From the NCBI GenBank assembly GCA_020072965.1, contig JAIQFY010000007.1, positions 1 through 64,000 of the forward strand: 64,000 nucleotides of DNA. Reading direction: 5' to 3'. Positions 1 through 64,000 of the stretch are shown here, piece after piece. The notes below the pieces were generated by a model. That model saw nothing but the letters and a program-made list of their open reading frames with translations. It was not told the origin of the DNA and ran no database searches. The stretch is from Terriglobia bacterium. GTDB lineage: Bacteria > Acidobacteriota > Terriglobia > JAIQFV01. Every line of letters begins with the position of its first letter. Position 1 is the first letter of the stretch. The position numbers were made by a program, and so were the translations under genes.

Positions 1-17
1 GGGCGAAATAAAGATCA

Positions 18-52
18 CGAAATCAGATGTCAGAAATCAGGAGTCAGATGTT
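18..52. repeat. heptad tandem array 1
   Basis: Five consecutive 7-bp units of the type AGAAATC / AGATGTC / AGGAGTC run without a break in period. The array covers the first possible start codon of gspH, so the 5' end of that gene lies in repeat DNA. It belongs to the same family as the arrays at 602-685, 18424-18486 and 18527-18575. Confidence 0.8.
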
Positions 53-545
53 GTATACAGGAAGATTGAAAGCGCAGGGAGCCCTGCGACCTCGATTCCA
101 GCAGGGGCTTACCCTGCTCGAGTTGCTGGTTGTAATCACCCTGATTGCCATCCTGGGCGCTTTGGTGTACCCCTCCTTCGGGGATGCCCTCTCAAATTTG
201 CGGCTGAGAGGAATTGCCCGTGAGACCGTTGCCCTTTGCCGACTTGCCAAGTACGAGGCCGTCACGCACCGGCAGCCCTATCACCTGGCTGCTGACATTG
301 AAAAGGACCAAATTCGTGTCACTGATTCAGCTCAACAGGTAATTAAAGAACTCGACCTTCCTGCCGGGATCCGGATCTTTCAAGTTCAGGTGTTGTCTGA
401 AAATGGTCCTGCCGACGCCACCGAACTCTATTTTTTCCCCAACGGAGCCGCCGAGTCGGGTTCCATCACGCTTCGCGACGAGGGGGGGCGCAGCATCAAG
501 ATCGGGATTGATTTGCTGACCGGGGACGCCAGGATCACAGATTAA
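27..545 (+). CDS. gspH: T2SS minor pseudopilin GspH/FimT-like
   Basis: Minor pseudopilin of the type II secretion pseudopilus, inserted in the inner membrane and processed by a prepilin peptidase. The class III signal is visible: a basic leader ends QQG at about residue 27, followed by LTLLELLVVITLIAIL. The Gly before the cleavage site, the Glu at mature position 5 and the hydrophobic helix are therefore present. At 172 residues it has a normal length for GspH. The start is uncertain: ATG 27 lies inside the heptad array and ATG 48 is an alternative; neither has a clear Shine-Dalgarno sequence. It is the first of eight co-oriented T2SS genes. The assignment to H rather than another minor pseudopilin rests on order (H before I, J, K) and size. 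Confidence 0.85.
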   Translation: MSEIRSQMLYTGRLKAQGALRPRFQQGLTLLELLVVITLIAILGALVYPSFGDALSNLRLRGIARETVALCRLAKYEAVTHRQPYHLAADIEKDQIRVTDSAQQVIKELDLPAGIRIFQVQVLSENGPADATELYFFPNGAAESGSITLRDEGGRSIKIGIDLLTGDARITD

Positions 546-601
546 TTCAGCCCGATGCGAGCGCGGTTGACCGTCGAGTGTTTGGTTTCCCATCAGGCGA
601 C

Positions 602-685
602 GGAAGTCGGAGGTCAGAAGTCGGAAGCCGGAGACCAGAAGTCAGAGGTCAGAAGGTGGAGATCGGGAGTCGGAAGTCAGAAATG
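602..685. repeat. heptad tandem array 2
   Basis: Twelve uninterrupted 7-bp units with consensus RGARGTC (for example GGAAGTC, AGAAGTC, GGAGGTC, GGAGACC) fill the gspH-gspI gap. The period is perfect while the units are degenerate. The array is open in one frame and would be translated if gspI started further upstream, but there is no reason to believe it is coding. Confidence 0.9.
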
Positions 686-728
686 TCCAATTCGCTTTTC
701 GGAGTTTTTTGTGTTGAACAGTAAATGC

Positions 729-1193
729 ATGCCAGCGATGAATAAATCGAATGCATCATACAGCCACCGCACAGTGAACTCCCCTTCCTCTCAATCGGGC
801 TTTTCGCTGCTCGAGGTGATCGTCGCAACGGCGATCGTCGCCCTGGTGTTCGTATCGATGATGGAGATCTTTTCAAACGGGCTGCGGACCGAAGGCAGGG
901 CGGATGAGTACGTCACTGCCATGCAGCAGGCCACCCGGTTGATGAACGATCTCTGGATCAACACGCTCGATGCACAGCCCTCCCTGAATGAGGGGCATTT
1001 GGACGATGGCGCGACCTGGCATTCGTCCGTCGAATCCTATCGTTTGCCTGGTGAGGCCCTGGATTCCTCCAAGAATCTCCCCATGGAAAAGATGATCCTC
1101 CGCGTGGAAGTGACGTGGAACTCCCGGGGGTCTGAGAAAAAGGTCCAACTTCAATCCATAAAAAATGTTCTGAAGGGATCGTCTAAATCCTGA
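729..1193 (+). CDS. gspI: T2SS minor pseudopilin GspI
   Basis: Minor pseudopilin expected to form the tip complex with GspJ and GspK. The prepilin motif is SQSG followed by FSLLEVIVATAIVALVFVSMM, with Glu at mature position 5. From ATG 729 the product is 154 residues; ATG 738 is also possible. The frame is open upstream to 555, but that extension is encoded by the heptad array, so I reject it. It is followed 20 bp later by gspJ. Tip-complex role is family knowledge; membership in this operon is seen. Confidence 0.85.
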   Translation: MPAMNKSNASYSHRTVNSPSSQSGFSLLEVIVATAIVALVFVSMMEIFSNGLRTEGRADEYVTAMQQATRLMNDLWINTLDAQPSLNEGHLDDGATWHSSVESYRLPGEALDSSKNLPMEKMILRVEVTWNSRGSEKKVQLQSIKNVLKGSSKS

Positions 1194-1213
1194 CTTTATG
1201 CGTCTTGAACTGC

Positions 1214-2029
1214 ATGAGGCGTGTGGAGCCAGAATTGCGTAACCAGGCGTCCGGTTTCTCGCTGCTGGAGTTGATGGTGGCAGTGACTATCACGGCACTT
1301 CTCTCGACGGCCGTCATAGCCTCCTTCCGCATGGGGATTAGCTCGTGGCGTCGCGGGGAGGACTTTCTCGACCGGTCACAGCGCCTTTCCGTGGCGGCAG
1401 AATTGATCCAAAAGCAGATCGGGTCAGCGAACCCGCTTTATCCCGTAAGTGCGCTGAATGTTGTCTCCGGACTCAACAAGCCCAGGGTGCAGGAAGCTCA
1501 GGACGCGCCGGCATTCCAGGGAGAGGGCAGAGACCTCGTTTTCGTTACGAACTATCCTCTGGTTTCCCGGCCCGAGGGGAGCATGCAGGTGATTCATTAC
1601 ACCGTCAGTGCTGAGGGAGATCCGGGCAATCGGATTGGACGGGTTGGCTCACAAACCGTCTCCTCGTCGTCAGCTTTACAGCTCTGGATGACGTCCGCCC
1701 CCATTTTCAGGCGGGAGGCGTTCTTCAATTTGACGTCGACAACGGGGACTCCCGGCGCCAGCTCCTTGAAGCTTTTGGAGGGGATCCGGGACATTACTTT
1801 TCAATACTGGGCTGAAGAACAGATCTCGTCGCAGGGTCCCGGAGATCCGGGGAGCCGGAGGATGGTTACCTTCGATCAGTGGGATGGGTCCAAACGCCGG
1901 CGGTTGCCGGATGCGGTTTTCATCAAGGTTCAGTTCACTGCGACCTCGAACGGTCCGGAGGGCCGAAACCCTTACAATCGTGATTCAATCGAGATGCTTG
2001 TGCCCATCAGCGTGGGGAAAAGTGATTAG
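1214..2029 (+). CDS. gspJ: T2SS minor pseudopilin GspJ
   Basis: Larger minor pseudopilin of the T2SS tip complex, 271 residues from ATG 1214 (an in-frame TTG lies at 1205). The N terminus has QASG followed by FSLLELMVAVTITALLSTAVIASF, a clear prepilin peptidase site with Glu at mature position 5. The rest is a soluble periplasmic domain with a conserved-looking region containing LLEGIRDITFQYW, typical of GspJ. It sits between gspI and gspK, which supports J over other pseudopilins. Confidence 0.85.
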   Translation: MRRVEPELRNQASGFSLLELMVAVTITALLSTAVIASFRMGISSWRRGEDFLDRSQRLSVAAELIQKQIGSANPLYPVSALNVVSGLNKPRVQEAQDAPAFQGEGRDLVFVTNYPLVSRPEGSMQVIHYTVSAEGDPGNRIGRVGSQTVSSSSALQLWMTSAPIFRREAFFNLTSTTGTPGASSLKLLEGIRDITFQYWAEEQISSQGPGDPGSRRMVTFDQWDGSKRRRLPDAVFIKVQFTATSNGPEGRNPYNRDSIEMLVPISVGKSD

Positions 2030-2032
2030 AAA

Positions 2033-2060
2033 AGTTATCAGTTCCCAGTTGTCAGTTGGA
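2033..2060. repeat. heptad tandem array 3 (AGTTNNC family)
   Basis: Four 7-bp units (AGTTATC, AGTTCCC, AGTTGTC, AGTTGGA) follow the gspJ stop codon. The unit differs from the GAAGTC family but keeps the same 7-bp period. Confidence 0.6.
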
Positions 2061-2100
2061 CCGCCCGGCGTCTCTGCGGTGAATAATTCGAGTTTAAATA

Positions 2101-3048
2101 ATGAAGCGTCATTTAAGAAACTCTGAAAGCGGCGTCATTCTACTGATCGTTCTCTGGGTGGTGGTGGCGCTGGGGGTGCTCGCCTTTGGGTTTGCCACCA
2201 ACATTCAATTGGGCATGCGTTCCATTCGCAACACAAAGGATGGAGTCTCCGGATATTTTCTGGCGAAGGGGGCCATTAGCGAATCGATTTTTGAAATGAT
2301 GAAAATCTCTCAACCGGATACTCCGCAAGAGGTCGGACTGGCTTTTAAGCAACAGCGGACAGCTTACCAGCCGCTTTCAATCACCCTCGAAACGGGATCC
2401 GCTCAATGCTGGATTGAGAATGAATCAGGCAAGCTGGACTTGAATGCCGGTTCGCCCGCGCTTTTTCGAAATCTGCTGATCCGCCAGTTTGACGTCGACG
2501 ATTCACTGGCCAATGATCTGGTCAATCAATGGGAGGAATGGCGCAGGCCGAAACTCGATTCCAACGGCAACACCCAGGGCGGTCCGCTCAACTCCGTTGA
2601 GGAGCTTTCCGGGCTGAAAGGGATGAAGCCGGAATTCATTTATGGCTTTTGGAGGCGGGCTCCCGATGGGACCGTGGAACACCGTCGGGGACTCCTGAAT
2701 CTGGCCACCCTCTATTCGGGCTCCGCGGGGATTAACCTCAATGACGCACCCCTTGAAATCCTGCAGGCACTGCCCGGCGTGACTGCCTCGGAGGCGAAAG
2801 CCATCGCCAGTGCGAGGACCGCACACTTTTTTGAGTCGATTGATGACTGCCAGCAGCGAGTTCCGATCCAGTTTAACGACGAGTCCAGGAACCTGGTTTC
2901 CATTCAGGAATCCACCGCATTTGCCTTCATCGCCAGCGGACGCGCCGCGGGGTCTGATTATGAGCGCACCATCCGGGCTATCGTGAAGTTTGGAACGAAC
3001 GATCCCCTGGGCTACCGAATTGTGTATTGGAAAGACGAGGAGATCTAG
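2101..3048 (+). CDS. gspK: T2SS minor pseudopilin GspK
   Basis: GspK caps the pseudopilus tip. The N terminus has ESG followed by VILLIVLWVVVALGVLAFGF; GspK characteristically lacks the Glu at mature position 5, as seen here. At 315 residues it is the largest pseudopilin of the set, as expected. Two stretches resembling helix-hairpin-helix/SAM-like motifs of GspK are visible: the GPLNSVEELSGLKGM region and the INLNDAPLEILQALPGV region. It ends three bases before the GTG start of gspL, indicating tight coupling. Confidence 0.9.
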   Translation: MKRHLRNSESGVILLIVLWVVVALGVLAFGFATNIQLGMRSIRNTKDGVSGYFLAKGAISESIFEMMKISQPDTPQEVGLAFKQQRTAYQPLSITLETGSAQCWIENESGKLDLNAGSPALFRNLLIRQFDVDDSLANDLVNQWEEWRRPKLDSNGNTQGGPLNSVEELSGLKGMKPEFIYGFWRRAPDGTVEHRRGLLNLATLYSGSAGINLNDAPLEILQALPGVTASEAKAIASARTAHFFESIDDCQQRVPIQFNDESRNLVSIQESTAFAFIASGRAAGSDYERTIRAIVKFGTNDPLGYRIVYWKDEEI

Positions 3049-3051
3049 GCC

Positions 3052-4533
3052 GTGTTCGCATCCAAGAAGATCGTTACCATCTCAGCCGACGGGGGGCACC
3101 TGCACTTCGTCGCTGTCAAAAGAGGTTGGCGTGGCTTCGAGCTCGCTTCATGGATGACGCTGCCAAATGATCCGCAGCGGGATTCCCTGGCGCTTCGGCC
3201 GGAGATCGATGAATTCTATCGACGCGCCGGCGTCGACAAGAACCAGACGGTGGTCGAGATCCCCCGCGCCAAGGTGGCGATAAGAACTCTGCAGTTTCCC
3301 AAGGCGGTCCTCGAGAACCTTACCCACATCATCGAATACCAGGTGGAGAACTATGAGCCCATAGATCGTGCGGACCTGGCTTATGTGCACCAACGGGTGG
3401 ATGACGCCTCTCCCACTGGCCCCTCCGCTTGGATGAATCCTCTGGCGTTGCTCAGCCGCTTTGCCTCCGGGAAGGCCCGGAAACCGGGTGCGCCTGTTGC
3501 CCAGGAGAAACTGGAGGTGCTGCTGGCCATGGCTCCACGAGCCGAGGTGGAGCACCAACGAGAATTTTGGGCCGGGTTTGGGATATATCCCCAGGCGATG
3601 CTTTGCGGGTCGTTTGGACTGGCGAGGCTTTTGCAACTGGATCCAGGCGCCGGGCGCGAGAGAAACTTTCTCTTGCGCGTGGGTGAAAATGACTTTGAAC
3701 TGATCGCTGTGTTCTTGGGAAAGATCCGCCGTGCCCAACGCTTCGAATTCCTCTCCAGTGAACCCCAGGCCAGGGCTGAGCACATGTTGCTGGAGTTGGG
3801 ACGTTCGCGGGCAGAACTTCGCATCGAGGAAAAGGACGTCCATAACGTGTATGTGACTGGAGCGGATCCGGAATCCTACCTCAAGGAATTCCGGTCAAGC
3901 TCAACTTCCCTGCCTCTGCGACCCCTTCGTGTTCCGGCCTGTCTGCGCTCCCGGGCAAACCTCACGGAGTTTCACGCCCTCGCTCCCGCCATCGGCGATT
4001 CCTTACTGGCGATGAGCAAGGGGGGTCTGGCGACCGATCTGATGGGCCGGGCAGAGCACATCGCGCATCCCCGGTGGGTATGGGCGCCGACCTATGCGTT
4101 CTGTGGGTTGGCTGTTCTCATGGCGGGTGCAAGTGCGTCGGGGCCGTACCTCCAGCAGTCGCGATTCGTGGATCAATTGAGCTCGGAGATCACGAGGCTC
4201 CAGCCCCAGGTCAGGCAGGTGGAGCGGATTGAAACCGAGGCCAATGAAGTTCGGAAGAAGGCGGCGGTTCTCGATGCAGTCCAGGGCCGTGATGCCCTCA
4301 ATCTTGAAGCGCTTAGAGAACTCACCGAGATTCTCCCGGACAGCGTCTGGATCAACGATTTCTACCTCAGGGCAGACGGTGTGGAAATCAATGGTCTGGC
4401 GGAAAATGCGACCGCACTCGTTCCCCTGATCGAGCAGTCCCCGCTGTTCAAGGATGTCGCTCTGGCTTCAGGGATTACCCGAAACCAGCAGGGCAAGGAG
4501 ATGTTTCGCATCCGGGCAAAGTTCGAGTTTTAG
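3052..4533 (+). CDS. gspL: T2SS inner-membrane assembly protein GspL (PilM/PilN-like)
   Basis: Inner-membrane platform protein that links the cytoplasmic ATPase GspE to GspM and the pseudopilus. Of 493 residues, about 1-335 form an actin-fold PilM/GspL-like cytoplasmic domain, 343-365 a transmembrane helix (WAPTYAFCGLAVLMAGA), and the rest a periplasmic coiled-coil plus PilN-like ferredoxin domain (DSVWINDFYLRADGVEINGL). It uses a GTG start three bases after gspK. It is the only candidate for L in the operon and precedes gspM. Confidence 0.8.
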   Translation: MFASKKIVTISADGGHLHFVAVKRGWRGFELASWMTLPNDPQRDSLALRPEIDEFYRRAGVDKNQTVVEIPRAKVAIRTLQFPKAVLENLTHIIEYQVENYEPIDRADLAYVHQRVDDASPTGPSAWMNPLALLSRFASGKARKPGAPVAQEKLEVLLAMAPRAEVEHQREFWAGFGIYPQAMLCGSFGLARLLQLDPGAGRERNFLLRVGENDFELIAVFLGKIRRAQRFEFLSSEPQARAEHMLLELGRSRAELRIEEKDVHNVYVTGADPESYLKEFRSSSTSLPLRPLRVPACLRSRANLTEFHALAPAIGDSLLAMSKGGLATDLMGRAEHIAHPRWVWAPTYAFCGLAVLMAGASASGPYLQQSRFVDQLSSEITRLQPQVRQVERIETEANEVRKKAAVLDAVQGRDALNLEALRELTEILPDSVWINDFYLRADGVEINGLAENATALVPLIEQSPLFKDVALASGITRNQQGKEMFRIRAKFEF

Positions 4534-4570
4534 TGACTCGTCAGCCGGAGTTGCGTTGAACCTGACAACC

Positions 4571-5173
4571 ATGAAGCTCTCAATTCCAAAACCAGGTTTC
4601 ATAGCGCGCCTTTCGGCGCGTGAAAGAAAAATCCTGGGCGCGGGCCTGCTCTCGGCGTTCCTTTTTGGCGCGCTGTATTTTCTTCTATTTCCGACTTACG
4701 ACAAGGTCAAACAATACCCTGAGCAAATTGCCCAAAGGACCCGGCTCCTGCAAAGATACAAAGAAGTCATCGCACAGCGGCAAATGCAGCAACAATCCCT
4801 CGATACCACTCGAAAACGAATTGTGGAGTTGGAGAATCATCTCCTGACCGCCCGCACTACGGCGGCCGCTCAGGCCCAGTTGCAAGGCTTGGTTAATGAC
4901 CTGGCCAAACAATCTCAACTCCAGATTAACCGCAGTGATTTCCTCCCCAAGAAAGAGCTGAGTAAGGATTATGAAAAAGTTTCGGTTCGGCTCGATGCCG
5001 TCGGGACTATCAACCAGATAACCGCGTTCCTGACGGCCGCAAAAGAGATGCCCATGTTTGTGCTGAACGATGACTTACGCCTGTGGAGTTATAGCAGCCT
5101 GAGTGAAGGGTGGAAGAAATCGAAGCAGATCGCTGCCACCATCGTAGTGTCCGGGGTGATTCGGCATGAGTAA
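4571..5173 (+). CDS. gspM: T2SS inner-membrane protein GspM (PilO-like)
   Basis: Bitopic protein of the T2SS inner-membrane platform. From ATG 4571 it has 200 residues: a short cytoplasmic segment ending in SARERKILGAG, a transmembrane helix at about 20-40 (LLSAFLFGALYFLLFP), a coiled coil with many Gln/Arg residues, and a PilO/GspM-like C-terminal domain. The frame is open upstream into gspL but that extension has no support; ATG 4571 begins 38 bp after the gspL stop. The order L-M is the normal one. Confidence 0.8.
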   Translation: MKLSIPKPGFIARLSARERKILGAGLLSAFLFGALYFLLFPTYDKVKQYPEQIAQRTRLLQRYKEVIAQRQMQQQSLDTTRKRIVELENHLLTARTTAAAQAQLQGLVNDLAKQSQLQINRSDFLPKKELSKDYEKVSVRLDAVGTINQITAFLTAAKEMPMFVLNDDLRLWSYSSLSEGWKKSKQIAATIVVSGVIRHE

Positions 5174-5174
5174 G

Positions 5175-5223
5175 GATAGGTGATAGGTGGTAGGTAATAG
5201 GTGATAGGTCGTAGGGAGTAGGT
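5175..5223. repeat. heptad tandem array 4 (GATAGGT family)
   Basis: Seven 7-bp units (GATAGGT, GGTAGGT, AATAGGT, AGTAGGT and similar) start immediately after the gspM stop codon. The same unit in reverse complement occurs at 5342-5376, so the two could pair into a long imperfect hairpin across the gspM-gspC gap. Confidence 0.85.
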
Positions 5224-5341
5224 GTTAGTCTCAAAGTTATGGGCGAGGCCTAATGATGTTATGAAAAAAAACACGCGCTCGCGGTTTCGCTATCTGACCT
5301 CTGACTTTCAACATCTGATTTCATTCTCTTGGCCCTTTTTT

Positions 5342-5376
5342 CCTATTCCCTACTACCTATCACCTATTACCTCCTC
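5342..5376. repeat. heptad array 4b, inverted partner
   Basis: Five 7-bp units (CCTATTC, CCTACTA, CCTATCA, CCTATTA, CCTCCTC) are the reverse complement of the array at 5175-5223. It ends 15 bp before the start codon of the GspC-like gene. The interval between the two arrays contains a short CTGACCTCTGACTTTCA stretch, the complement of the GAAGTC family. Confidence 0.85.
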
Positions 5377-5391
5377 GCTGGGTGCAAAGAA

Positions 5392-6096
5392 ATGACAACA
5401 CTGAAAAAGATCCTGGCAATAAAACACATCATTCTTCTCGATGCGTTGCTCATCGCGCTGTGCCTGTGGATGGGAGTGGGCCTGCGGCGACAGTGGTTGG
5501 CCAACGCCGCAGTCTACCAGGTATCCAGGATTGTGGCGCCCAGCGTAGCCATGAAACAGGCTGTCGCGAAGCAGAAATCGGCCGAGGCACTGCGGAAGAA
5601 TTACATGGTCATTGCCAGCCGGAATCTTTTCAGTCCCGATCGCAACGATCAAATCGCCCGGGAAGACATAGCCAAGGTGCGACCTCCCAAGCCCGTCTTG
5701 TTCGGTGTCATTAATTTGAAGGACGCGAAGCTAGCCATGATGTCATCTCCGGGAAGCCGAGACTTTCGATCGCTGAAGGTGGGGGACAAGATTGGGGAGT
5801 ATACCCTGACCCGGATTCTCCCCAACAAGGTGGAGTTGCTGTGGGGCAGTGAAACAGTGGAAACCACGACCGAAGAGCAACCCAGAACAATTCCTGCTCC
5901 AGTGGCGCCAGTCGTTGGTGGCGGAGCTGGCGGGAAAGTTGTTTCCGTCAGCGGCTCGGAAGGGGGCGCTTCCTCGGCCTCCGCCTCCGGTCCGACCAAT
6001 GCCGCCCCAGCGCAACCTCCCGCGGGACAAGGCCCGTGCAAGGGACATTGGGTGAAGACGTTGTTTGGGATGGTGTGCTCTGAGGATTCGAAATGA
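5392..6096 (+). CDS. gspC: GspC-like T2SS protein
   Basis: Likely GspC, the inner-membrane protein that couples the platform to the secretin. From ATG 5392 it has 234 residues: a cytoplasmic start, a transmembrane helix at about 12-28 (ILLDALLIALCLWMGVG), and a homology-region-like domain (VLFGVINLKDAKLAMM ... SLKVGDKIGEYTLTRILPNKVELL). A Gly/Ala/Pro/Ser-rich linker and a short conserved-looking tail (HWVKTLFGMVCSED) follow. No PDZ domain is visible. Placing C just before D is compatible with its role. The tail motif recurs near the N terminus of GspD, see findings. The open frame upstream of 5392 is repeat DNA. Confidence 0.7.
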   Translation: MTTLKKILAIKHIILLDALLIALCLWMGVGLRRQWLANAAVYQVSRIVAPSVAMKQAVAKQKSAEALRKNYMVIASRNLFSPDRNDQIAREDIAKVRPPKPVLFGVINLKDAKLAMMSSPGSRDFRSLKVGDKIGEYTLTRILPNKVELLWGSETVETTTEEQPRTIPAPVAPVVGGGAGGKVVSVSGSEGGASSASASGPTNAAPAQPPAGQGPCKGHWVKTLFGMVCSEDSK

Positions 6097-6102
6097 ATGA
6101 GC

Positions 6103-6130
6103 AAGTCCAAGGTCCAAAGTCCAAGGTCCA
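6103..6130. repeat. heptad tandem array 5 (AAGTCCA/AGGTCCA)
   Basis: Four 7-bp units alternating AAGTCCA and AGGTCCA directly follow the gspC-like gene. It is a fourth distinct heptad sequence in the same operon. Confidence 0.75.
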
Positions 6131-6174
6131 AAACTTATGCCGGATGCATAGCTCTGAATGGGGCGTAGGACCTT

Positions 6175-6240
6175 TAGCCCACGCTGAAAGCCGTGGGAAG
6201 GGCGAGCCCCCTCTGTGTATTAAGCCCCAACGGGGCGAAA
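6175..6240. repeat. REP-like palindromes upstream of gspD
   Basis: Two short palindromes occur close together: CCCACG/CGTGGG with a 7-9 nt loop near 6178-6197 and GCCCCAACGGGGC at 6224-6236. They end about 30 bp before the gspD start. They resemble repetitive extragenic palindromes; a role in transcript stability or in modulating gspD expression is only inference. Confidence 0.5.
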
Positions 6241-6270
6241 GAGTTTTGATGAACTCATAGGAGTCTTATT

Positions 6271-8682
6271 GTGCACAAAAAATTCTTGATCGGAATGGTG
6301 CTCTGGGGGGGCTTAATTTGCCTGGCCTTCTCGTCAGCCATGGCGCAATCTCAACAGGAACAGAAGCCTCCAGCTCAGGGAGCGGCTCAAGATAAGAAAT
6401 CGGGGAAGGAAGAGCCCCCGAAGAAGAAGATGAAGAAGGTGCACACCCTCTTTGGAGATGTTTGGGTGGAAGATACCGGTGAGCCTGAGCAGCCAAACTC
6501 CGGTTTGAAACCTGAACCCCCGGTCGCAGTACCGCCTGGTTCGCCATCGCAACCTTCAGCGGATCAAACTCCCAAGCCCCCCGCCGGGGCCCCGATTGCT
6601 GTTCCTCAGCCGCCCCAGTCAAAGCCGAAACCGGAAACCGAAGGCATTCAGCAACCTGCTCCGGGAGAGAAGAAACCTGAAACTCCATCGCCCCCATCGG
6701 CTCCCGGTTCGACCCAGGTCCCCGCCGCGACCCCATCTCAGGCTGCCCCACACCCACCCTCCTCTCCTCCAATCACGGGCGCGTCTCTGGTCTTCAATAA
6801 TGCTGATTTGATCCAGGTCGTCCAGGTGATCGCCAATTTGCTCCATCTCAACTATGTCCTGGACCCGGGTGTAAAAGGAATCGTGACCATCACGACCATG
6901 GGCGATATCTCCAGCGCCGACTTGATGCAGATCTTGCAGACGCTGCTTCGAATTAATGGGGCCACAGCCATCCAAACCGGCAATTTGTGGCAGATTGTCC
7001 CCTTGAAATCGGTGCACCAGATTCCAATCCGAATGGAGCGCCCGGGAGAAAAGCCACTGTCACCTGGGGATGAAATGGTGACAGAGGTTGTTCCCATGCA
7101 GTTTGTGGCCGCCGCGGACATGAGCAAGCTGCTTAAGGAATTTCTTTCCGATGCCGGGTCAATCGTCAGCCATGATCGGGGGAACATCCTTATTCTCACG
7201 GACGCCAGCCGCAACATGTCGAGACTGTTGGACTTGATTCGGACCTTTGACTCTGACGTTCTTCAGAATCAGCGTCTTCAATTGTTCACTGTGAAAAACA
7301 ACTCAGCACGCTCCGTCATCGAGGATTTGAAGAGTATTTTTTCAGCTTATGCGATGAGCGATAAGGACTCCGCCATTCGTTTTGTCCCGCTCGACCGTCT
7401 CAATGCCATTTTGGCTGTGGCGCCCAATCCGGCCAGTTTCGATGTGGTGGAGCAATGGATTGACAAGCTCGACCAGCCCTCGCAGATCGCGGGGATAAGG
7501 AATTATGTTTACCATCTGCAATATGCCAAGGCTACGGTGATAAGAGGACTGCTGGGTGAGCTCTACGGCTCAGTGATCACAAAGGAAGCGCCAATCGCTC
7601 TTCGCTCGGATGCCAATGCAGGGGGGGCTCCCTCTCCCACGGCAGGAATGTCTCCCAGTACGATCCTGGCCCAAGGGACACCGCAGGAGAAGACGCAGCA
7701 GAAGGAAAGGGAAGTTTATGGCTTTCAAGGCAATATCAAGATTGTTGCCGACGAGACCAACAACATGCTGATCATTCAAGCGACCCCGCAAGACTATGAC
7801 TTGATTGAGCAAACACTCCACCAAATTGACATTCTTCCCCTTCAGGTATTGATTGAAGCGCAGATTTTCCGCGTCGATTTGTCCCATGATTTTTCGTTGG
7901 GAATTGAGTATGCGTTGCAACAACGGGGCACCGCCCCGGGCGGCACCACGCCCCTTGCCGACTTTACAGGAGGGGTTTTGAGCGGCTCCATGGTGATCAT
8001 AAATGCAGGAGCCCGCGAGCTTTTCGCCAAAGTGACCGCTTCCGAGAACCGGACACGCGCCAAAACGCTCGCGGCTCCCTCCATTCTGGTCAGCGACAAT
8101 CAAGAGGCTCGAATCCAGGTCGGGGTATCCATTCCCACCCTCAGTTCTTCAGGATTTTCGCCGGGGTCGACAACTACCGTCTTCAACACCGTGCAAAATG
8201 TGGACACGGGCGTCATTTTGGCGGTGACCCCCCATGTCAATGCCAGCGGTCTGGTCGGCCTCAAGGTGACTCAAGAGGTGAGTTCCCCTGTGCCTCCGCC
8301 GGCTGGAGTCCCCAACATTTCTCCGTCCATCAATCGCGCTTCGGCCTCCACCACTTTTGTCATCAAAGATGGAGAGACCATGGCCATTGCAGGGATTATC
8401 ACGGAGGATAAAGAACTTACCCGCAGCCGGATACCGTTGTTAGGTGATATCCCGTTCGTGGGGGCCGCTTTTGGGAGCACAAATTGGACAAACAAGCGCA
8501 GCGAGTTGATCATCTTCATCACCCCACACGTGGTGACGACTCTGGACCAAGCCAAGGTTACTTCCGACTCATTTAAGGAGGAGATGAAGGGTTTGAGCAG
8601 CGAGATTCGGAACAAGGCCCGAGCTCATCACGCCGCCTGGGATAAGGCGCCTCCTCCCGCGCCCCCCCTCACTCAGCCATGA
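6271..8682 (+). CDS. gspD: T2SS outer-membrane secretin GspD
   Basis: Forms the outer-membrane gated channel of the T2SS. Of 803 residues, about 1-25 are a signal peptide (MHKKFLIGMVLWGG... to AMAQ). Residues 26-165 are an unusual Lys/Pro-rich linker. From about 171 there is an N0-type domain (LVFNNADLIQVVQVIANLL), followed by N1-N3 domains (AADMSKLLKEFLSDAGSIV; IVADETNNMLIIQATPQDY). The C-terminal secretin domain covers about 530-770, with PLLGDIPFVGAAFGS and SELIIFITPHVV typical of the family. The start codon is GTG 6271 with no strong Shine-Dalgarno sequence. It is the last gene before the terminator at 8690. Confidence 0.95.
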   Translation: MHKKFLIGMVLWGGLICLAFSSAMAQSQQEQKPPAQGAAQDKKSGKEEPPKKKMKKVHTLFGDVWVEDTGEPEQPNSGLKPEPPVAVPPGSPSQPSADQTPKPPAGAPIAVPQPPQSKPKPETEGIQQPAPGEKKPETPSPPSAPGSTQVPAATPSQAAPHPPSSPPITGASLVFNNADLIQVVQVIANLLHLNYVLDPGVKGIVTITTMGDISSADLMQILQTLLRINGATAIQTGNLWQIVPLKSVHQIPIRMERPGEKPLSPGDEMVTEVVPMQFVAAADMSKLLKEFLSDAGSIVSHDRGNILILTDASRNMSRLLDLIRTFDSDVLQNQRLQLFTVKNNSARSVIEDLKSIFSAYAMSDKDSAIRFVPLDRLNAILAVAPNPASFDVVEQWIDKLDQPSQIAGIRNYVYHLQYAKATVIRGLLGELYGSVITKEAPIALRSDANAGGAPSPTAGMSPSTILAQGTPQEKTQQKEREVYGFQGNIKIVADETNNMLIIQATPQDYDLIEQTLHQIDILPLQVLIEAQIFRVDLSHDFSLGIEYALQQRGTAPGGTTPLADFTGGVLSGSMVIINAGARELFAKVTASENRTRAKTLAAPSILVSDNQEARIQVGVSIPTLSSSGFSPGSTTTVFNTVQNVDTGVILAVTPHVNASGLVGLKVTQEVSSPVPPPAGVPNISPSINRASASTTFVIKDGETMAIAGIITEDKELTRSRIPLLGDIPFVGAAFGSTNWTNKRSELIIFITPHVVTTLDQAKVTSDSFKEEMKGLSSEIRNKARAHHAAWDKAPPPAPPLTQP

Positions 8683-8689
8683 TGTAGAA

Positions 8690-8728
8690 AGGGCGCTCTG
8701 GCCCGACGGAGCGCCCTCTATAATTTTT
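8690..8728 (+). terminator. intrinsic terminator after gspD
   Basis: The arms AGGGCGCTC (8690-8698) and GAGCGCCCT (8709-8717) form a perfect 9-bp stem with a 10-nt loop, followed by CTATAATTTTT. It lies 7 bp after the gspD stop and ends the T2SS transcript. Confidence 0.9.
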
Positions 8729-9334
8729 CTCGGTGCCTCTCGCGCGGCTTTGCGGTAAGTAGAGCTTTTTTTTGCCCTCCAGTAAAAAAACCTCAAAAAA
8801 ATGAACTTCTTTCCGTCTCCATTATTGATTGTGTGTTATGGTTTCATCAGTCAATCCGCCGGATAAAGGCCGTCAACTCAATGAAAAGCGCTTGACAACA
8901 GAAAATGAGGATGTTACATTCGGCGGGACTTTCGAGGCTTCACCTCACTGCTGTTCATGAGTCCAAATTTTATAACAGGTATTTTTGGCAAAATTCTTAG
9001 AATGTAGAATTGTGACTCAGGGTAGCGATGAATCGATGGTATCTTTCGCACGACAGTTCAGATTCTGGATCAAGAGGAGGTGAGGCGTCGGAAATTGGCG
9101 CGTGATACCACGCTGATTGCGCCAAGCACCAGCCCTTAAACGCTCCCTTGGCACCTTTGGAGCAAATTCCTGAATCAGCGGTGCATTTCAACTTTTTTAC
9201 GGTCCTGGCAGCACCCCCGAGACTTCGGGGCGAAACAAACAATCCCTTCGAGTAAGATCAAATCCGTCGGCCGATCTTGAAGTTAGGAGAGGAGGGCGGA
9301 TCAATTGCCCATATTAAACAAAAGGAGAAACGAG
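8729..9334. other. long intergenic leader between T2SS operon and secreted-protein gene
   Basis: About 600 bp with no convincing gene. It holds a sigma70-like promoter candidate (8892-8919) and a small GC hairpin near 9214-9230 (CCCCGA/TCGGGG). If the promoter is used, the mRNA leader would be over 400 nt. I do not recognise any riboswitch class in it. Confidence 0.5.
8892..8919 (+). promoter_or_regulatory. sigma70-like promoter candidate
   Basis: A perfect -35 box TTGACA (8892-8897) is followed after 16 bp by TTACAT (8914-8919) as a -10 box. It points towards the secreted-protein gene at 9335. Judged by sequence alone. Confidence 0.5.
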
Positions 9335-10972
9335 ATGTCCTTAAGAAAATTAACTTTAGTTGCGCTTGCCCTCACGTTCCTGCTGACGGGCGCAACCCTG
9401 TTTGCCCAACAGGTTCCGCACTTCGTCCTCAGCAGCACGAACACAGTGGTTCGTCAGCACGGCCAGACGGAAGTCCTTGGTGACCTGACGCTGACATGCG
9501 ACGTGGCAGGAACATTCCCGACCAACTCCACGTTTTCAGTCATTTATTCCCCCGTGGCGGGTCTTGTGAACGCCGCGGATACCACTAACCTCTTCACCAA
9601 TGCGAGTGCCCAGGTTGTCAATGCACGCGTGGCTCATGTGGAGAGTGAACCCGCGACCACCACGATCGTCATTGGAACCGTCTCTTTGAACACGGTGGTC
9701 ACGAACAGTATTACCGTGCAAGTGTCCGGCACGGCTGCACCCGGCGACATCATCCGCGTTATGGGAATTCGTGCGAACATTGCGGGTGCCAGTTTGCCGC
9801 CCAACACCTCCGTTAATGCCACCATCATTGCGATTCCACCGAACGCTTTCCAAATCGACAACGTCTCGACAATTTCGGTGGCCTTCGTGTTGGATGAAAT
9901 CAAGGTCACCGTCTCAGCGGCAGATCCGATCTTGGCCTGCCAGCCGGGAGTTTGCCAAACTGACTCCATCACGATCCAGGAGAAATTCCCTTCGGCCTTG
10001 ACTACGGTCACCGATGAAAACGACCTCCAGCACAAGCCGAGCGGCGTCGGAGCCACCAATGGACCGCCGAAGAGAGCCTCATTTGGAACGCAGATCATCG
10101 TCACAATGCTTGGAATCCCTCCGGGAGTCCTGGTTGCCTTTAACGGTCAATCCGGAACAACCTTGACGATGACGGCTGTGGCACCAACCACCTTTACCAA
10201 TACCTCAACAACAACTCCTGCGAGTGCCACGTTCACCTTTAACACGGCGACGGACGACATCAACCTTTCGGAAGAAGTAACTCTGTTTTTCACATTCTGT
10301 CCGACAAGCGGGATCCCTGCTCCTCCAGTGCTCTCGACGATCACTGCGCAGGCCACACTGGGTCCGAATAGATCTGGGACCTTCACAACTACGGTTCCTT
10401 CAGCCAGCATTCTGAGCTTCGTAAAGAATCTCCAGAATACCCCTCCGGATCCGATCGAGACGCTGGCGAATTGCGTCACCAACCTGCTCTGCAAGTTCAT
10501 TTCCACGGCAACCGGTGCTGTGCCGGGTGGCGGCTATGACACGGGTCTTGCCATTGCCAACACCAGCACAGACATCTTCGGGGATTTGGGTGCTGTACCG
10601 CAGACGGGTGCGTGCCGAATGTTCCTGTTCGGGTCGGGCGGCACAAATGCCAATATCAACAGCACCACGAAGCCGGTCTTCACGACTCCGTTGGTGGCGA
10701 GTGGTACCAGCGCGGTATTTGATGCGAAGTTTACCGCGGGAGTGGGTGCTGGTTTCCAGGGTTATAGCATCATCCAGTGCGACTTCCAGTTTGGTCACGC
10801 TGAAGCTATCATCTCCGACCAGCAGTTCTCGACCTTCTCACACGGCTATGACTGCTTGATCATCCCGGATGTCAACCTCACCGGCGGCCGATTCGCGATT
10901 CCAGTCGGCTTCAACGGTGGCGGTTCGGGCGAGTCGGGAGAGTCATTGGGCGAAAAGAGAGTTCGCCGCTAG
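9335..10972 (+). CDS. secreted beta-rich protein with RQHGQTEV domain
   Basis: I do not recognise a named family. The 545-residue product starts at ATG 9335, preceded by AGGAGAAACG, and has a clear signal peptide (MSLRKLTLVALALTFLLTGATLFAQQ). Residues about 27-370 form a domain that begins HFVLSSTNTVVRQHGQTEV and contains GDLTLTCD and HVESEPATT. The same domain recurs inside the two M6 proteases at 43654 and 48118. Secreted Acidobacteriota proteins have a loosely similar TE.GD..LTC pattern, so this may be a variant of a wider cell-surface fold. Residues about 385-530 form a second domain (GGYDTGLAIANTS, CRMFLFGSGG, HGYDCLIIPD). The C terminus is Gly/Ser-rich with a basic tail GEKRVRR. It lies right after the T2SS operon with its own terminator, so it is a plausible abundant T2SS substrate (inference). 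Confidence 0.75.
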   Translation: MSLRKLTLVALALTFLLTGATLFAQQVPHFVLSSTNTVVRQHGQTEVLGDLTLTCDVAGTFPTNSTFSVIYSPVAGLVNAADTTNLFTNASAQVVNARVAHVESEPATTTIVIGTVSLNTVVTNSITVQVSGTAAPGDIIRVMGIRANIAGASLPPNTSVNATIIAIPPNAFQIDNVSTISVAFVLDEIKVTVSAADPILACQPGVCQTDSITIQEKFPSALTTVTDENDLQHKPSGVGATNGPPKRASFGTQIIVTMLGIPPGVLVAFNGQSGTTLTMTAVAPTTFTNTSTTTPASATFTFNTATDDINLSEEVTLFFTFCPTSGIPAPPVLSTITAQATLGPNRSGTFTTTVPSASILSFVKNLQNTPPDPIETLANCVTNLLCKFISTATGAVPGGGYDTGLAIANTSTDIFGDLGAVPQTGACRMFLFGSGGTNANINSTTKPVFTTPLVASGTSAVFDAKFTAGVGAGFQGYSIIQCDFQFGHAEAIISDQQFSTFSHGYDCLIIPDVNLTGGRFAIPVGFNGGGSGESGESLGEKRVRR

Positions 10973-11004
10973 TTCTTAAGTGACATCTCAGCATTGCAAA
11001 TTAA

Positions 11005-11035
11005 GGGGTAGCCTACGGGCTACCCCTATTTTTTT
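11005..11035 (+). terminator. intrinsic terminator
   Basis: A perfect 9-bp stem, GGGGTAGCC (11005-11013) and GGCTACCCC (11018-11026), with a TACG tetraloop and then TATTTTTTT. It closes the single-gene unit at 9335-10972. Confidence 0.95.
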
Positions 11036-11261
11036 GGGAGGATGGAGTTCAGGGAATAAGGGAATTTTACCGCCGAATTCGCGGAGTTCACCGAGCTTTT
11101 CAGGCAGGGTTCGCTGGACGGGTTAGCTGTCCTTGTGCGATGATGACAACGGGCAGGACCCAATGTTTTAGGAAGCTCGAAGTAGGAGAAATGAAGGTAT
11201 CTATTTCTTTCTCGTGCTTTGAGTCCTTTAGGTTAAATTTCGTGCATTACGGCCTCCGACA

Positions 11262-12080
11262 ATGAAGAAAAAACTGTTTCTCACGGTTTTAGTCTCAAGT
11301 GTATTTTTTGGTTTCTTTCCAACCCTCTCGGTCCGTGCCGGGGACAATCCTCTCGGAACGCAGCTCAGGGCCCGCGTGACCGAGTTTTGGACGGCTTGGT
11401 CCCGGGGTGAGGCGGAGAAAACGAATCTTCTGGTTCGGGAAGAGGACCGCCAGGCATTCGCCAAAATTCGACGCTTTGACGTTCTGGATTTTAAAATCGA
11501 CTCTCTCCTGATCAGTGCGGATTCCAAATCCGCCGTAGTGAGGACAAACATTAAGCGGACTCTTCCCATGTCACCAGCACCCGTCGATTGGATGGTCGAG
11601 AATCAATGGGTTTATGAAAAAGGGGATTGGTACCTTCTCTACTCACAAAATAAGCAGCCGGCGATGCCTGCGGGGGAGGTTCCTTCCCTTTTCAATGCGG
11701 GTTCAACCCCTGCGCAGCCGGCGCCCCCGAACGACATCGTCTTCGATTCCACGACCTTTGACTTCGGAACGATGCCGGCAAGCACGGGGCTCCATCATGT
11801 TTTCCCTTTTGAAAACCGGGGGACCCGAGCATTGAGATTGGTCCGCCTTGGGACGCCCTGCCAGGGACTCTTCGCCACTCCCCAATGCAAAGGAGTGATC
11901 GCTCATTCGGACGGCTCCGTTTACGGGCCCGGGAAAAAAGGAAAGATCGAGGCACAATGGCAGAATGTTTTGACTCCTCAAAAGGTGGATCAGACCATCG
12001 AACTTTACTTTGATAATGGCCAGGTCTTCAATCTCCGCATTGTGGGCACCGTCACAGAGTCCAAGGTGCTGAAACCGTAA
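11262..12080 (+). CDS. secreted DUF1573-domain protein
   Basis: Exported protein of 272 residues. Residues 1-27 are a signal peptide (MKKKLFLTVLVSSVFFGFF...SVRA). Residues about 30-125 form an alpha+beta domain reminiscent of NTF2/SnoaL-like folds (EFWTAWSRGEAEKTN; WVYEKGDWYLLYSQN). Residues about 155-268 are an Ig-like DUF1573 module (IVFDSTTFDFGTMPAST ... FPFENRGTRALRL). DUF1573 modules are common in exported proteins of Bacteroidota and Acidobacteriota, but their function is unknown. No close operon partner: the next gene is about 400 bp downstream. Confidence 0.75.
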   Translation: MKKKLFLTVLVSSVFFGFFPTLSVRAGDNPLGTQLRARVTEFWTAWSRGEAEKTNLLVREEDRQAFAKIRRFDVLDFKIDSLLISADSKSAVVRTNIKRTLPMSPAPVDWMVENQWVYEKGDWYLLYSQNKQPAMPAGEVPSLFNAGSTPAQPAPPNDIVFDSTTFDFGTMPASTGLHHVFPFENRGTRALRLVRLGTPCQGLFATPQCKGVIAHSDGSVYGPGKKGKIEAQWQNVLTPQKVDQTIELYFDNGQVFNLRIVGTVTESKVLKP

Positions 12081-12475
12081 GATGTATCGTTGTTCGCGGA
12101 GGGGGAATCCGGATAGGAAGGGACACCGGCTCTAAAATGATTCCGAAGTCAATAAGAGTAAGGTATCTGTCCCTAATCTTCGAACGATAACGGAACGCGA
12201 CTGACAATTCTCGCATCACAAGGAAATGGTTTTCGACCTCAAGGAGCTGTTGGTCTTCGATGGGCATCAAGTAATTCCTCGCCAAGATCCGGACAACCAC
12301 GCTCTCTCAGCTCGAACTTCCTTGCTCCACAGTGTCCTGCAGTCGTGATTTCGGGGCACTAACCCGATAGAAAGAAACTGACACCGGCTTTGTAGGGATT
12401 TCAGATTTAAGCAGAGTCGGGTGACTGTTCCTGATCTCGGAATGAATTCAGCAGTTATTACTAGAACAGAAATCA
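12081..12475. other. intergenic with a degenerate direct repeat
   Basis: No convincing gene. Two related stretches of about 65 bp, near 12120-12180 and 12380-12440, share GACACCGGCT followed by partly matching sequence ending in CTGTTCC/CTGTCCC and TGATCTCGG/TAATCTTCG. They look like two decayed copies of one repeat. Function unknown. Confidence 0.4.
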
Positions 12476-15061
12476 ATGAAAGGGCATGGGTTTCCAATGT
12501 ACTTTAGGAATTTGCGTTCAAGGATTCAATACTGGGCTGTGGTGGGATGCATCGCCATTGCATGCTCGACGTGTGCAATACTCACACCGGCTCAGAGTCA
12601 GAACACGATCTATTTTGGCGACATAGTCCACGGTGGCTCGGGCTCTCCGTTCCAGACGATTATCCAATTATTCAATGCCTCGGACCAGGGAGTGACAACC
12701 ACCCTTAGCATTTTTCAGGACAATGGGGCGCCCTACAATCTGGGGCTGAAGGATTCTCAGACAGGTAATGCATTGACGCCGACATCGCCCGGGGTTTTCA
12801 GTCTTTCAATTCCTGCCCGGGGTGTAAAGGCCATGGTCACTACCGGCTCCCAGTCGGTACAGGCGGGCTGGGTTCAAATGACTTCCACGTCGCCAAAATT
12901 GAATGGCAACGTTGTGTTTCAACAACTGGACAGCGCAGGGAACCTGCTATCCCAAACGGGGGTAGAGACGTCAACCGCCCTCTCGTCCTTGACGGGGTTT
13001 TTGGAAAAATCTTCCACCGTCAATACAGGTATTGCCCTTGCTAATCCGTCTTCGACCGCGACGGTGCAAGTCACCCTCCAGGTCACAGGCCCTGATGGGC
13101 TGGTCACGCTTAGTCCGTTTACCTTCTCTCTTGCTCCTCTACAACACATTGCGCAGTTCCTGGAACAGTTTCCGCCCTTTGTGAATGTGGGAAACACAGT
13201 GGGTACACTCGCGGTCTCAGCGAGTGGTAACATTATTGGAACGTTTTTGAGGCAGGACCGGGGTCAACTCACCACCGTCCCCCTGTTCGCCGGCACGGCC
13301 CTGGTTCCCACCATTACCAGCATTTCTCCGACTTTGGGTGGTACCGACACCACGGTCACAATCACCGGAGCAAGTTTTGATACCAACAATTTTACGAACA
13401 ACCATGTGACCTTCAACGGTGTGAGTGCGCCGGTCGTGAGCGGAACGGCCACCACGCTGGTGGTCACCGTTCCCCCGGGCCTGCCCATCCAGACGGTGCC
13501 CGTGGCGGTCGCCGCGAACGGGGGATCGAGCAACAGCATTAATTTCACCGTGATCGCGGGGTTTGCTGTGCCGGTCATCGCTTCGCTCGACCCGCCGGCT
13601 GTGCTGGCCGGCTCCGACACGACGAATGTGACCATCAATGGGGCCAACTTCGGAACAGTTCAAGAGGGCGCCGCAGTTCGGTTCGGAACGTCGGCAACCT
13701 CCTTCACGAATCCCGCCTTGCAGGTGGTCAGTTCCACGAAGGCGATTATGACCTTGGCGTCGGATCTCTTGGGACAGGTCGGAGGGTTTTTCGTGACTTT
13801 TGTAAATCCTAGAAACAACTTGTTCGGTGACAACCTATCGAATCCGATGTCGTTTCAGGTGTCAAACCAGATTGCGACACAGCCCCCGACTATCACGAGT
13901 GTCGACCCTTCCACCGCTCATGTGGGCGAACGTGTGACCATTACGGGAACCAACTTTGATCCGGTCATCACCTCAAATAACATTGTCCGGTTCAATGGAG
14001 TTCAAGCAACCTCGATCTTCTCCGCCACGAGTACACAGATTGCAGTGACTGTGCCGGGAGGGGCAACCACAGGGCCGTTGACGGTGACGACCAGTGGCCT
14101 AACGAGCAATGCTGTGAATTTCACCGTTCTGAAACCCCTCGCCCTTCGCACCGTAGCGGTCGGAGCCGCTCCCGCCAAGGTGGTTATCGACCCGGTTCTC
14201 AATCAGGCCCTCGTGACGGATAGTGACCCTGGAGTCCTTGGCACAGGGGCTGTCAACGCCGTCACGTTTGTAGATATTGCGAGCGCAACGACAATCAGCA
14301 CGGTTCCCGTCGCTGCCGAAAACCCTCTGGGAATTGCCATTTTCGGGAGACAGGCATTCGTGGCCAATTTTCCCGGTTTGATTCCGGGGAGAAGTCTGAG
14401 TGTTCTCAATCTTGATACACAAAGTTTCCAGGCCTTAATCGATGTGAACAGCCTGGGCGGACGCCCGTTTAATCTGGCGATTGATACGGCTAATGGCAAT
14501 GCCGTGATTACGGACGATTCGTTGCACCTTGGCGTGCTGAACTTTGTCACCAGGCAAACCGTTTCGTTTCTTATGAGCACACCCTATGATGTTGCGGTTT
14601 ACAATCCCTCACCCAGTGTGGACTGGGCGTTGATCTCGAATTTTTCCGAAGGGAAGCTCGTCATCTTCGATTTGCTCACGCAGACTCAAAAAACCACAAT
14701 TGCAGTGGGACGGAGTCCGCAAGGAATTGCGGTAAATCCCGGCACTGGCCTTGCCGTGGTCGCGAACAGTGGCGATAACACAGTGTCCATTGTGGACCTG
14801 AACACGCTGGCGGTGGTGGGAACGGTCCAGGTAGGGTCCAGTCCAAATTACGCGGCGGTCGACCCGACGCGCAATCGAGCCGTCGTGACTAATAATCTTG
14901 AAGGCTCGATCTCGGTGATTGATCTGGGGACTAAGGCGGTGATTGCGACGCTCTCAACAGGTGGGAACAACCCAACTGGCGTCGCTATTAGTCCTGCTGC
15001 GAACCTGGCGCTCGTAACGAACCAGGGCTCGGGCACGCTGGCGTTCATTGCCTTGCCTTAG
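12476..15061 (+). CDS. secreted TIG/IPT plus YVTN beta-propeller protein
   Basis: Large exported protein of 861 residues. The N terminus has a signal sequence (about 17-43, ending TPAQSQ). Residues about 45-270 form a beta domain common in Acidobacteriota surface proteins (TIYFGDIVHGGSGSPFQTIIQLFN). Three IPT/TIG Ig-like modules follow from about 278, 370 and 470 (ITSISPTLGGTDTTVTITGA; IASLDPPAVLAGSDTTNVTI; ITSVDPSTAHVGERVTITGT). Residues about 555-861 are YVTN-type propeller repeats (VGRSPQGIAVNPGTGLAVVAN; VGSSPNYAAVDPTRNRAVVTN). These modules usually mediate surface or adhesive interactions (family knowledge). ATG 12497 is an alternative start. A terminator lies 77 bp downstream. Confidence 0.8.
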   Translation: MKGHGFPMYFRNLRSRIQYWAVVGCIAIACSTCAILTPAQSQNTIYFGDIVHGGSGSPFQTIIQLFNASDQGVTTTLSIFQDNGAPYNLGLKDSQTGNALTPTSPGVFSLSIPARGVKAMVTTGSQSVQAGWVQMTSTSPKLNGNVVFQQLDSAGNLLSQTGVETSTALSSLTGFLEKSSTVNTGIALANPSSTATVQVTLQVTGPDGLVTLSPFTFSLAPLQHIAQFLEQFPPFVNVGNTVGTLAVSASGNIIGTFLRQDRGQLTTVPLFAGTALVPTITSISPTLGGTDTTVTITGASFDTNNFTNNHVTFNGVSAPVVSGTATTLVVTVPPGLPIQTVPVAVAANGGSSNSINFTVIAGFAVPVIASLDPPAVLAGSDTTNVTINGANFGTVQEGAAVRFGTSATSFTNPALQVVSSTKAIMTLASDLLGQVGGFFVTFVNPRNNLFGDNLSNPMSFQVSNQIATQPPTITSVDPSTAHVGERVTITGTNFDPVITSNNIVRFNGVQATSIFSATSTQIAVTVPGGATTGPLTVTTSGLTSNAVNFTVLKPLALRTVAVGAAPAKVVIDPVLNQALVTDSDPGVLGTGAVNAVTFVDIASATTISTVPVAAENPLGIAIFGRQAFVANFPGLIPGRSLSVLNLDTQSFQALIDVNSLGGRPFNLAIDTANGNAVITDDSLHLGVLNFVTRQTVSFLMSTPYDVAVYNPSPSVDWALISNFSEGKLVIFDLLTQTQKTTIAVGRSPQGIAVNPGTGLAVVANSGDNTVSIVDLNTLAVVGTVQVGSSPNYAAVDPTRNRAVVTNNLEGSISVIDLGTKAVIATLSTGGNNPTGVAISPAANLALVTNQGSGTLAFIALP

Positions 15062-15138
15062 AGGGGAATTTGGAGGGCATGCGGTGGCCCACCGGGATTC
15101 ACCCGTGCCCTGTTCGTGAATCTTAATGAGTTTTTGAG

Positions 15139-15180
15139 GGCGCTCCAGTTGCTATGCCAAGAACCGGAGCGCCTTTTTTT
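15139..15180 (+). terminator. intrinsic terminator
   Basis: The arms GGCGCTCC (15139-15146) and GGAGCGCC (15166-15173), separated by a 19-nt loop, are followed by seven T residues. It ends the TIG/YVTN gene. Confidence 0.85.
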
Positions 15181-15646
15181 GTGACAGCGATTATACGGAC
15201 TGAAGTAGGGGGTCGGGCCAGGAAGACGCGTAAACTCAAGCCCGAAGGGCGACAGGCTGCAGCCCTCCGGGAGAAAGCAGGGCAAACCCTCAGAAAATGA
15301 TTGAAATTCAAGCCAGGCAAACGAAAGATGCGATCGGTTCGGTCTTTCCTTGTGCTGGAAAGAGACATTCTCGCGCTTGACCACATCCATTTGTATTGAG
15401 ATGATAGACTGTCTGTACTCAGGCGTGATGCTTGAAGGCCTATTCCTCATGAGGATTCTCGAGATCTGGAAGGCTCTTGCCTGGACCGATCAGAATCTAT
15501 TCCAGTCCCTCATAGGCGTTCTGCGAGGGACCCGGCCTGGCGGTTCAACTCGTGGTTCGATTGTGGGGGGAGCCTTTTTTGGAATTGAAAGAAATGGCGC
15601 TATTTAACTAGGGGGCGGGTCCGCTCCAAGGAAAGCCATATCATCC
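15181..15646. other. intergenic, no recognised feature
   Basis: About 465 bp between the terminator and the oxidoreductase gene. Short GC palindromes occur near 15240-15290, but I see no gene, promoter or RNA I can name. Confidence 0.4.
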
Positions 15647-16660
15647 ATGTCACCTCCCCATATTGCGGTTGTCGGTTGTGGTTACTGGGGCAAGAATCTT
15701 GCGAGAAACTTTGCGCAGCTCCGTGCGCTTCGCTGGATATCCGATACCAATGACGTCGCTTTGAAGGAGCAGTCGAAGCTCTATCCGGATGTAAAAATTA
15801 CTCGCCGGTTCGAGGAGGTCTTGGAGGATGAACTCATCCACGGTGTGGTGATTGCGACTCCGGCCGCGGCCCACTACGCACACGCTCGAGAGGCCCTCCT
15901 GAAGGGAAAGGATGTTTTTGTCGAGAAGCCACTTTCCCTCCGCTACGCGGAAGGGCAGGAGCTGGTTGCCCTGGCGGAGTCGAAGGGCGTGATCCTGATG
16001 GTGGGCCACATCCTTGAATACCATCCTGCGGTGAAATTGCTGAAGGGGATTGTTCAGCGGGGTGAATTGGGCCGGCTCTGGTACATTTACTCCAACCGGT
16101 TGAATCTTGGGAAGGTGCGACAGGAGGAAAACATCCTGTGGAGCTTTGCCCCTCACGATATATCCATCATTCTGAGCCTGGTCGGCCGGGAACCCACGGC
16201 AGTGAGCGCGCATGGAGGCAGCTACCTTCAGTCAGGTATTGCCGATGTCACGGTGACCACACTCCTGTTTGAAGACGGGATCAAGGCGCACATTTTTGTC
16301 AGTTGGCTGCATCCCTACAAGGAACAGAAACTCGTGATCATCGGAGAGCACAAGATGGCCGTGTTTGATGATACCGCCCGGGAAGGCAAATTGAGAATCT
16401 ATGACAAGGGAATCGAGTGGAAGTCGGGTCTGCCCGTCCCTCGCCAGACGGCCGAGACAACCCTGTTTTTCGAGGAGTCTGAGCCCCTCCGTCTCGAGTG
16501 CGAGCACTTCTTGGATTGTATTCGAGACAGAACGCGGCCCTTGACCGACGGCGTGAGCGCCCTGAAGGTGCTGAAAGTGCTTGAGGCCAGCCATCTCTCC
16601 CTGGAGCGAATGGGTGAACCGGTGAGTCTGGACGAGATTGAAGCGGGGGTGCGGCGCTGA
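15647..16660 (+). CDS. Gfo/Idh/MocA oxidoreductase, WbpB-like
   Basis: NAD-dependent sugar dehydrogenase of 337 residues. The N-terminal Rossmann motif is IAVVGCGYWGKN. The family motif EKP lies at residues 93-95 (VFVEKPLSLRYAEG), and the GHILEYHPAV and HDISIILSL segments are typical of the C-terminal substrate domain. It overlaps the next gene by one base (TGATG). That neighbour is a WbpD-like N-acetyltransferase. The pair suggests oxidation of UDP-GlcNAc(A) at C3 on the way to a 2,3-diacetamido uronic sugar for surface glycan. The aminotransferase expected between them (WbpE) is not in the window. Confidence 0.8.
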   Translation: MSPPHIAVVGCGYWGKNLARNFAQLRALRWISDTNDVALKEQSKLYPDVKITRRFEEVLEDELIHGVVIATPAAAHYAHAREALLKGKDVFVEKPLSLRYAEGQELVALAESKGVILMVGHILEYHPAVKLLKGIVQRGELGRLWYIYSNRLNLGKVRQEENILWSFAPHDISIILSLVGREPTAVSAHGGSYLQSGIADVTVTTLLFEDGIKAHIFVSWLHPYKEQKLVIIGEHKMAVFDDTAREGKLRIYDKGIEWKSGLPVPRQTAETTLFFEESEPLRLECEHFLDCIRDRTRPLTDGVSALKVLKVLEASHLSLERMGEPVSLDEIEAGVRR

Positions 16661-17238
16661 TGGATTACTTCGTGCATCCGTCCTCATTTGTGGATGAAGG
16701 GGCCGAAGTCGGCAGCGGCACAAGGATCTGGCATTTTTCCCATGTGATGCCCCGCGCCCGGATCGGGCGCAACTGCAACCTGGGACAAAACGTACATGTA
16801 GCCTCGGATGTCACGATCGGAAACAACGTCAAGATCCAGAATAATGTCTCCCTTTATACGGGCGTGGTCATTGAAGACGATGCTTTCCTGGGGCCTTCCA
16901 TGGTATTTACCAATGTTATCAACCCCCGCAGTCATGTTTCGCGGCGGGAGGAGTATCAAACCACTCAGGTGGGGCGGGGCGCCTCCATCGGTGCCAACGC
17001 GACAATTCTGTGCGGAGTCACGTTGGGACGTTACTGCTTTGTGGGGGCGGGCGCTGTCGTTTCAAAGAACATCCCGGACTATGCCCTGGTCTATGGGAAC
17101 CCTGCCCGCATCAAAGGATGGATGTGTCAATGCGGAATCAAGCTGCTGTTGAAGGCAGATGAGACAGACGGGGAGGCCAAGTGCAGTAGCTGCAGCACAG
17201 CTTACGTGAAGCAGGGCGGGGTGGTGAGGCCCTTGTGA
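16660..17238 (+). CDS. WbpD-like hexapeptide N-acetyltransferase
   Basis: Left-handed beta-helix acetyltransferase of 192 residues, translationally coupled to the WbpB-like gene. Hexapeptide repeats run from about residue 10 to 145 (FVDEGAEVGSGTRIWHF, VTIGNNVKIQNNVSLYTGV, ASIGANATILCGVTLG). VYGNPARIKGW is the usual end of the helix in this family. The tail carries four cysteines (MCQCG ... CSSC), as in WbpD/WlbB proteins that extend past the helix. Predicted role: acetyl-CoA-dependent acetylation of a 3-amino UDP-sugar in the cytoplasm. Confidence 0.85.
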   Translation: MDYFVHPSSFVDEGAEVGSGTRIWHFSHVMPRARIGRNCNLGQNVHVASDVTIGNNVKIQNNVSLYTGVVIEDDAFLGPSMVFTNVINPRSHVSRREEYQTTQVGRGASIGANATILCGVTLGRYCFVGAGAVVSKNIPDYALVYGNPARIKGWMCQCGIKLLLKADETDGEAKCSSCSTAYVKQGGVVRPL

Positions 17239-17272
17239 GGTAATAGGTAATAGGTGGTAGGTGATAGGCGAA
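17238..17272. repeat. heptad tandem array 6 (AGGTAAT family)
   Basis: Five 7-bp units (AGGTAAT, AGGTAAT, AGGTGGT, AGGTGAT, AGGCGAA) begin at the last base of the WbpD-like gene. It is the same family as 5175-5223 and pairs in inverse orientation with 17398-17453. Confidence 0.85.
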
Positions 17273-17397
17273 GGACCGGGTTCGAGAACGACTTCATGAC
17301 AGTAATTTCGTTGACTGGGGACGGGGATGCGTTTTGTTATTCCATCGAATTGATTTTATGATCTCTCACCTTCGCAATCATCCATTGAGCCATATCC

Positions 17398-17453
17398 CCT
17401 CTTACCTGTCCCCTCTTACCTATTGCCTACCACCTACTGCCTATCACCTAACT
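17398..17453. repeat. heptad array 6b, inverted partner
   Basis: Eight 7-bp units (CCTCTTA, CCTGTCC, CCTATTG, CCTACCA, CCTACTG, CCTATCA and others) are the complement of the array at 17238. It ends 16 bp before the epimerase start. The layout (array, about 125 bp, inverted array, gene) copies the arrangement at 5175-5376. Confidence 0.85.
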
Positions 17454-17469
17454 CCACCAAAGGATAACC

Positions 17470-18447
17470 ATGGCTGATCTTGATCGATTCAAAGACCAAC
17501 GCGTCCTCGTCACAGGGGGCGCCGGTTTCGTGGGATGCAATATCGTCCGGAGGCTGTTGAACATTGGAGCTTCGGTGATTGTTCTCGACGATTTTTATAC
17601 TGGAAAAGAGGACAACCTTCCCATCGGACATCCAAAGCTCGAAGTCGTTCGCGGCAGCGTGACTGATTTTGATTTGGTCCGCCGTGTGGTCAAAGCCTCC
17701 GAAACCGTGGTCCACGAAGCGGCTCGCAACATTATTGTATCGATGCGCAATCCTCGCGAAGATTATGAGGTCAACATCGGCGGAACTCTCAACGTGCTCA
17801 TGGCAGTGCGGGAGGCCGGCGTCCGGCGCATGGTCTATGCGTCGTCGGCTTCCATTTATGGGAACCCGCGATACATTCCGATCAACGAAGAGGATGCCGC
17901 AAATATGTTGACTCCCTATTCGGTGTCCAAGTTCGCGGGCGAGAATTATTGCAAGGCTTTTTATGAGAGTTACGGCACCTCGACAGCGGTGGTCCGATAT
18001 TCCAATGTGTACGGGATCGCGCAACGCCCCGACAATCCCTACTGCGGTGTAGTGGCAAAGTTTTTCGAGTCGGCGGTGGCCGGGGAGGCCCTGCATATCC
18101 ACGGGGACGGTCAGCAGACGCGCGATTTTACATTCGTGGAAGACGTGACGGAGGCGACCTTGCTGGCTGCGCTTTCACCGAAAGCCGAAGGCCAGGTGTA
18201 CAACGTGGCGACCGGGTATGAAGCTTCGATCAACCAGCTGGCCCGCTTAATCATTGAGGTGACGGGGAACCGTGTCGCGCTGGATTATGTGGATCGGCGG
18301 GACATCGACAACATCCGCCGCCGCGTGCTGAATATCGAGAAAATTCGCCGCGACCTCCGCTGGATCCCCTCCGTGACCCTGGAACAAGGGCTGCGGCGCA
18401 CCTTTCAATGGCTGCAGGAGGCCGGAGGTCGGAAGGCAGAAGTCTGA
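17470..18447 (+). CDS. NAD-dependent nucleotide-sugar epimerase/dehydratase (SDR)
   Basis: Extended short-chain dehydrogenase of 325 residues. The NAD-binding motif is VTGGAGFVG at 14-22, and the catalytic YSVSK is at 150-154 with the expected upstream Ser in YASSASIYG. It is closest to UDP-glucose 4-epimerase / WbpP-type enzymes, so it probably interconverts UDP-sugars for surface glycan. The exact substrate cannot be read from sequence. The start ATG 17470 is preceded by AAAGGATAACC. The last nine codons (GGRKAEV end) are written by a heptad array that runs through the stop codon, so the native C terminus has probably been replaced. Confidence 0.8.
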   Translation: MADLDRFKDQRVLVTGGAGFVGCNIVRRLLNIGASVIVLDDFYTGKEDNLPIGHPKLEVVRGSVTDFDLVRRVVKASETVVHEAARNIIVSMRNPREDYEVNIGGTLNVLMAVREAGVRRMVYASSASIYGNPRYIPINEEDAANMLTPYSVSKFAGENYCKAFYESYGTSTAVVRYSNVYGIAQRPDNPYCGVVAKFFESAVAGEALHIHGDGQQTRDFTFVEDVTEATLLAALSPKAEGQVYNVATGYEASINQLARLIIEVTGNRVALDYVDRRDIDNIRRRVLNIEKIRRDLRWIPSVTLEQGLRRTFQWLQEAGGRKAEV

Positions 18448-18486
18448 GGTCGGAAGTCAGAAACCGGAAGCCCGAGGCCAGAAGTT
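18424..18486. repeat. heptad tandem array 7 (GAAGTC family)
   Basis: Nine units (GGAGGTC, GGAAGGC, AGAAGTC, TGAGGTC, GGAAGTC, AGAAACC, GGAAGCC, CGAGGCC, AGAAGTT) start inside the epimerase gene and continue past its stop codon at 18447. Confidence 0.9.
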
Positions 18487-18501
18487 GAAATTCATCTGTA
18501 G

Positions 18502-18527
18502 GGGCGCACAGCGGTGCGCCCTCTTTT
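18502..18527 (+). terminator. likely intrinsic terminator
   Basis: GGGCGCAC (18502-18509) and GTGCGCCC (18514-18521) form an 8-bp stem with a 4-nt loop, followed by TCTTTT. The U tract is short. It sits between two heptad arrays downstream of the epimerase. Confidence 0.55.
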
Positions 18528-18575
18528 GAAGTCAGAAGTCTGAAGTTGGAGGTCGGAAGACAGAAATCAGAAGTC
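18527..18575. repeat. heptad tandem array 7b (GAAGTC family)
   Basis: Seven units (TGAAGTC, AGAAGTC, TGAAGTT, GGAGGTC, GGAAGAC, AGAAATC, AGAAGTC) follow the terminator hairpin directly. Confidence 0.85.
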
Positions 18576-18603
18576 AGGCCTGGAAAGGGTGGAATTGCTG
18601 ACT

Positions 18604-18710
18604 CTAACCTTTGAACCTTGAACCCGAAACTGGTTTCTTGGACCTTGGACCTTGAACCTTGGACTGGTTTTTTTGAACCTTGAACTTGTCATTTCGAGCC
18701 TTGGACCTCT
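18604..18710. repeat. heptad array 8 (TTGAACC/TTGGACC family)
   Basis: Blocks of 7-bp units TTGAACC and TTGGACC are interrupted by two ACTGGTTT segments and spread over about 105 bp upstream of the glycosyltransferase gene. This is another heptad sequence family with the same period. Confidence 0.75.
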
Positions 18711-18741
18711 CGCTGTGTTGATTGAACAAGTTAGAATCGAA

Positions 18742-19470
18742 ATGAAAAAACAAACCATGCGCGTGCTCTGCGTTGCACCGGCATGGAATGAGGGGGAGCG
18801 GATCACGCGGGTCGTTAATGCGATTCCGCGTGATGTTGCAGAGGCCATTGTGGTCGTCGATGACGGGTCCTCCGATGATACGGCCGAACGCGCCAGGACC
18901 GCAGGCGCCACGGTCATCCGTCACGATCGGAATCGCGGCGTCGGTGCCGCCATCCGAAGTGGAATTGATTTCGCCCTCAAGCAAGGCTACGACATTGTGG
19001 TGATTGTGTCCGGGGGGGGAAAGACCCCGCCCCAACAGATCCCGAGGCTGCTGGCCCCCCTCCTGAAGGGAGAGGCCGAGTTCGTGCAAGGGTCTCGCTA
19101 TATCGCGGGCGGTGACTTCTTGCGCATGCCGTTGAGGAGGCGGTTGGGGACCCGCGCTTACACGGGATTGTTTTCCCTGCTGCTCGGCCATCGCATCACG
19201 GACGCCTCCAGCGGGTTCCGGGCAATGCGTCTCTCTTTGTTTGAGGACCGCCGGATTAACCTCTGGCAAGATTGGCTCGACCGCTACGAACTCGAACCCT
19301 ATCTGCTTTTCAAGGCGGTGCGTCTTCGACACAAGGTCATTGAAGTGCCCGTGACGATTGAGTACCCCCAAAAAGGTGACCGCCTCGCCTATACCAAAAT
19401 GCGCGCAATCGTCGATTGGTGGCGGATTTTTCGGCCCGCCCTGTACCTTGCCCTCGGGTTGAAACGATAA
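18742..19470 (+). CDS. family 2 glycosyltransferase, atypical metal-binding motif
   Basis: GT-A fold glycosyltransferase of 242 residues from ATG 18742. The nucleotide-binding strand is VVVDDGSSDDT (about 37-47). Where most GT2 enzymes have the D-x-D metal motif, this protein reads SGGGKTPPQQIPRLL at 90-104. The rest of the polyprenyl-phosphate GT pattern is intact (EFVQGSRYIAGG; TDASSGFRAMRLSL). A subset of GT2 proteins carries a Gly/Asn-rich substitute here, so it may still be active. No membrane anchor is visible. The open frame upstream of 18742 runs through heptad repeats and is not credible as coding. It ends convergently against the TMTC genes. Confidence 0.75.
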   Translation: MKKQTMRVLCVAPAWNEGERITRVVNAIPRDVAEAIVVVDDGSSDDTAERARTAGATVIRHDRNRGVGAAIRSGIDFALKQGYDIVVIVSGGGKTPPQQIPRLLAPLLKGEAEFVQGSRYIAGGDFLRMPLRRRLGTRAYTGLFSLLLGHRITDASSGFRAMRLSLFEDRRINLWQDWLDRYELEPYLLFKAVRLRHKVIEVPVTIEYPQKGDRLAYTKMRAIVDWWRIFRPALYLALGLKR

Positions 19471-19677
19471 CCCCTTCGGAGGATTGGTTGCTGTCCCTCG
19501 CGAAGGAGCTATTAGGAAGGCAGGAAAGCAGGAGATTGGGTCATAACCAAAGTCACTGCTGCAGTAGTTTCTGTCCGAACTTTTCCCGCCGACGCGCACT
19601 TGCCCTCATGAATTCCTGGGTTCCAAATAAAGCTCAAGATCTTTCTGGTCGAGATAACGCCCCGTCAGGATTCATCT

Positions 19678-21555
19678 TCATCGATCATCCCTTGGTGACT
19701 GTGTAGACGCGGTGTTTGCGGGAGAGTTTTGAGGGGAGCCGGGCTGAGTGGAGTTCTGCAGAAGTAGATTTAAATTATTCCTTGCGCCTTGATTTGTTGG
19801 ATCAATCTCAAGCGTTCGAAGGTACTCGCGGATGGCCTCATCCCTTTTTCCCTGTTTGTGGAGAACATAACCCTTGCCAAAGTGGGCGTCTGCATTCCCG
19901 GGATCCTGCCCGAGAACCGTGTCAAATGCGTCGATTGCGCCCGATAGGTCTCCCTGCTTCTGTAAAGCGACGCCCAGAACATTGCGGGTGCGCGTGTCGC
20001 GGGGGGCCAGGGAGACGGCGCGCCGGAGATAAGTGACGGCCTCGTCGAGCCGGCCTTGTTGTTTCAGGATGATTCCAAGATTAGTAAGCAGCGGAGCAGA
20101 GTCGGGCATGATAGATTCGGCAATCCGATAATGCTGCATGGCGAGCGAGTACTGACCGGTTTGGTAATAGAGCGCCCCCAGGTTGTTTTGCAGTTTTCCA
20201 CTCTTTGGTGAGACCTTGATGTCATGTATCGAGAGCACCAAGGCATCGGTCCAGTCCCGGTTCCTGATAACAGTTCGACCGCAGTACAGCACCAGGACAG
20301 CTCCCAGGATTGCCCAGAGAACTCCCTTGACGAGTTTTCCCTGCGCTGATTCATACAACCTGCCCCACCCCACCCCCACCAGGATGCACAAACCAAGCGC
20401 TGGAAGATACATCAGTCGATCAGCTCGAATTGTTCCGATTGGGATGATGATATTGCTGACGATAGAGTATGTGATTCCGAAAAATGCGAGGCCGAAAAAA
20501 AGGGCTGGAAACCGCTTGTAACTCCAAACCAGAATGAAAACAAGAGCTGCCGTGAGAGCGAGGACGATCCAAAAAGCGGGAGTGCTCCATTGAGTAAGTA
20601 CTGGAATCTGGTTGAAGGAGTAGTCACTGGAAAGCGAGCCCGGCCAAAGGAATAGACCGATGGATTGGAGCAAGATTTTTGCCGCGGTCATCGCACGGGC
20701 AAAAAACGGGGTGTACGCCAGTGGATTGTCGGGGAAGGGAGTGTTGGTCGAACGGAAGCCCTTCACAACCGCCCACCGCACCGCCAGGAATGTAATTGTG
20801 ACTCCGAGGTATCCTGCGTACACTCTCCAAAAGTCAAGCTTGAGGCGATGAAACAAATCCCTCAAGTTTCCCCGGGAGAAATAGATCCATTCGGTTAATA
20901 CGAGAATGCCCAACAGAGTAATGACGTTCTCTTTTGAGAGGAGTCCGAGGGAGTAGAAGAGCAATGACACAAGATGGAACTTGAAATGGTAAACCTCACC
21001 GCTCCGTTGACGGATGAAGTAATACCACGCAAACACAAGGAAAAGCATAGCGAGCGCATCCGCGCGGCCGGAAATGTAAGTAATCGCCTCCGTCTGGATG
21101 GGGTGGACAGCAAACACGAGGCTCGAGACTAGCGCTGTGTGGGGAGGTCTTGGGACCAGGCGCCGAACGGTCCAGAAGATGCCCAAACAGACCAGGATGT
21201 GTAGAAGGCGGTTAAAAAGATGAAACCCGTCAGGATGTGCTCCTCCAATCCAGTAGTTCACCGCAAGGGTTATTCCTGTCACCGGCCGGTATAGATCCCC
21301 GGGCGCCCCATTAGGAAGAGAGAGGAAGGGGGAGGTGAACAGGTGAAGAATCTGTCCGGGGGTTCGAATGGCGGGGTTGGTCACAATCAGGGTTGTGTCG
21401 TCCATCAAGAATTGATGTCCCCAGCTGTTCAGGTCGCAGACCAGGGCGGCGAGGACAACTAACCATTCAGGGCGGGAATATCTTTGAACCCGAGTCGGTG
21501 GGGCGGCGGTTTTGCTGGCCGGCTGACGCGCATGGAAGCGAGTTCTTTGTTTCAT
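19678..21555 (-). CDS. TMTC-like membrane protein with C-terminal TPRs (1)
   Basis: Multipass protein of 625 residues. An N-terminal helix carries a GT-C-style acidic pair (FLMDDTTLIV, D52-D53) in the first external loop, followed by about ten membrane segments. ISGRADALAMLF and SSDYSFNQIP match the TMTC/DUF1736 pattern. Residues about 455-600 form tetratricopeptide repeats (NLGALYYQTGQYSLAMQHY; NVLGVALQKQGDLSGAIDAF). Eukaryotic TMTC proteins are O-mannosyltransferases of secretory-pathway proteins (family knowledge). A bacterial homologue may transfer sugar from a polyprenyl donor to exported proteins or glycan (inference). It is the last of three tandem paralogues on this strand. Confidence 0.75.
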   Translation of the reverse strand: MKQRTRFHARQPASKTAAPPTRVQRYSRPEWLVVLAALVCDLNSWGHQFLMDDTTLIVTNPAIRTPGQILHLFTSPFLSLPNGAPGDLYRPVTGITLAVNYWIGGAHPDGFHLFNRLLHILVCLGIFWTVRRLVPRPPHTALVSSLVFAVHPIQTEAITYISGRADALAMLFLVFAWYYFIRQRSGEVYHFKFHLVSLLFYSLGLLSKENVITLLGILVLTEWIYFSRGNLRDLFHRLKLDFWRVYAGYLGVTITFLAVRWAVVKGFRSTNTPFPDNPLAYTPFFARAMTAAKILLQSIGLFLWPGSLSSDYSFNQIPVLTQWSTPAFWIVLALTAALVFILVWSYKRFPALFFGLAFFGITYSIVSNIIIPIGTIRADRLMYLPALGLCILVGVGWGRLYESAQGKLVKGVLWAILGAVLVLYCGRTVIRNRDWTDALVLSIHDIKVSPKSGKLQNNLGALYYQTGQYSLAMQHYRIAESIMPDSAPLLTNLGIILKQQGRLDEAVTYLRRAVSLAPRDTRTRNVLGVALQKQGDLSGAIDAFDTVLGQDPGNADAHFGKGYVLHKQGKRDEAIREYLRTLEIDPTNQGARNNLNLLLQNSTQPGSPQNSPANTASTQSPRDDR

Positions 21556-21681
21556 GGGTTTGAAATCGGAGAATTCAGTCCCGACGCCACTCTGTCTGTG
21601 GAGAAGGATATTTTCTTGGTAGAGGTTCGCTGCATTTCATTCGCCTGCCCTGAAGAAGGGTCATGATAATGAAATGGAACT

Positions 21682-21713
21682 GAGGCTGGAATCCTGTAAG
21701 ATCATCCAGCCTC
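21682..21713 (-). terminator. hairpin between TMTC-like genes, possible terminator
   Basis: A perfect 9-bp inverted repeat GAGGCTGGA / TCCAGCCTC with a 14-nt loop lies about 27 bp past the stop of the middle TMTC-like gene. On the minus strand it is followed by a weakly U-rich stretch (GTTCCATTTCATTAT). It could be a terminator or a processing site before the third gene. Confidence 0.45.
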
Positions 21714-21739
21714 GACTCAGTCTTGCAAGCACTTCGGGG

Positions 21740-23587
21740 CTAGCGTGAAGGCTTCTCTCGAGTGCTTGCAGGAGGAGTCCGATTCTGCAAGGCCAGGTCC
21801 AGATTCTTCCTGGCCGCCGCGTTCAGGGGCTCGATTTCCAGGATCCGTCTGTATTCGTTGATCGCCTCATCCATGTGTCCCGACAGATAGAGGGCATTAC
21901 CTTTGTTGAGGCGGGCGACCGAATTTAAGGGGTCCTGTTGAAGTGCCCAATCAAATTGCTCGATGGCTCCTGTGAAATTCCCGTCGGCCTGAAGGGCCTG
22001 GCCGAGATTAATCCGAGCCAGTTTCGGATCATTAACACCGAGCTGCAATGCCCGCTGGATATAGCCGATGGCCTCTTTCGATTTCCCTTTGCGTGTAAGG
22101 AGGGCTCCCATATCATTCAGCAAGTCGGGCTGGTCGGGATAAATCGACAAGGCCTTGCGATAGTGTACTTCGGCTTCCACCAGCTGGTTTTGAGTGAAGT
22201 ATTGCTCGCCTAGATAGCCGTGTATCTTGACGCTATTCGGAAAGTGATGGATGGCCCGTAGGTATAACGTGAGTTGGTCCCGCCAATCCCCATTGCGAAC
22301 CACCGTCCTCCCCGCCAGGAGCAAAAGGATGACGAGCACCGATGCCCGGAATGGGTTCTTCCACTTTGTCCGGTGGACGGTCTCCTCTAAATAACCCATG
22401 CCCAATCCTCCTAAGAGACAGAATCCAAAAGCGGGCATATAGAGCAGGCGGTCCGCACGAATCGTTCCGGTCACGACCAACAAATTGCTCACAACTGAAT
22501 ACGTGATGATGAAATATGCTAGGCAGAAGAAGACGTCGGGAGACCGGTTGTAGGTCCAAACCAGAAAGACCAGAAATACAGCGGTGAGGGAGAGGACAAC
22601 CAATGCCCCCAAACTCGTCCACCGATTGAGAATCGGAATCTGGTTGAAGGAATAGTCGGGGGAAAATTGGACGGGCAGGAGGAGCTGACCAATGGACAGG
22701 AAGAAAATCTTCAATGAAGTCAGCAGGCGGCCGGAGAAGCTGGCCGTGACCAGGGGGTTGACCAGGAATTTTGTAGGAGTGACGGCGATCCCCCGGAAAG
22801 CAGCAAGTCGAAGGGCAGCGTACACCAGCGTTGCCAGGATGTAACCGGAGTAGACTCTCCAAAAATCCTGCCGCAGTTGGCGAAAGAAGCTTTTGATTTC
22901 TCGCTGGGAACAGTAAATCCACTCCGTGAGCAACACGACCCCCAGCCATGTGATGGCACTCTCCTTGGATAACAAAGCGAGGAAATACAGGACTACGGAG
23001 ATCAAGTAGGGACGCAGGTGTGAATTCGTTTGCCGCATCCAAATAAAACTGAGCCAGGCGAAAACAAAAAGAACCATCGCCAGGGCATCGGCGCGACCAC
23101 TGATATAAGTGATGGCCTCAGTCTGCACCGGGTGGACGGCAAACAACAGGCCCGTCAGGAAAGCGACCGCTGGCCGTTGGGGAATCAGTCGACGCACGAC
23201 CCAAAAGATTCCCAGAGAGGTAAAAACATGAAGCAGGCGATTGAAGAGATGAAAGCTGTCGGGGAGCGCACCGCTGATCCAGTAATTGATCGCCAGTGTG
23301 AGCGCGGTTAGAGGCCGATAGAGGTCCAACGTAACGTTCGGGAAATGCACGAATGGAGAACTGACAATTTGGAGGATAGAAGGGGGATTCTGGATAACAG
23401 GGTTATGAACGATGTAATCCATGTCATCCATCACAAACTGATGGCCCCAGCTGTTCGCATCACAAAGGAGAGCAGCAGCCACAATAATCCAGAATCCATG
23501 AAAGGTCCTTTCCCCGGAGGGGGCAAAATCCCCTTTTCCGGGTTTGGCTCGAGCCTTAGACTTGGCGATCTTCGCTTTCATGGTCAA
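21740..23587 (-). CDS. TMTC-like membrane protein with C-terminal TPRs (2)
   Basis: 615 residues, paralogous over its full length to the genes on either side. The acidic pair is at D54-D55 (FVMDDMDYIVHNP). The TMTC signature ISGRADALAMVLFV and the loop SPDYSFNQIPIL are present. The TPR tail covers about 440-600 (GYLGEQYFTQNQLVEAEVHY; LNDMGALLTRKGKSKEAIGY). It starts 11 bp after the stop of the upstream gene, so the two are surely co-transcribed. Divergence between the copies suggests old duplication with separate substrates. Confidence 0.75.
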   Translation of the reverse strand: MTMKAKIAKSKARAKPGKGDFAPSGERTFHGFWIIVAAALLCDANSWGHQFVMDDMDYIVHNPVIQNPPSILQIVSSPFVHFPNVTLDLYRPLTALTLAINYWISGALPDSFHLFNRLLHVFTSLGIFWVVRRLIPQRPAVAFLTGLLFAVHPVQTEAITYISGRADALAMVLFVFAWLSFIWMRQTNSHLRPYLISVVLYFLALLSKESAITWLGVVLLTEWIYCSQREIKSFFRQLRQDFWRVYSGYILATLVYAALRLAAFRGIAVTPTKFLVNPLVTASFSGRLLTSLKIFFLSIGQLLLPVQFSPDYSFNQIPILNRWTSLGALVVLSLTAVFLVFLVWTYNRSPDVFFCLAYFIITYSVVSNLLVVTGTIRADRLLYMPAFGFCLLGGLGMGYLEETVHRTKWKNPFRASVLVILLLLAGRTVVRNGDWRDQLTLYLRAIHHFPNSVKIHGYLGEQYFTQNQLVEAEVHYRKALSIYPDQPDLLNDMGALLTRKGKSKEAIGYIQRALQLGVNDPKLARINLGQALQADGNFTGAIEQFDWALQQDPLNSVARLNKGNALYLSGHMDEAINEYRRILEIEPLNAAARKNLDLALQNRTPPASTREKPSR

Positions 23588-23598
23588 TTCAATCCGAT

Positions 23599-25416
23599 TT
23601 AAGGTTGTTGGGGAACCGGATTGGTCCTCTGAAGCAGAAGAGTGAGATTACTTCGGGCCAGCATGTAGCGGGGGTCAATCTCCAGCGTACGACTGAACTC
23701 GGAGATCGCTTCCGCCGTTTTGTTCTGTGCCACGAGGGCATTGGCCTTGTTGAAATGAGCGTCGGCATTTGAGGGATATTGTTGGATGACGATGTCGTAT
23801 TGTGCGATGGCGTCCGCAAGGCGCCCTTGAGCCTTCAGGGCCAACCCGTAATTATTCCGAATTTCCGGGTTTGTTGGCGAGAGTGAAACAGCGCGATTCA
23901 AGTGAGCGATCGCTTCAACAGATTTCCTTTCCCGGCTGAACAGGCTGCCCATGTTGTTGAGCAGATCGGGGTAGTCAGGTTTGATGGTTTCGGCGGTGGT
24001 GAATTGCTCGAGCGCTGGGCCGAATTCACCGCGCGAAAAGTATTGGGCTCCAAGGTTGTTGTGGGCCTTGGCGCTGCGCGGTGCGTCCTGTACCGTCTGC
24101 GCGTAAAGGGTGAATTCATCACGCCAGACCTGATTTCTCGAGACCGTTCTCGCAAGCATCAGGAGAAGGGCGAGCGCCAGGATAACTCGTGCGACCTTCT
24201 TTGCAGAGAAACGTTCCATCGATGCGTTTATGCCGGCAAAGGCGATCCCTGCGAGCAAGAATATTCCGAGCGACGGCATGTAAAGAAGACGATCTGCCCG
24301 GATCGTTCCGATGGGGATAAGGAGATTGCTGATCAGCGAATAGGTGATGAGGAAATAACCCAACCCAAAGAAAACGGCCGGGGCCCGACGGTAACTCCAC
24401 ACCAGGAGAATGCAGAATCCTGTGGTCAAGGCCAATATACCCAGCGCAGCCGGGCTGCTGACTTGCAAGATCATCGGAATCTGGTTGTAGGAATAGTCTG
24501 CTGAAAGATGCATGGGCCAGAGCAGCATCCCGAGGGACTGAAACAGGATCTTGAGTCCTGTCAGTACGCGGACCATCCCCGTGACATAAGCCAGGGGGTT
24601 GTCCAGCAGGGTGACCTCCAGTTTTGAGACCCCCTTTAAGGCAGAAAAACGCAATGCCAAATAGGCCGCGCTGACGAGCAGATAGCCTGCATAAAATTTT
24701 ATGAAGTGTTCCCTCAGATGAAGCCAGAAAGTCCTAAGTTGACTTTGGGAGAAAAATACGAATTCGGTAAGTAAAGCCACCCCCAGCCAGGTGATGGCGC
24801 TCTCTTTCGAAAACAAGGCAAGGAGGTAAAAGGTCACGGAGCAGGCATACGGGAGCACCCGTCCCGAGGTTCGAGCGCGGATGAAAAACAGCCAGGAGAA
24901 AACAAAAAGAAACATCACCAGACTGTCGCTGCGCCCATTAATGTAAGTGACGGCCTCGGTTTGCACGGGATGGACCGCAAAGAGCAGCGCTGTGACAATC
25001 GCCACCGGTGAACCTGAAATCAATCGACGGAGGATCCAGAAGATCCCCAGGCTCGTCAGCACGTGCAACATCCGGTTGACAGCGTGAAACCCATCCGGAT
25101 TCAGGCCGCTGATTCCATAATTGAGTGCAAAGGTCAAAGTCGTCAGTGGGCGGTACAATCCACTCGGCATTCCGTACATTAGATTGTAAGGAGAAAGAAA
25201 AATTTCATGGAGGTGGCCGAAGCCCCGGATGAGGGGATTCCCGACAATCCGACTCAAATCGTCCATGACAAACTGATGGCCCCAACTGTTCCAGTCGCCA
25301 GCCAGAGCCGCCACGAAGATGAGCAGCTCCCAATAATGAAATCTCTCAAGAAAGGGCATTGCGGACGGGACGGGCCTTAGTGGCTTCAGGCTTTTCGGCA
25401 GGGGCTTGGCTCTCAT
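23599..25416 (-). CDS. TMTC-like membrane protein with C-terminal TPRs (3)
   Basis: 605 residues from the ATG at 25416. The frame is open a further 400 bp upstream, but that extension has no homology to the paralogues and overlaps the divergent gene, so I place the start by alignment with copies 1 and 2. The acidic pair is D52-D53 (FVMDDLSRIVGNP), with INGRSDSLVMFL and SADYSYNQIPMI. TPRs occupy about 430-595 (NLGAQYFSRGEFGPALEQF; NNYGLALKAQGRLADAIAQY). It is the first gene of the three-gene set. Confidence 0.75.
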   Translation of the reverse strand: MRAKPLPKSLKPLRPVPSAMPFLERFHYWELLIFVAALAGDWNSWGHQFVMDDLSRIVGNPLIRGFGHLHEIFLSPYNLMYGMPSGLYRPLTTLTFALNYGISGLNPDGFHAVNRMLHVLTSLGIFWILRRLISGSPVAIVTALLFAVHPVQTEAVTYINGRSDSLVMFLFVFSWLFFIRARTSGRVLPYACSVTFYLLALFSKESAITWLGVALLTEFVFFSQSQLRTFWLHLREHFIKFYAGYLLVSAAYLALRFSALKGVSKLEVTLLDNPLAYVTGMVRVLTGLKILFQSLGMLLWPMHLSADYSYNQIPMILQVSSPAALGILALTTGFCILLVWSYRRAPAVFFGLGYFLITYSLISNLLIPIGTIRADRLLYMPSLGIFLLAGIAFAGINASMERFSAKKVARVILALALLLMLARTVSRNQVWRDEFTLYAQTVQDAPRSAKAHNNLGAQYFSRGEFGPALEQFTTAETIKPDYPDLLNNMGSLFSRERKSVEAIAHLNRAVSLSPTNPEIRNNYGLALKAQGRLADAIAQYDIVIQQYPSNADAHFNKANALVAQNKTAEAISEFSRTLEIDPRYMLARSNLTLLLQRTNPVPQQP

Positions 25417-25705
25417 GCGCTTGATCTTATAAACCTTGCTCTCTCCCGGCTTCGGCAAAATAGATCGAATGATGATACGGGCGCATTCCAAGCTTGTGCA
25501 ATAGGTTTCTGAGCCTGAATTCCGACAATCCCGGAACATAGCCTCACGGACTCTTAAGGGAAAAGTCCGGACGATCGGGACACAGCTGCCTCTCAAAATT
25601 TTCTTGAGTTCAATGAATTCGTATTGCACACTGATTTTTCGAAGCTCTCCACGCCAGCCCAACTGGACCCGCATGCCACAGGTCATGTCATTCATGGGGT
25701 TAAGG

Positions 25706-27721
25706 ATGAAACGGAATGAGGATCGAAAGGGAGCCCCGTCCACAAAGCGCAAATCGGGCTTGGCGGCTTCCCCACAAATAAATGACAGCCCTCCAAGTGA
25801 GGCCTTGTTAAGCAATCGCCATCCTTACGCCCTGCTCTTTCTTCTCATCTCCCTCATCTATCTCTGTACATTGAGCGACAAAGTGTTCGACTGGATCAGC
25901 GATGGCCAGGTGATGTTCGACACGGCAGTGAGCGTGCATGAATTCGGGGAGCTGGGAATCAGCCCGGAGGTGGTCGACCGCAACACCGGCGTAAGCGGGA
26001 CGGCTGATTACTATGGAAAATACGGGCTGGGACTTTCCATCGTAGAACAGGTTCCGCTGCTGATGGTCCCGGCATTGGAGAAAATCCTTGGCGGGGGAAA
26101 AAGCAATGTTCTGTTTGCCATGATGAACATGATCATCACGGCCCTGACTGCCCTTGTGGTCGCCCTGTGCCTTCGAGATCTGGGATTCCGATTCCGTACC
26201 GGCGCGCTGGCGGCCATCGGGTTCGCCTTTGGCACTCCAGCGTGGCCTTACATCTCTTATGACTTCAGCGAGCCCCTGCAAGCCCTGTGCCTGGTTGCTG
26301 CCTTCTGGTTCCTCCTCCGCGCAACGAAGAGACACCCGCCTTCGCCTTTTTATTTCACTTTGGCGGGACTTGCCTTGGGATATGGCGTGTTCACAAAAGC
26401 CTTGTTGCTGATTCTGGTCCCGATTTATGGACTTTACTCATGGAGGCGACTCGAAGGCACTTCGCGGAAAGAACATCGTAGTTTTGGATGGTTCGTGCTG
26501 CCTCTTCTAGTCTGGGGAGTGGCCATTGCTGCCCTCAATCTACATCGCTTTGGGTCGATCTTCGAGTTCGGATATGGAGGAGAGACCACGAGATTTACCA
26601 CCCCTTTACTGACGGGATTGTATGGGCTACTCCTCAGTCCCACGAAGGGGCTGATCTTTTATGCACCACTGACAATTTTGTTGCCGTGGTCATGGTGGAA
26701 AATGCGCAGGAGCCGTCACCGGGAACTGATCTTCCTGCTTTCGATTTTTGTGCTTCATGTTGCGACGAATTCAAAGTGGTGGTCGTGGGAGGGGGGCATG
26801 TCGTGGGGACCCCGCCTGCTGATGCCCATCCTTCCCCTTATGATCATCAGCGCCTCCACCTTGCTCGAATCCGTCCGTTGGTCTCTGCCTGTCTTTGGAG
26901 TTTGTGTGGTTGCGGGAGTGACGATCAATCTGCTTGGGGTGCTGATGAATTTTCTGGTGTGGATCAACGCCGCGGGCGCCAATCAGATGCGTCTACCGTT
27001 GGAGGTCCGCGGGCGTCCAGCTTACCAGTATGCGGAGCATGATGGAAAGCGCTGGTACCGGCCGAACAACGCCATGTGGTACATCCCGGCATTGAGTCCC
27101 CTTCGAGGTCATGCCTGGCTGCTCCGATTGCGTTATTTCGGGGTGCCTTTCCCATTGAGGATGCTCAGTTCCGATGCTTCCGTCGCACCGCCGAGGGTGT
27201 TCTTCCCACCCATCGAAATCGATTTTTCCCTCTTGAAAAACGCCTTCGCACTTTCACATCTCCGCTCGGCGCATTTTTGGCTATGGGAGACTCTTACGAG
27301 TCAGCCCCGCGAAGAGATTTTCTCGTATCCCGTTTATGGAGTCTCGATTGAGCGTCAGGGGGACCGTGCCATGGCCCGCGGAGATCGGGAGCGGGCGCTG
27401 GAGTGCTTCAGACGGGCGGTCGAGCTGATGCCCAACTATGTCAGCCCGGCACTGAAGCTGTCGCGATTGTTGGCGGAAGGTGGAGGGTCCCGCGAGGGGC
27501 AAGATGTACTCCTCCGCTTTTTGTCCCAGCCCAACCGCAATCTTGACCAAGAAAGGGCCGCACGTCTGGATCTGGCCCAACTTTATGAGAACTCCGGCTA
27601 TCGCGAAGCGGCCCTTCAGCAATATCGCACTTATCTCACGCTTCAACCCACGAAAGAGAATCGCGCTCGCATCGAGCAGCACATCACCGAACTGGCAGCA
27701 GCAGGCACTCCCCCCCACTGA
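25706..27721 (+). CDS. GT-C-like membrane protein with C-terminal TPRs
   Basis: Multipass protein of about 671 residues, divergent from the TMTC cluster. About ten membrane segments are visible (ALLFLLISLIYLCTL; ALTALVVALCLRDLGF; LLLILVPIYGLYSW). LLSPTKGLIFYAPL and WWSWEGGMSWGPRLLMPILP are typical of a bacterial polyprenyl-phosphate-dependent glycosyltransferase-like family. External acidic residues occur early (DWISDGQVMFDTAVSVHE). The C-terminal 130 residues hold TPRs (GDRERALECFRRAVELMPNY; YRTYLTLQPTKENR). The start is uncertain: ATG 25694 and 25706 are both possible and neither has a well-spaced ribosome binding site. Confidence 0.65.
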   Translation: MKRNEDRKGAPSTKRKSGLAASPQINDSPPSEALLSNRHPYALLFLLISLIYLCTLSDKVFDWISDGQVMFDTAVSVHEFGELGISPEVVDRNTGVSGTADYYGKYGLGLSIVEQVPLLMVPALEKILGGGKSNVLFAMMNMIITALTALVVALCLRDLGFRFRTGALAAIGFAFGTPAWPYISYDFSEPLQALCLVAAFWFLLRATKRHPPSPFYFTLAGLALGYGVFTKALLLILVPIYGLYSWRRLEGTSRKEHRSFGWFVLPLLVWGVAIAALNLHRFGSIFEFGYGGETTRFTTPLLTGLYGLLLSPTKGLIFYAPLTILLPWSWWKMRRSRHRELIFLLSIFVLHVATNSKWWSWEGGMSWGPRLLMPILPLMIISASTLLESVRWSLPVFGVCVVAGVTINLLGVLMNFLVWINAAGANQMRLPLEVRGRPAYQYAEHDGKRWYRPNNAMWYIPALSPLRGHAWLLRLRYFGVPFPLRMLSSDASVAPPRVFFPPIEIDFSLLKNAFALSHLRSAHFWLWETLTSQPREEIFSYPVYGVSIERQGDRAMARGDRERALECFRRAVELMPNYVSPALKLSRLLAEGGGSREGQDVLLRFLSQPNRNLDQERAARLDLAQLYENSGYREAALQQYRTYLTLQPTKENRARIEQHITELAAAGTPPH

Positions 27722-27891
27722 CCTCAAAAGGAAGACGTATTGGTGTTGGGCGACAAACAATTGGGTGCTTCCGGTAAGGGTGTGCAAAAAAAGCGAACCC
27801 ACCGCGCGGCGGGCTGGCGGAGCAAACTTCGAGAAAGCCGAGCCTGCAGGTAGCAGACTCCCAACACCCAGGGTGAGTGGTCGTGCGCCCA

Positions 27892-27940
27892 TGCCCTGAA
27901 AGGGCAAGCTTCAAGAGCCCAGGGCACCGCCCTGGGGCGA
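27892..27940 (+). repeat. palindromic repeat, copy A
   Basis: TGCCCTGAAAGGGCA is followed, after CTTCAAGAG, by a CCCAGGGC/GCCCTGGG palindrome with a 3-nt loop. It is about 49 bp and matches copy B in inverse orientation. Confidence 0.75.
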
Positions 27941-28244
27941 CACCTCTCATCGGCCAACCGAACCCGCCTCGGCGGGTACACTCAATTCGCAAGTCCGGGA
28001 AGACACTTCGAGAACCAGGGACGCTCACAATTTCCGATCGCCGATGCATTGTGCTTCGCGGATACTGTTTTGACGGGATCCCTTGGGCTGGGACGTGATT
28101 GCTGAAGACACGTCAGTCTCCCCAGGACCGTTCTTCGTAGTCGAACCCGTGCTTCTTAAGGGCTCGTCGAGACTCTTAGAATGGTTGACCCCTTCACCAC
28201 CAGGATGCCCTTACAGGGCAAGTCAGGAATATACAATCGCCATA

Positions 28245-28292
28245 GTCCCCAGGGCGATGCCCTGGGCTTTTGAAGAGTGCCCTTGCAGGGCA
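28245..28292 (-). repeat. palindromic repeat, copy B (inverted)
   Basis: The reverse complement reads TGCCCTGCAAGGGCA, CTCTTCAAAAG, then the CCCAGGGC/GCCCTGGG palindrome. It matches copy A in order and spacing with few substitutions. The pair resembles repetitive extragenic palindromes or a small non-autonomous element. Confidence 0.75.
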
Positions 28293-28534
28293 CGAGGACA
28301 CGCAATCCCGCTTCTGACGCGCTCAACTTTCGGATGGTCCAATAATTGGAGCCCGTCCCTCCATTCTTCTCATCAAGCACACGGGCTTTGATATAAAACG
28401 GCCAGATTGGGGGTAAAAAGACGAGGGGGCGGCACATGGAGCATTCAATCTTATCGAGCAAGATGGGCGCATCCTCGGGTTTGGTGGTGTTGATTCCCGG
28501 CGCCTCAATCTCCAAAGGTCAAGGCGAGAGGAAT

Positions 28535-29635
28535 CTATTCCAGCCGCACCAAATCCTGGATGACCTTTTCTATGTCTTCCGGGGTATTGTTTCCGGCTGA
28601 GGTCTGAAGGTCTAGAGAAAGACCAGGGGCTGCCTCCATTGAGAGGTAGGAAACCAGCGCGGCCGCAAGGGCGTCCACATCGCCCGGTGGAACCAGCCAA
28701 CCGTTCACGCCTTCGACTACCACCTCCGCAAGACCACCGGTTCGGGAGGCGATGACGGGCAGGCCGTTTGCAAAAGCGATTTGCGCAATCCCGCTCTGGG
28801 TTGCGCTGAGATAAGGCATCACCAGAATACGTGCGTACCGAAACAGCTCGGCCACCTCCTCATTGGGAATATAGCGATTATCGATGCGCACATTGTGTTC
28901 CACACCCAGGTCGCGGATCAGACGCTGGTATTTTGCCACCGGCTCGTAAAACTCGCCCGCGATAAGCAGTTCACAATCGACTTTAGACAGGACCTTCGGC
29001 ATGGCGCGCAGCAGGATGTCGAGGCCTTTATATTTCCGCACCATCCCAAAGAAAAGCACGGTGCGCGAGCCGCCGGGCCGATCCCCCTGGGAAGAAAATT
29101 CCTTAAGAACGGGCAGGGGCGCGACCCTGACCGTTCTTCCGGGCATGAGTTTCAACAGGTCCTCCCGGTCCGCGGAGGAGTGCGTGATGAAGGATGAGAA
29201 GGGCGAGAAGGCGAAACGAAGCAGGGGGGGATCCCAGGGGGCTCGCTCGTGAGGGAAGACATTATGACATTCTAAGATCGATTTCAGGCCGGCCTTTTGG
29301 AGCATCCGGCCGAGCGACCCTACCAGCAGAGAAAAAAACGGATGCCACCACTGGATTAAGACCGCATCGGGGGAAGAGGATTGAGCCACGCGGAAGGTTC
29401 GTCGCCAGGTCAGAGGATTCATCGAGTCGAGGACCGCGGTCGCGCCGGGGTCGAGCTTGAGGTGACTGGAATCGAAGGGGGTCGTGCCGGGGAAGAAAAT
29501 CCGCGGGTAGAGTCGGCGATAGGAGATGATGAGTACTTGATGTCCGCGTGATCTCAATTCCTGGGTTAGCGAGTAGACGTGGTGAGCAATGCCGCCCCGG
29601 AGCGGATGCGCCGGCCCGACGATGACAAGCTTCAT
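28535..29635 (-). CDS. family 4 glycosyltransferase (GT-B)
   Basis: Cytoplasmic or membrane-associated GT-B glycosyltransferase of 366 residues. The N terminus has the family's glycine-rich start (MKLVIVGPAHPLRGGIAHHV). The C-terminal donor domain contains FFGMVRKYKGLDILLRA, the RIDNRYIPNEEVAELF region and the ASRTGGLAEVVVEGVNGWLVPPGD motif with the donor-binding glutamate. It overlaps the upstream GT2 gene by 4 bp (ATGA), so the two are coupled. A role in building the surface polysaccharide exported by the nearby ABC transporter is likely; donor and acceptor are unknown. Confidence 0.85.
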   Translation of the reverse strand: MKLVIVGPAHPLRGGIAHHVYSLTQELRSRGHQVLIISYRRLYPRIFFPGTTPFDSSHLKLDPGATAVLDSMNPLTWRRTFRVAQSSSPDAVLIQWWHPFFSLLVGSLGRMLQKAGLKSILECHNVFPHERAPWDPPLLRFAFSPFSSFITHSSADREDLLKLMPGRTVRVAPLPVLKEFSSQGDRPGGSRTVLFFGMVRKYKGLDILLRAMPKVLSKVDCELLIAGEFYEPVAKYQRLIRDLGVEHNVRIDNRYIPNEEVAELFRYARILVMPYLSATQSGIAQIAFANGLPVIASRTGGLAEVVVEGVNGWLVPPGDVDALAAALVSYLSMEAAPGLSLDLQTSAGNNTPEDIEKVIQDLVRLE

Positions 29636-30666
29636 CGCAGGCGAACTCCGCGGTCTCCCTCGCCCCGGGCTGCGGCGATGACAGCGTCCGGGTTCTCGGT
29701 GGAATCAGAGGATTCCACAATCGAGTAGTCGTCCTCGCGGCGGTAGGAAAAAGCGATCATCTCGGCCAGCAGCCCGAACGACACGACTTGGACCCCGATG
29801 ACAATGAGGACGGTGCCCACCAGGAACAACGGTCGGTTGGCCAGCCATTGTTGGAAGAGTATGCGCTGAGCGATCAGATACAGATCGATGGCAGAACCCA
29901 TTGCAAGAAGCGTCGCTCCGATCATCCCGAAAAAATGCAGGGGTTTGTTCGTGTAACGTGTCATGAGGATGACGCTTAGCAGGCTGAAAATTCCAGCAAA
30001 GATCCTTTCCAGTCCATACCGGGAGCTTCCGCTGACCCGGGGGGAATGCTCAATCATGACTTCACCGAGTCGAAAACCGCGATAGCTGGCCAGCACGGGA
30101 ATGTAACGGTGCCGCTCCCCGTAAATCATCACCTCATCCAGGACACTGTGCCGGTAACACTTGAAGCCGCAATTAATATCGTGCAATCTCACGCCGGTCA
30201 GAAGCGAAGTCGTCCAGTTGTAAACTTTGGAACTGGCCTTTCGGCTCCAACGGTCCTTCCGTTGAATTCGCCATCCGGAGACCAGGTCGTAGCCCTCCTC
30301 CAATTTTCCGAGGAGCAGCGGCAACTGCTCCGGTATGTCCTGCAGGTCGGCGTCCATGGTCGCAATGATATCGTAACGGGCGGCGCGCATTCCCGCAGCC
30401 AGGGCGGCCGACTTTCCAAAATTTCTTCGAAAGCGGAGATATCGTACCCATCGGCTGGATTTTTGAATTCCACGGATAATTTCAGTGGATCCATCCGTGC
30501 TGCCGTCATCCACAAAGATAATCTCATATCTCTGTGCAAGTCCCTGGAGCACGGAGATAAGCCGGTTATAGAGTTCTTCCAGCGTGGCCTGTTCGTTGAG
30601 CAGGGGAATGACAACTGAAATGGATCGGGACGTGAACTTGTTAGAATCCAGTTTTTCTTCGGACAT
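29632..30666 (-). CDS. family 2 glycosyltransferase, polyprenyl-phosphate type
   Basis: 344 residues, with a GT-A domain at about 14-240 and two membrane helices near the C terminus (FFGMIGATLLAMGSAIDLYL; LVGTVLIVIGVQVVSFGLLA). The catalytic motifs are VVIPLLNEQATLEELY, FVDDGSTDGSTEII and TMDADLQDIPEQLP, so D-x-D and QDIP are intact. This layout is that of DPM1/ArnC/GtrB-like enzymes that load a sugar onto undecaprenyl phosphate. Such a lipid-linked sugar is the kind of donor the TMTC-like and GT-C-like proteins nearby would need (inference). Confidence 0.85.
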   Translation of the reverse strand: MSEEKLDSNKFTSRSISVVIPLLNEQATLEELYNRLISVLQGLAQRYEIIFVDDGSTDGSTEIIRGIQKSSRWVRYLRFRRNFGKSAALAAGMRAARYDIIATMDADLQDIPEQLPLLLGKLEEGYDLVSGWRIQRKDRWSRKASSKVYNWTTSLLTGVRLHDINCGFKCYRHSVLDEVMIYGERHRYIPVLASYRGFRLGEVMIEHSPRVSGSSRYGLERIFAGIFSLLSVILMTRYTNKPLHFFGMIGATLLAMGSAIDLYLIAQRILFQQWLANRPLFLVGTVLIVIGVQVVSFGLLAEMIAFSYRREDDYSIVESSDSTENPDAVIAAARGEGDRGVRLR

Positions 30667-31207
30667 GACTTTGACCGGACTTCCAGCCTTCGAGGCGCTT
30701 GATTATTGTCCGAATAAGATATAGCCAGCAAGGAGTCGAAAGCAAACAGAATCTGACGGCGGCCGATAATGGGATGGCTTCCCGAGGTGGATCCGAGCAT
30801 AGCCAAAGAATGGAATCGGACCCCTGCTCCATCTTACGATTGCCCAACTCGTGATAACTCAAATCGTCCTGACCTCATCCCCAGGTACAGAGCCGGAATG
30901 AATTCTTTTACAATGGTCCAGCCGCTGCTGGAGTGCGAGCACCAAGTTTAATCATAACTCACTTGACATCGCTATGGCTGTGCGATATTGACTAGCATTG
31001 ATGTTGAAACGACAGACCTGCTCTTTCTGAATTACCCGCTTGTGCCCTCAGGAATCCGCTCAATCGAAGGAGTGAGCCCCCTTCGCTTTGACAGTCATTG
31101 AAGGGCAGAGCCGGGCGGGTTCAAGAGATCAAGAGGACCCTTTCCCTTCAGACGCGATTGTCCAAGGAAATTGTTGTCCTGATCAGGAGACTCACAAGCC
31201 GCACAAT
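30667..31207. other. divergent intergenic region
   Basis: About 540 bp between the divergent GT2 gene and the ABC exporter operon. It holds a strong promoter candidate (30963-30991). The frame of the permease is open back to 31088, but this part lacks homology to Wzm proteins. Nothing else recognised. Confidence 0.5.
30963..30991 (+). promoter_or_regulatory. sigma70-like promoter of the ABC exporter operon
   Basis: TTGACA (30963-30968), an exact 17-bp spacer, then TATTGA (30986-30991), pointing to the permease gene about 215 bp downstream. Sequence-only evidence, but a near-consensus match. Confidence 0.6.
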
Positions 31208-32047
31208 ATGCAGCTTCAGACACTTCCCGAACAACCCATTGTCACCATTGAACCACGCCGTTCCTGGGTGGAGCTGCGCCTGGAGGACATCTGGGCGTAC
31301 CGGGAGCTGCTGTACTTCTTAACCTGGCGGGATGTGAAAGTTCGCTACAAGCAAACCGCACTCGGCGCCGCCTGGGCCGTCATCCAACCCCTTTTCATGA
31401 TGATTATTTTCGCATTTGCTTTTGGAAAGCTGGTGCGAGTGCCGACCGATGGAGTCCCGGCCCCCTTGTTCTACTACGTCGCTATCATGCCATGGACCTT
31501 CTTCTCGAATGCGCTGGCGTCCAGCAGCAACAGTTTGATTGCCAACTCCAACCTGATTACCAAAGTGTATTTTCCCCGGATGATCATTCCGTTCGCCGCA
31601 GTGGGGTCGGGCCTGCTTGATTTTGGCATTGCATTCGTGCTCCTGCTCGGGCTGATGCCCTATTATGGGATGGCCATAAGCTGGCAGATCGTGATGTTGC
31701 CGGTATTGATTGTCCTGACAACGCTCCTGGCTTCGGCATTCGGCCTGTGCATGTCTGCATTGAGCGTGATCTATCGAGATGTCCGGCACGCCTTGCCTTT
31801 CATTATCCAGTTGTGGATGTTTGCGACTCCCATCATCTATCCCTTGAGCCTGGTGCCCGGGAAGTGGAGATGGCTCATCCGGTTCAATCCGCTCTCCGGG
31901 CTCATCGAAGGATATCGGGCCTCGTTGTTCGGACTTCCGTTCGATTGGATTGGGCTCAGTTTTTCCGCGGGGTTGACGTTGATTTGTTTCTACGCCTTTG
32001 GGCGTGTCTTTCGCCATATGGAGAAGATTTTTGCGGACGTGATTTAG
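31208..32047 (+). CDS. wzm: polysaccharide ABC exporter permease (Wzm-like)
   Basis: ABC-2 type membrane permease that moves lipid-linked polysaccharide across the inner membrane. 279 residues from ATG 31208. The conserved entry segment LTWRDVKVRYKQTALGAAW is followed by six hydrophobic helices, and FNPLSGLIEGYRASLFG near the end is typical of Wzm/TagG permeases. The partner ATPase lies 124 bp downstream. With the flanking glycosyltransferases this indicates an ABC-dependent O-antigen or capsule pathway. Confidence 0.85.
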   Translation: MQLQTLPEQPIVTIEPRRSWVELRLEDIWAYRELLYFLTWRDVKVRYKQTALGAAWAVIQPLFMMIIFAFAFGKLVRVPTDGVPAPLFYYVAIMPWTFFSNALASSSNSLIANSNLITKVYFPRMIIPFAAVGSGLLDFGIAFVLLLGLMPYYGMAISWQIVMLPVLIVLTTLLASAFGLCMSALSVIYRDVRHALPFIIQLWMFATPIIYPLSLVPGKWRWLIRFNPLSGLIEGYRASLFGLPFDWIGLSFSAGLTLICFYAFGRVFRHMEKIFADVI

Positions 32048-32171
32048 TTGGGCTTCGAAGATTGTGTAAAGAATCTGCATCGCTCATGGATCCATGGGGG
32101 CGATTGAAATTCTCTGATTTCCGGGACAGTGTTTCAGAATTGATGAGCAATTGATTTCCGGGCTTTTTCAT

Positions 32172-33029
32172 ATGCGGCCAATTATTACCATTGAGGGGTT
32201 GAGCAAGCAATATCGGATCGGGGCTTATGGAGGGTCTCGCATTCGTTATATCACCCTGCGGGACTCCTTGGTGAAGATGGCTCGGGCTCCACTGGAACGT
32301 TTGCGAGGCACCCATCAACCCACGACCGAGTTGATTTGGGCGCTAAAAGACGTCACCTTCGATGTCATGCCCGGGGAGGTCATCGGGATCATTGGTCGCA
32401 ACGGCTCGGGTAAATCAACCCTGCTTAAGATACTCTCACGGATTACTGAGCCGACTTCCGGTCGGGCTGAACTCTTCGGCCGCGTCGGAAGCCTTCTTGA
32501 GGTGGGCACCGGGTTTCACCCGGACCTGACCGGCAGGGAAAACGTCTATCTGAATGGGGCGATTCTCGGAATGAGGCGGCGGGAGATCGAGGAGAAGTTT
32601 GACGAGATCGTGGCCTTTGCAGAAATCGAAAAGCTGTTGGACACGCCCGTAAAGCATTATTCCAGCGGGATGTATGTTCGGCTTGCCTTTGCCGTCGCAG
32701 CGCATCTCAACCCTGATATTCTGATCGTCGACGAGGTGCTGTCCGTGGGGGATGTCAGCTTCCAGCGAAAGTGCTTGGACAAAATGGAGGACGTTACACG
32801 AAGCGGACGGACGGTGCTGATCGTGAGTCATTCCATGGCCACGGTTACCCAACTTTGCGAAAACGTTATTCTCCTCGTGGACGGACAGGTTGCCAAAATG
32901 GGATCACCTCGCGAGGTGGTGGAATATTACACCACCTTATGCAACAGTCCCGCCGAGGGCCCGAGTCTGTCTGCTGTTTGGTCGGGTTCTGCCCCGGCGA
33001 CTGGAAAGGAGGGCGTTCGGAATGAGTAA
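32172..33029 (+). CDS. wzt: polysaccharide ABC exporter ATPase (Wzt-like, short)
   Basis: Nucleotide-binding subunit of the exporter, 285 residues from ATG 32172 (an in-frame TTG is at 32151). Walker A is GRNGSGKST, the signature is YSSGMYVRLAFA and Walker B is ILIVDEVLSVGD, followed by a His-switch region (VSHSM). The segment LLEVGTGFHPDLTGRENVYLNG is specific to polysaccharide and teichoic-acid exporters. It ends about 40 residues after the ATPase fold, so the C-terminal carbohydrate-binding domain found in some Wzt proteins is absent. Chain-end recognition by Wzt is therefore not expected. Confidence 0.9.
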   Translation: MRPIITIEGLSKQYRIGAYGGSRIRYITLRDSLVKMARAPLERLRGTHQPTTELIWALKDVTFDVMPGEVIGIIGRNGSGKSTLLKILSRITEPTSGRAELFGRVGSLLEVGTGFHPDLTGRENVYLNGAILGMRRREIEEKFDEIVAFAEIEKLLDTPVKHYSSGMYVRLAFAVAAHLNPDILIVDEVLSVGDVSFQRKCLDKMEDVTRSGRTVLIVSHSMATVTQLCENVILLVDGQVAKMGSPREVVEYYTTLCNSPAEGPSLSAVWSGSAPATGKEGVRNE

Positions 33030-33531
33030 GGCTGAAATCCGGCAGGGAGAATGCGTTTCTTCAGCATCACATCTTCCTGACTCATGACCGGATGACCTTC
33101 CTTATTGAAAGAGCGTTCGGGAGGGAATCACACCCTCCTCCAATCTTGCTGACCTTGGCTGATGTTCGTCCCACGTATCACTTCCACTGTTGGCGCATCC
33201 AATCCAGGAGGCCTCTGAAAAACTGATTTGACAAATGAATACCACCGACGGGAGTCGGTGGTAGATTTAAGTGCAACCTAACTGTCAGTGCGGCGCAGCT
33301 ATTAAAATACCGCCAGCGGAAGCTGGCGGATCGTTCCGATACAGCTTTTTTTGCGAGGGAAATAGGGTGGATTTGAAATATCCACCTCCTTCCGTAGGTG
33401 GTATTATCGTGTGGCAGTCAGATTTCCCCGAGGCGGTATCTGAATGATCCACCGACTTCTGTCGGTGGTATTTAGGGTCTAATTTGACCTTTTCAGCAAC
33501 CTCCTAGGCGACCGATTGTGAGGAATGAATC
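33030..33531. other. intergenic REP cluster
   Basis: About 500 bp without a gene. The second half holds four palindromes of one family (33240-33263, 33308-33330, 33381-33403, 33447-33470), listed separately as a repeat. Confidence 0.7.
33240..33470. repeat. cluster of four REP-like palindromes
   Basis: Four 23-24 bp palindromes share the plan TACCACCGAC-loop-GTCGGTGGTA: 33240-33263 (loop GGGA), 33308-33330 (CCGCCAGC/GCTGGCGG), 33381-33403 (CCACCT/AGGTGG) and 33447-33470 (CCACCGAC/GTCGGTGG). Spacing is 45-65 bp. Flanks share short A/T-rich TATT or ATTT sequence. This is the usual look of repetitive extragenic palindromes; no RAYT transposase is nearby. Confidence 0.85.
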
Positions 33532-34161
33532 TTGAAACGATCCCTCCTTCTGATTGCCATATTAACGATGGCTTCCTGCTTCGTTTCTGTGGGGGCAGGG
33601 AAGAAGACCGACGGGGAAAACAATCAGGATCTGGTGAGGCAGTGGTTGGGGCACATCCAGGGCTCGGAGGGCGGTCGAATCATCCCCCTTATGGATGAAG
33701 CCATTTCACGCGCCTTCCCGGGCTACTCCTTCTACGTCGTCCGGTATCCTCAATTTCCTATTGCCCGAGCACTTCCCGAGACCTTGAAATACAACAACCT
33801 TGTCGTTATCCCGCCTCGGGGGAATGTCGAAGCGCTTCCTGATCGTAGTGCTCTTGAAGCCTTCTTCCAAAAAGTGTTGACGTCCATCGGAGATGAAACC
33901 CGAGGTAAGATCGTGGTTCGCGCCTGGTTGCTGCTAACCCAGGAACTCCACCAGGATGGCTTCTTTCAATTCGAGATCCCAAGGGATTCCCTGGTGGCAA
34001 CCAGGGAAAAAACCGGATGGGTCATCTCGGGGAGAGCTCTGGTTGTTCCGGATACCGGAAACAAAGGAGAGATTGCGGCAACGTTGCAGTTCGATTCGGC
34101 GGGGAAGTTGGTTAAGGTTGAAGAAACAGTAAAGGTTGTGGCAGGCTCTCGACCCATCTAA
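33532..34161 (+). CDS. hypothetical secreted protein
   Basis: 209 residues, no family recognised. It begins at TTG 33532, preceded by GAGGAA at good spacing; an ATG at 33525 is in another frame. The N terminus is a signal peptide (MKRSLLLIAILTMASCFVSVGAG); the Cys at residue 16 is not in a convincing lipobox. The mature part is mixed alpha/beta with IPLMDEAISRAFPGYSFYVVRYPQFPIA and a C-terminal beta region (GEIAATLQFDSAGKLVKVEE). It lies 48 bp upstream of the large BNR protein in the same direction, so the two are probably co-transcribed. Confidence 0.6.
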   Translation: MKRSLLLIAILTMASCFVSVGAGKKTDGENNQDLVRQWLGHIQGSEGGRIIPLMDEAISRAFPGYSFYVVRYPQFPIARALPETLKYNNLVVIPPRGNVEALPDRSALEAFFQKVLTSIGDETRGKIVVRAWLLLTQELHQDGFFQFEIPRDSLVATREKTGWVISGRALVVPDTGNKGEIAATLQFDSAGKLVKVEETVKVVAGSRPI

Positions 34162-34209
34162 ATCTGAGTCAACTCAACAAATTCAGCTCAGTCACTCCGG
34201 AGGGGGGAT

Positions 34210-37200
34210 ATGGGATATCAGAAGCAGTTAGTTCATCTTTGCTCAGGGGCACTCTTGGTGGGCCTTGCGAACCTGCCATCCGGTTTTGCTGAACGTCCAA
34301 TGACACAAGGCGGAAGCTCGAGCGGAAGAAATGGTGTCGCCGCTGGAGGAGAAGTGAGGTTGTCCTCCGTGAATGTCGCTGAACCGACCAGAGCTACCCG
34401 GCAGATGATACCCTCTGCAACCGGTTTTAGCTTCGGTGGCAGGCAGGGAAACAACGTATTTCTGGCCAGCTCAATGCACTCGAACTCGGATGAGGGCATC
34501 GGTCAGGAATCCCATCGATCCCCGCGAAAGCCGGAATCAAAAGATCATCTCGAGAGGATGTCTCCCATGGGCCGACTGGCTTCCCTGGTGGCCAATGCCC
34601 GAGTCCGCCTGAGGAATAATGGAAACGGGCTAGGTTTTCTAGCGAAGTCGGCGGACACTTGCCTATTGGGGGACGACGATTGCAGTGCGAGTAGTTCTCA
34701 AGAGGGTCCTTCGGCCGCCCAATCCGAGACGGCTATCGCGGTGGATGTGACAGGTCAACACATCGTCGTGGGATACAATGATTTTCGTGGAATTTCATTG
34801 AATCCCGCCACCGTATCAGGCTTTGCTTTTTCTGATGACGGCGGCGCCACTTTCACGGATGGCGGACAACTGCCCTCCCCAGGTACGGGTCTTATGAGTG
34901 ATGGTGTGACGAAGCTGCCGGAGATTTTCGGTGACCCCGACGTGAAATACGTTCCGGGCGGCGCGGGGTGTCAGTTTATCTACTCGTCCATCATGGTCGA
35001 GGGCTTTGGAACCCCTGCCGGGAATGTCTTTCCCGGGACCGCGGAGACGATGAGCATTCATCGTTCGACTGACTGTGGGCACACGTGGACGGGGCCTTTT
35101 GAAGTCACTGCCGCCACGAATCCAACTGGCGTGTCAGTGGGCAGTAACGCTCGGGATCTAGCCGACAAGGAATTCATTGATGTGGATCCGGACACCGGGC
35201 GGGTGATCATCAGCTGGTCCAACTTCACATCCACCACCGTGATTCCGGGCGGAGTGCAGATCTCAACTTCGTTCTCCGACAATATCATGACCGGCACGCC
35301 CCCCACATGGTCGGCAAGGTCAGTCCTGAATCCCGGTTCCACGACTTTCGATACAGGTTCCATGCCGCGTTTTGCGGGAAACGGCTCCAGCAATGTGTAT
35401 ATGGCTTGGTCTCGACAGTCCACGACATTTCTGGCCCTCAACACCACCGTCGCCGTGTCTGCCAACAATGGGGCGAGCTGGGGCGCACCTGCCAATCTCA
35501 ATGCGTCAGATTTCTTTCCATTGGATTATATTTTAGGCAACGATCGGGTCCATAGTTTCCCGTCAATGGCTGTTGATAACTCATCGGGCACTAATCATGG
35601 CAACGTTTACATCGTTTATGCAAACAACAATAATGGCGACGGGGCGGACATCTCCTTTCATCGGAGCACCAACGGCGGAACGAGCTTCACCGCGGCGATT
35701 TCCCTAAACAGCCGACCCGGCGCGGACCGGTCTCAATGGTTCCCCTACGTCACCGTCGACTCAACCACGGGACGTGTGTCAGTCATCTATTACGATCAAG
35801 GTATTGCCGGCAGCGGGGACCTGACCGAGACGACCTGGATTTTCTCTGACGACGGTGGCGTCACCTGGTCCAAGCCCTCGCCGCTTACTTCACCAGGTTG
35901 CGTGGCGATTGGCGCAAGTCCGCTGGACTGTCGCCCCTTCCATGCCGGTTATGGCAACGACACCGGACAGCCAAACCTGGGAGATTACATCGGAGCAACG
36001 GCACAGGGCGGCAGTCTCTATGCAACCTGGGCTGGCAATCCGCGCCTAGTGGGCTTCGCAGACGGACAACCCACGGGCAGTTTCTCGGTCTCGGATTTCT
36101 ACTTTAGGAAGGCCTCGACCGCTCAGGCCGCCCTCAGCCTGGGAACGATTGCCTTTACCGACAGCGTAGGGAACGGTTTCGCGGATCCAGGCGAAATCAT
36201 TAACTTCACTCTGCCTCTGAAGAATTATGTGACCAACGCGACCACGGGAACGGTCACATATAGCGGGGTGAGCGCAACACTTGCGACCTCAACGGCAGGA
36301 GTAAGCATCCTGCAGGCAACTTCCGGATACCCAAACATCGCTCCCGGCCTGACTCAATCGAACAGCTCTCCCTTCATTGTGCAGCTTGCCCCGACTTTTG
36401 CAGCTGGAACAAGAATCGAATTCTCGCTTGCAGTGGCCTCGGCGCAGGGTTCCACCACCTTGCTCTTTACCCAGAATACAGGGACGCCCTCCGTAGCCAC
36501 AATCTTTTCTGAAAACTTTGACTCGGTAGCGCCCGGCTCTTTGCCGGCGGGTTGGACAACAATTCACGTTGGTGGTAGTCCTACCGTCCCCTGGACAACG
36601 AGCAACACCTTCTGCGGGACGTCAAATGGCCTGTTCCATACGAACGCGAACGACGGATCGGGCGGCGATAATACACGCTTCGAACGGGTCGCTTCTCCGA
36701 ATATTATCATCCCCGGGAATGCGGAGTACGTGACACTTGATTTTGATATCTGTTACGACACGGAAGACGATCCGAACTTCAATGTGCTGGCCTATGACGG
36801 CGCGACGCTTCGCATCACCGACTTCACCGCAGGAAGATTCGCTCGCGCCAATCTGGTGGAAGCCTTTGCGGAGTCAATCGTCACGGGGAGTTTCTTTCAT
36901 TTTCCCAAGCACACGCCGCGGAACAGCAATCCAAACTATTTTGAGGATATGTCCGTGTGGGCGGGTGACTCGGGCGGGTTCAAACATGTCAGCATGAGGT
37001 TGCCGGGCATGGCGGGGAGTACGGTGCAACTGCGCCCGGATTATACGCAGGACAGCTTGGGAACGTGCACCGATGTGCGTCCGACTCATGCCTCCTGTGG
37101 CGTAATCATTGACAACATCGTGATGAAAAGCGTGGTCTCCACCGCAGGCGCCTGTCCTGCCATCTCGATTAGCCCCGGGACGATTCCCGGCGGGACACCT

Positions 37201-37953
37201 GGAATTGCTTATACTCCAACGACCGTCGTTCCGGCAGGCGGGACCGCACCCTTCACCTTTAGCGAAATCGGGGCCTTACCCAATGGAATGACTTTTTCCG
37301 GGGGCGTGTTAGCTGGCACGCCGACGGTGGCCGGCATCTTCCCAATCACGGCCGTAGCAATCGATGCGAATGGCTGCGCCGCGAGTAGCCCTTACACCGT
37401 AGCGGTCACGTTCAATGACGTTCCTTCGACCCATCCGTTCTTCAACTTTATCAACAGTATTTCCCAGCATGGAATCACTGCCGGCTGCGGGGGAGGGAAC
37501 TATTGTCCGGATTCGTCTGTGACCCGGGAACAGATGGCGATCTTCATCGAGCGTGGACTGGGAGTGGTGACGCCTCCGACGCCCGCGCAACAAACTTTTC
37601 AAGATGTGCCGCCAACCTTGTTCAGCTATCCGTTCATCGAGGACTTTGCGTCGCGAGGGATCACGGCGGGCTGTTCGGTGACTCCCAAGCTGTATTGTCC
37701 GGCCTCCTCGGTGACCCGCGAGCAGATGGCGATCTTCATAGAGCATGCATTGGGGGTGGTGACGCCCCCGACCCCCACGCAACAGACCTTTGAGGACGTG
37801 CCGCCAACGCTGTTCAGTTATCCGTTCATTGAAGACTTTGCAGTGCGTGGAATCACGGCGGGATGCTCGGTGACGCCCAAGCTATACTGTCCGGCCTCGT
37901 CGGTAACGCGCGGCCAGATGGCTGTATTTCTGGTCAGAGCCTTCGGTTTGTGA
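34210..37953 (+). CDS. secreted BNR/sialidase-like protein with SLH cassette
   Basis: 1,247 residues from ATG 34210, with the strong ribosome binding site GGAGGGGGG. A signal peptide covers about 1-27. Residues about 160-640 form a beta-propeller with Asp-box (BNR) motifs, for example SDDGGATF, STDCGHTW, SANNGASW, STNGGTSF and SDDGGVTW. A beta-sandwich follows (about 640-760), then a jelly-roll-like segment (FSENFDSVAPGSLPAGWTT...) and a putative-Ig (He_PIG) module at about 985-1065. Residues 1067-1247 are three SLH-type repeats, each with a cysteine pair. BNR propellers occur in sialidases and other glycan-binding proteins, but the catalytic residues cannot be confirmed here. The SLH cassette suggests attachment to the cell surface. 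Confidence 0.8.
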   Translation: MGYQKQLVHLCSGALLVGLANLPSGFAERPMTQGGSSSGRNGVAAGGEVRLSSVNVAEPTRATRQMIPSATGFSFGGRQGNNVFLASSMHSNSDEGIGQESHRSPRKPESKDHLERMSPMGRLASLVANARVRLRNNGNGLGFLAKSADTCLLGDDDCSASSSQEGPSAAQSETAIAVDVTGQHIVVGYNDFRGISLNPATVSGFAFSDDGGATFTDGGQLPSPGTGLMSDGVTKLPEIFGDPDVKYVPGGAGCQFIYSSIMVEGFGTPAGNVFPGTAETMSIHRSTDCGHTWTGPFEVTAATNPTGVSVGSNARDLADKEFIDVDPDTGRVIISWSNFTSTTVIPGGVQISTSFSDNIMTGTPPTWSARSVLNPGSTTFDTGSMPRFAGNGSSNVYMAWSRQSTTFLALNTTVAVSANNGASWGAPANLNASDFFPLDYILGNDRVHSFPSMAVDNSSGTNHGNVYIVYANNNNGDGADISFHRSTNGGTSFTAAISLNSRPGADRSQWFPYVTVDSTTGRVSVIYYDQGIAGSGDLTETTWIFSDDGGVTWSKPSPLTSPGCVAIGASPLDCRPFHAGYGNDTGQPNLGDYIGATAQGGSLYATWAGNPRLVGFADGQPTGSFSVSDFYFRKASTAQAALSLGTIAFTDSVGNGFADPGEIINFTLPLKNYVTNATTGTVTYSGVSATLATSTAGVSILQATSGYPNIAPGLTQSNSSPFIVQLAPTFAAGTRIEFSLAVASAQGSTTLLFTQNTGTPSVATIFSENFDSVAPGSLPAGWTTIHVGGSPTVPWTTSNTFCGTSNGLFHTNANDGSGGDNTRFERVASPNIIIPGNAEYVTLDFDICYDTEDDPNFNVLAYDGATLRITDFTAGRFARANLVEAFAESIVTGSFFHFPKHTPRNSNPNYFEDMSVWAGDSGGFKHVSMRLPGMAGSTVQLRPDYTQDSLGTCTDVRPTHASCGVIIDNIVMKSVVSTAGACPAISISPGTIPGGTPGIAYTPTTVVPAGGTAPFTFSEIGALPNGMTFSGGVLAGTPTVAGIFPITAVAIDANGCAASSPYTVAVTFNDVPSTHPFFNFINSISQHGITAGCGGGNYCPDSSVTREQMAIFIERGLGVVTPPTPAQQTFQDVPPTLFSYPFIEDFASRGITAGCSVTPKLYCPASSVTREQMAIFIEHALGVVTPPTPTQQTFEDVPPTLFSYPFIEDFAVRGITAGCSVTPKLYCPASSVTRGQMAVFLVRAFGL

Positions 37954-38093
37954 CGTACGACACACCCGTTCCCGCCTGGGCTGAGTAGGATAAGACGTTG
38001 CTCAAGGCCGGGAGCATGGGGTGTCGGGTCCAGCGACCGATCGGATTTACTGTGTCCGGCGCCCATGTAACCTCTTGAACGTAATGAGGGCTT

Positions 38094-39662
38094 ATGAATT
38101 CGCGGGGCAAACGAAGGCTCGGGCGGGACTTGGCATTGTTCGCGTTTCTTTTCGTGGGCCCGGGATGCTTTGCTCCAGCGCAAACAGGTCAATCCGGTGA
38201 TCACGTAGAAAAGCTGACACACCCCTCCGCAATTACCCCGGCAATCGACAGCTGCAGTGTTCTTCCTGCAAATAATATCTGGAACGCCCCGGTCGACCTG
38301 TTGCCGGTGCATCCCGACTCCTCCAGCTACATCAACACGATTGGACCCGCCGTGGGGCTGCATCCCGATTTCGGATCCGGCTTGTGGGAGGGAGGTCCGA
38401 TTGGAATTCCCTATGTGACCGTGTCGGGGACGCAGCCCAAAGTATCCGTCATTTTTGACTACAGCGATGAGAGCGACCCCGGACCGTACCCAGTCCCTCC
38501 CGGCGCGCCCATTGAGGGGGGAAGTCAAAGTACCGGAGACCGGCACGTCCTCGTACTCGAACGCGACCATTGCATTTTGTATGAATTGTACAGCGCCCAC
38601 CCTCAGCCCGATGGAAGCTGGCAGGCCGGCTCCGGAGCCGTCTACGATTTGAAATCGAGTGCGTTGCGTCCGGCAGGCTGGACATCTGCCGATGCGGCGG
38701 GCCTGCCGATTTTGCCGGGTCTGGTCCGATACGATGAAGTAGCAGCCGGTGAAATCAATCACGCCATTCGATTTACGGTTCCACAGACCCAACATGCCTA
38801 TGCCTGGCCGGCCCGCCACTATGCCTCCAGTTTGACCGAAACTCGTTTTCCTCCAATGGGCGCGCGCTTCCGATTGAATGCCGGCTTTGACATCTCTGGA
38901 TACTCGCCGGATGTGCAGGTCATCCTCCGGGCCCTCAAGAAATATGGGATGATTCTCGCCGACAACGGGTCCGCCTGGTACCTTAGCGGAGCTCCGGATG
39001 ACCGCTGGAATAACGATCATCTCCACCAACTGCAACAGGTTCAGGGGTTCAATTTCGAGGCGGTGGACGACTCCGTGCTGATGTTGAGCCCGGATTCAGG
39101 ACAGGCACTCGCAGTCGAGTTCGCTGATGTACCTGCAACCCATCCGTTCTTCAATTCCATTGGCAGGCTTTCCGCGCACGGGATCACAGCCGGTTGCGGT
39201 GGCGGAAATTACTGTCCCGATACCTCGGTGACGCGAGAGCAGATGGCGATCTTCATCGAGCGGGCGCTGGGGGTGAACACTCCACCGGCGCCAATCCAAC
39301 AGACCTTTGAGGATGTGCCGGCGGCCCAGTTCAGTTATCCGTTCATTGAAGACTTTGCGACGCGGGGCATCACGGCGGGCTGCTCGGTGACTCCACGGCT
39401 GTACTGTCCCGCATCTCCGGTGTCGCGGGAGCAAATGGCAATTTTCATCGAGCGGGCGCTGGGGGTGGGGGCCCCACCGACTCCCACGCAACAGACGTTC
39501 GGCGACGTGCTGATGCCATGGTTCAGCTACCCCTTCATTGAAGATTTCGCGACGCGGGGGATTACAGCGGGCTGCTCGGTCACGCCCAAGCTGTACTGTC
39601 CAGCCTGGCCAGTGACCCGCGGCCAGATGGCGGTGTTCCTGGTGCGGGCGTTTTGGTTGTAG
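38094..39662 (+). CDS. secreted protein with conserved N-terminal domain and SLH cassette
   Basis: 522 residues. Signal peptide about 1-31 (ALFAFLFVGPGCFAPAQ). Residues about 55-330 form a single domain also familiar from actinobacterial secreted proteins of unknown function (NIWNAPVDLLPVHPDSS; FGSGLWEGGPIGIPY; ADAAGLPILPGLVRYDE; EINHAIRFTV). Histidines in DRHVLVLERDHC and INHAIRF could be functional, but I assign none. Residues 341-522 are the three-repeat SLH cassette. Its 3' end and the spacer behind it are nearly identical in DNA to the end of the M6 gene at 47667 and its spacer, a sign of unequal recombination. Confidence 0.75.
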   Translation: MNSRGKRRLGRDLALFAFLFVGPGCFAPAQTGQSGDHVEKLTHPSAITPAIDSCSVLPANNIWNAPVDLLPVHPDSSSYINTIGPAVGLHPDFGSGLWEGGPIGIPYVTVSGTQPKVSVIFDYSDESDPGPYPVPPGAPIEGGSQSTGDRHVLVLERDHCILYELYSAHPQPDGSWQAGSGAVYDLKSSALRPAGWTSADAAGLPILPGLVRYDEVAAGEINHAIRFTVPQTQHAYAWPARHYASSLTETRFPPMGARFRLNAGFDISGYSPDVQVILRALKKYGMILADNGSAWYLSGAPDDRWNNDHLHQLQQVQGFNFEAVDDSVLMLSPDSGQALAVEFADVPATHPFFNSIGRLSAHGITAGCGGGNYCPDTSVTREQMAIFIERALGVNTPPAPIQQTFEDVPAAQFSYPFIEDFATRGITAGCSVTPRLYCPASPVSREQMAIFIERALGVGAPPTPTQQTFGDVLMPWFSYPFIEDFATRGITAGCSVTPKLYCPAWPVTRGQMAVFLVRAFWL

Positions 39663-40008
39663 TGAAGAATCAGGGGTTTCGAGTTTCAGCTTGTCAAGAA
39701 GTGTGACGGGGGGAGGACTCGTATTCCTTGACTTCTCTCCTCACTCGGCATCATAATTCAGCCAGGTAAAAGGGGGCGAAAGAGACGACTCGTGTCCGGT
39801 GGAGGCTTGTGGTGCGAGCGATCTCATCCTGTGCGATTCTATTGCTGGCCCGATCGATGGTCCGCTGATTATAGGTTAATTTTCCTCCTCCCTTTATCTT
39901 AATCCCGTACAGAAATTTGAACCATGAGGTAAGTGCCAGCCGTTTTTCGCGAGTGACGTGAGTTCTCATTCGATCATCGCGAAACAAAGTCAATATCAAG
40001 GGGCCCCC
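39663..40008. repeat. duplicated spacer, copy 1 (left part)
   Basis: This sequence matches 47668-48013 with only scattered substitutions. The spacer is cut by the transposon after GGGCCCCC (40001-40008) and resumes at 43542. An antisense open frame exists in both copies but shows no sign of selection, so I treat the spacer as non-coding. Confidence 0.9.
40001..40008. repeat. target site duplication, left
   Basis: GGGCCCCC directly precedes the left terminal inverted repeat and is repeated at 43542-43549. The unoccupied paralogous spacer has it once (48006-48013). Confidence 0.95.
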
Positions 40009-40027
40009 GGTAGTGGCTCAATTTGAA
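40009..40027 (+). repeat. terminal inverted repeat, left
   Basis: GGTAGTGGCTCAATTTGAA, a perfect match to the complement of the right end. The identity stops after base 19. Confidence 0.95.
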
Positions 40028-40097
40028 TTTTGATGGTTTTTGCGTCCTCTGCTTAAAAACTACAATGGCGTAGTTTTTATTAAGCGGGGGTTGTGGG

Positions 40098-40334
40098 ATG
40101 AATGGAGCGGAATTGATTCTCAAGATGGATTCAGAAGTAAAAGAGGTTCTAGATTTCATGCAAAGCAATATTCAGGCATGTAGACTAGTAAGTGTCGCCA
40201 ATAGCATCAAAGATATCGCGCCTATCCTATGGGGTCACTATGAACCCAAGGAAGAAATAGCGCTAGTTCTTGAGATGCCGCCTATTTTGCCTGATGTGCC
40301 ACAATCAGTTGCCACCGAATCTTGCCTTGATTAA
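40098..40334 (+). CDS. small hypothetical transposon cargo protein
   Basis: 78 residues, no family recognised. Mostly helical and acidic (LILKMDSEVKEVLDFMQSN) with a Pro-rich tail (EMPPILPDVPQS). It is the first open frame inside the left end and converges on the zinc-ribbon gene with a 53-bp overlap. That overlap lowers confidence; the true stop region may be shared regulatory DNA. Confidence 0.4.
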   Translation: MNGAELILKMDSEVKEVLDFMQSNIQACRLVSVANSIKDIAPILWGHYEPKEEIALVLEMPPILPDVPQSVATESCLD

Positions 40335-40515
40335 CCTCGTGCTGGTGATGATTTTGCGGCGGTAGTGGATTTCTCTTATTGCATGTAGCCTCGCGGCCAC
40401 ATCCGGGACAACGATAGATTCCAGAAGCGGGTGCTGGATCGCCCGGTTCATGGATTTTATCAAAAGCGGGGTGCTCCGAATGCTCAAGGAGCTTACTGTA
40501 TTTGTAGGTGGCCAT
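40282..40515 (-). CDS. small zinc-ribbon cargo protein
   Basis: 77 residues with the start at 40515. It contains YRCPGCGREATCNKRNPLPP followed by QNHHQH. CxxC plus Cys and a His cluster indicate a metal-binding ribbon. I recall a widespread family of small bacterial proteins with the CxxCG ... PLPPQNHHQH ... IRWQL pattern and no assigned function; the match here is close (IRWQLIVAH). It may act as a small regulator or metal-dependent adaptor for the element (inference). Confidence 0.65.
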   Translation of the reverse strand: MATYKYSKLLEHSEHPAFDKIHEPGDPAPASGIYRCPGCGREATCNKRNPLPPQNHHQHEVNQGKIRWQLIVAHQAK

Positions 40516-40697
40516 TGATGCCTCTTCATTTGAGGAATTTGAAGTGAACTACTACCGGAAAGCATAGGCCGGGAGAGAAATCAATTCAACGGCTAATACG
40601 CAGCAATGCTAATTCTTAATGACAGGGCTGTTGTAAAAACGACAAGTGCCCCAGGTTGCATCATGCGAAAAATTGACTTTCATTCGCGCACCCAATA

Positions 40698-40729
40698 TCC
40701 TCCGAGAAGAGAGATTCTTCCTCGGAGGA
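40698..40729 (+). promoter_or_regulatory. hairpin sequestering the ribosome binding site
   Basis: TCCTCCGAGAAGA (40698-40710) pairs with TCTTCCTCGGAGGA (40716-40729), giving a 13-bp stem with one bulged C and a 5-nt loop. The right arm contains the GGAGGA ribosome binding site of the Ntn-hydrolase gene (ATG 40735). Read-through transcripts would fold it shut. Some IS elements are known to hide a ribosome binding site in an inverted repeat to prevent outside expression. Confidence 0.7.
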
Positions 40730-40734
40730 AGTCA

Positions 40735-41532
40735 ATGACAATCGCCGTTGGATACAAGTGTTTTGATGGAGTAGTACTGGCCGCCGACACAGAATATACC
40801 TGGGGGGATTTTAAGATACCGGGAAGGAAGTTGTTTACGCTACCGCATCGGGAAAACTACCGGATCGGTATAACAGGAGATGGCAGTGTTGATTTCATTA
40901 AGGCATATACCGAAACGCTAAATGAGTGTTTAGATGAAACCATGACAGATAGAGGAATCAAGAAGATCGTCGGCGCAACATTGCGTAAGTTTTATCGGGA
41001 TCATGTTTACGCACTCCCGGACTCTGAGCGAGAAGGCTACTATTTCAATATCATCCTTGGGATGTGGTCAAAAGACGGGGGGTTTTCTCTGATGATGAGC
41101 GAGAAAACAGCTGTGCATTGGAACCATGAAGCTGCATATGTGGGGACTGGTGCGCCATTTGCGGCATACTTAATGGACTCATTGAACCGAACGCATATTT
41201 CTGCCGAGGACGCCGCTCTCGCTTCCGTGTATGCCGTCAAACTGGCTAAGAAGTATGCGGTAAATTGCGGGAAGGACACCCATCTTGTAGTTATTCAGGA
41301 CCACGGAAAAACATTTTGCATGGATGACCGCTTATACGGAGACACCGAAAGATTCTTTGATCGGTTCGGCTTCATGGCTGGGCAGCTTTTTTCTGTTATG
41401 GGAACGCAGTATTTTACTGACGATGATGCGAAGATGCTTTTGGGTGATTTTTCAAGTGAGGTAATGAAGTTTAGGCAAAGACAGAAAGATCGTAGCCATT
41501 GGAGAGACCTGCTAAGCGGTTTCGATGTTTAG
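40735..41532 (+). CDS. proteasome-like Ntn-hydrolase carried by the transposon
   Basis: 265 residues from ATG 40735, six bases after GGAGG. The N terminus MTIAVGYKCFDGVVLAAD fits the proteasome beta/HslV fold. Removal of Met would expose Thr1, Asp is at position 17 counted from that Thr, and Lys31 in GRKLF sits where the catalytic Lys33 normally is, allowing a 2-residue shorter loop. AYVGTGAPFAAYLMDS, and LASVYAVKLAKKYAVNCGKDTHLVVI, match the later helices and strand of the fold. The protein is longer than HslV (about 175) because of a C-terminal extension (about 200-265). There is no partner ATPase in the element. It could be a self-assembling peptidase acting on a transposon or host protein (inference). 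Confidence 0.75.
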   Translation: MTIAVGYKCFDGVVLAADTEYTWGDFKIPGRKLFTLPHRENYRIGITGDGSVDFIKAYTETLNECLDETMTDRGIKKIVGATLRKFYRDHVYALPDSEREGYYFNIILGMWSKDGGFSLMMSEKTAVHWNHEAAYVGTGAPFAAYLMDSLNRTHISAEDAALASVYAVKLAKKYAVNCGKDTHLVVIQDHGKTFCMDDRLYGDTERFFDRFGFMAGQLFSVMGTQYFTDDDAKMLLGDFSSEVMKFRQRQKDRSHWRDLLSGFDV

Positions 41533-42363
41533 AAGATTAAGGATTTCCCCCACAGTCCAGATATGATCTAAAATCCCGGCTTCCATTGCGGGGGTAACGC
41601 GAAGAGTTTGATGAGTGCGGCAAAAGTTGTAGTACATAAAGTAGAGAGAAACGGCGGCAATGTGATTTTCAAGTTTCTTGCTAAACGCATTAGTAAGGCG
41701 CGTGAATCTTCTCATCTGCATTCGCATCGTGAGATTTTGTCTCTCGACATAACTGGTGGAAATGTGTCGCGGGTTGGGGTTTCCAATTATCTTTGCGGCC
41801 TGAGCACCAATGCATTTCGGTGGGCTATAGCGTGTTTCTTCTTTTCGATCTTCGCCGTAAATCTTAACCAGCATTGCGTAGTCGATGTTAGATCCGAAAG
41901 CATCCTCAACGGCGGTCAAATAAACTCTATGTCCATCGGTAGTCAATTGGACTCGATGAGAGAGGCGAGATGCAAGGTCGCTGATGAATTCGTGGGCACA
42001 TCCCGCGCCTCGATCTCCCACAAGCCAAGACACGATGAGTTTAGAATCGGCATCAATGGCAGTCCAAGTCCAAACGTCGCCAAAACCAAACTCGCCTTGC
42101 TTCTCTTCTGGAACATTCGCGGCCTTGGCATAACAGAAAGACCAAATTTCGTCGCATTGAATTCTCTTGGAATTCACGTTGCGAACATGCTTGTAATGAT
42201 AAGCGGCGCACGCGCTACCGACATCAACAAGCAATTTGGTGATTGTGTTTCTCGCAATACCAGTCAGCCTCGATGTAGAGCGAATGGAGTTTCCTTCAAC
42301 GAGGCAACTTATAACTTTAACTTGCTCGTCTTTGGTTAGCCTATTCATAATGATATTATGCAT
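41512..42363 (-). CDS. IS1-family transposase (single ORF)
   Basis: 283 residues; ATG 42348 is an alternative start. An N-terminal helix-turn-helix region (STSRLTGIARNTITKLL, about 30-46) recognises the ends. The DDE catalytic residues are D71 (QCDEIWSF), D143 (TTDGHRVY) and E207 (SYVERQN). The LTMRMQMRRFTRLTNAFSKK segment after the Glu is characteristic of IS1 transposases. The gene is intact and in one frame, unlike classical IS1, where InsA/InsB need a frameshift; this resembles the single-ORF IS1 subgroup. It overlaps the 3' end of the Ntn-hydrolase gene by 21 bp, convergently. Confidence 0.9.
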   Translation of the reverse strand: MHNIIMNRLTKDEQVKVISCLVEGNSIRSTSRLTGIARNTITKLLVDVGSACAAYHYKHVRNVNSKRIQCDEIWSFCYAKAANVPEEKQGEFGFGDVWTWTAIDADSKLIVSWLVGDRGAGCAHEFISDLASRLSHRVQLTTDGHRVYLTAVEDAFGSNIDYAMLVKIYGEDRKEETRYSPPKCIGAQAAKIIGNPNPRHISTSYVERQNLTMRMQMRRFTRLTNAFSKKLENHIAAVSLYFMYYNFCRTHQTLRVTPAMEAGILDHIWTVGEILNLLNIETA

Positions 42364-42420
42364 GAGCGGTCATGCAATGTCAAGAGAAATCTTTTATGAT
42401 GGGGCTAAATGAGAGGTGTG

Positions 42421-42627
42421 ATGACAATATCGGATTTATTAAAAGATACAGATCCGCTTGTGGCGGCCATTTATGAGGCTATCGAGAAACAGGAGGCAAC
42501 ATCCAGAGAGAAGGTGGAAGCAATAATGAGAGCCAACAGGCTTTGTTGTGGGGTGTCATGGCTCTACGGAGAAACGCAGGACAAGCTCATTATTGGGACT
42601 GATTGCGCTAGTAAGACTCAAGGATAA
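42421..42627 (+). CDS. small hypothetical transposon cargo protein
   Basis: 68 residues from ATG 42421, or 72 from 42409. No family recognised. A helical first half (ISDLLKDTDPLVAAIYEAIE) is followed by a short cysteine-bearing part (RLCCGVSWLYGETQDKL). It starts 46-58 bp upstream of the divergent transposase start, so the two would share a promoter region. It overlaps the end of the 53-residue gene at 42608 by 20 bp. Confidence 0.4.
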   Translation: MTISDLLKDTDPLVAAIYEAIEKQEATSREKVEAIMRANRLCCGVSWLYGETQDKLIIGTDCASKTQG

Positions 42628-42769
42628 CAACGAACTCCCCTTTTTCGTTTGGTGCGCTGACAAAGATGGGCTTGAAACTTTGGCCCTTCTTTGGTCTTAG
42701 TTCATTATTTGCGGTACTTATCTCGTTGATTTTTCCGGCGATTAGTTTGTACGTTTTTGGTGTTTCCAT
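42608..42769 (-). CDS. 53-residue hypothetical cargo protein
   Basis: An ORF of 53 codons, ATG 42769, preceded by AAGGAGACATC, an excellent ribosome binding site. The sequence begins METPKTYKLIAGKINEIST and ends EKGEFVVILESY. It lies between the 132-residue membrane protein and the transposase on the same strand, probably in one transcript. No family recognised. Support is the ribosome binding site and gene order; independent homology is needed. Confidence 0.5.
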   Translation of the reverse strand: METPKTYKLIAGKINEISTANNELRPKKGQSFKPIFVSAPNEKGEFVVILESY

Positions 42770-42814
42770 GATGTCTCCTTGTAGCATTGTCGTGGGGGTT
42801 GTTAATACGTTTTC

Positions 42815-43213
42815 TCAATAGGTGCGCCATTCCAAATTTCTTGAATAGCGATAACCGGAAATTGCTCCGACATGGGAAACAAGGAATTGAGCTGATTTGA
42901 TGTTATTCAGAATTTCCCCATCTTGGTAAGTCGTGAATCCGAGAGTGCGGGAAAACATCATAAATTCCTCATATGTGGTATTCGCTTTTATGATCGCATT
43001 GTTTCCATTGATTTTAACTGAGGCCACATATTTAACTTGTTCTCCGCGAAATGGAATGCTTTGAGCTTGCTCGGCGATGTTAAGGACCGTTGCCTGAGAT
43101 TTCTCAGTATAACCGGCATGGTAATCTATGAGAACAAAGGAAGACACACAAAGTATGCCGACGAGAATCCACCGGACCCATTTGATTCTTAATATATTTT
43201 TCATGGAGAGCAA
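42815..43213 (-). CDS. small membrane-anchored hypothetical cargo protein
   Basis: 132 residues, or 129 from the internal ATG at 43204. One N-terminal membrane helix after a basic segment (IKWVRWILVGILCVSSFVLI) is followed by a soluble domain of about 95 residues (VKYVASVKINGNNAIIKAN; SRTLGFTTYQDGEILNNIKS). Topology suggests an inner-membrane anchor with an external domain. No family recognised. It is in line with the 78-residue and 53-residue genes on the minus strand. Confidence 0.5.
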   Translation of the reverse strand: MLSMKNILRIKWVRWILVGILCVSSFVLIDYHAGYTEKSQATVLNIAEQAQSIPFRGEQVKYVASVKINGNNAIIKANTTYEEFMMFSRTLGFTTYQDGEILNNIKSAQFLVSHVGAISGYRYSRNLEWRTY

Positions 43214-43229
43214 TCAAAAAATCGAAAAA

Positions 43230-43466
43230 CTACTTCTTCCATCGTGCTCTAGCGGCCCTTGCCGCGATCTGGCTACGCTTCTTGGCAGACAAGGCGGCGG
43301 CTCTGGCGTGTCCGCCCTTGAGTCCGCCCAGGTGTCCCAGGGCTACGGCATGGGGATTTTTAAGGGGAGAGGGTTCAAGTGGTGATCCGTCGATATGCTC
43401 TCCAGTGGCTTCTTCAACAACCCGGAGGGCATTAGTGGAAAAGTCATTACTTGAGCGCTTATGCAT
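43230..43466 (-). CDS. KGG-type basic small protein
   Basis: 78 residues. The C-terminal half is GHLGGLKGGHARAAALSAKK followed by RSQIAARAARARWKK, the GG.KGG.ARA..LS pattern of a widespread family of small basic bacterial proteins. Family function is not firmly known; the composition suggests nucleic-acid binding. It is the first minus-strand gene inside the right end of the transposon, about 57 bp from the inverted repeat. Confidence 0.6.
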   Translation of the reverse strand: MHKRSSNDFSTNALRVVEEATGEHIDGSPLEPSPLKNPHAVALGHLGGLKGGHARAAALSAKKRSQIAARAARARWKK

Positions 43467-43522
43467 AACTTAATCATAACTCCAAAGACAGTAGAAAGCA
43501 AGGTAAATCGAGTGGCTTGGGT

Positions 43523-43541
43523 TTCAAATTGAGCCACTACC
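43523..43541 (-). repeat. terminal inverted repeat, right
   Basis: TTCAAATTGAGCCACTACC, the exact complement of 40009-40027. Confidence 0.95.
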
Positions 43542-43549
43542 GGGCCCCC
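43542..43549. repeat. target site duplication, right
   Basis: GGGCCCCC, identical to 40001-40008, followed by AAATTTACTCGACCG exactly as in the empty spacer at 48014. Confidence 0.95.
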
Positions 43550-43653
43550 AAATTTACTCGACCGAAGAATAGCGGTGCAGATCATAAACCCGATTGCGCG
43601 ACCCGAGAAATACCCCCTCGTCCCAACGCATTTATCCCGAACCGGTAGTTCAT

Positions 43654-46600
43654 ATGCCAAAGAAAATACTGAAGTACTTCTTCCTTTTGATCCTGGTCGT
43701 ATCCGCTGCTGCCATCAATCGTTTAGATGGTGCCTTGCTTCGCAACTTTCCTGTCACCATCACCCAGCCCGACGGTGTTGTGATTCATTGCTTTGCCAGT
43801 GGGGATGAGTTTTACAACTGGCTCCACGATGAAAACGGCTACACGATTATCCAGGATCCGGTCTCAGGGTATTACACCTATGCGGTGGTCCGAAACGGGG
43901 AGCTTGTGTCTTCCGAGCACATTGTTGGAAGAGTCGATCCAGTCTCCCTGGGCCTCCCCAAGAATGCCAATACCTTTCCGCAGCAGATCTCGCGGAAGTT
44001 CGCGGCTCCCCGCCAGGGTTCACCTCTGAATCCTGATTCCATCCTCAAGGCACCACGAGCCGGCACTTTGAATAATATTGTTATTTTCATTCGATTCAGT
44101 GGCGACAGTGAGTTCCCGGAAGCGAGCAGTGTGTACGATACGATGTTCAATTCAACGGCGCCGGGCGCGAACTCCATGCGGAATTATTACGCCGAGGTGT
44201 CCTACAGCCAACTCACGGTTTCCACCTCCTTTTACCCGGCACCTTCGGGAGGCTGGGTCACGTCCTACCAGGATTCGCATCCGCGAGGTTATTTTCGACC
44301 TTACAATGTGAGCACCAATCCGACCGGATATACCAACAGCACGGACAGCCGAAACCGGGAGCATACGTTGCTGGCGAACGCCGTCAGCGCCGTTGCCTCT
44401 CTGGTCCCGCCCGGACTCAATATCGACGGAGATGGCGACGGCTATGTCGATAACGTCTGTTTTATTATTAAGGGATCTCCGGATGGCTGGAGTGATCTCC
44501 TATGGCCTCATATGTGGTCGCTTTACACTCTCACCGCAACGATCAATTCCAAGCGGGTTTTCACGTACAACTTCCAACTGGAAAACAGCCTGGGGACAAA
44601 TGATGTAGGCGTCCTCGCCCACGAGATGTTTCACTCGTTGGGCGCCCCGGATCTGTACCATTATAGCTTCGATGGAATCAGCCCCGCCTATGCATGGGAC
44701 CTGATGGAAAATGACCTCAATCCCCCCCAGCACATGACTGCGTATATGAAGATGCGTTACGGGACCTGGTTATCCTCCATTCCCACGATAACCACCTCAG
44801 GGACTTACACCCTGAACCCGCTCACTTCGTCCACAAATAACGCTTTCAAAATTGTTTCTCCAAACTCCTCGACAGAATATTTTGTCATTGAATACCGAAA
44901 GAAGGCAGGCACGTTCGAAAATTCACTGCTGGGTGAAGGGTTGATTGTTTACAGGATCAACACCCTGGAGGATGGACAAGGGAATTCGAACGGTCCACCA
45001 GACGAATTGTATGTTTACCGGCCGGGCGGAACGGTGTCCGCCAACGGCAGCCCTTCCCAGGCCAACTTTAACAGCACTGCCGGCAGAACAGCCATCAATG
45101 ACAGTTCAAATCCCTCGAGCTTTCTTTCCACCGGGAGCGCGGGGGGGCTGAACATCTCCGACGTAGGCGCGGCGGGAGACACGATTTCCTTTACAGTTTC
45201 CGTGGCGGACGCCGACACCATAAGGATCGTCGTTGAGCCGAGCGGGAGTCCAAACCCGGTAATTCCTGCGGGGACAGCGGGCCTTTTCGTGGTAGCGACG
45301 GATTCGTTGGGGCACACGCTAACTTATGCTTGGACGGCCTCCTGTCCCGCGCTTGGTTCCAACGGGAGCTTCAGCGATCCAAACGTGCAGACTCCGGCCT
45401 GGACCGCGCCGAGCAACACCACGGGGACCATGCAGAGCTGCACGATGCAAGTGACGGTGAGCGATGGTCATGGGAAAAGCACGCAGGGCAGTTACTCTCA
45501 AGGAGTCGGTTCGACGACGCCCGGGGTTGTCCCCCACTTCGCCGTCAGCGGCACCACTTTCGTTGGACGTCAACATGGACAGACCGAAGTGATGGGTGAT
45601 TTGACTCTAACCTGTGATGTGCCCGGGATCTTTCCCTCAAGCTCTTCCTTCGTTGTGGTTTATACTCCCGTCTTTGGTATTGTAAACTCCAGCGGTAACA
45701 CGTTTACAACCGCCACCGCGGTCGCTTTCAATGGCCGCATGGCCCACGTTGAGAGCGAACCCCCGACCACCGGGATCAGCATCATCAGTGCCCTATTGAA
45801 TATGGTGTCCACAAACAGCCTCACTGTTCAAGTGGCCGGTTCAGCGGCCCTGGGAGATGTCATCCGCATTTCGGGAATCCGAGTCAACGTGGGCGAGGCC
45901 ACCCTCCCCTTCAACACTTTTTTATCGGGCACCGTGGTTGCAGTCCCTGCAGCCTCGTTCCAGATCGACAACATCAACACGTTCCCGGTGGGATTTGTGC
46001 TGGATGAGATCAAGATAACAGTGGCCCCGGCCCCCACACAGGGTTCCTGCCATCCCGGAGAATGCAAGGTGGGCACAATCAAAGTTATTGAGAAGTTTCC
46101 AGGCGCCCTAAGCTCAGTTGGAGATGAAAACGACGTTTTGCATAAGCCCAACAGTGTGGGCGCCAAGTCAGCTTCAAAGGGAACCCAGTTGATCGTCACA
46201 CTGGGTAACATTCCTCCCGGGATGACCGCTTCCTGGCCGGCCTCAATCAGCAATGGGGACTTAGTATTGGCCCTGGAGGGATCGACCACCTCGTTCACCA
46301 ATGCCTCAGCAACGACTCCGGCCAGCGTCAGTTTTACTTACAACGTGACAGGTGATAGTCAGGTCCTCAATGAGACCATAGACATTGCTGTCACCTTTTG
46401 CGCCACTTCAGTCCCGACCCCTCCGGTGTTCGGAGACATCACCGCTGGGGTCAAGTTAGGCCCGAATGCGGGGGCGGGCTTCACCGCGGAAGTCCCCTCG
46501 AGCAATATTTTGAGCTTTGTTCCCCATCCCTTGAATGTGCCGACGGATACGATCGGGGGGTTACAGTTATGTCTGCTGACGCCGCCAACGGTCACGACCG

Positions 46601-47667
46601 ATCAGGCGACCAATGTCTCTACCAGTTCGGCGACCCTGAATGGAACCGTGACCCCGAATGGACTGGCCACCACGGTAGTATTCGAATGGGGTACGACGAG
46701 GGCCTATGGCAATACCACGCCTGTGCAATCTATCGGCGATGGAACGGGTGGCGCCTCAGTGACGGCCAACTTGACCGGCCTCACGCCCGATACGCTCTAC
46801 CACTATCGGGTGACGGCGATCAACAGTGCGGGGACAACCCAGGGCGGCGATACGCCTTTTGTGGCTTCCTTGTGCTCCGCATACTACGTGGATCCATCGA
46901 GCCAGTCGTTTAGCGCTCAAGGGGGAAATGGGAGCGTGAGTGTGAGCGCAGCGTGCAATTGGACGGCCGTGCCTTCCGATCCTTGGATCATCATTACTTC
47001 TGGAGGCATTGGGAATGGGGACGGGCCGATCAATTACGCGGTCGGTAGCCATTCCAATCCCACTTCACGCGGCGGCACCATTACGATCGGGGCGACCAGC
47101 TTGGCAGTGTTACAGGGGGCGCAGTTTGCGGATGTGCCCGTGGGCCATATGTTTTATGACCAGATCGGGAAACTGTCGGCGCGGGGGGTGACGACGGGCT
47201 GCGGAGGAGGGAACTACTGTCCAGATGCTTCGGTGACCCGGGAGCAGATGGCGATATTCATTGAACATGCGCTGGGGGTGATGACGGCGCCTATCCCGAC
47301 GCAGCAGACCTTTCAGGATGTGCCGACGAGTTGGTTCAGCTATCCGTTCATCGAGGATTTTGCATTGCGGGGGATCACGGCAGGCTGCTCGATAACGCCG
47401 CGGCTGTACTGTCCCGCGTCCACGGTCACGCGGGAACAAATGGCCATCTTCATCGAACACGCGCTGGGGGTGGTGACGCCGCCGGCTCCCGCACAACAGA
47501 CGTTTGAGGATGTGCCGACAAGTTGGTTCAGTTATCCCTTCATCGAGGATTTTGCGACTCGAGGCATCACCGCAGGCTGTTCCGTTTCGCCCAAGTTATA
47601 CTGCCCAGCCTCGCCGGTGACGCGCGGCCAGATGGCGGCGTTTTTGGTGCGGGCGTTTTGGTTGTAG
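43654..47667 (+). CDS. secreted M6-type metalloprotease, multidomain, SLH-anchored (copy 1)
   Basis: 1,337 residues from ATG 43654. A signal peptide covers about 1-24. The M6 (immune-inhibitor-A-like) protease domain spans about 60-530, with the zinc site HEMFHSLGAPDLYH (H323, E324, H327) and a Ca-binding-like DGDGDGYVDN upstream. Then come an Ig/PKD-like module (about 535-620), the RQHGQTEV domain (about 626-970), an FN3-like module (TLNGTVTPNG...YHYRVTAINSAGT, about 975-1070) and a BACON-like module (VDPSSQSFSAQGGNGSV, about 1072-1155). Residues 1156-1337 are three SLH-type repeats. It is predicted to be exported, perhaps through the T2SS, and held at the surface. The next gene is a full-length tandem duplicate. 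Confidence 0.85.
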   Translation: MPKKILKYFFLLILVVSAAAINRLDGALLRNFPVTITQPDGVVIHCFASGDEFYNWLHDENGYTIIQDPVSGYYTYAVVRNGELVSSEHIVGRVDPVSLGLPKNANTFPQQISRKFAAPRQGSPLNPDSILKAPRAGTLNNIVIFIRFSGDSEFPEASSVYDTMFNSTAPGANSMRNYYAEVSYSQLTVSTSFYPAPSGGWVTSYQDSHPRGYFRPYNVSTNPTGYTNSTDSRNREHTLLANAVSAVASLVPPGLNIDGDGDGYVDNVCFIIKGSPDGWSDLLWPHMWSLYTLTATINSKRVFTYNFQLENSLGTNDVGVLAHEMFHSLGAPDLYHYSFDGISPAYAWDLMENDLNPPQHMTAYMKMRYGTWLSSIPTITTSGTYTLNPLTSSTNNAFKIVSPNSSTEYFVIEYRKKAGTFENSLLGEGLIVYRINTLEDGQGNSNGPPDELYVYRPGGTVSANGSPSQANFNSTAGRTAINDSSNPSSFLSTGSAGGLNISDVGAAGDTISFTVSVADADTIRIVVEPSGSPNPVIPAGTAGLFVVATDSLGHTLTYAWTASCPALGSNGSFSDPNVQTPAWTAPSNTTGTMQSCTMQVTVSDGHGKSTQGSYSQGVGSTTPGVVPHFAVSGTTFVGRQHGQTEVMGDLTLTCDVPGIFPSSSSFVVVYTPVFGIVNSSGNTFTTATAVAFNGRMAHVESEPPTTGISIISALLNMVSTNSLTVQVAGSAALGDVIRISGIRVNVGEATLPFNTFLSGTVVAVPAASFQIDNINTFPVGFVLDEIKITVAPAPTQGSCHPGECKVGTIKVIEKFPGALSSVGDENDVLHKPNSVGAKSASKGTQLIVTLGNIPPGMTASWPASISNGDLVLALEGSTTSFTNASATTPASVSFTYNVTGDSQVLNETIDIAVTFCATSVPTPPVFGDITAGVKLGPNAGAGFTAEVPSSNILSFVPHPLNVPTDTIGGLQLCLLTPPTVTTDQATNVSTSSATLNGTVTPNGLATTVVFEWGTTRAYGNTTPVQSIGDGTGGASVTANLTGLTPDTLYHYRVTAINSAGTTQGGDTPFVASLCSAYYVDPSSQSFSAQGGNGSVSVSAACNWTAVPSDPWIIITSGGIGNGDGPINYAVGSHSNPTSRGGTITIGATSLAVLQGAQFADVPVGHMFYDQIGKLSARGVTTGCGGGNYCPDASVTREQMAIFIEHALGVMTAPIPTQQTFQDVPTSWFSYPFIEDFALRGITAGCSITPRLYCPASTVTREQMAIFIEHALGVVTPPAPAQQTFEDVPTSWFSYPFIEDFATRGITAGCSVSPKLYCPASPVTRGQMAAFLVRAFWL

Positions 47668-48117
47668 TGAAGAATCGGGGGTTTCGAGTTTCAGCTTGTC
47701 AAGAAGTGTGACGGGGAGAGGACTCGTGATCCTTGACTTCTCTCCTCACTCGGCATCATAGTTCAGCCAGGTAAAAGGGGGCGAAAGAGACGACTCGTGT
47801 CCGGTGGAGGCTTGTGGTGCGAGGGATCTCATCCTGTGCGATTCTATTGCTGGCCCGATCGATGGTCCGCTGATTATAGGTTAATTTTCCTCCTCCCTTT
47901 ATCTTAATCCCATACAGAAGTTTGAACCATGAGGTAAGTGCCAGCCGTTTTTCGCGAGTGACGTGAGTTCTCATTCGATCATCGCGAAACAAAGTCAATA
48001 TCAAGGGGCCCCCAAATTTACTCGACCGAAGAATAGCGGTGCAGATCATAAACCCGATTGCGCGACGTGAGTATTGCCGGCTCGTCCCCACGCATTTATC
48101 CCGAACTGGGAGTTCCT
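47668..48117. repeat. duplicated spacer, copy 2 (unoccupied transposon site)
   Basis: About 350 bp matches 39663-40008 plus 43542 onwards almost base for base. It keeps GGGCCCCC once at 48006-48013, so it records the site before transposition. The differences from copy 1 are scattered substitutions. Confidence 0.9.
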
Positions 48118-51100
48118 ATGCCAAAGATTATACTGAAATACTTCTTCCTTTTGATCGTGGTTGTTTCCGCTGCTGCCATCAGTCGCCTCGATGGCGCGTT
48201 GCTTCGCAACCTCGCTGTCACGTTCACGCAGCCCGACGGCGCCGTGATTCATTGCCTTGCCAGTGGGGATGAGTTCTACAACTGGCTCCACGATGAAAAC
48301 GGCTTCACGATCATCCAGGATCCGGTCACAGGGTATTACACCTATGCGGTGATCCAGAACAAGGGGCTTGCGTCCTCGGAGTACATTGTCGGGAGAGTCG
48401 ATCCAGCCTCCCTCGGGCTCCTCCGAAATACCAATATCTTCCCGCAGCAGACCTCGCGAAAGCGTTCGTCCCTTCGCCAAGGCTCACCTCTCAACGCCGA
48501 TTCCATCGTGAATGCGCCTCGAACCGGCACTTTAAACAACATCGTCATTTTCATTCGTTTCGGTGACGACACTGAATTCTCGGAGGCGATCAACTCCTAC
48601 GATGCGATGTTCAATTCGACGACTGGAGGTGAGAACTCCTTGCGGAATTACTATGCGGAGGTGTCCTACAATCAACTCGCAATTTCCACAACATTCTACC
48701 CGGCGCCTTCAGGAGGTTTCGTTACTTCTTACCAGGACTTACATCCGCGTGGATATTTTCGACCTTACAATGCGATCACCAATCCCATCGGATATACCAA
48801 TGATACGGATCGCACAAACCGGGAGCATGCGCTGCTGGCCAATGCCGTCGCCGCAATTGCCTCTCAGGTCCCCCCCGGGCTCAATATCGATGGAGATGGC
48901 GACGGCAATGTCGATAACGTCTGTTTCATCGTCAAAGGATCTCCGGAAGGCGGGAACGACCTATTGTGGCCGCATATGAGGTCGCTATCCACGCTGTCTG
49001 TGACGATCAATTCCAAACGGGTTTTCACGTACAACTTCCAACTGGAAAACAGCCTGGGATTGAACAACGTCAGCGTCCTGGCTCATGAAATGTTTCACTC
49101 GTTGGGCGCGCCGGATCTTTATCATCACAGTTTTGATGTATTGAGTCCCGCGGATGTATGGGACGTAATGGCTTATAGTCTCTATCCTCCTCAGCACATG
49201 ACCGCGTATATGAAGATGAGATATGGTACCTGGCTGTCGTCCATCCCCACCATCTCCACATCAGGCACCTACTCCTTGAACCCGCTGACCTCATCGACGA
49301 ACAACGCTTTCAAAATACTTTCTCCCAACTCCACCACGGAATACTTTGTCGTTGAGTACAGAAAGAAAACAGGCACGTTCGAGAGTTCACTGCCAGGGGA
49401 AGGATTGATTGTTTACCGGATCAATACGTCTCGGGACGGCCAGGGGAACGAGGGCGGTCCGCCGGATGAATTGTACGTTTACAGGCCGGGAGGGAACCTG
49501 GGTGCCAATGGCAGCCCTGAACTGGCTAACTTTAACAGCACGGTCGGCAGGACGGCCATCAACGACAGCTCGGATCCATCGAGCATTCTCTCGACTTGGA
49601 ACGCGGGAGGGCTGAATATCTCCAACGTCACTGCCGCGGGAGACACGATTTCCTTTACAGTTTCCATAATGGAGCCCTCCGATACCGTAACCATCCAAGT
49701 ACCACCGAGTGCGAATTTGAATCCAATAAATCCGGCAGCCATAACCAATCTTTGGGTGTGGGCTAAGGATTCGCAGGGTCACCCGCTAATTTATGCGTGG
49801 ACGGCCTCCTGTCCCGGGCTAGGATCCAACGGGAGCTTCAGCGATCCAAACGTGCGGACTCCGTCGTGGATCGCACCGAGCAACACCACCGGGAGCTTAC
49901 AGAGCTGCACGATGCAAGTGACGGTGAGCGACGGTCATGGGCACAGCACACAGGGCAGTTACTCTCAAGGAGTCGGTTCGACGACGCCAGGGATCGTCCC
50001 CCACTTCTTCGTCAGCGGGATCGGTTTCGTCGGACGTCAACATGGACAGACCGAAGTGATGGGTTATTTGACCTTGACCTGTGATGTGCCCGGGATCTTT
50101 CCCTCAAGCTCTTCCTTTGTGGTGACTTATTCTCCGATTGCAGCGATTGTGAATTCAAACAATGGCGCGTTCATCACCGCGACTGCGGTCGCCCCCGATG
50201 CACAAATAGCCACGTGGAGAGTGAACCCGCGACCACCGGGATCAGCATCCTCAATGCCCAATTGAATACGGCGAATACAAACAGCATCACCGTTCAAGTG
50301 GCCGGGTCAGCGGGCTTGGGAGATGTTGTCCGTATTTCGGGAATCCGCGTCAACGTGGGAGAGGCTAACCTGCCCTGGGGCACTGAGGTGATGGGCACCG
50401 TTGTTGCAGTACCTGCCGCCTCGTTCCAGATCGACAGCATCAATGCTTTCACAGTGGGAGTTGTGATGAATGAGATCAAGATAACGGTGGCCCCGGCCCC
50501 CACACAGGGCTCCTGCAATCCCGGAGAATGCAGGGTGGGCACAATCACGGTTGCCGAGGGCACCCCACCCGGACTGTCGACTGTTGAGGAGGAAAACGGT
50601 ACTTGGCATAAGCCAAGTGGGGTGGGCGCCAAATCAGCATCAAAAGGCACCCAGTTGATCATCACGTTGGGTAACATTCCTCCCGGGATGACGGCTTCCT
50701 GGCCGGCCTCAATCGTCAATGGGACGTTAGCTTTGGCCCTGGTGGGATCGACCACCTCTTTCACCAATACCTCCGCAACGACCCCGGCCAGCTTCAGTTT
50801 TACTTACAGCGTGACAGCCGATGACCAGAACAGCGTGGAGAGCATAGACATTCCTGTGACGTTCTGCACGACAGCGATCCCGACTCCTCCGGTGTTTGGA
50901 CAAATCACCGCGACAGTCAAGGTGGGTCCGAATGCGGGGATGGGGTTTGCCACCGAACTGCCCTCCGACAAGATCTTGAGTTTTGTGCCCGACCCGTTGA
51001 ATTCCCCGCCGGACATGATCGGGGAATTGCACGCATGTCTGCCGCCACCCCCCGCGGTCACGACCGGCCTGGCGACGAATGTTAGTTCCTTTTCAGCGGA

Positions 51101-52133
51101 CTTGAACGCGACCGTGAATCCAAATGGATTAGGCAGCTCAGTGGTGTTCGAGTGGGGTACAACAAGAGCATACGGAAACATGACTCCAGTTCAATACATA
51201 GGCAATGGAACGAGTAATGTTGCTGTTTCGGCTAACCTGACCGGTCTCACACCCAACACGCTCTATCACTATCGGGTAGTGGCTTTGAACGGTGCGGGGA
51301 CCACGCAGGGAGGTGATGTGCCCTTTGTGGCTTCCGACTGTTCGGTAAGCAATATGAACCCGGCCAGCCAGTCTTTCAGCGCATTGGGCGGCATTGGCAA
51401 TATGGATGTGACGTCGTCGTGCAGCTGGACGGCACTCTCTTCGGATTCTTGGATCACGATCACTTCTGGAGGGAGTGGAAATGGGAATGGCACGGTCAAC
51501 TTCCAGGTCGATAGCCATTCCAATTCCACTTTGCGGTCGGGCTTCATCACGATCGGGGCGACGAGCTTCACTGTGGTGCAGGGGGCGCAGTTCGCTGATG
51601 TACCAATGGGCCACATGTTTTACGAGCAGATCGGGAAACTGTCGGCACGGGGAGTCACCTCGGGGTGCGGAGGAGGGAACTACTGTCCGGATGCTTCGGT
51701 GACACGGGAGCAGATGGCCATTTTCATTGAACATGGGCTGGGGGTGATGACGGCGCCTATCCCGACGCAGCAGACCTTTCAGGATGTGCCGACGAGTTGG
51801 TTCAGCTATCCGTTCATTGAGGATTTTGCATTGCGGGGGATCACGGCAGGCTGCTCGATAACGCCGCGGCTGTACTGTCCGGCGTCCACGGTAACGCGGG
51901 AGCAGATGGCCATCTTTATCGAACACGCGTTGGGGGTGATGACGCCGCCGGCTCCGACACAACAGACGTTTGAAGATGTGCCGACGAGCTGGTTCAGCTA
52001 CCCCTTCATCGAGGACTTTGCAACTCGAGGGATTACGGCGGGATGTTCGGTTTCGCCCAAGTTATACTGCCCAGCCTCACCAGTGACGCGCGGCCAGATG
52101 GCGGTGTTCCTGGTGCGGGCCTTTGGGTTATAA
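48118..52133 (+). pseudogene. M6-type metalloprotease copy 2, frameshifted
   Basis: Tandem paralogue of the gene at 43654 with the same domain order: signal peptide, M6 domain with HEMFHSLGAPDLYHH (H323, E324, H327 in the same positions), Ig-like, RQHGQTEV domain, FN3-like, BACON-like and three SLH repeats. Reading frame 1 stops at 50265. The correct continuation (HVESEPATTGISIL) is in another frame from about 50211. Copy 1 reads GCCCACGT where copy 2 reads GCCACGT at 50209-50215, so one C is missing. As written, the product would lose the second half of the RQHGQTEV domain, the FN3/BACON modules and the SLH anchor. It is either a true frameshift giving a truncated soluble protease, or a sequencing/assembly error in a C-run. 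Confidence 0.85.
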
Positions 52134-52791
52134 ACGAGAAGGAACGAGACTACCAAACTTCTGCGGTTCGAAAAGGCTGATGGTTTTGATTCATAGCTTG
52201 ACGGCAGACTTCTTCCTTTGCGCCCCGCGGGGACTGCTCGTTAGGTGAAACGACAAGCGCTACTCTGAGTCCGATTGTCGGATGGCCCTGGATCCCTTGC
52301 TTTACTCCGGCTGCGGTAGGGAAAAAAAGTGAAATATTGCAAGTTCCTTGTGGTTAGAACAAGATTGTGATATTTATAACATGCTTGGAGGCCGCCATTC
52401 TTGGGGTATGACGCTTAGGGTAGAAATATCTTCTTAAGAGTATTCCTTTTCACAGCCCTTTATCACTCCAAAATTCTCCCCGGATACAAGTCTCTGAGTT
52501 CAGCATAAGACAAAACGCCCAGGCCCCCGATTTAAATCCCTTTTAAGCCGATGTCTTTACGGAGGCGCATCGGCCCCAGTCCCCGCGCGTATAGACGCGA
52601 CAAGGCGTCATGCACTTTCGGGGAGGGGATCGGCAGTCAACGTCCAGTCGGTATGAACAAGAACGCGCCCAGAGTGTGATGCTTTTCTTCTTGTCCACCC
52701 ACTGCCGAGCCCGGAAGTCCGTCGAATAGGGCCGCCTGGAATTTGATCATTTGACGTCATGGCATCCGGTCTTGGTTTTTTTCCTCGCTAA
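52134..52791. other. intergenic, nothing recognised
   Basis: About 660 bp. This is the original downstream flank of the M6 gene; it differs completely from the duplicated spacer. I see AT-rich stretches near 52320-52400 but no gene, RNA or clear promoter. Confidence 0.4.
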
Positions 52792-54573
52792 ATGACGCCG
52801 GTTGCTGGGCAGCGACTGCAAGTAATAATGAAACCTGCTAAGAACGCCCCCACAGCTCGAAAGCTAACCACACCCCGCCATCCTTCCTCCAAGGAACAGG
52901 TTTTCTTTGCTGTGCTTGTCGGGGCAGTGGCATTCATCGTCTACTCCAACACTCTCGATCATAGCTTTGTTTTTGACGACAAAGTGGCGATCCTCAACAA
53001 TCCGCTCGTGACCCATTGCCAATCCTGGCAGCAAGTGGCCCAACTCCTGAAGGGATCGTGGCGGTCCTCGACTCTCTTCACTTACGGACTGACGTTCTAT
53101 CTGGCCGGGTTCAATGCCAGGTATTTCCACGCCGTCAACATATCAATTCATGTCATCAACTCGCTGTTGGTTTTTGGAGTGGCTCTTCTCGCTGCAAGAC
53201 GCTGGCTGTCAACCGAAACGTCCCGGTTCTTTGCCTTGGCCGCCGGGATGATCCATGCCACACATCCTTTATACAGCGAAGGGGTCGCCTATGTGTGGGG
53301 ACGATCCTCTTCCCTTTGCGCCACGTTCTGCTTCGGCTCGCTTCTGCTGGTGATGATGGGATATGAGAAAGCCCGTTTCAACAAGTATGCATGCTTTGCA
53401 GGAGCGATCGTCTGTGGAGTTCTGGCATGGAAGACGAAGGAAGAGGCCATCACCCTGCCGTTTCTGATCGCCGGCTTTTTTGCGCTGGTAGGAGGATGGC
53501 GCCTTCTCGCAGGATTGGTGGCCGTGCCACTGCTGGTCATCGCCACGCGCTGGGAAGATGTCGCGTTGCTCTATAGGAAGGTGCATGAAAACGCATCCTT
53601 GGCTTCGATCGGGTTCGAACCTTCTCTCACTCCGACGGTTTATTTCCTCACGCATGTAAAGGAATCTGTTTTTTATTATCTGAAACGTTTTGTCTTCCCA
53701 CTCCAACTGAATGTGGATCCCGATATCCAGCCGGTGGTTCATATCATGGATCCCTGGCTTGTGATTTCTATTCTTGTTTTGATCTCCCTGGTCGTCTGGG
53801 GAGTCCTTGCCTGGCGAAAGCATCGCCTTATTTCCTTTGCGTTAATGACGCTGCTTCTTTCGCCTTTAATGGCTTACGCATTGATGCCTCTCGCCGATGT
53901 GGTCGCAGAGCACCGCATTTACATCACTGGCTTGGGGGTGGACTTGCTGTTTGCCTGGATATTGACCCGCAAGCCACGCTATTGCCTTGCAGCGCTTTCG
54001 GTCGTCACGGTTGTGTTCGCAGCAGCCGCGATAGAACGAAACAAAGTGTGGGCCAACGATCTCACTCTGTGGAGTGATGCCGCCCAAAAGTCACCCGGTC
54101 TGGCCAGGCCGCATTTGAACCTGGGTCTGGCCTATGAATCCAACAGGCAGTTCGATCGAGCTCTCATCGAATATCAAAAAGCCTTGTCCATTAATCCGAA
54201 ACTCAGCACGGCCTACGTCAACATGGGCAACATTCTTTTTTCCAGGGGAGACCTCAAGGGTTCGGAAGCGGCCCTGAGGAAGGCGATCGAGCTCTCTCCT
54301 AACCTTTCCGTGGCATACGGCAACCTTGCCAGTATCGTATTACAGAAGAATCAACCGGCAGAAGCTCTCCAGTTGTTGGAAAAAGCGGGCTCCCTGGAGG
54401 ATTCCTATGTCATCCACTGGAACAAAGGAGTGGTGTTGTCAACACTCGGAAGATACAGGGAAGCCGCTCATGAATACCAGCACGCGCTTGAACTCAGACC
54501 CGACTTAGCGAGTTTGAAGCAACAGGTAAATCTGCGCCTGCAAGACATGAAAGCCCGAGGTGTACTGAGATGA
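52792..54573 (+). CDS. TMTC-like membrane protein with C-terminal TPRs (4)
   Basis: 593 residues (ATG 52828 is an alternative start). The first external loop has SFVFDDKVAILNNPLV (D62-D63), closer to the eukaryotic TMTC pattern than the three genes at 19.7-25.4 kb. The membrane core includes YVWGRSSSLCATFCF and an LNVDPDIQPVV loop in the DUF1736 position. TPRs run from about 440 to 585 (LGLAYESNRQFDRALIEYQK; GNILFSRGDLKGSEAALRK). It is 99 bp upstream of the FG-GAP/SLH gene, which could be its glycosylation target (inference). Confidence 0.75.
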   Translation: MTPVAGQRLQVIMKPAKNAPTARKLTTPRHPSSKEQVFFAVLVGAVAFIVYSNTLDHSFVFDDKVAILNNPLVTHCQSWQQVAQLLKGSWRSSTLFTYGLTFYLAGFNARYFHAVNISIHVINSLLVFGVALLAARRWLSTETSRFFALAAGMIHATHPLYSEGVAYVWGRSSSLCATFCFGSLLLVMMGYEKARFNKYACFAGAIVCGVLAWKTKEEAITLPFLIAGFFALVGGWRLLAGLVAVPLLVIATRWEDVALLYRKVHENASLASIGFEPSLTPTVYFLTHVKESVFYYLKRFVFPLQLNVDPDIQPVVHIMDPWLVISILVLISLVVWGVLAWRKHRLISFALMTLLLSPLMAYALMPLADVVAEHRIYITGLGVDLLFAWILTRKPRYCLAALSVVTVVFAAAAIERNKVWANDLTLWSDAAQKSPGLARPHLNLGLAYESNRQFDRALIEYQKALSINPKLSTAYVNMGNILFSRGDLKGSEAALRKAIELSPNLSVAYGNLASIVLQKNQPAEALQLLEKAGSLEDSYVIHWNKGVVLSTLGRYREAAHEYQHALELRPDLASLKQQVNLRLQDMKARGVLR

Positions 54574-54672
54574 TGGGTAAATAGAGTTCCGACGTTCTGT
54601 CCGCAGGTCTAAGACCTTAATAATAAAGAATAGTGTCAGGTTCGAACGCCCCATAATAAAGGAGAAAATGAA

Positions 54673-57600
54673 ATGAAACCCTTTGCCGAGTCACCTCGCC
54701 TTGGTCCCATTCTTTTTCGTGGACTAGTCATCATTATTTTCTTAACAGTGTGCCTATTGAGCGCGGGGAAAGATCTGAATGCAGCCACGAGCTGTCCTTC
54801 CCCTAGCTTTGGAGTACAGTCGATGTTTCCAGCCGGCACCAATCCGGGCTCATTGGCCGTGGGAGACTTCAATGGGGATGGGAAAATGGACTTGGTGGCA
54901 GGAAACAGCAATTCCAATGATGCTTCCATCCTACTGGGTAATGGGGATGGAACGTTCCAGGCGGCAACAAACATTGCGTTGGGTGGTTCCCAGACCTTCG
55001 TGGCTGCGGGGGATTTCAATGGTGACGGCAAGCTGGATTTGGTCGTAGCCCGCTACAACACCGTCTCCATTCTCTTGGGCAATGGGAACGGCACGTTCGC
55101 GGCTCCTGTAAATTATGCCGTAGGCTCTTGGGCTTATTCCATTGCCATCGGGGACTTCAATAGCGATGGGAATCCGGACGTGGCCGTAGCCAACTATCTT
55201 TCCGGTGATGCGTCAGTTCTCTTGGGCAATGGGAACGGGACTTTCCAGCCAGCGGTGAGTTACTCTGTTGGAACCTATCCAGTGTCCATTGCCGTCGGCG
55301 ACTTCAATGGCGACGGGAAGCCGGACGTGGCCGTAGCCAACTATCTTTCCGGTGATGCGTCAGTTCTTCTGGGCATTGGTGATGGAACTTTTCAGACCGC
55401 GGTGAGTTTTGCAGCGGGAGCCTATCCAGAATCAATGGCCGTCGGTGATTTCAACGCGGACGGGAAACTGGATCTGGCAGTGGCGAACTACTCGGACAGC
55501 GACGTCTCGATTTTGTTGGGGAATGGAAATGGAACCTTCCAGACTGCTGTGAGTTATGGCCTAGGGAGTGGAGCGTTGTCGGTTGCTGTGGGTGATTTCA
55601 ATGGAGATGGCAAGCCGGATCTGGCGGTCGTGGTGCATAGCTACAACGATGTTCTGATTTTTCAGGGGAACGGTAACGGCACTTTCCAAACGGCTTTGCG
55701 CTATGGAGTCGGGCTGGGGGTGGAGTATGTTGAGGTGGGAGACTTCAACAATGACGGCAAGCCGGATTTGGTTACAGCAAATTTCAGCTCCAATAATGTC
55801 TCGTTGTTGCTCAACGCTTGTGGATCGTCCTGCAGCGCTATCCTGGTGTCCCCCGCGTCAATTCCCACGGGATTCGTCGGCTCCGCCTACAATCAAACCC
55901 TCACGGCCACGGGAGGAACTTCTCCCTACAACTTTACAGTGGGATCAGGTGCGATACCACCGGGGTTGTCGCTATCCTCTTCAGGAACGATTTCAGGTGC
56001 ACCGACGACGCCCGGAGATGCTTACTGGTTCACCGCAGTTGCGACCGATCTCAGCGTTTGCGGGGGTAGTCGAACATACGCAATGACTGTGGGTGCACTG
56101 CCGACCGCTATAACAGGCACAGCAACCAATGTGACTTCAAATTCAGCCACGTTGAACGGGATGGTGAATCCAAACTGGCTCGACACCACGGTCTCGTTCC
56201 AATGGGGAACGACGACAGGCTACGGCAGCGCAACACCGCCTCAATCCATCGGTTATTGGGGCAGCCCGCTCAGTATACCGGCAAGTCTCGGTTCGTTGGT
56301 GCCGAACACCGACTATCATTACCGCGTGGTCGCCACCAATAGCGCGGGAACCAGCTATGGGGCGGACGTCGCCTTCACGACCAGCGCTGGCGGCTGCAAT
56401 ACCCCCACATTCCTGCTCATGCAGAGCATCAGCGTGGGTACTTCTACCTATATTTCGGTCGGAGACCTCAACGCAGATGGGAGAGCGGACTTAGCAATCA
56501 CCGGTACCCAGGCAGTTGCCATCGCTCTCGGGAATGGAAATGGGACCTTTGGTTCACTGGTGAATTACACAGCAGGTGGAGTGCCTCAATCGTCTGTCCT
56601 GGGAGATTTCAACGGAGACGGCAGGTTGGATCTTGCGGTCGAGAATTGGTATTCCAATAATGTTTCCATTCTTCGGGGGAACGGCAACGGAACTTTCCAG
56701 GCGGCCGTCAATTACAGTGTTGGCACTTCGCCGGTTTCCATCGCACTGGGAGACTTCAATGCCGATGGAAAGCTAGATCTGGTCGTTGCCAACGTATCTT
56801 CAAACAACGTTTCTATTTTGCTCGGCAATGGCGACGGCACTTTTCAAGCGGCAGTCAACTTCATCGCCGGGAGTTCTCCCCAATCTGTCGTCATTGGAGA
56901 TTTCAATGAGGATGGCCGGCCCGATCTGGCGGTGGCCAATTCCGGCGTTAATACCATATCAATCCTGCTTGGGAACGGGAATGGGGCTTTCCAACCCCCT
57001 GTTAGTTTCATTGCAGGAACCTCTCCCTACTCCGTTGCCATTGGAGATTTCAATGGCGATGGCAAGCTGGATCTCGCAGTAGCCAACCGTGTCTCTAACA
57101 ATGTTTCCATTCTCCTGGGCAATGGGAATGGAACGTTTCAGGCAGCGGTGAATTACGCTGTAGGCTCGTTCCCCTATTTTATTGTCGCATCGGATTTAAC
57201 CAAGGATGGTCGAGTTGACTTGGCGGTGGCCAACCTCACCTCGAGCAACATTTCGCTTCTCGTTGGGAATGGGGATGGAACGTTCCAGGCAGCGCTAGAT
57301 GTTGGAGTAGGATCCGGGCCTTTTGCGATTGGTGTAGGAGACTTCAACGGCGATTTGAATCCTGACTTGGCGGTGGTGAATTACTATTCTCATAATGTCT
57401 CCATCCTGGCTAACGCGCGCTCGGCCTCATGCCCCACGATCGTCCTATCTCCGGACACTCTGCCGGGTGGGGTCGCAGGGACCGCTTACAACCAGGTCCT
57501 GACAGCCAGCGGTGGAACCTCCTCTTACAGCTATGCGGTAAGCGGGGGCACGATGCCGCCGGGGTTGGACCTCTCATCGACGGGGACACTTTCTGGCACC

Positions 57601-58239
57601 CTGACAGGTACAGGCAAGTTTGCCTTCACGGTCACCGCAACTGATGCGGATGGGTATACAGGGAGCCAAACCTATCGGATGACTGTAACCACTGTGTTCA
57701 ATGATGTTCCCACCACTCACCCCTTTTACTCCTTTATCAACAGGCTGTATGCGAGCGGAATCACCGCGGGTTGCGGAGGAGGAAATTATTGTCCTGATTC
57801 TCAAGTCACAAGAGAGCAGATGGCGATCTTTATTGAGCGAGGGCTGGGAGTGAACACACCGCCCATACCCACGCAGCAGACCTTCGAGGATGTGCCGACG
57901 AGTTGGTTCAGCTATCCGTTCATTGAAGACTTTGCGACGCGGGGGATCACGGCAGGCTGCTCGATAACGCCGCGGTTGTATTGTCCGGCGTCCACGGTCA
58001 CGCGGGAGCAGATGGCCATCTTCATCGAACACGCGCTGGGGGTGATGACGCCACCGGCTCCGACACAACAGACGTTTGAAGATGTGCCGACGAGCTGGTT
58101 CAGTTATCCCTTCATCGAGGATTTTGCGACACGAGGGATTACGGCGGGGTGCTCGGTCACCCCCAAGCTTTACTGTCCAGCCTCGCCGGTGACGCGCGGC
58201 CAGATGGCGGTGTTTTTGGTCCATGCGTTTGGGCTTTAA
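54673..58239 (+). CDS. secreted FG-GAP repeat protein with SLH cassette
   Basis: 1,188 residues from ATG 54673, preceded by GGAG at 8 bp. The signal peptide is about 14-37. FG-GAP/VCBS-type repeats of the form VGDFNGDGKPDLAVANY followed by LLGNGNGTFQ fill about 45-380 and again about 575-915; the D-x-D-G-x-x-D loops should bind calcium. Between them are a putative-Ig (He_PIG) module and an FN3-like module (NGMVNPNW...YHYRVVATNSAGT). A second He_PIG module lies at about 915-1005, and three SLH repeats at 1007-1188. The architecture is that of a surface adhesin or scaffold. No catalytic domain is visible. Confidence 0.85.
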   Translation: MKPFAESPRLGPILFRGLVIIIFLTVCLLSAGKDLNAATSCPSPSFGVQSMFPAGTNPGSLAVGDFNGDGKMDLVAGNSNSNDASILLGNGDGTFQAATNIALGGSQTFVAAGDFNGDGKLDLVVARYNTVSILLGNGNGTFAAPVNYAVGSWAYSIAIGDFNSDGNPDVAVANYLSGDASVLLGNGNGTFQPAVSYSVGTYPVSIAVGDFNGDGKPDVAVANYLSGDASVLLGIGDGTFQTAVSFAAGAYPESMAVGDFNADGKLDLAVANYSDSDVSILLGNGNGTFQTAVSYGLGSGALSVAVGDFNGDGKPDLAVVVHSYNDVLIFQGNGNGTFQTALRYGVGLGVEYVEVGDFNNDGKPDLVTANFSSNNVSLLLNACGSSCSAILVSPASIPTGFVGSAYNQTLTATGGTSPYNFTVGSGAIPPGLSLSSSGTISGAPTTPGDAYWFTAVATDLSVCGGSRTYAMTVGALPTAITGTATNVTSNSATLNGMVNPNWLDTTVSFQWGTTTGYGSATPPQSIGYWGSPLSIPASLGSLVPNTDYHYRVVATNSAGTSYGADVAFTTSAGGCNTPTFLLMQSISVGTSTYISVGDLNADGRADLAITGTQAVAIALGNGNGTFGSLVNYTAGGVPQSSVLGDFNGDGRLDLAVENWYSNNVSILRGNGNGTFQAAVNYSVGTSPVSIALGDFNADGKLDLVVANVSSNNVSILLGNGDGTFQAAVNFIAGSSPQSVVIGDFNEDGRPDLAVANSGVNTISILLGNGNGAFQPPVSFIAGTSPYSVAIGDFNGDGKLDLAVANRVSNNVSILLGNGNGTFQAAVNYAVGSFPYFIVASDLTKDGRVDLAVANLTSSNISLLVGNGDGTFQAALDVGVGSGPFAIGVGDFNGDLNPDLAVVNYYSHNVSILANARSASCPTIVLSPDTLPGGVAGTAYNQVLTASGGTSSYSYAVSGGTMPPGLDLSSTGTLSGTLTGTGKFAFTVTATDADGYTGSQTYRMTVTTVFNDVPTTHPFYSFINRLYASGITAGCGGGNYCPDSQVTREQMAIFIERGLGVNTPPIPTQQTFEDVPTSWFSYPFIEDFATRGITAGCSITPRLYCPASTVTREQMAIFIEHALGVMTPPAPTQQTFEDVPTSWFSYPFIEDFATRGITAGCSVTPKLYCPASPVTRGQMAVFLVHAFGL

Positions 58240-58772
58240 TAGCAACTGTATTCTGGAGAGCTTTGGACTGGGGAACTTGATCGAATGACGAGGGGAGGGC
58301 AGACTTGCGAGACACGGTGTCTTTGCGGGTGTGCCCATTATCCTTGATATAGATTACGGTATCTGTCATGCTAGCGCCATGTTTCCGGCGCCTTTGAGGC
58401 TTTGGCACTGGATGGCCCCCAAGTGAGTCTTGGTCTTCTCCTGAAACGACTGGGACCATTCATTTTCCAAAATTAGGCACGGACTCCCTTAACGAGACAT
58501 TTATCCACTGAATTAGACAGGTGATTAGAAGCGAAGGAATGGAGCACGTCTCAGTGGTTTCTCAGCGGGTGAAGGTTTTCACAATATCTGAAATAGAAGA
58601 ACAAGGATGTTGTGATGGAAAATGGCCCTACGAAGCCGCGCAGCTAAAGGGACGGCTTTGTCTGCGGGGAAAATTGAATTTTCAAGGATGTACCAGCTGA
58701 GAATGTTGGGTTGTGCGCAGGGACTCGTTGGTCGGCCTCAGGCGTCGAATTGGATTTTTTTTCGAGGACTCC
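58240..58772. other. intergenic, nothing recognised
   Basis: About 530 bp before the third M6 gene. A run of eight or more T residues ends near 58762, just before the start codon. No gene or structured RNA recognised. Confidence 0.4.
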
Positions 58773-61700
58773 ATGAGATCAACTGAAAGTGTGAAAGCTA
58801 GGATCCTATCCCTATGCCAAATCCTCTGTGGGTCACTGGGACTGTTGTTCCTATGTTCATCCATGGTATTGGCGAACGAACCCCCTCGACCCGGGGAACT
58901 TGAAAAATACCGGAAGGATGGCTCCCTGGCTGACCGGACCGCTTTAGCCCAATCATGGGGAAATCATTTGACTTCCCCCCAACTCGTGGTTGGGTTTCAA
59001 AACAGGATGCGACGCCTGTCGATGGAAATGCAGGGAAAAACAAGCGAGGATATCAACACCCATCTGATGCCGCCACCAGCAGAGCGCGGTATGCCAACTA
59101 AAGGGACTGTTAGGATCCTGGCATTGCTGATTGCGTTTAGTGACTACCCAGAAACCAACACAAGCGATTCCATTAGGATTAAGCTGTTCGGGAGTGGCGC
59201 GGGAGGGTTCCCTTACGAGAGCCTCCACAATTTCTATGCGCGCTCGTCATACAACCAGCTTGATATTCAGGGAAATGTCCTGGGATGGTACCACGCACCC
59301 TATCCGAGAAGCAGTGTCATCCAAACAAATGCAGGACGGGATAACGTTATTAAAGAGGCGCTGAATTTTTACGTGGCTCAAGGACAAGATTTTTCCCAAT
59401 ACGACAACGACGGGGATGGCACCATTGATTATCTCGTGGTGGTCTGGACCGGGCCAGACACCGGGTGGGCAAATTTTTGGTGGGGATACATGACTAAATT
59501 CCAGGATGCAACCTATCTTCTGAGCGGAAAGAAGCTCAACACATACTCCTGGCAATGGGAATCCAACCCTTTTCCCGGCAGCTTCGATCCTCGGGTTGTG
59601 ATTCATGAAACCGGGCATGCGCTGGGTCTTCCCGATCTCTACGATTATACTATTGATGTGGGGGACCCGGGCGGAGTGGGCGGCTTGGATATGATGGATG
59701 ACAACTGGGGGGACCACAATTGTTTCAGCAAGTTCCTCCTGGAGTGGATCGTCCCCACCACCTACGCCACGGGGAGCGGTACTGTAACCCTCCGTTCATC
59801 GGCCAGCAATCCGGACGCGGTGGTGATCATGCCGGGTATCACTCCAGGAAATCCATTTGACGAGTTCTTCATGGTTCAGAACCGGTACCATGAAGGCAAT
59901 GATGCGACTTATCCCAATGATGGTCTCCTGATTTGGCATATAAATGGGAAGTTGAGTTCCGACGGGATCACTTACTACTATAACAATTCCAATACGTCGC
60001 CGAAATTGGTGCGCCTTATGGAAGCCGATGGGCTCGAGCAAATCTCCATGAGGGGTCCAGCCGATGCTGGAGACTATTACGTGGCCGGAAAGGAATTCAC
60101 GCCCACATCGCTGCCGAATAGTAATCGGTCCGATGGGTCGATGACGAAAATCAGCATCGATGCCATCTCCGCCTCGGGTCCCACGATGAGCTTCAATGCG
60201 AATATCATCCCCTGCCCCGCGATACTGGTCTCACCATCCTCGCTCCCTGGAGGGACGCTAGGCGTCGGATATAGCCAGACGGTAACCGCGACGGGCGGAA
60301 TTGATCCCTACACTTTCAAGTTTCTCCCTGGATCCAATTCTCCCTTCTCAATTTCTACCTCGGGGTTACTTTCAGGAACGCCTTACCTTGCTGGAGCCTT
60401 TAATTTCACGGTGGTGGCCTTGGATGCATGGCAGTGTTCGGGATCTCAAGCCTACACAGTGAATGTCGGCGGATCTCCGGTGGCATCCACCCAGTTGACC
60501 TCCAATCTCACAGACACCAGTGCCACTTTGAACGCGACGGTCAAGTCCAATGGCTTGCCGACGACCTATTACTTTGAGTGGGGGTTGAGCAAGAGCTATG
60601 GGAACAGAACCTCCTCAGAATCGTTGGCCAGTGGATTTAGTAATGAGGCTGTGGTCGCCAGTCTGGGCGGTTTGTCAAGAGGCCTGAACTACCACTATCG
60701 AATCGTGGCCGGCAATACCGCCGGAACAACCTACGGGATGGACGAGAGCTTTATTTTGGGGACTCCTCGCTGTAATTCATTCACCTTCGGATTGCCCACG
60801 AGCTACACCGTGGGAACTTCTCCGGGTTTCATTGCAACCGGAGACTTTAACGGGGACACAAAACTCGACATGGCCGTTGCCAACATTGGATCCAATAATA
60901 TCTCTATCCTGCTTGGCAATGGAGATGGAACCTTTAGCCCCGCGTTTAACCTTCCCGTGAATGGCGCACCCTCCTCCGTGTTGGCCGGTGATTTTAATGG
61001 TGACGGCAATTTGGATCTCGCCGTCACTCTCAAAGACCTGAACGAGATTTCCATTTTGTTGGGCAATGGAAACGGGACATTTGGAGCACCCGTAAGGTAT
61101 GGTGTTGGCACCTTGCCTTCGAACATCATTGTCGGGGATTTCAACGGCGATGGGAAAATGGACCTGGCTGCGGCAGTGCAGTCCGGAGGCCCCGTCTCGG
61201 TACTCTTGGGTAATGGCGACGGAACCTTTCAAGCAGCACAGAGCTACGGCGGGACCGGACTCTCTCCGACCTCGTTGGCGACTGCAGACTTGAATGGAGA
61301 CGGGTATTTGGATCTGGTGATTATTAGCTCCACCGGATCAGCGTTAACGACTCTATTGGGAAGGGGCGATGGCACCTTCCAATCTGGCTGGAGCTGTCCG
61401 TTCTGTGGAACAGTAACCGAGCAGGTTGTCACTGTTGGAGAATTCAATGGGGATCGAATCCTTGACCTGATAACAATGTATCCTGGATCTCGCACGATTA
61501 CGCCTCTTCTCGGTAAAGGCGACGGAAGTTTCCTTTTTCCTTCTGGGCCCTACCCAAGCACAGGCAATGAACCTCGTTCTGTTGCCGTGGGAGATTTCAA
61601 TGGAGACGCGAGAGCCGATCTTGCGGTGGCAGATGCTGGCTCTAATGATGTCTCAATCTTAATGGGGAGAGGGGATGGAACCTTCGCCGCGACCGTTTAT

Positions 61701-64000
61701 TTTGGGGCAAATGTGAGGCCAGGTTTTATTGCTGTCGGTGATTTCAACGGGGATGACAACCCCGATCTGGTGGTGACAAATCCTACAGATGGGACTGTGT
61801 CAGTCCTCTTCAATGGCTGCGGGGGCTCTTGCACTCCTATCGCAGTATCACCCAGCCAACCCAAGTTAACCGATGGGATTACAGGAAAGGTGTACGACCA
61901 GATCTTTACCGCCACGGGCGGAATAGGACCTTACCAATTCACAGTCTCTGATGGCAACTTACCCCCTGGTTTGTCATTGTCATCAGACGGCCATTTAATT
62001 GGGACACCGATATCATTGGGCACATTTGGGTTTAATATCGTTGTGCGCGATGCCAACAATTGCCCTGCCAGTCGAACCTTCACTATTTTGATTAACGGCC
62101 CGCCATCGATTACGACAGAGCCGGCGACTTTCGTGACTTCAAATTCGGCTTGGTTGAATGGTACTGTGGTCGAAAATGGTTTACGAGCAACAATTAGTTT
62201 CCAGTGGGGAATAACGAACGGATACGGAAATACCATTGTTGCAACGAATAGTAGTTACAAAGGACATATTTACATAACTCTCTCCAGCCTTTCGCCGGGA
62301 ACGACTTATCATTACCGGATCATCGCAACGAGCGATGCCGGAACCACCTATGGGAATGACCTGACTTTTAGTACTCTTCAGGTGGGTCCTTGTCCTTCCC
62401 CCAACTTCACAACACCCATCGGAGCAGGCGTGAATGGAGGTTATTCGTTCGCCGCGGGAGATTTCAACGGGGACGGGAAGAGCGATTTGGCATCCATTTC
62501 TTACGGTGATTATCATATTCAAGTCCAGCTGGGCAATGGTGATGGCTCGTTTCCGTATCCTACAGATTATTCTGGTCTGATTAACTATCCTACGTACATC
62601 GCCACCGGGGATATCAACGGCGATGGAAAGGTAGATCTGGTTGCCGGGAATTCGCAAGAAATCATAGTTTTCATTGGAACTGGAGATGGCCGGTTTAATA
62701 CCATTCGGAAGTCACAAATCGGGTTTGGCCCTTACGGAACCTCAGTGGCCACAGGGGATTTCAACGGTGATGGGAAGCTGGATTTAGTCAGCAGGAACGA
62801 CTCTTCGAACACCGTCAAGATTGCGCTTGGTGACGGGACCGGATTATTTACCCTGGGGGGCTCATTCAGCGTGGGGGGGAATCCGGCCTATGTTGCCGTA
62901 GGGGACTTCAATGACGACGGGATCCTTGATCTTATAACGGCAAACAAAGGGTCTAAGGACTTATCAATTCTCATTGGGAAAGGAGATGGAACGTTTCAAC
63001 CAGCGATTTCCATTCCAATTGGGACAATTCCCTATTCAATCGTGGTTAAGGACCTTGATGCCAACGGGGAGTTAGATCTGGCGGTAGCGAGTTACTCCTC
63101 CGACAACGTTTCAATATTTTTGGGCCATGGCGATGGAACCTTCCAAGCCCCAGTAGATTACCCCGTCGGGTTGAATCCTGCTTCCATCACCTCGGGAGAT
63201 TTCAATGCTGATGGGAAGGTGGATCTTGCCGTTGTAAACGCCTCTTCCAATGATGTGGCCGTGCTGGTTGGTAACGGAAATGGAACCTTCCAGGCTCCCT
63301 ATTTCTTCGGCGCTGGCCCCGCGCCGAACTTGGTTGTCGCCACTGACTTCAACGGAGATGGCCGGATGGATTTGGCGGTATACAATAGTTTTAGTTCAAG
63401 CAATTCGATTCTCCTGAATCTCTGCGGTTCGAGTTGTCCTGTTCTTTCCATATCACCAAATTCGCTTCCGGATGCGAGAGTAGGATCATCTTACAACCAA
63501 TCCCTTGTAGCCAATGGTGGTTCCGCTCCCTATGGCTATACGCTTGACACTTATAGTGGCCTTCCTGCTGGGCTGACCTTGGACGTGACCGGAGTCATAT
63601 CGGGCACTCCAACGCGGGTAATGTTTGAGTGGTTCTCGGTGATTGTGAAGGACGTGAATCAGTGTCCCGCGGGTCGAACATATTCGCTTATCGTTGGGGG
63701 CGTTCCTTCAGTGACTACGCAGAATCCGACTGATGTGACATCGAATTCCGCAAAACTGAAGGGGAACGTCAATTCTAACTACCTTCCGACGACGGGTTAT
63801 TTCCAGTGGGGGATTAATACGAACTATGTTAACGAAACGGCACCTCAATCCATTGATGCAGGTTCTCGGATAGACACCTACGCGAATTTGGGTGCCCTCC
63901 AGCCCAACACGACATATCACTACCGGGCTGTGGGTTCCAATGACGCTGGAACCTCTTATGGGTTGGACAACACTTTTACGACCGGCGCCGGTGAGTGTTC
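58773..64000 (+). CDS. secreted M6-type metalloprotease with FG-GAP repeats (3' end outside window)
   Basis: Open from ATG 58773 to the window edge, at least 1,742 residues; the end is not seen. A signal peptide is at about 8-35 (LCGSLGLLFLCSSMVLA). The M6 protease domain runs to about 480, with HETGHALGLPDLYDY (H278, E279, H282) and DNDGDGTIDYLVVV upstream. Then follow He_PIG modules (VSPSSLPGGTLGVGYSQTV), FN3-like modules (LNATVKSNGLPTTYYFEWG) and long FG-GAP blocks (GDFNGDTKLDMAV, GDFNGDGNLDLAV and more). The He_PIG/FN3/FG-GAP order repeats at least twice. It lacks the RQHGQTEV domain of the other two proteases. Whether it ends in an SLH cassette cannot be told from this window. Confidence 0.85.
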   Translation, partial: MRSTESVKARILSLCQILCGSLGLLFLCSSMVLANEPPRPGELEKYRKDGSLADRTALAQSWGNHLTSPQLVVGFQNRMRRLSMEMQGKTSEDINTHLMPPPAERGMPTKGTVRILALLIAFSDYPETNTSDSIRIKLFGSGAGGFPYESLHNFYARSSYNQLDIQGNVLGWYHAPYPRSSVIQTNAGRDNVIKEALNFYVAQGQDFSQYDNDGDGTIDYLVVVWTGPDTGWANFWWGYMTKFQDATYLLSGKKLNTYSWQWESNPFPGSFDPRVVIHETGHALGLPDLYDYTIDVGDPGGVGGLDMMDDNWGDHNCFSKFLLEWIVPTTYATGSGTVTLRSSASNPDAVVIMPGITPGNPFDEFFMVQNRYHEGNDATYPNDGLLIWHINGKLSSDGITYYYNNSNTSPKLVRLMEADGLEQISMRGPADAGDYYVAGKEFTPTSLPNSNRSDGSMTKISIDAISASGPTMSFNANIIPCPAILVSPSSLPGGTLGVGYSQTVTATGGIDPYTFKFLPGSNSPFSISTSGLLSGTPYLAGAFNFTVVALDAWQCSGSQAYTVNVGGSPVASTQLTSNLTDTSATLNATVKSNGLPTTYYFEWGLSKSYGNRTSSESLASGFSNEAVVASLGGLSRGLNYHYRIVAGNTAGTTYGMDESFILGTPRCNSFTFGLPTSYTVGTSPGFIATGDFNGDTKLDMAVANIGSNNISILLGNGDGTFSPAFNLPVNGAPSSVLAGDFNGDGNLDLAVTLKDLNEISILLGNGNGTFGAPVRYGVGTLPSNIIVGDFNGDGKMDLAAAVQSGGPVSVLLGNGDGTFQAAQSYGGTGLSPTSLATADLNGDGYLDLVIISSTGSALTTLLGRGDGTFQSGWSCPFCGTVTEQVVTVGEFNGDRILDLITMYPGSRTITPLLGKGDGSFLFPSGPYPSTGNEPRSVAVGDFNGDARADLAVADAGSNDVSILMGRGDGTFAATVYFGANVRPGFIAVGDFNGDDNPDLVVTNPTDGTVSVLFNGCGGSCTPIAVSPSQPKLTDGITGKVYDQIFTATGGIGPYQFTVSDGNLPPGLSLSSDGHLIGTPISLGTFGFNIVVRDANNCPASRTFTILINGPPSITTEPATFVTSNSAWLNGTVVENGLRATISFQWGITNGYGNTIVATNSSYKGHIYITLSSLSPGTTYHYRIIATSDAGTTYGNDLTFSTLQVGPCPSPNFTTPIGAGVNGGYSFAAGDFNGDGKSDLASISYGDYHIQVQLGNGDGSFPYPTDYSGLINYPTYIATGDINGDGKVDLVAGNSQEIIVFIGTGDGRFNTIRKSQIGFGPYGTSVATGDFNGDGKLDLVSRNDSSNTVKIALGDGTGLFTLGGSFSVGGNPAYVAVGDFNDDGILDLITANKGSKDLSILIGKGDGTFQPAISIPIGTIPYSIVVKDLDANGELDLAVASYSSDNVSIFLGHGDGTFQAPVDYPVGLNPASITSGDFNADGKVDLAVVNASSNDVAVLVGNGNGTFQAPYFFGAGPAPNLVVATDFNGDGRMDLAVYNSFSSSNSILLNLCGSSCPVLSISPNSLPDARVGSSYNQSLVANGGSAPYGYTLDTYSGLPAGLTLDVTGVISGTPTRVMFEWFSVIVKDVNQCPAGRTYSLIVGGVPSVTTQNPTDVTSNSAKLKGNVNSNYLPTTGYFQWGINTNYVNETAPQSIDAGSRIDTYANLGALQPNTTYHYRAVGSNDAGTSYGLDNTFTTGAGEC

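Follow-up and report, generated by a model that had tools for sequence, protein, structure and literature searches.

The window, i.e. the whole stretch of 64,000 nucleotides that was analysed, begins with a T2SS operon on the forward strand, in the order gspH/I/J/K/L/M/C/D. The Pfam scan of the operon identified a gspH-like pseudopilin (27-545; N_methyl, GspH), gspJ (1205-2029; T2SSJ, below the Pfam cut-off), gspK (2101-3048; T2SSK), gspL/PilN (3052-4533; PilN), gspM (4454-5173; T2SSM_b) and the gspD secretin (6271-8682; Secretin, Secretin_N, gspD_N0). The pseudopilin in the gspI position (555-1193) was assigned by its place in the operon, and the gspC-like gene (5329-6096), which has no Pfam match, by position and sequence features; its homologues are equally placed in other T2SS loci. 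Behind gspD and on the same strand lies the gene of an exported protein of 545 amino acids (9335-10972), here called the free protein; other Acidobacteriota also encode homologues within their T2SS loci. Its open reading frame covers 9305-10972, with the ATG at 9335 as the likely start and the stop codon ending at 10972. A terminator-like stem-loop follows gspD (8690-8717), and a promoter-like site (TTGACA-17-TACATT, 8892-8920) lies between gspD and the free gene; these consensus matches suggest that the free gene is transcribed separately. At its 3' end a terminator-like stem-loop with a 10-bp stem and a T-run (11004-11027) agrees with the preliminary description, which had given the gene its own terminator.

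The signal peptide of the free protein (MSLRKLTLVALALTFLLTGATLFAQ, 9335-9409), read by eye from the sequence, stops at ...LFAQ, so that the mature protein would begin at ~9410; homologues, read likewise, repeatedly show AFAQ-type ends. It is followed by an N-terminal module (N-module, RQHGQTEV...ILSF, 9413-10447) of two predicted all-beta lobes, the second of which starts near 9935 at an I-x-I-x-E-x-F-x-x-A motif. Profile searches delimited a C-terminal domain (GYDTGLAIANTS...FQGYSIIQCDFQF.H...FSHGY, 10466-10920), and residues ~385-555 constitute this second conserved domain, which is single-copy in the source genome. The chain ends in a tail with a conserved E-x-L motif (GESLG, 10928-10969). 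Neither a lipobox nor a sortase or SLH anchoring motif was found in the free protein, whose sequence is Thr/Ala/Val-rich and fast-evolving.

A segment of ~350 residues is common to the free protein and two tandem M6 proteases, at 47-57% identity. Residues 36-392 of the free protein align with the intact protease (43594-47667) over 357 columns (52% identity, E 2e-104), which bears out the earlier observation that some 340 residues recur between the free protein and the M6 proteases; judged by these alignments, the shared segment is real and modular, far above chance. The intact protease is arranged as M6 catalytic domain, N-module (45529-46569, forward strand), fn3-like region and SLH. The preliminary description had placed the segment inside both proteases, and both do contain it, but in the second (48058-52133, forward strand), which consists of two overlapping open reading frames (48058-50265 and 50214-52133), a frameshift near 50210 falls within the shared segment and interrupts the copy (49996-51038). 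The split gene is thus a pseudogene of recent origin or else the product of an assembly error; an intact relative stands just upstream. Searching the genome against itself returned the three copies of the window and a fourth at C70:246522-247886, in a 1033-amino-acid BACON-like exported protein. The hosts of the N-module are secreted multidomain proteins, and in the N-module tree the two M6 copies cluster together, as do two BACON-like copies, so that the fusions look like separate events inside this bacterial family. No M6 fusion of the N-module was found in a genome of the same genus (G001) or in one of the same family (G002). One contig (37399-58236 in the window, C80 to ~96 kb) encodes a cluster of at least eight exported proteins whose C-terminal SLH stretches are similar, with 56-82% identity to the intact protease, which suggests local duplication of cell-surface proteins.

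The free protein matched none of the curated Pfam-A and NCBIfam families above the curated cut-offs, and 12 homologues gave only scattered single chance matches in Pfam/NCBIfam. There was no match among PHROG families, no relative in viral collections, no significant hit among PDB chains by sequence (the N-module profile reached E 0.76 at best, the C-domain profile 0.8), and nothing on this family in a literature search. The segment thus matches no named family in Pfam, NCBIfam or PDB, as had been supposed. A scan of species genomes with narrow sequence patterns, which suit this family poorly, yielded one relative, a 46% match. Homologues of the free protein are present in G001, with 82% identity over the segment, and in G002, and a genome of the same class (G070) encodes a 514-amino-acid protein that aligns end to end and lies directly behind gspJ-K-L-M-C-D. 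Profiles of the C-terminal domain recovered further members in other families and classes of Acidobacteriota, the phylum that the in-depth search covered and in which many loci are broken in metagenome-assembled genomes. The alignment of 12 full-length members showed a signal peptide, an N-module with a central I-x-I-x-E-x-F-x-x-A-F motif, the C-terminal domain "GFDTGIAIANTT" and a short E-x-L tail; the free protein itself unites signal peptide, N-module and C-terminal domain in one chain, the definition of the family used here.

The profile of the window N-modules matched eight distant N-halves with hhalign (probability 98.8%, E 8e-17, 278 columns), and hence the guess that Acidobacteriota proteins with a TE.GD..LTC pattern are distant relatives was right. 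The description as an unnamed exported domain stood as far as the name goes, but the segment proved to be only the N-terminal part of the members of a longer family, which also have a C-terminal domain. A free-standing domain was considered and rejected: distant members hold the N-module within the longer chain or in another exoprotein, with exceptions in short N-module-only proteins of G002 and G148. An equivalence between the C-terminal domain and the TGIALVNPN repeats in the BACON-like protein was also considered, but the match spans only 18 columns (probability 40%). Near the stop codon, 11 of 14 members carry E-x-[LMI]-[GDNASV], with at most 7 residues after it and a linker of varied length, compared with 4.3% of 682 background open reading frames; this enrichment is suggestive only, since the motif was picked once the sequences had been inspected.

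Most related loci have, immediately behind the free gene, a companion gene, which in the window occupies 11262-12080 (forward strand) and encodes a signal peptide, a weak DUF4440/NTF2-like segment and a DUF1573 domain. DUF1573 (PapD-like) scored above the Pfam cut-off in this companion and in several relatives. A DUF1573-type gene, on the same strand and no more than 1 kb away, came directly after 18 of the 27 open reading frames with the C-terminal domain; counted on the same stretch, it was present in 22/26 C-domain loci and in 0/24 comparison loci (p=2e-10), the latter being T2SS loci without the C-terminal domain and N-module-only loci. The DUF1573 gene of G014 lies on the opposite strand. 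A second tier of ~200-amino-acid proteins, which have the C-terminal domain only, shows the same pairing; their companions match the profile built here, and the one case scanned (L120) had no match to the Pfam DUF1573 model. Since the second tier keeps the pairing, the C-terminal domain and the DUF1573-type gene are the constant core, and the N-module the part that wanders. The neighbourhood as first described, with the free gene behind the T2SS operon, was correct, but it missed this phylum-wide pairing; a literature search found no paper linking T2SS with DUF1573. Further downstream, at 12476-15061, lies the gene of an exported protein that combines TIG domains with a beta-propeller and a TGIALANPSS stretch; in G001 its relative comes after the same cluster, and in G002 after the companion gene.

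In five genomes from four families (G000, G001, G004, G014, G070), the free gene shares its strand with gspD and starts 0.40-0.85 kb behind it. In other genomes the family gene is found 4-11 kb behind gspD, co-directional wherever gspD is on the same stretch; gene order is reversed in G397. The C-terminal domain was detected in 22/396 genomes of the phylum, a lower bound because the search scores just a handful of candidates in each genome, and 21 of these 22 have a T2SS secretin. As a base rate, the gspD profile found a secretin in 24/197 genomes (E<=1e-100), among them 10 carriers of the C-terminal domain; a further 14 of 15 carriers tested (including G001, G002 and G070, from outside the phylum sample) had a secretin at E<=1e-40. 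The one carrier without a secretin match, G334, is a 72% complete genome in which a gspC-like gene separates the free gene from the DUF1573 gene. The carriers are therefore essentially always T2SS-positive, which was the check proposed at the outset. Within one 197-genome sample, a worst-case Fisher test of the C-terminal domain against the secretin gave p=6e-9, and the linkage p-values overstate independence because genomes share ancestry. At the G334 locus (L065; C80, 1051-7204), two tandem family members (793 and 506 amino acids) precede the gspC-like and DUF1573-type genes, and the family appears to be inserted within the T2SS gene set. In L120 (5537-7201) and L140 (7341-8948), gspD and the short C-domain gene are separated by the gene of an FG-GAP-like exported protein, beta-propeller-looking by eye, which may also belong to the T2SS-linked set.

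These proteins make up an unnamed family of exported Acidobacteriota proteins that is linked to the T2SS and paired with a DUF1573-type gene, and whose N-module is re-used in other exoproteins. The place directly behind gspD kept in five genomes, the co-directional linkage at 4-11 kb and the intervening gspC-like gene of G334 would also suit a role of the free protein and its DUF1573 neighbour as accessories of the T2SS apparatus or of the outer membrane around it (a scaffold or pilotin-like aid), rather than as clients. We consider this unlikely: the free gene appears to have its own transcript, exoenzymes freely re-use the N-module, and the free protein, unlike known pilotins, lacks a lipoprotein signal. 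Moreover, 14 of the 24 T2SS-positive genomes of the sample had no detected C-domain protein, which argues that the free protein is no core part of the T2SS.

The full-length model (from a four-sequence alignment) consisted largely of beta strands, a short helix marking the central motif, and was too poor (pLDDT 41) to be used for a fold search. Lobe 2 modelled alone was better (pLDDT 63, core 84-88) and weakly resembled beta-sandwiches of adhesins and pilins, and cohesins, with Z up to 6.7, where Z<8 is within the beta-sandwich background; with Foldseek, E was above 0.05. An all-beta fold is predicted for the family. Such generic similarity, together with the Thr/Ala/Val-rich, fast-evolving sequence, might be expected of a beta-sandwich spacer family whose nearness to T2SS genes is old synteny without functional linkage, a rather improbable explanation, given that the link is met again both within the class and in other classes of the phylum, at 20-30% protein identity, and that the DUF1573 gene and the conserved C-terminal tail recur along with it.

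The free protein is a good candidate for a dedicated client or partner of the adjoining T2SS. In fuller form, the proposal is that it is a T2SS-dedicated exported client with a companion, a beta-sandwich at the surface whose N-module was grafted onto proteases; we see about even chances for it. The protein would be made with a Sec signal peptide, fold in the periplasm, perhaps helped by a chaperone-like DUF1573 companion, be exported by the adjoining T2SS, and act at or near the cell surface or matrix as an adhesive or scaffold. The N-module was duplicated into the M6 proteases and the BACON-like protein within this bacterial family, most likely conferring the same docking property on them; its role as a binding module for a common surface partner, proposed earlier, is plausible. 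This client interpretation is favoured by the distant homology of the N-module and the architecture shared by 12 members, and by the adjacency to gspD, the co-occurrence with the secretin, the DUF1573 pairing and the presence of the N-module in secreted multidomain proteins. The weak likeness of the lobe-2 model to adhesin and pilin beta-sandwiches and cohesins speaks for it too, and PulA and InvL are a precedent for surface proteins, one of them an adhesin, that leave through a T2SS. It is weakened by the T2SS-positive genomes without a C-domain protein, the reversal in G397, the strand in G014, the absence of an anchor motif and the low Z scores.

The N-module might itself be the recognition or routing module of the T2SS, so that a grafted protease then goes through the neighbouring system; it is common to the T2SS-linked protein and to unrelated exoproteins of the same genomes, and all genomes in which its close form was found possess a T2SS secretin. 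A third M6 paralogue of the source genome (C9:113669-115225) was 69% identical, but only over query residues 20-538, with no match in the shared segment; some proteins hold the N-module mid-chain between Ig-like domains, as is typical of ordinary accessory modules, and it is the C-terminal domain that is best conserved in the T2SS-linked family. We therefore give routing by the N-module an outside chance, and its extension, in which the N-module is a transplantable routing domain, the DUF1573 protein serves as its client's own chaperone in the periplasm and the E-x-L tail acts as a recognition motif, seems quite improbable. If routing were true, the N-module would mark T2SS clients and be graftable onto other enzymes. 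M6 proteases with and without the N-module coexist in one genome and are a ready comparison pair.

It has long been asked how the T2SS recognizes its clients, and to our knowledge clients outside Proteobacteria have hardly been described. A gene set that recurs beside the secretin across the phylum and shares a module with other exoproteins of the cell offers natural domain-swap comparisons. Among known systems, the DUF1573 or HYDIN-VesB-ASH Ig-like (PapD-like) proteins resemble the companion gene by its domain, whereas the free protein itself has no match. The beta-sandwiches of CnaB-type pilins and fibrillar adhesins, and cohesins (PDB 9ifr, 8kb2, 2jh2), have strands arranged comparably to those of the predicted lobe 2 (Z 5-6.7, within background), but they share no sequence match with it. 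In Klebsiella, pulA adjoins its secreton genes. PulA and the InvL adhesin of Acinetobacter are surface-retained T2SS substrates (PMC12802150), exported in a T2SS-dependent manner. Both are lipoproteins, whereas the free protein has a plain signal peptide, and the likeness would be that of an exported T2SS substrate, in the case of InvL an adhesin.
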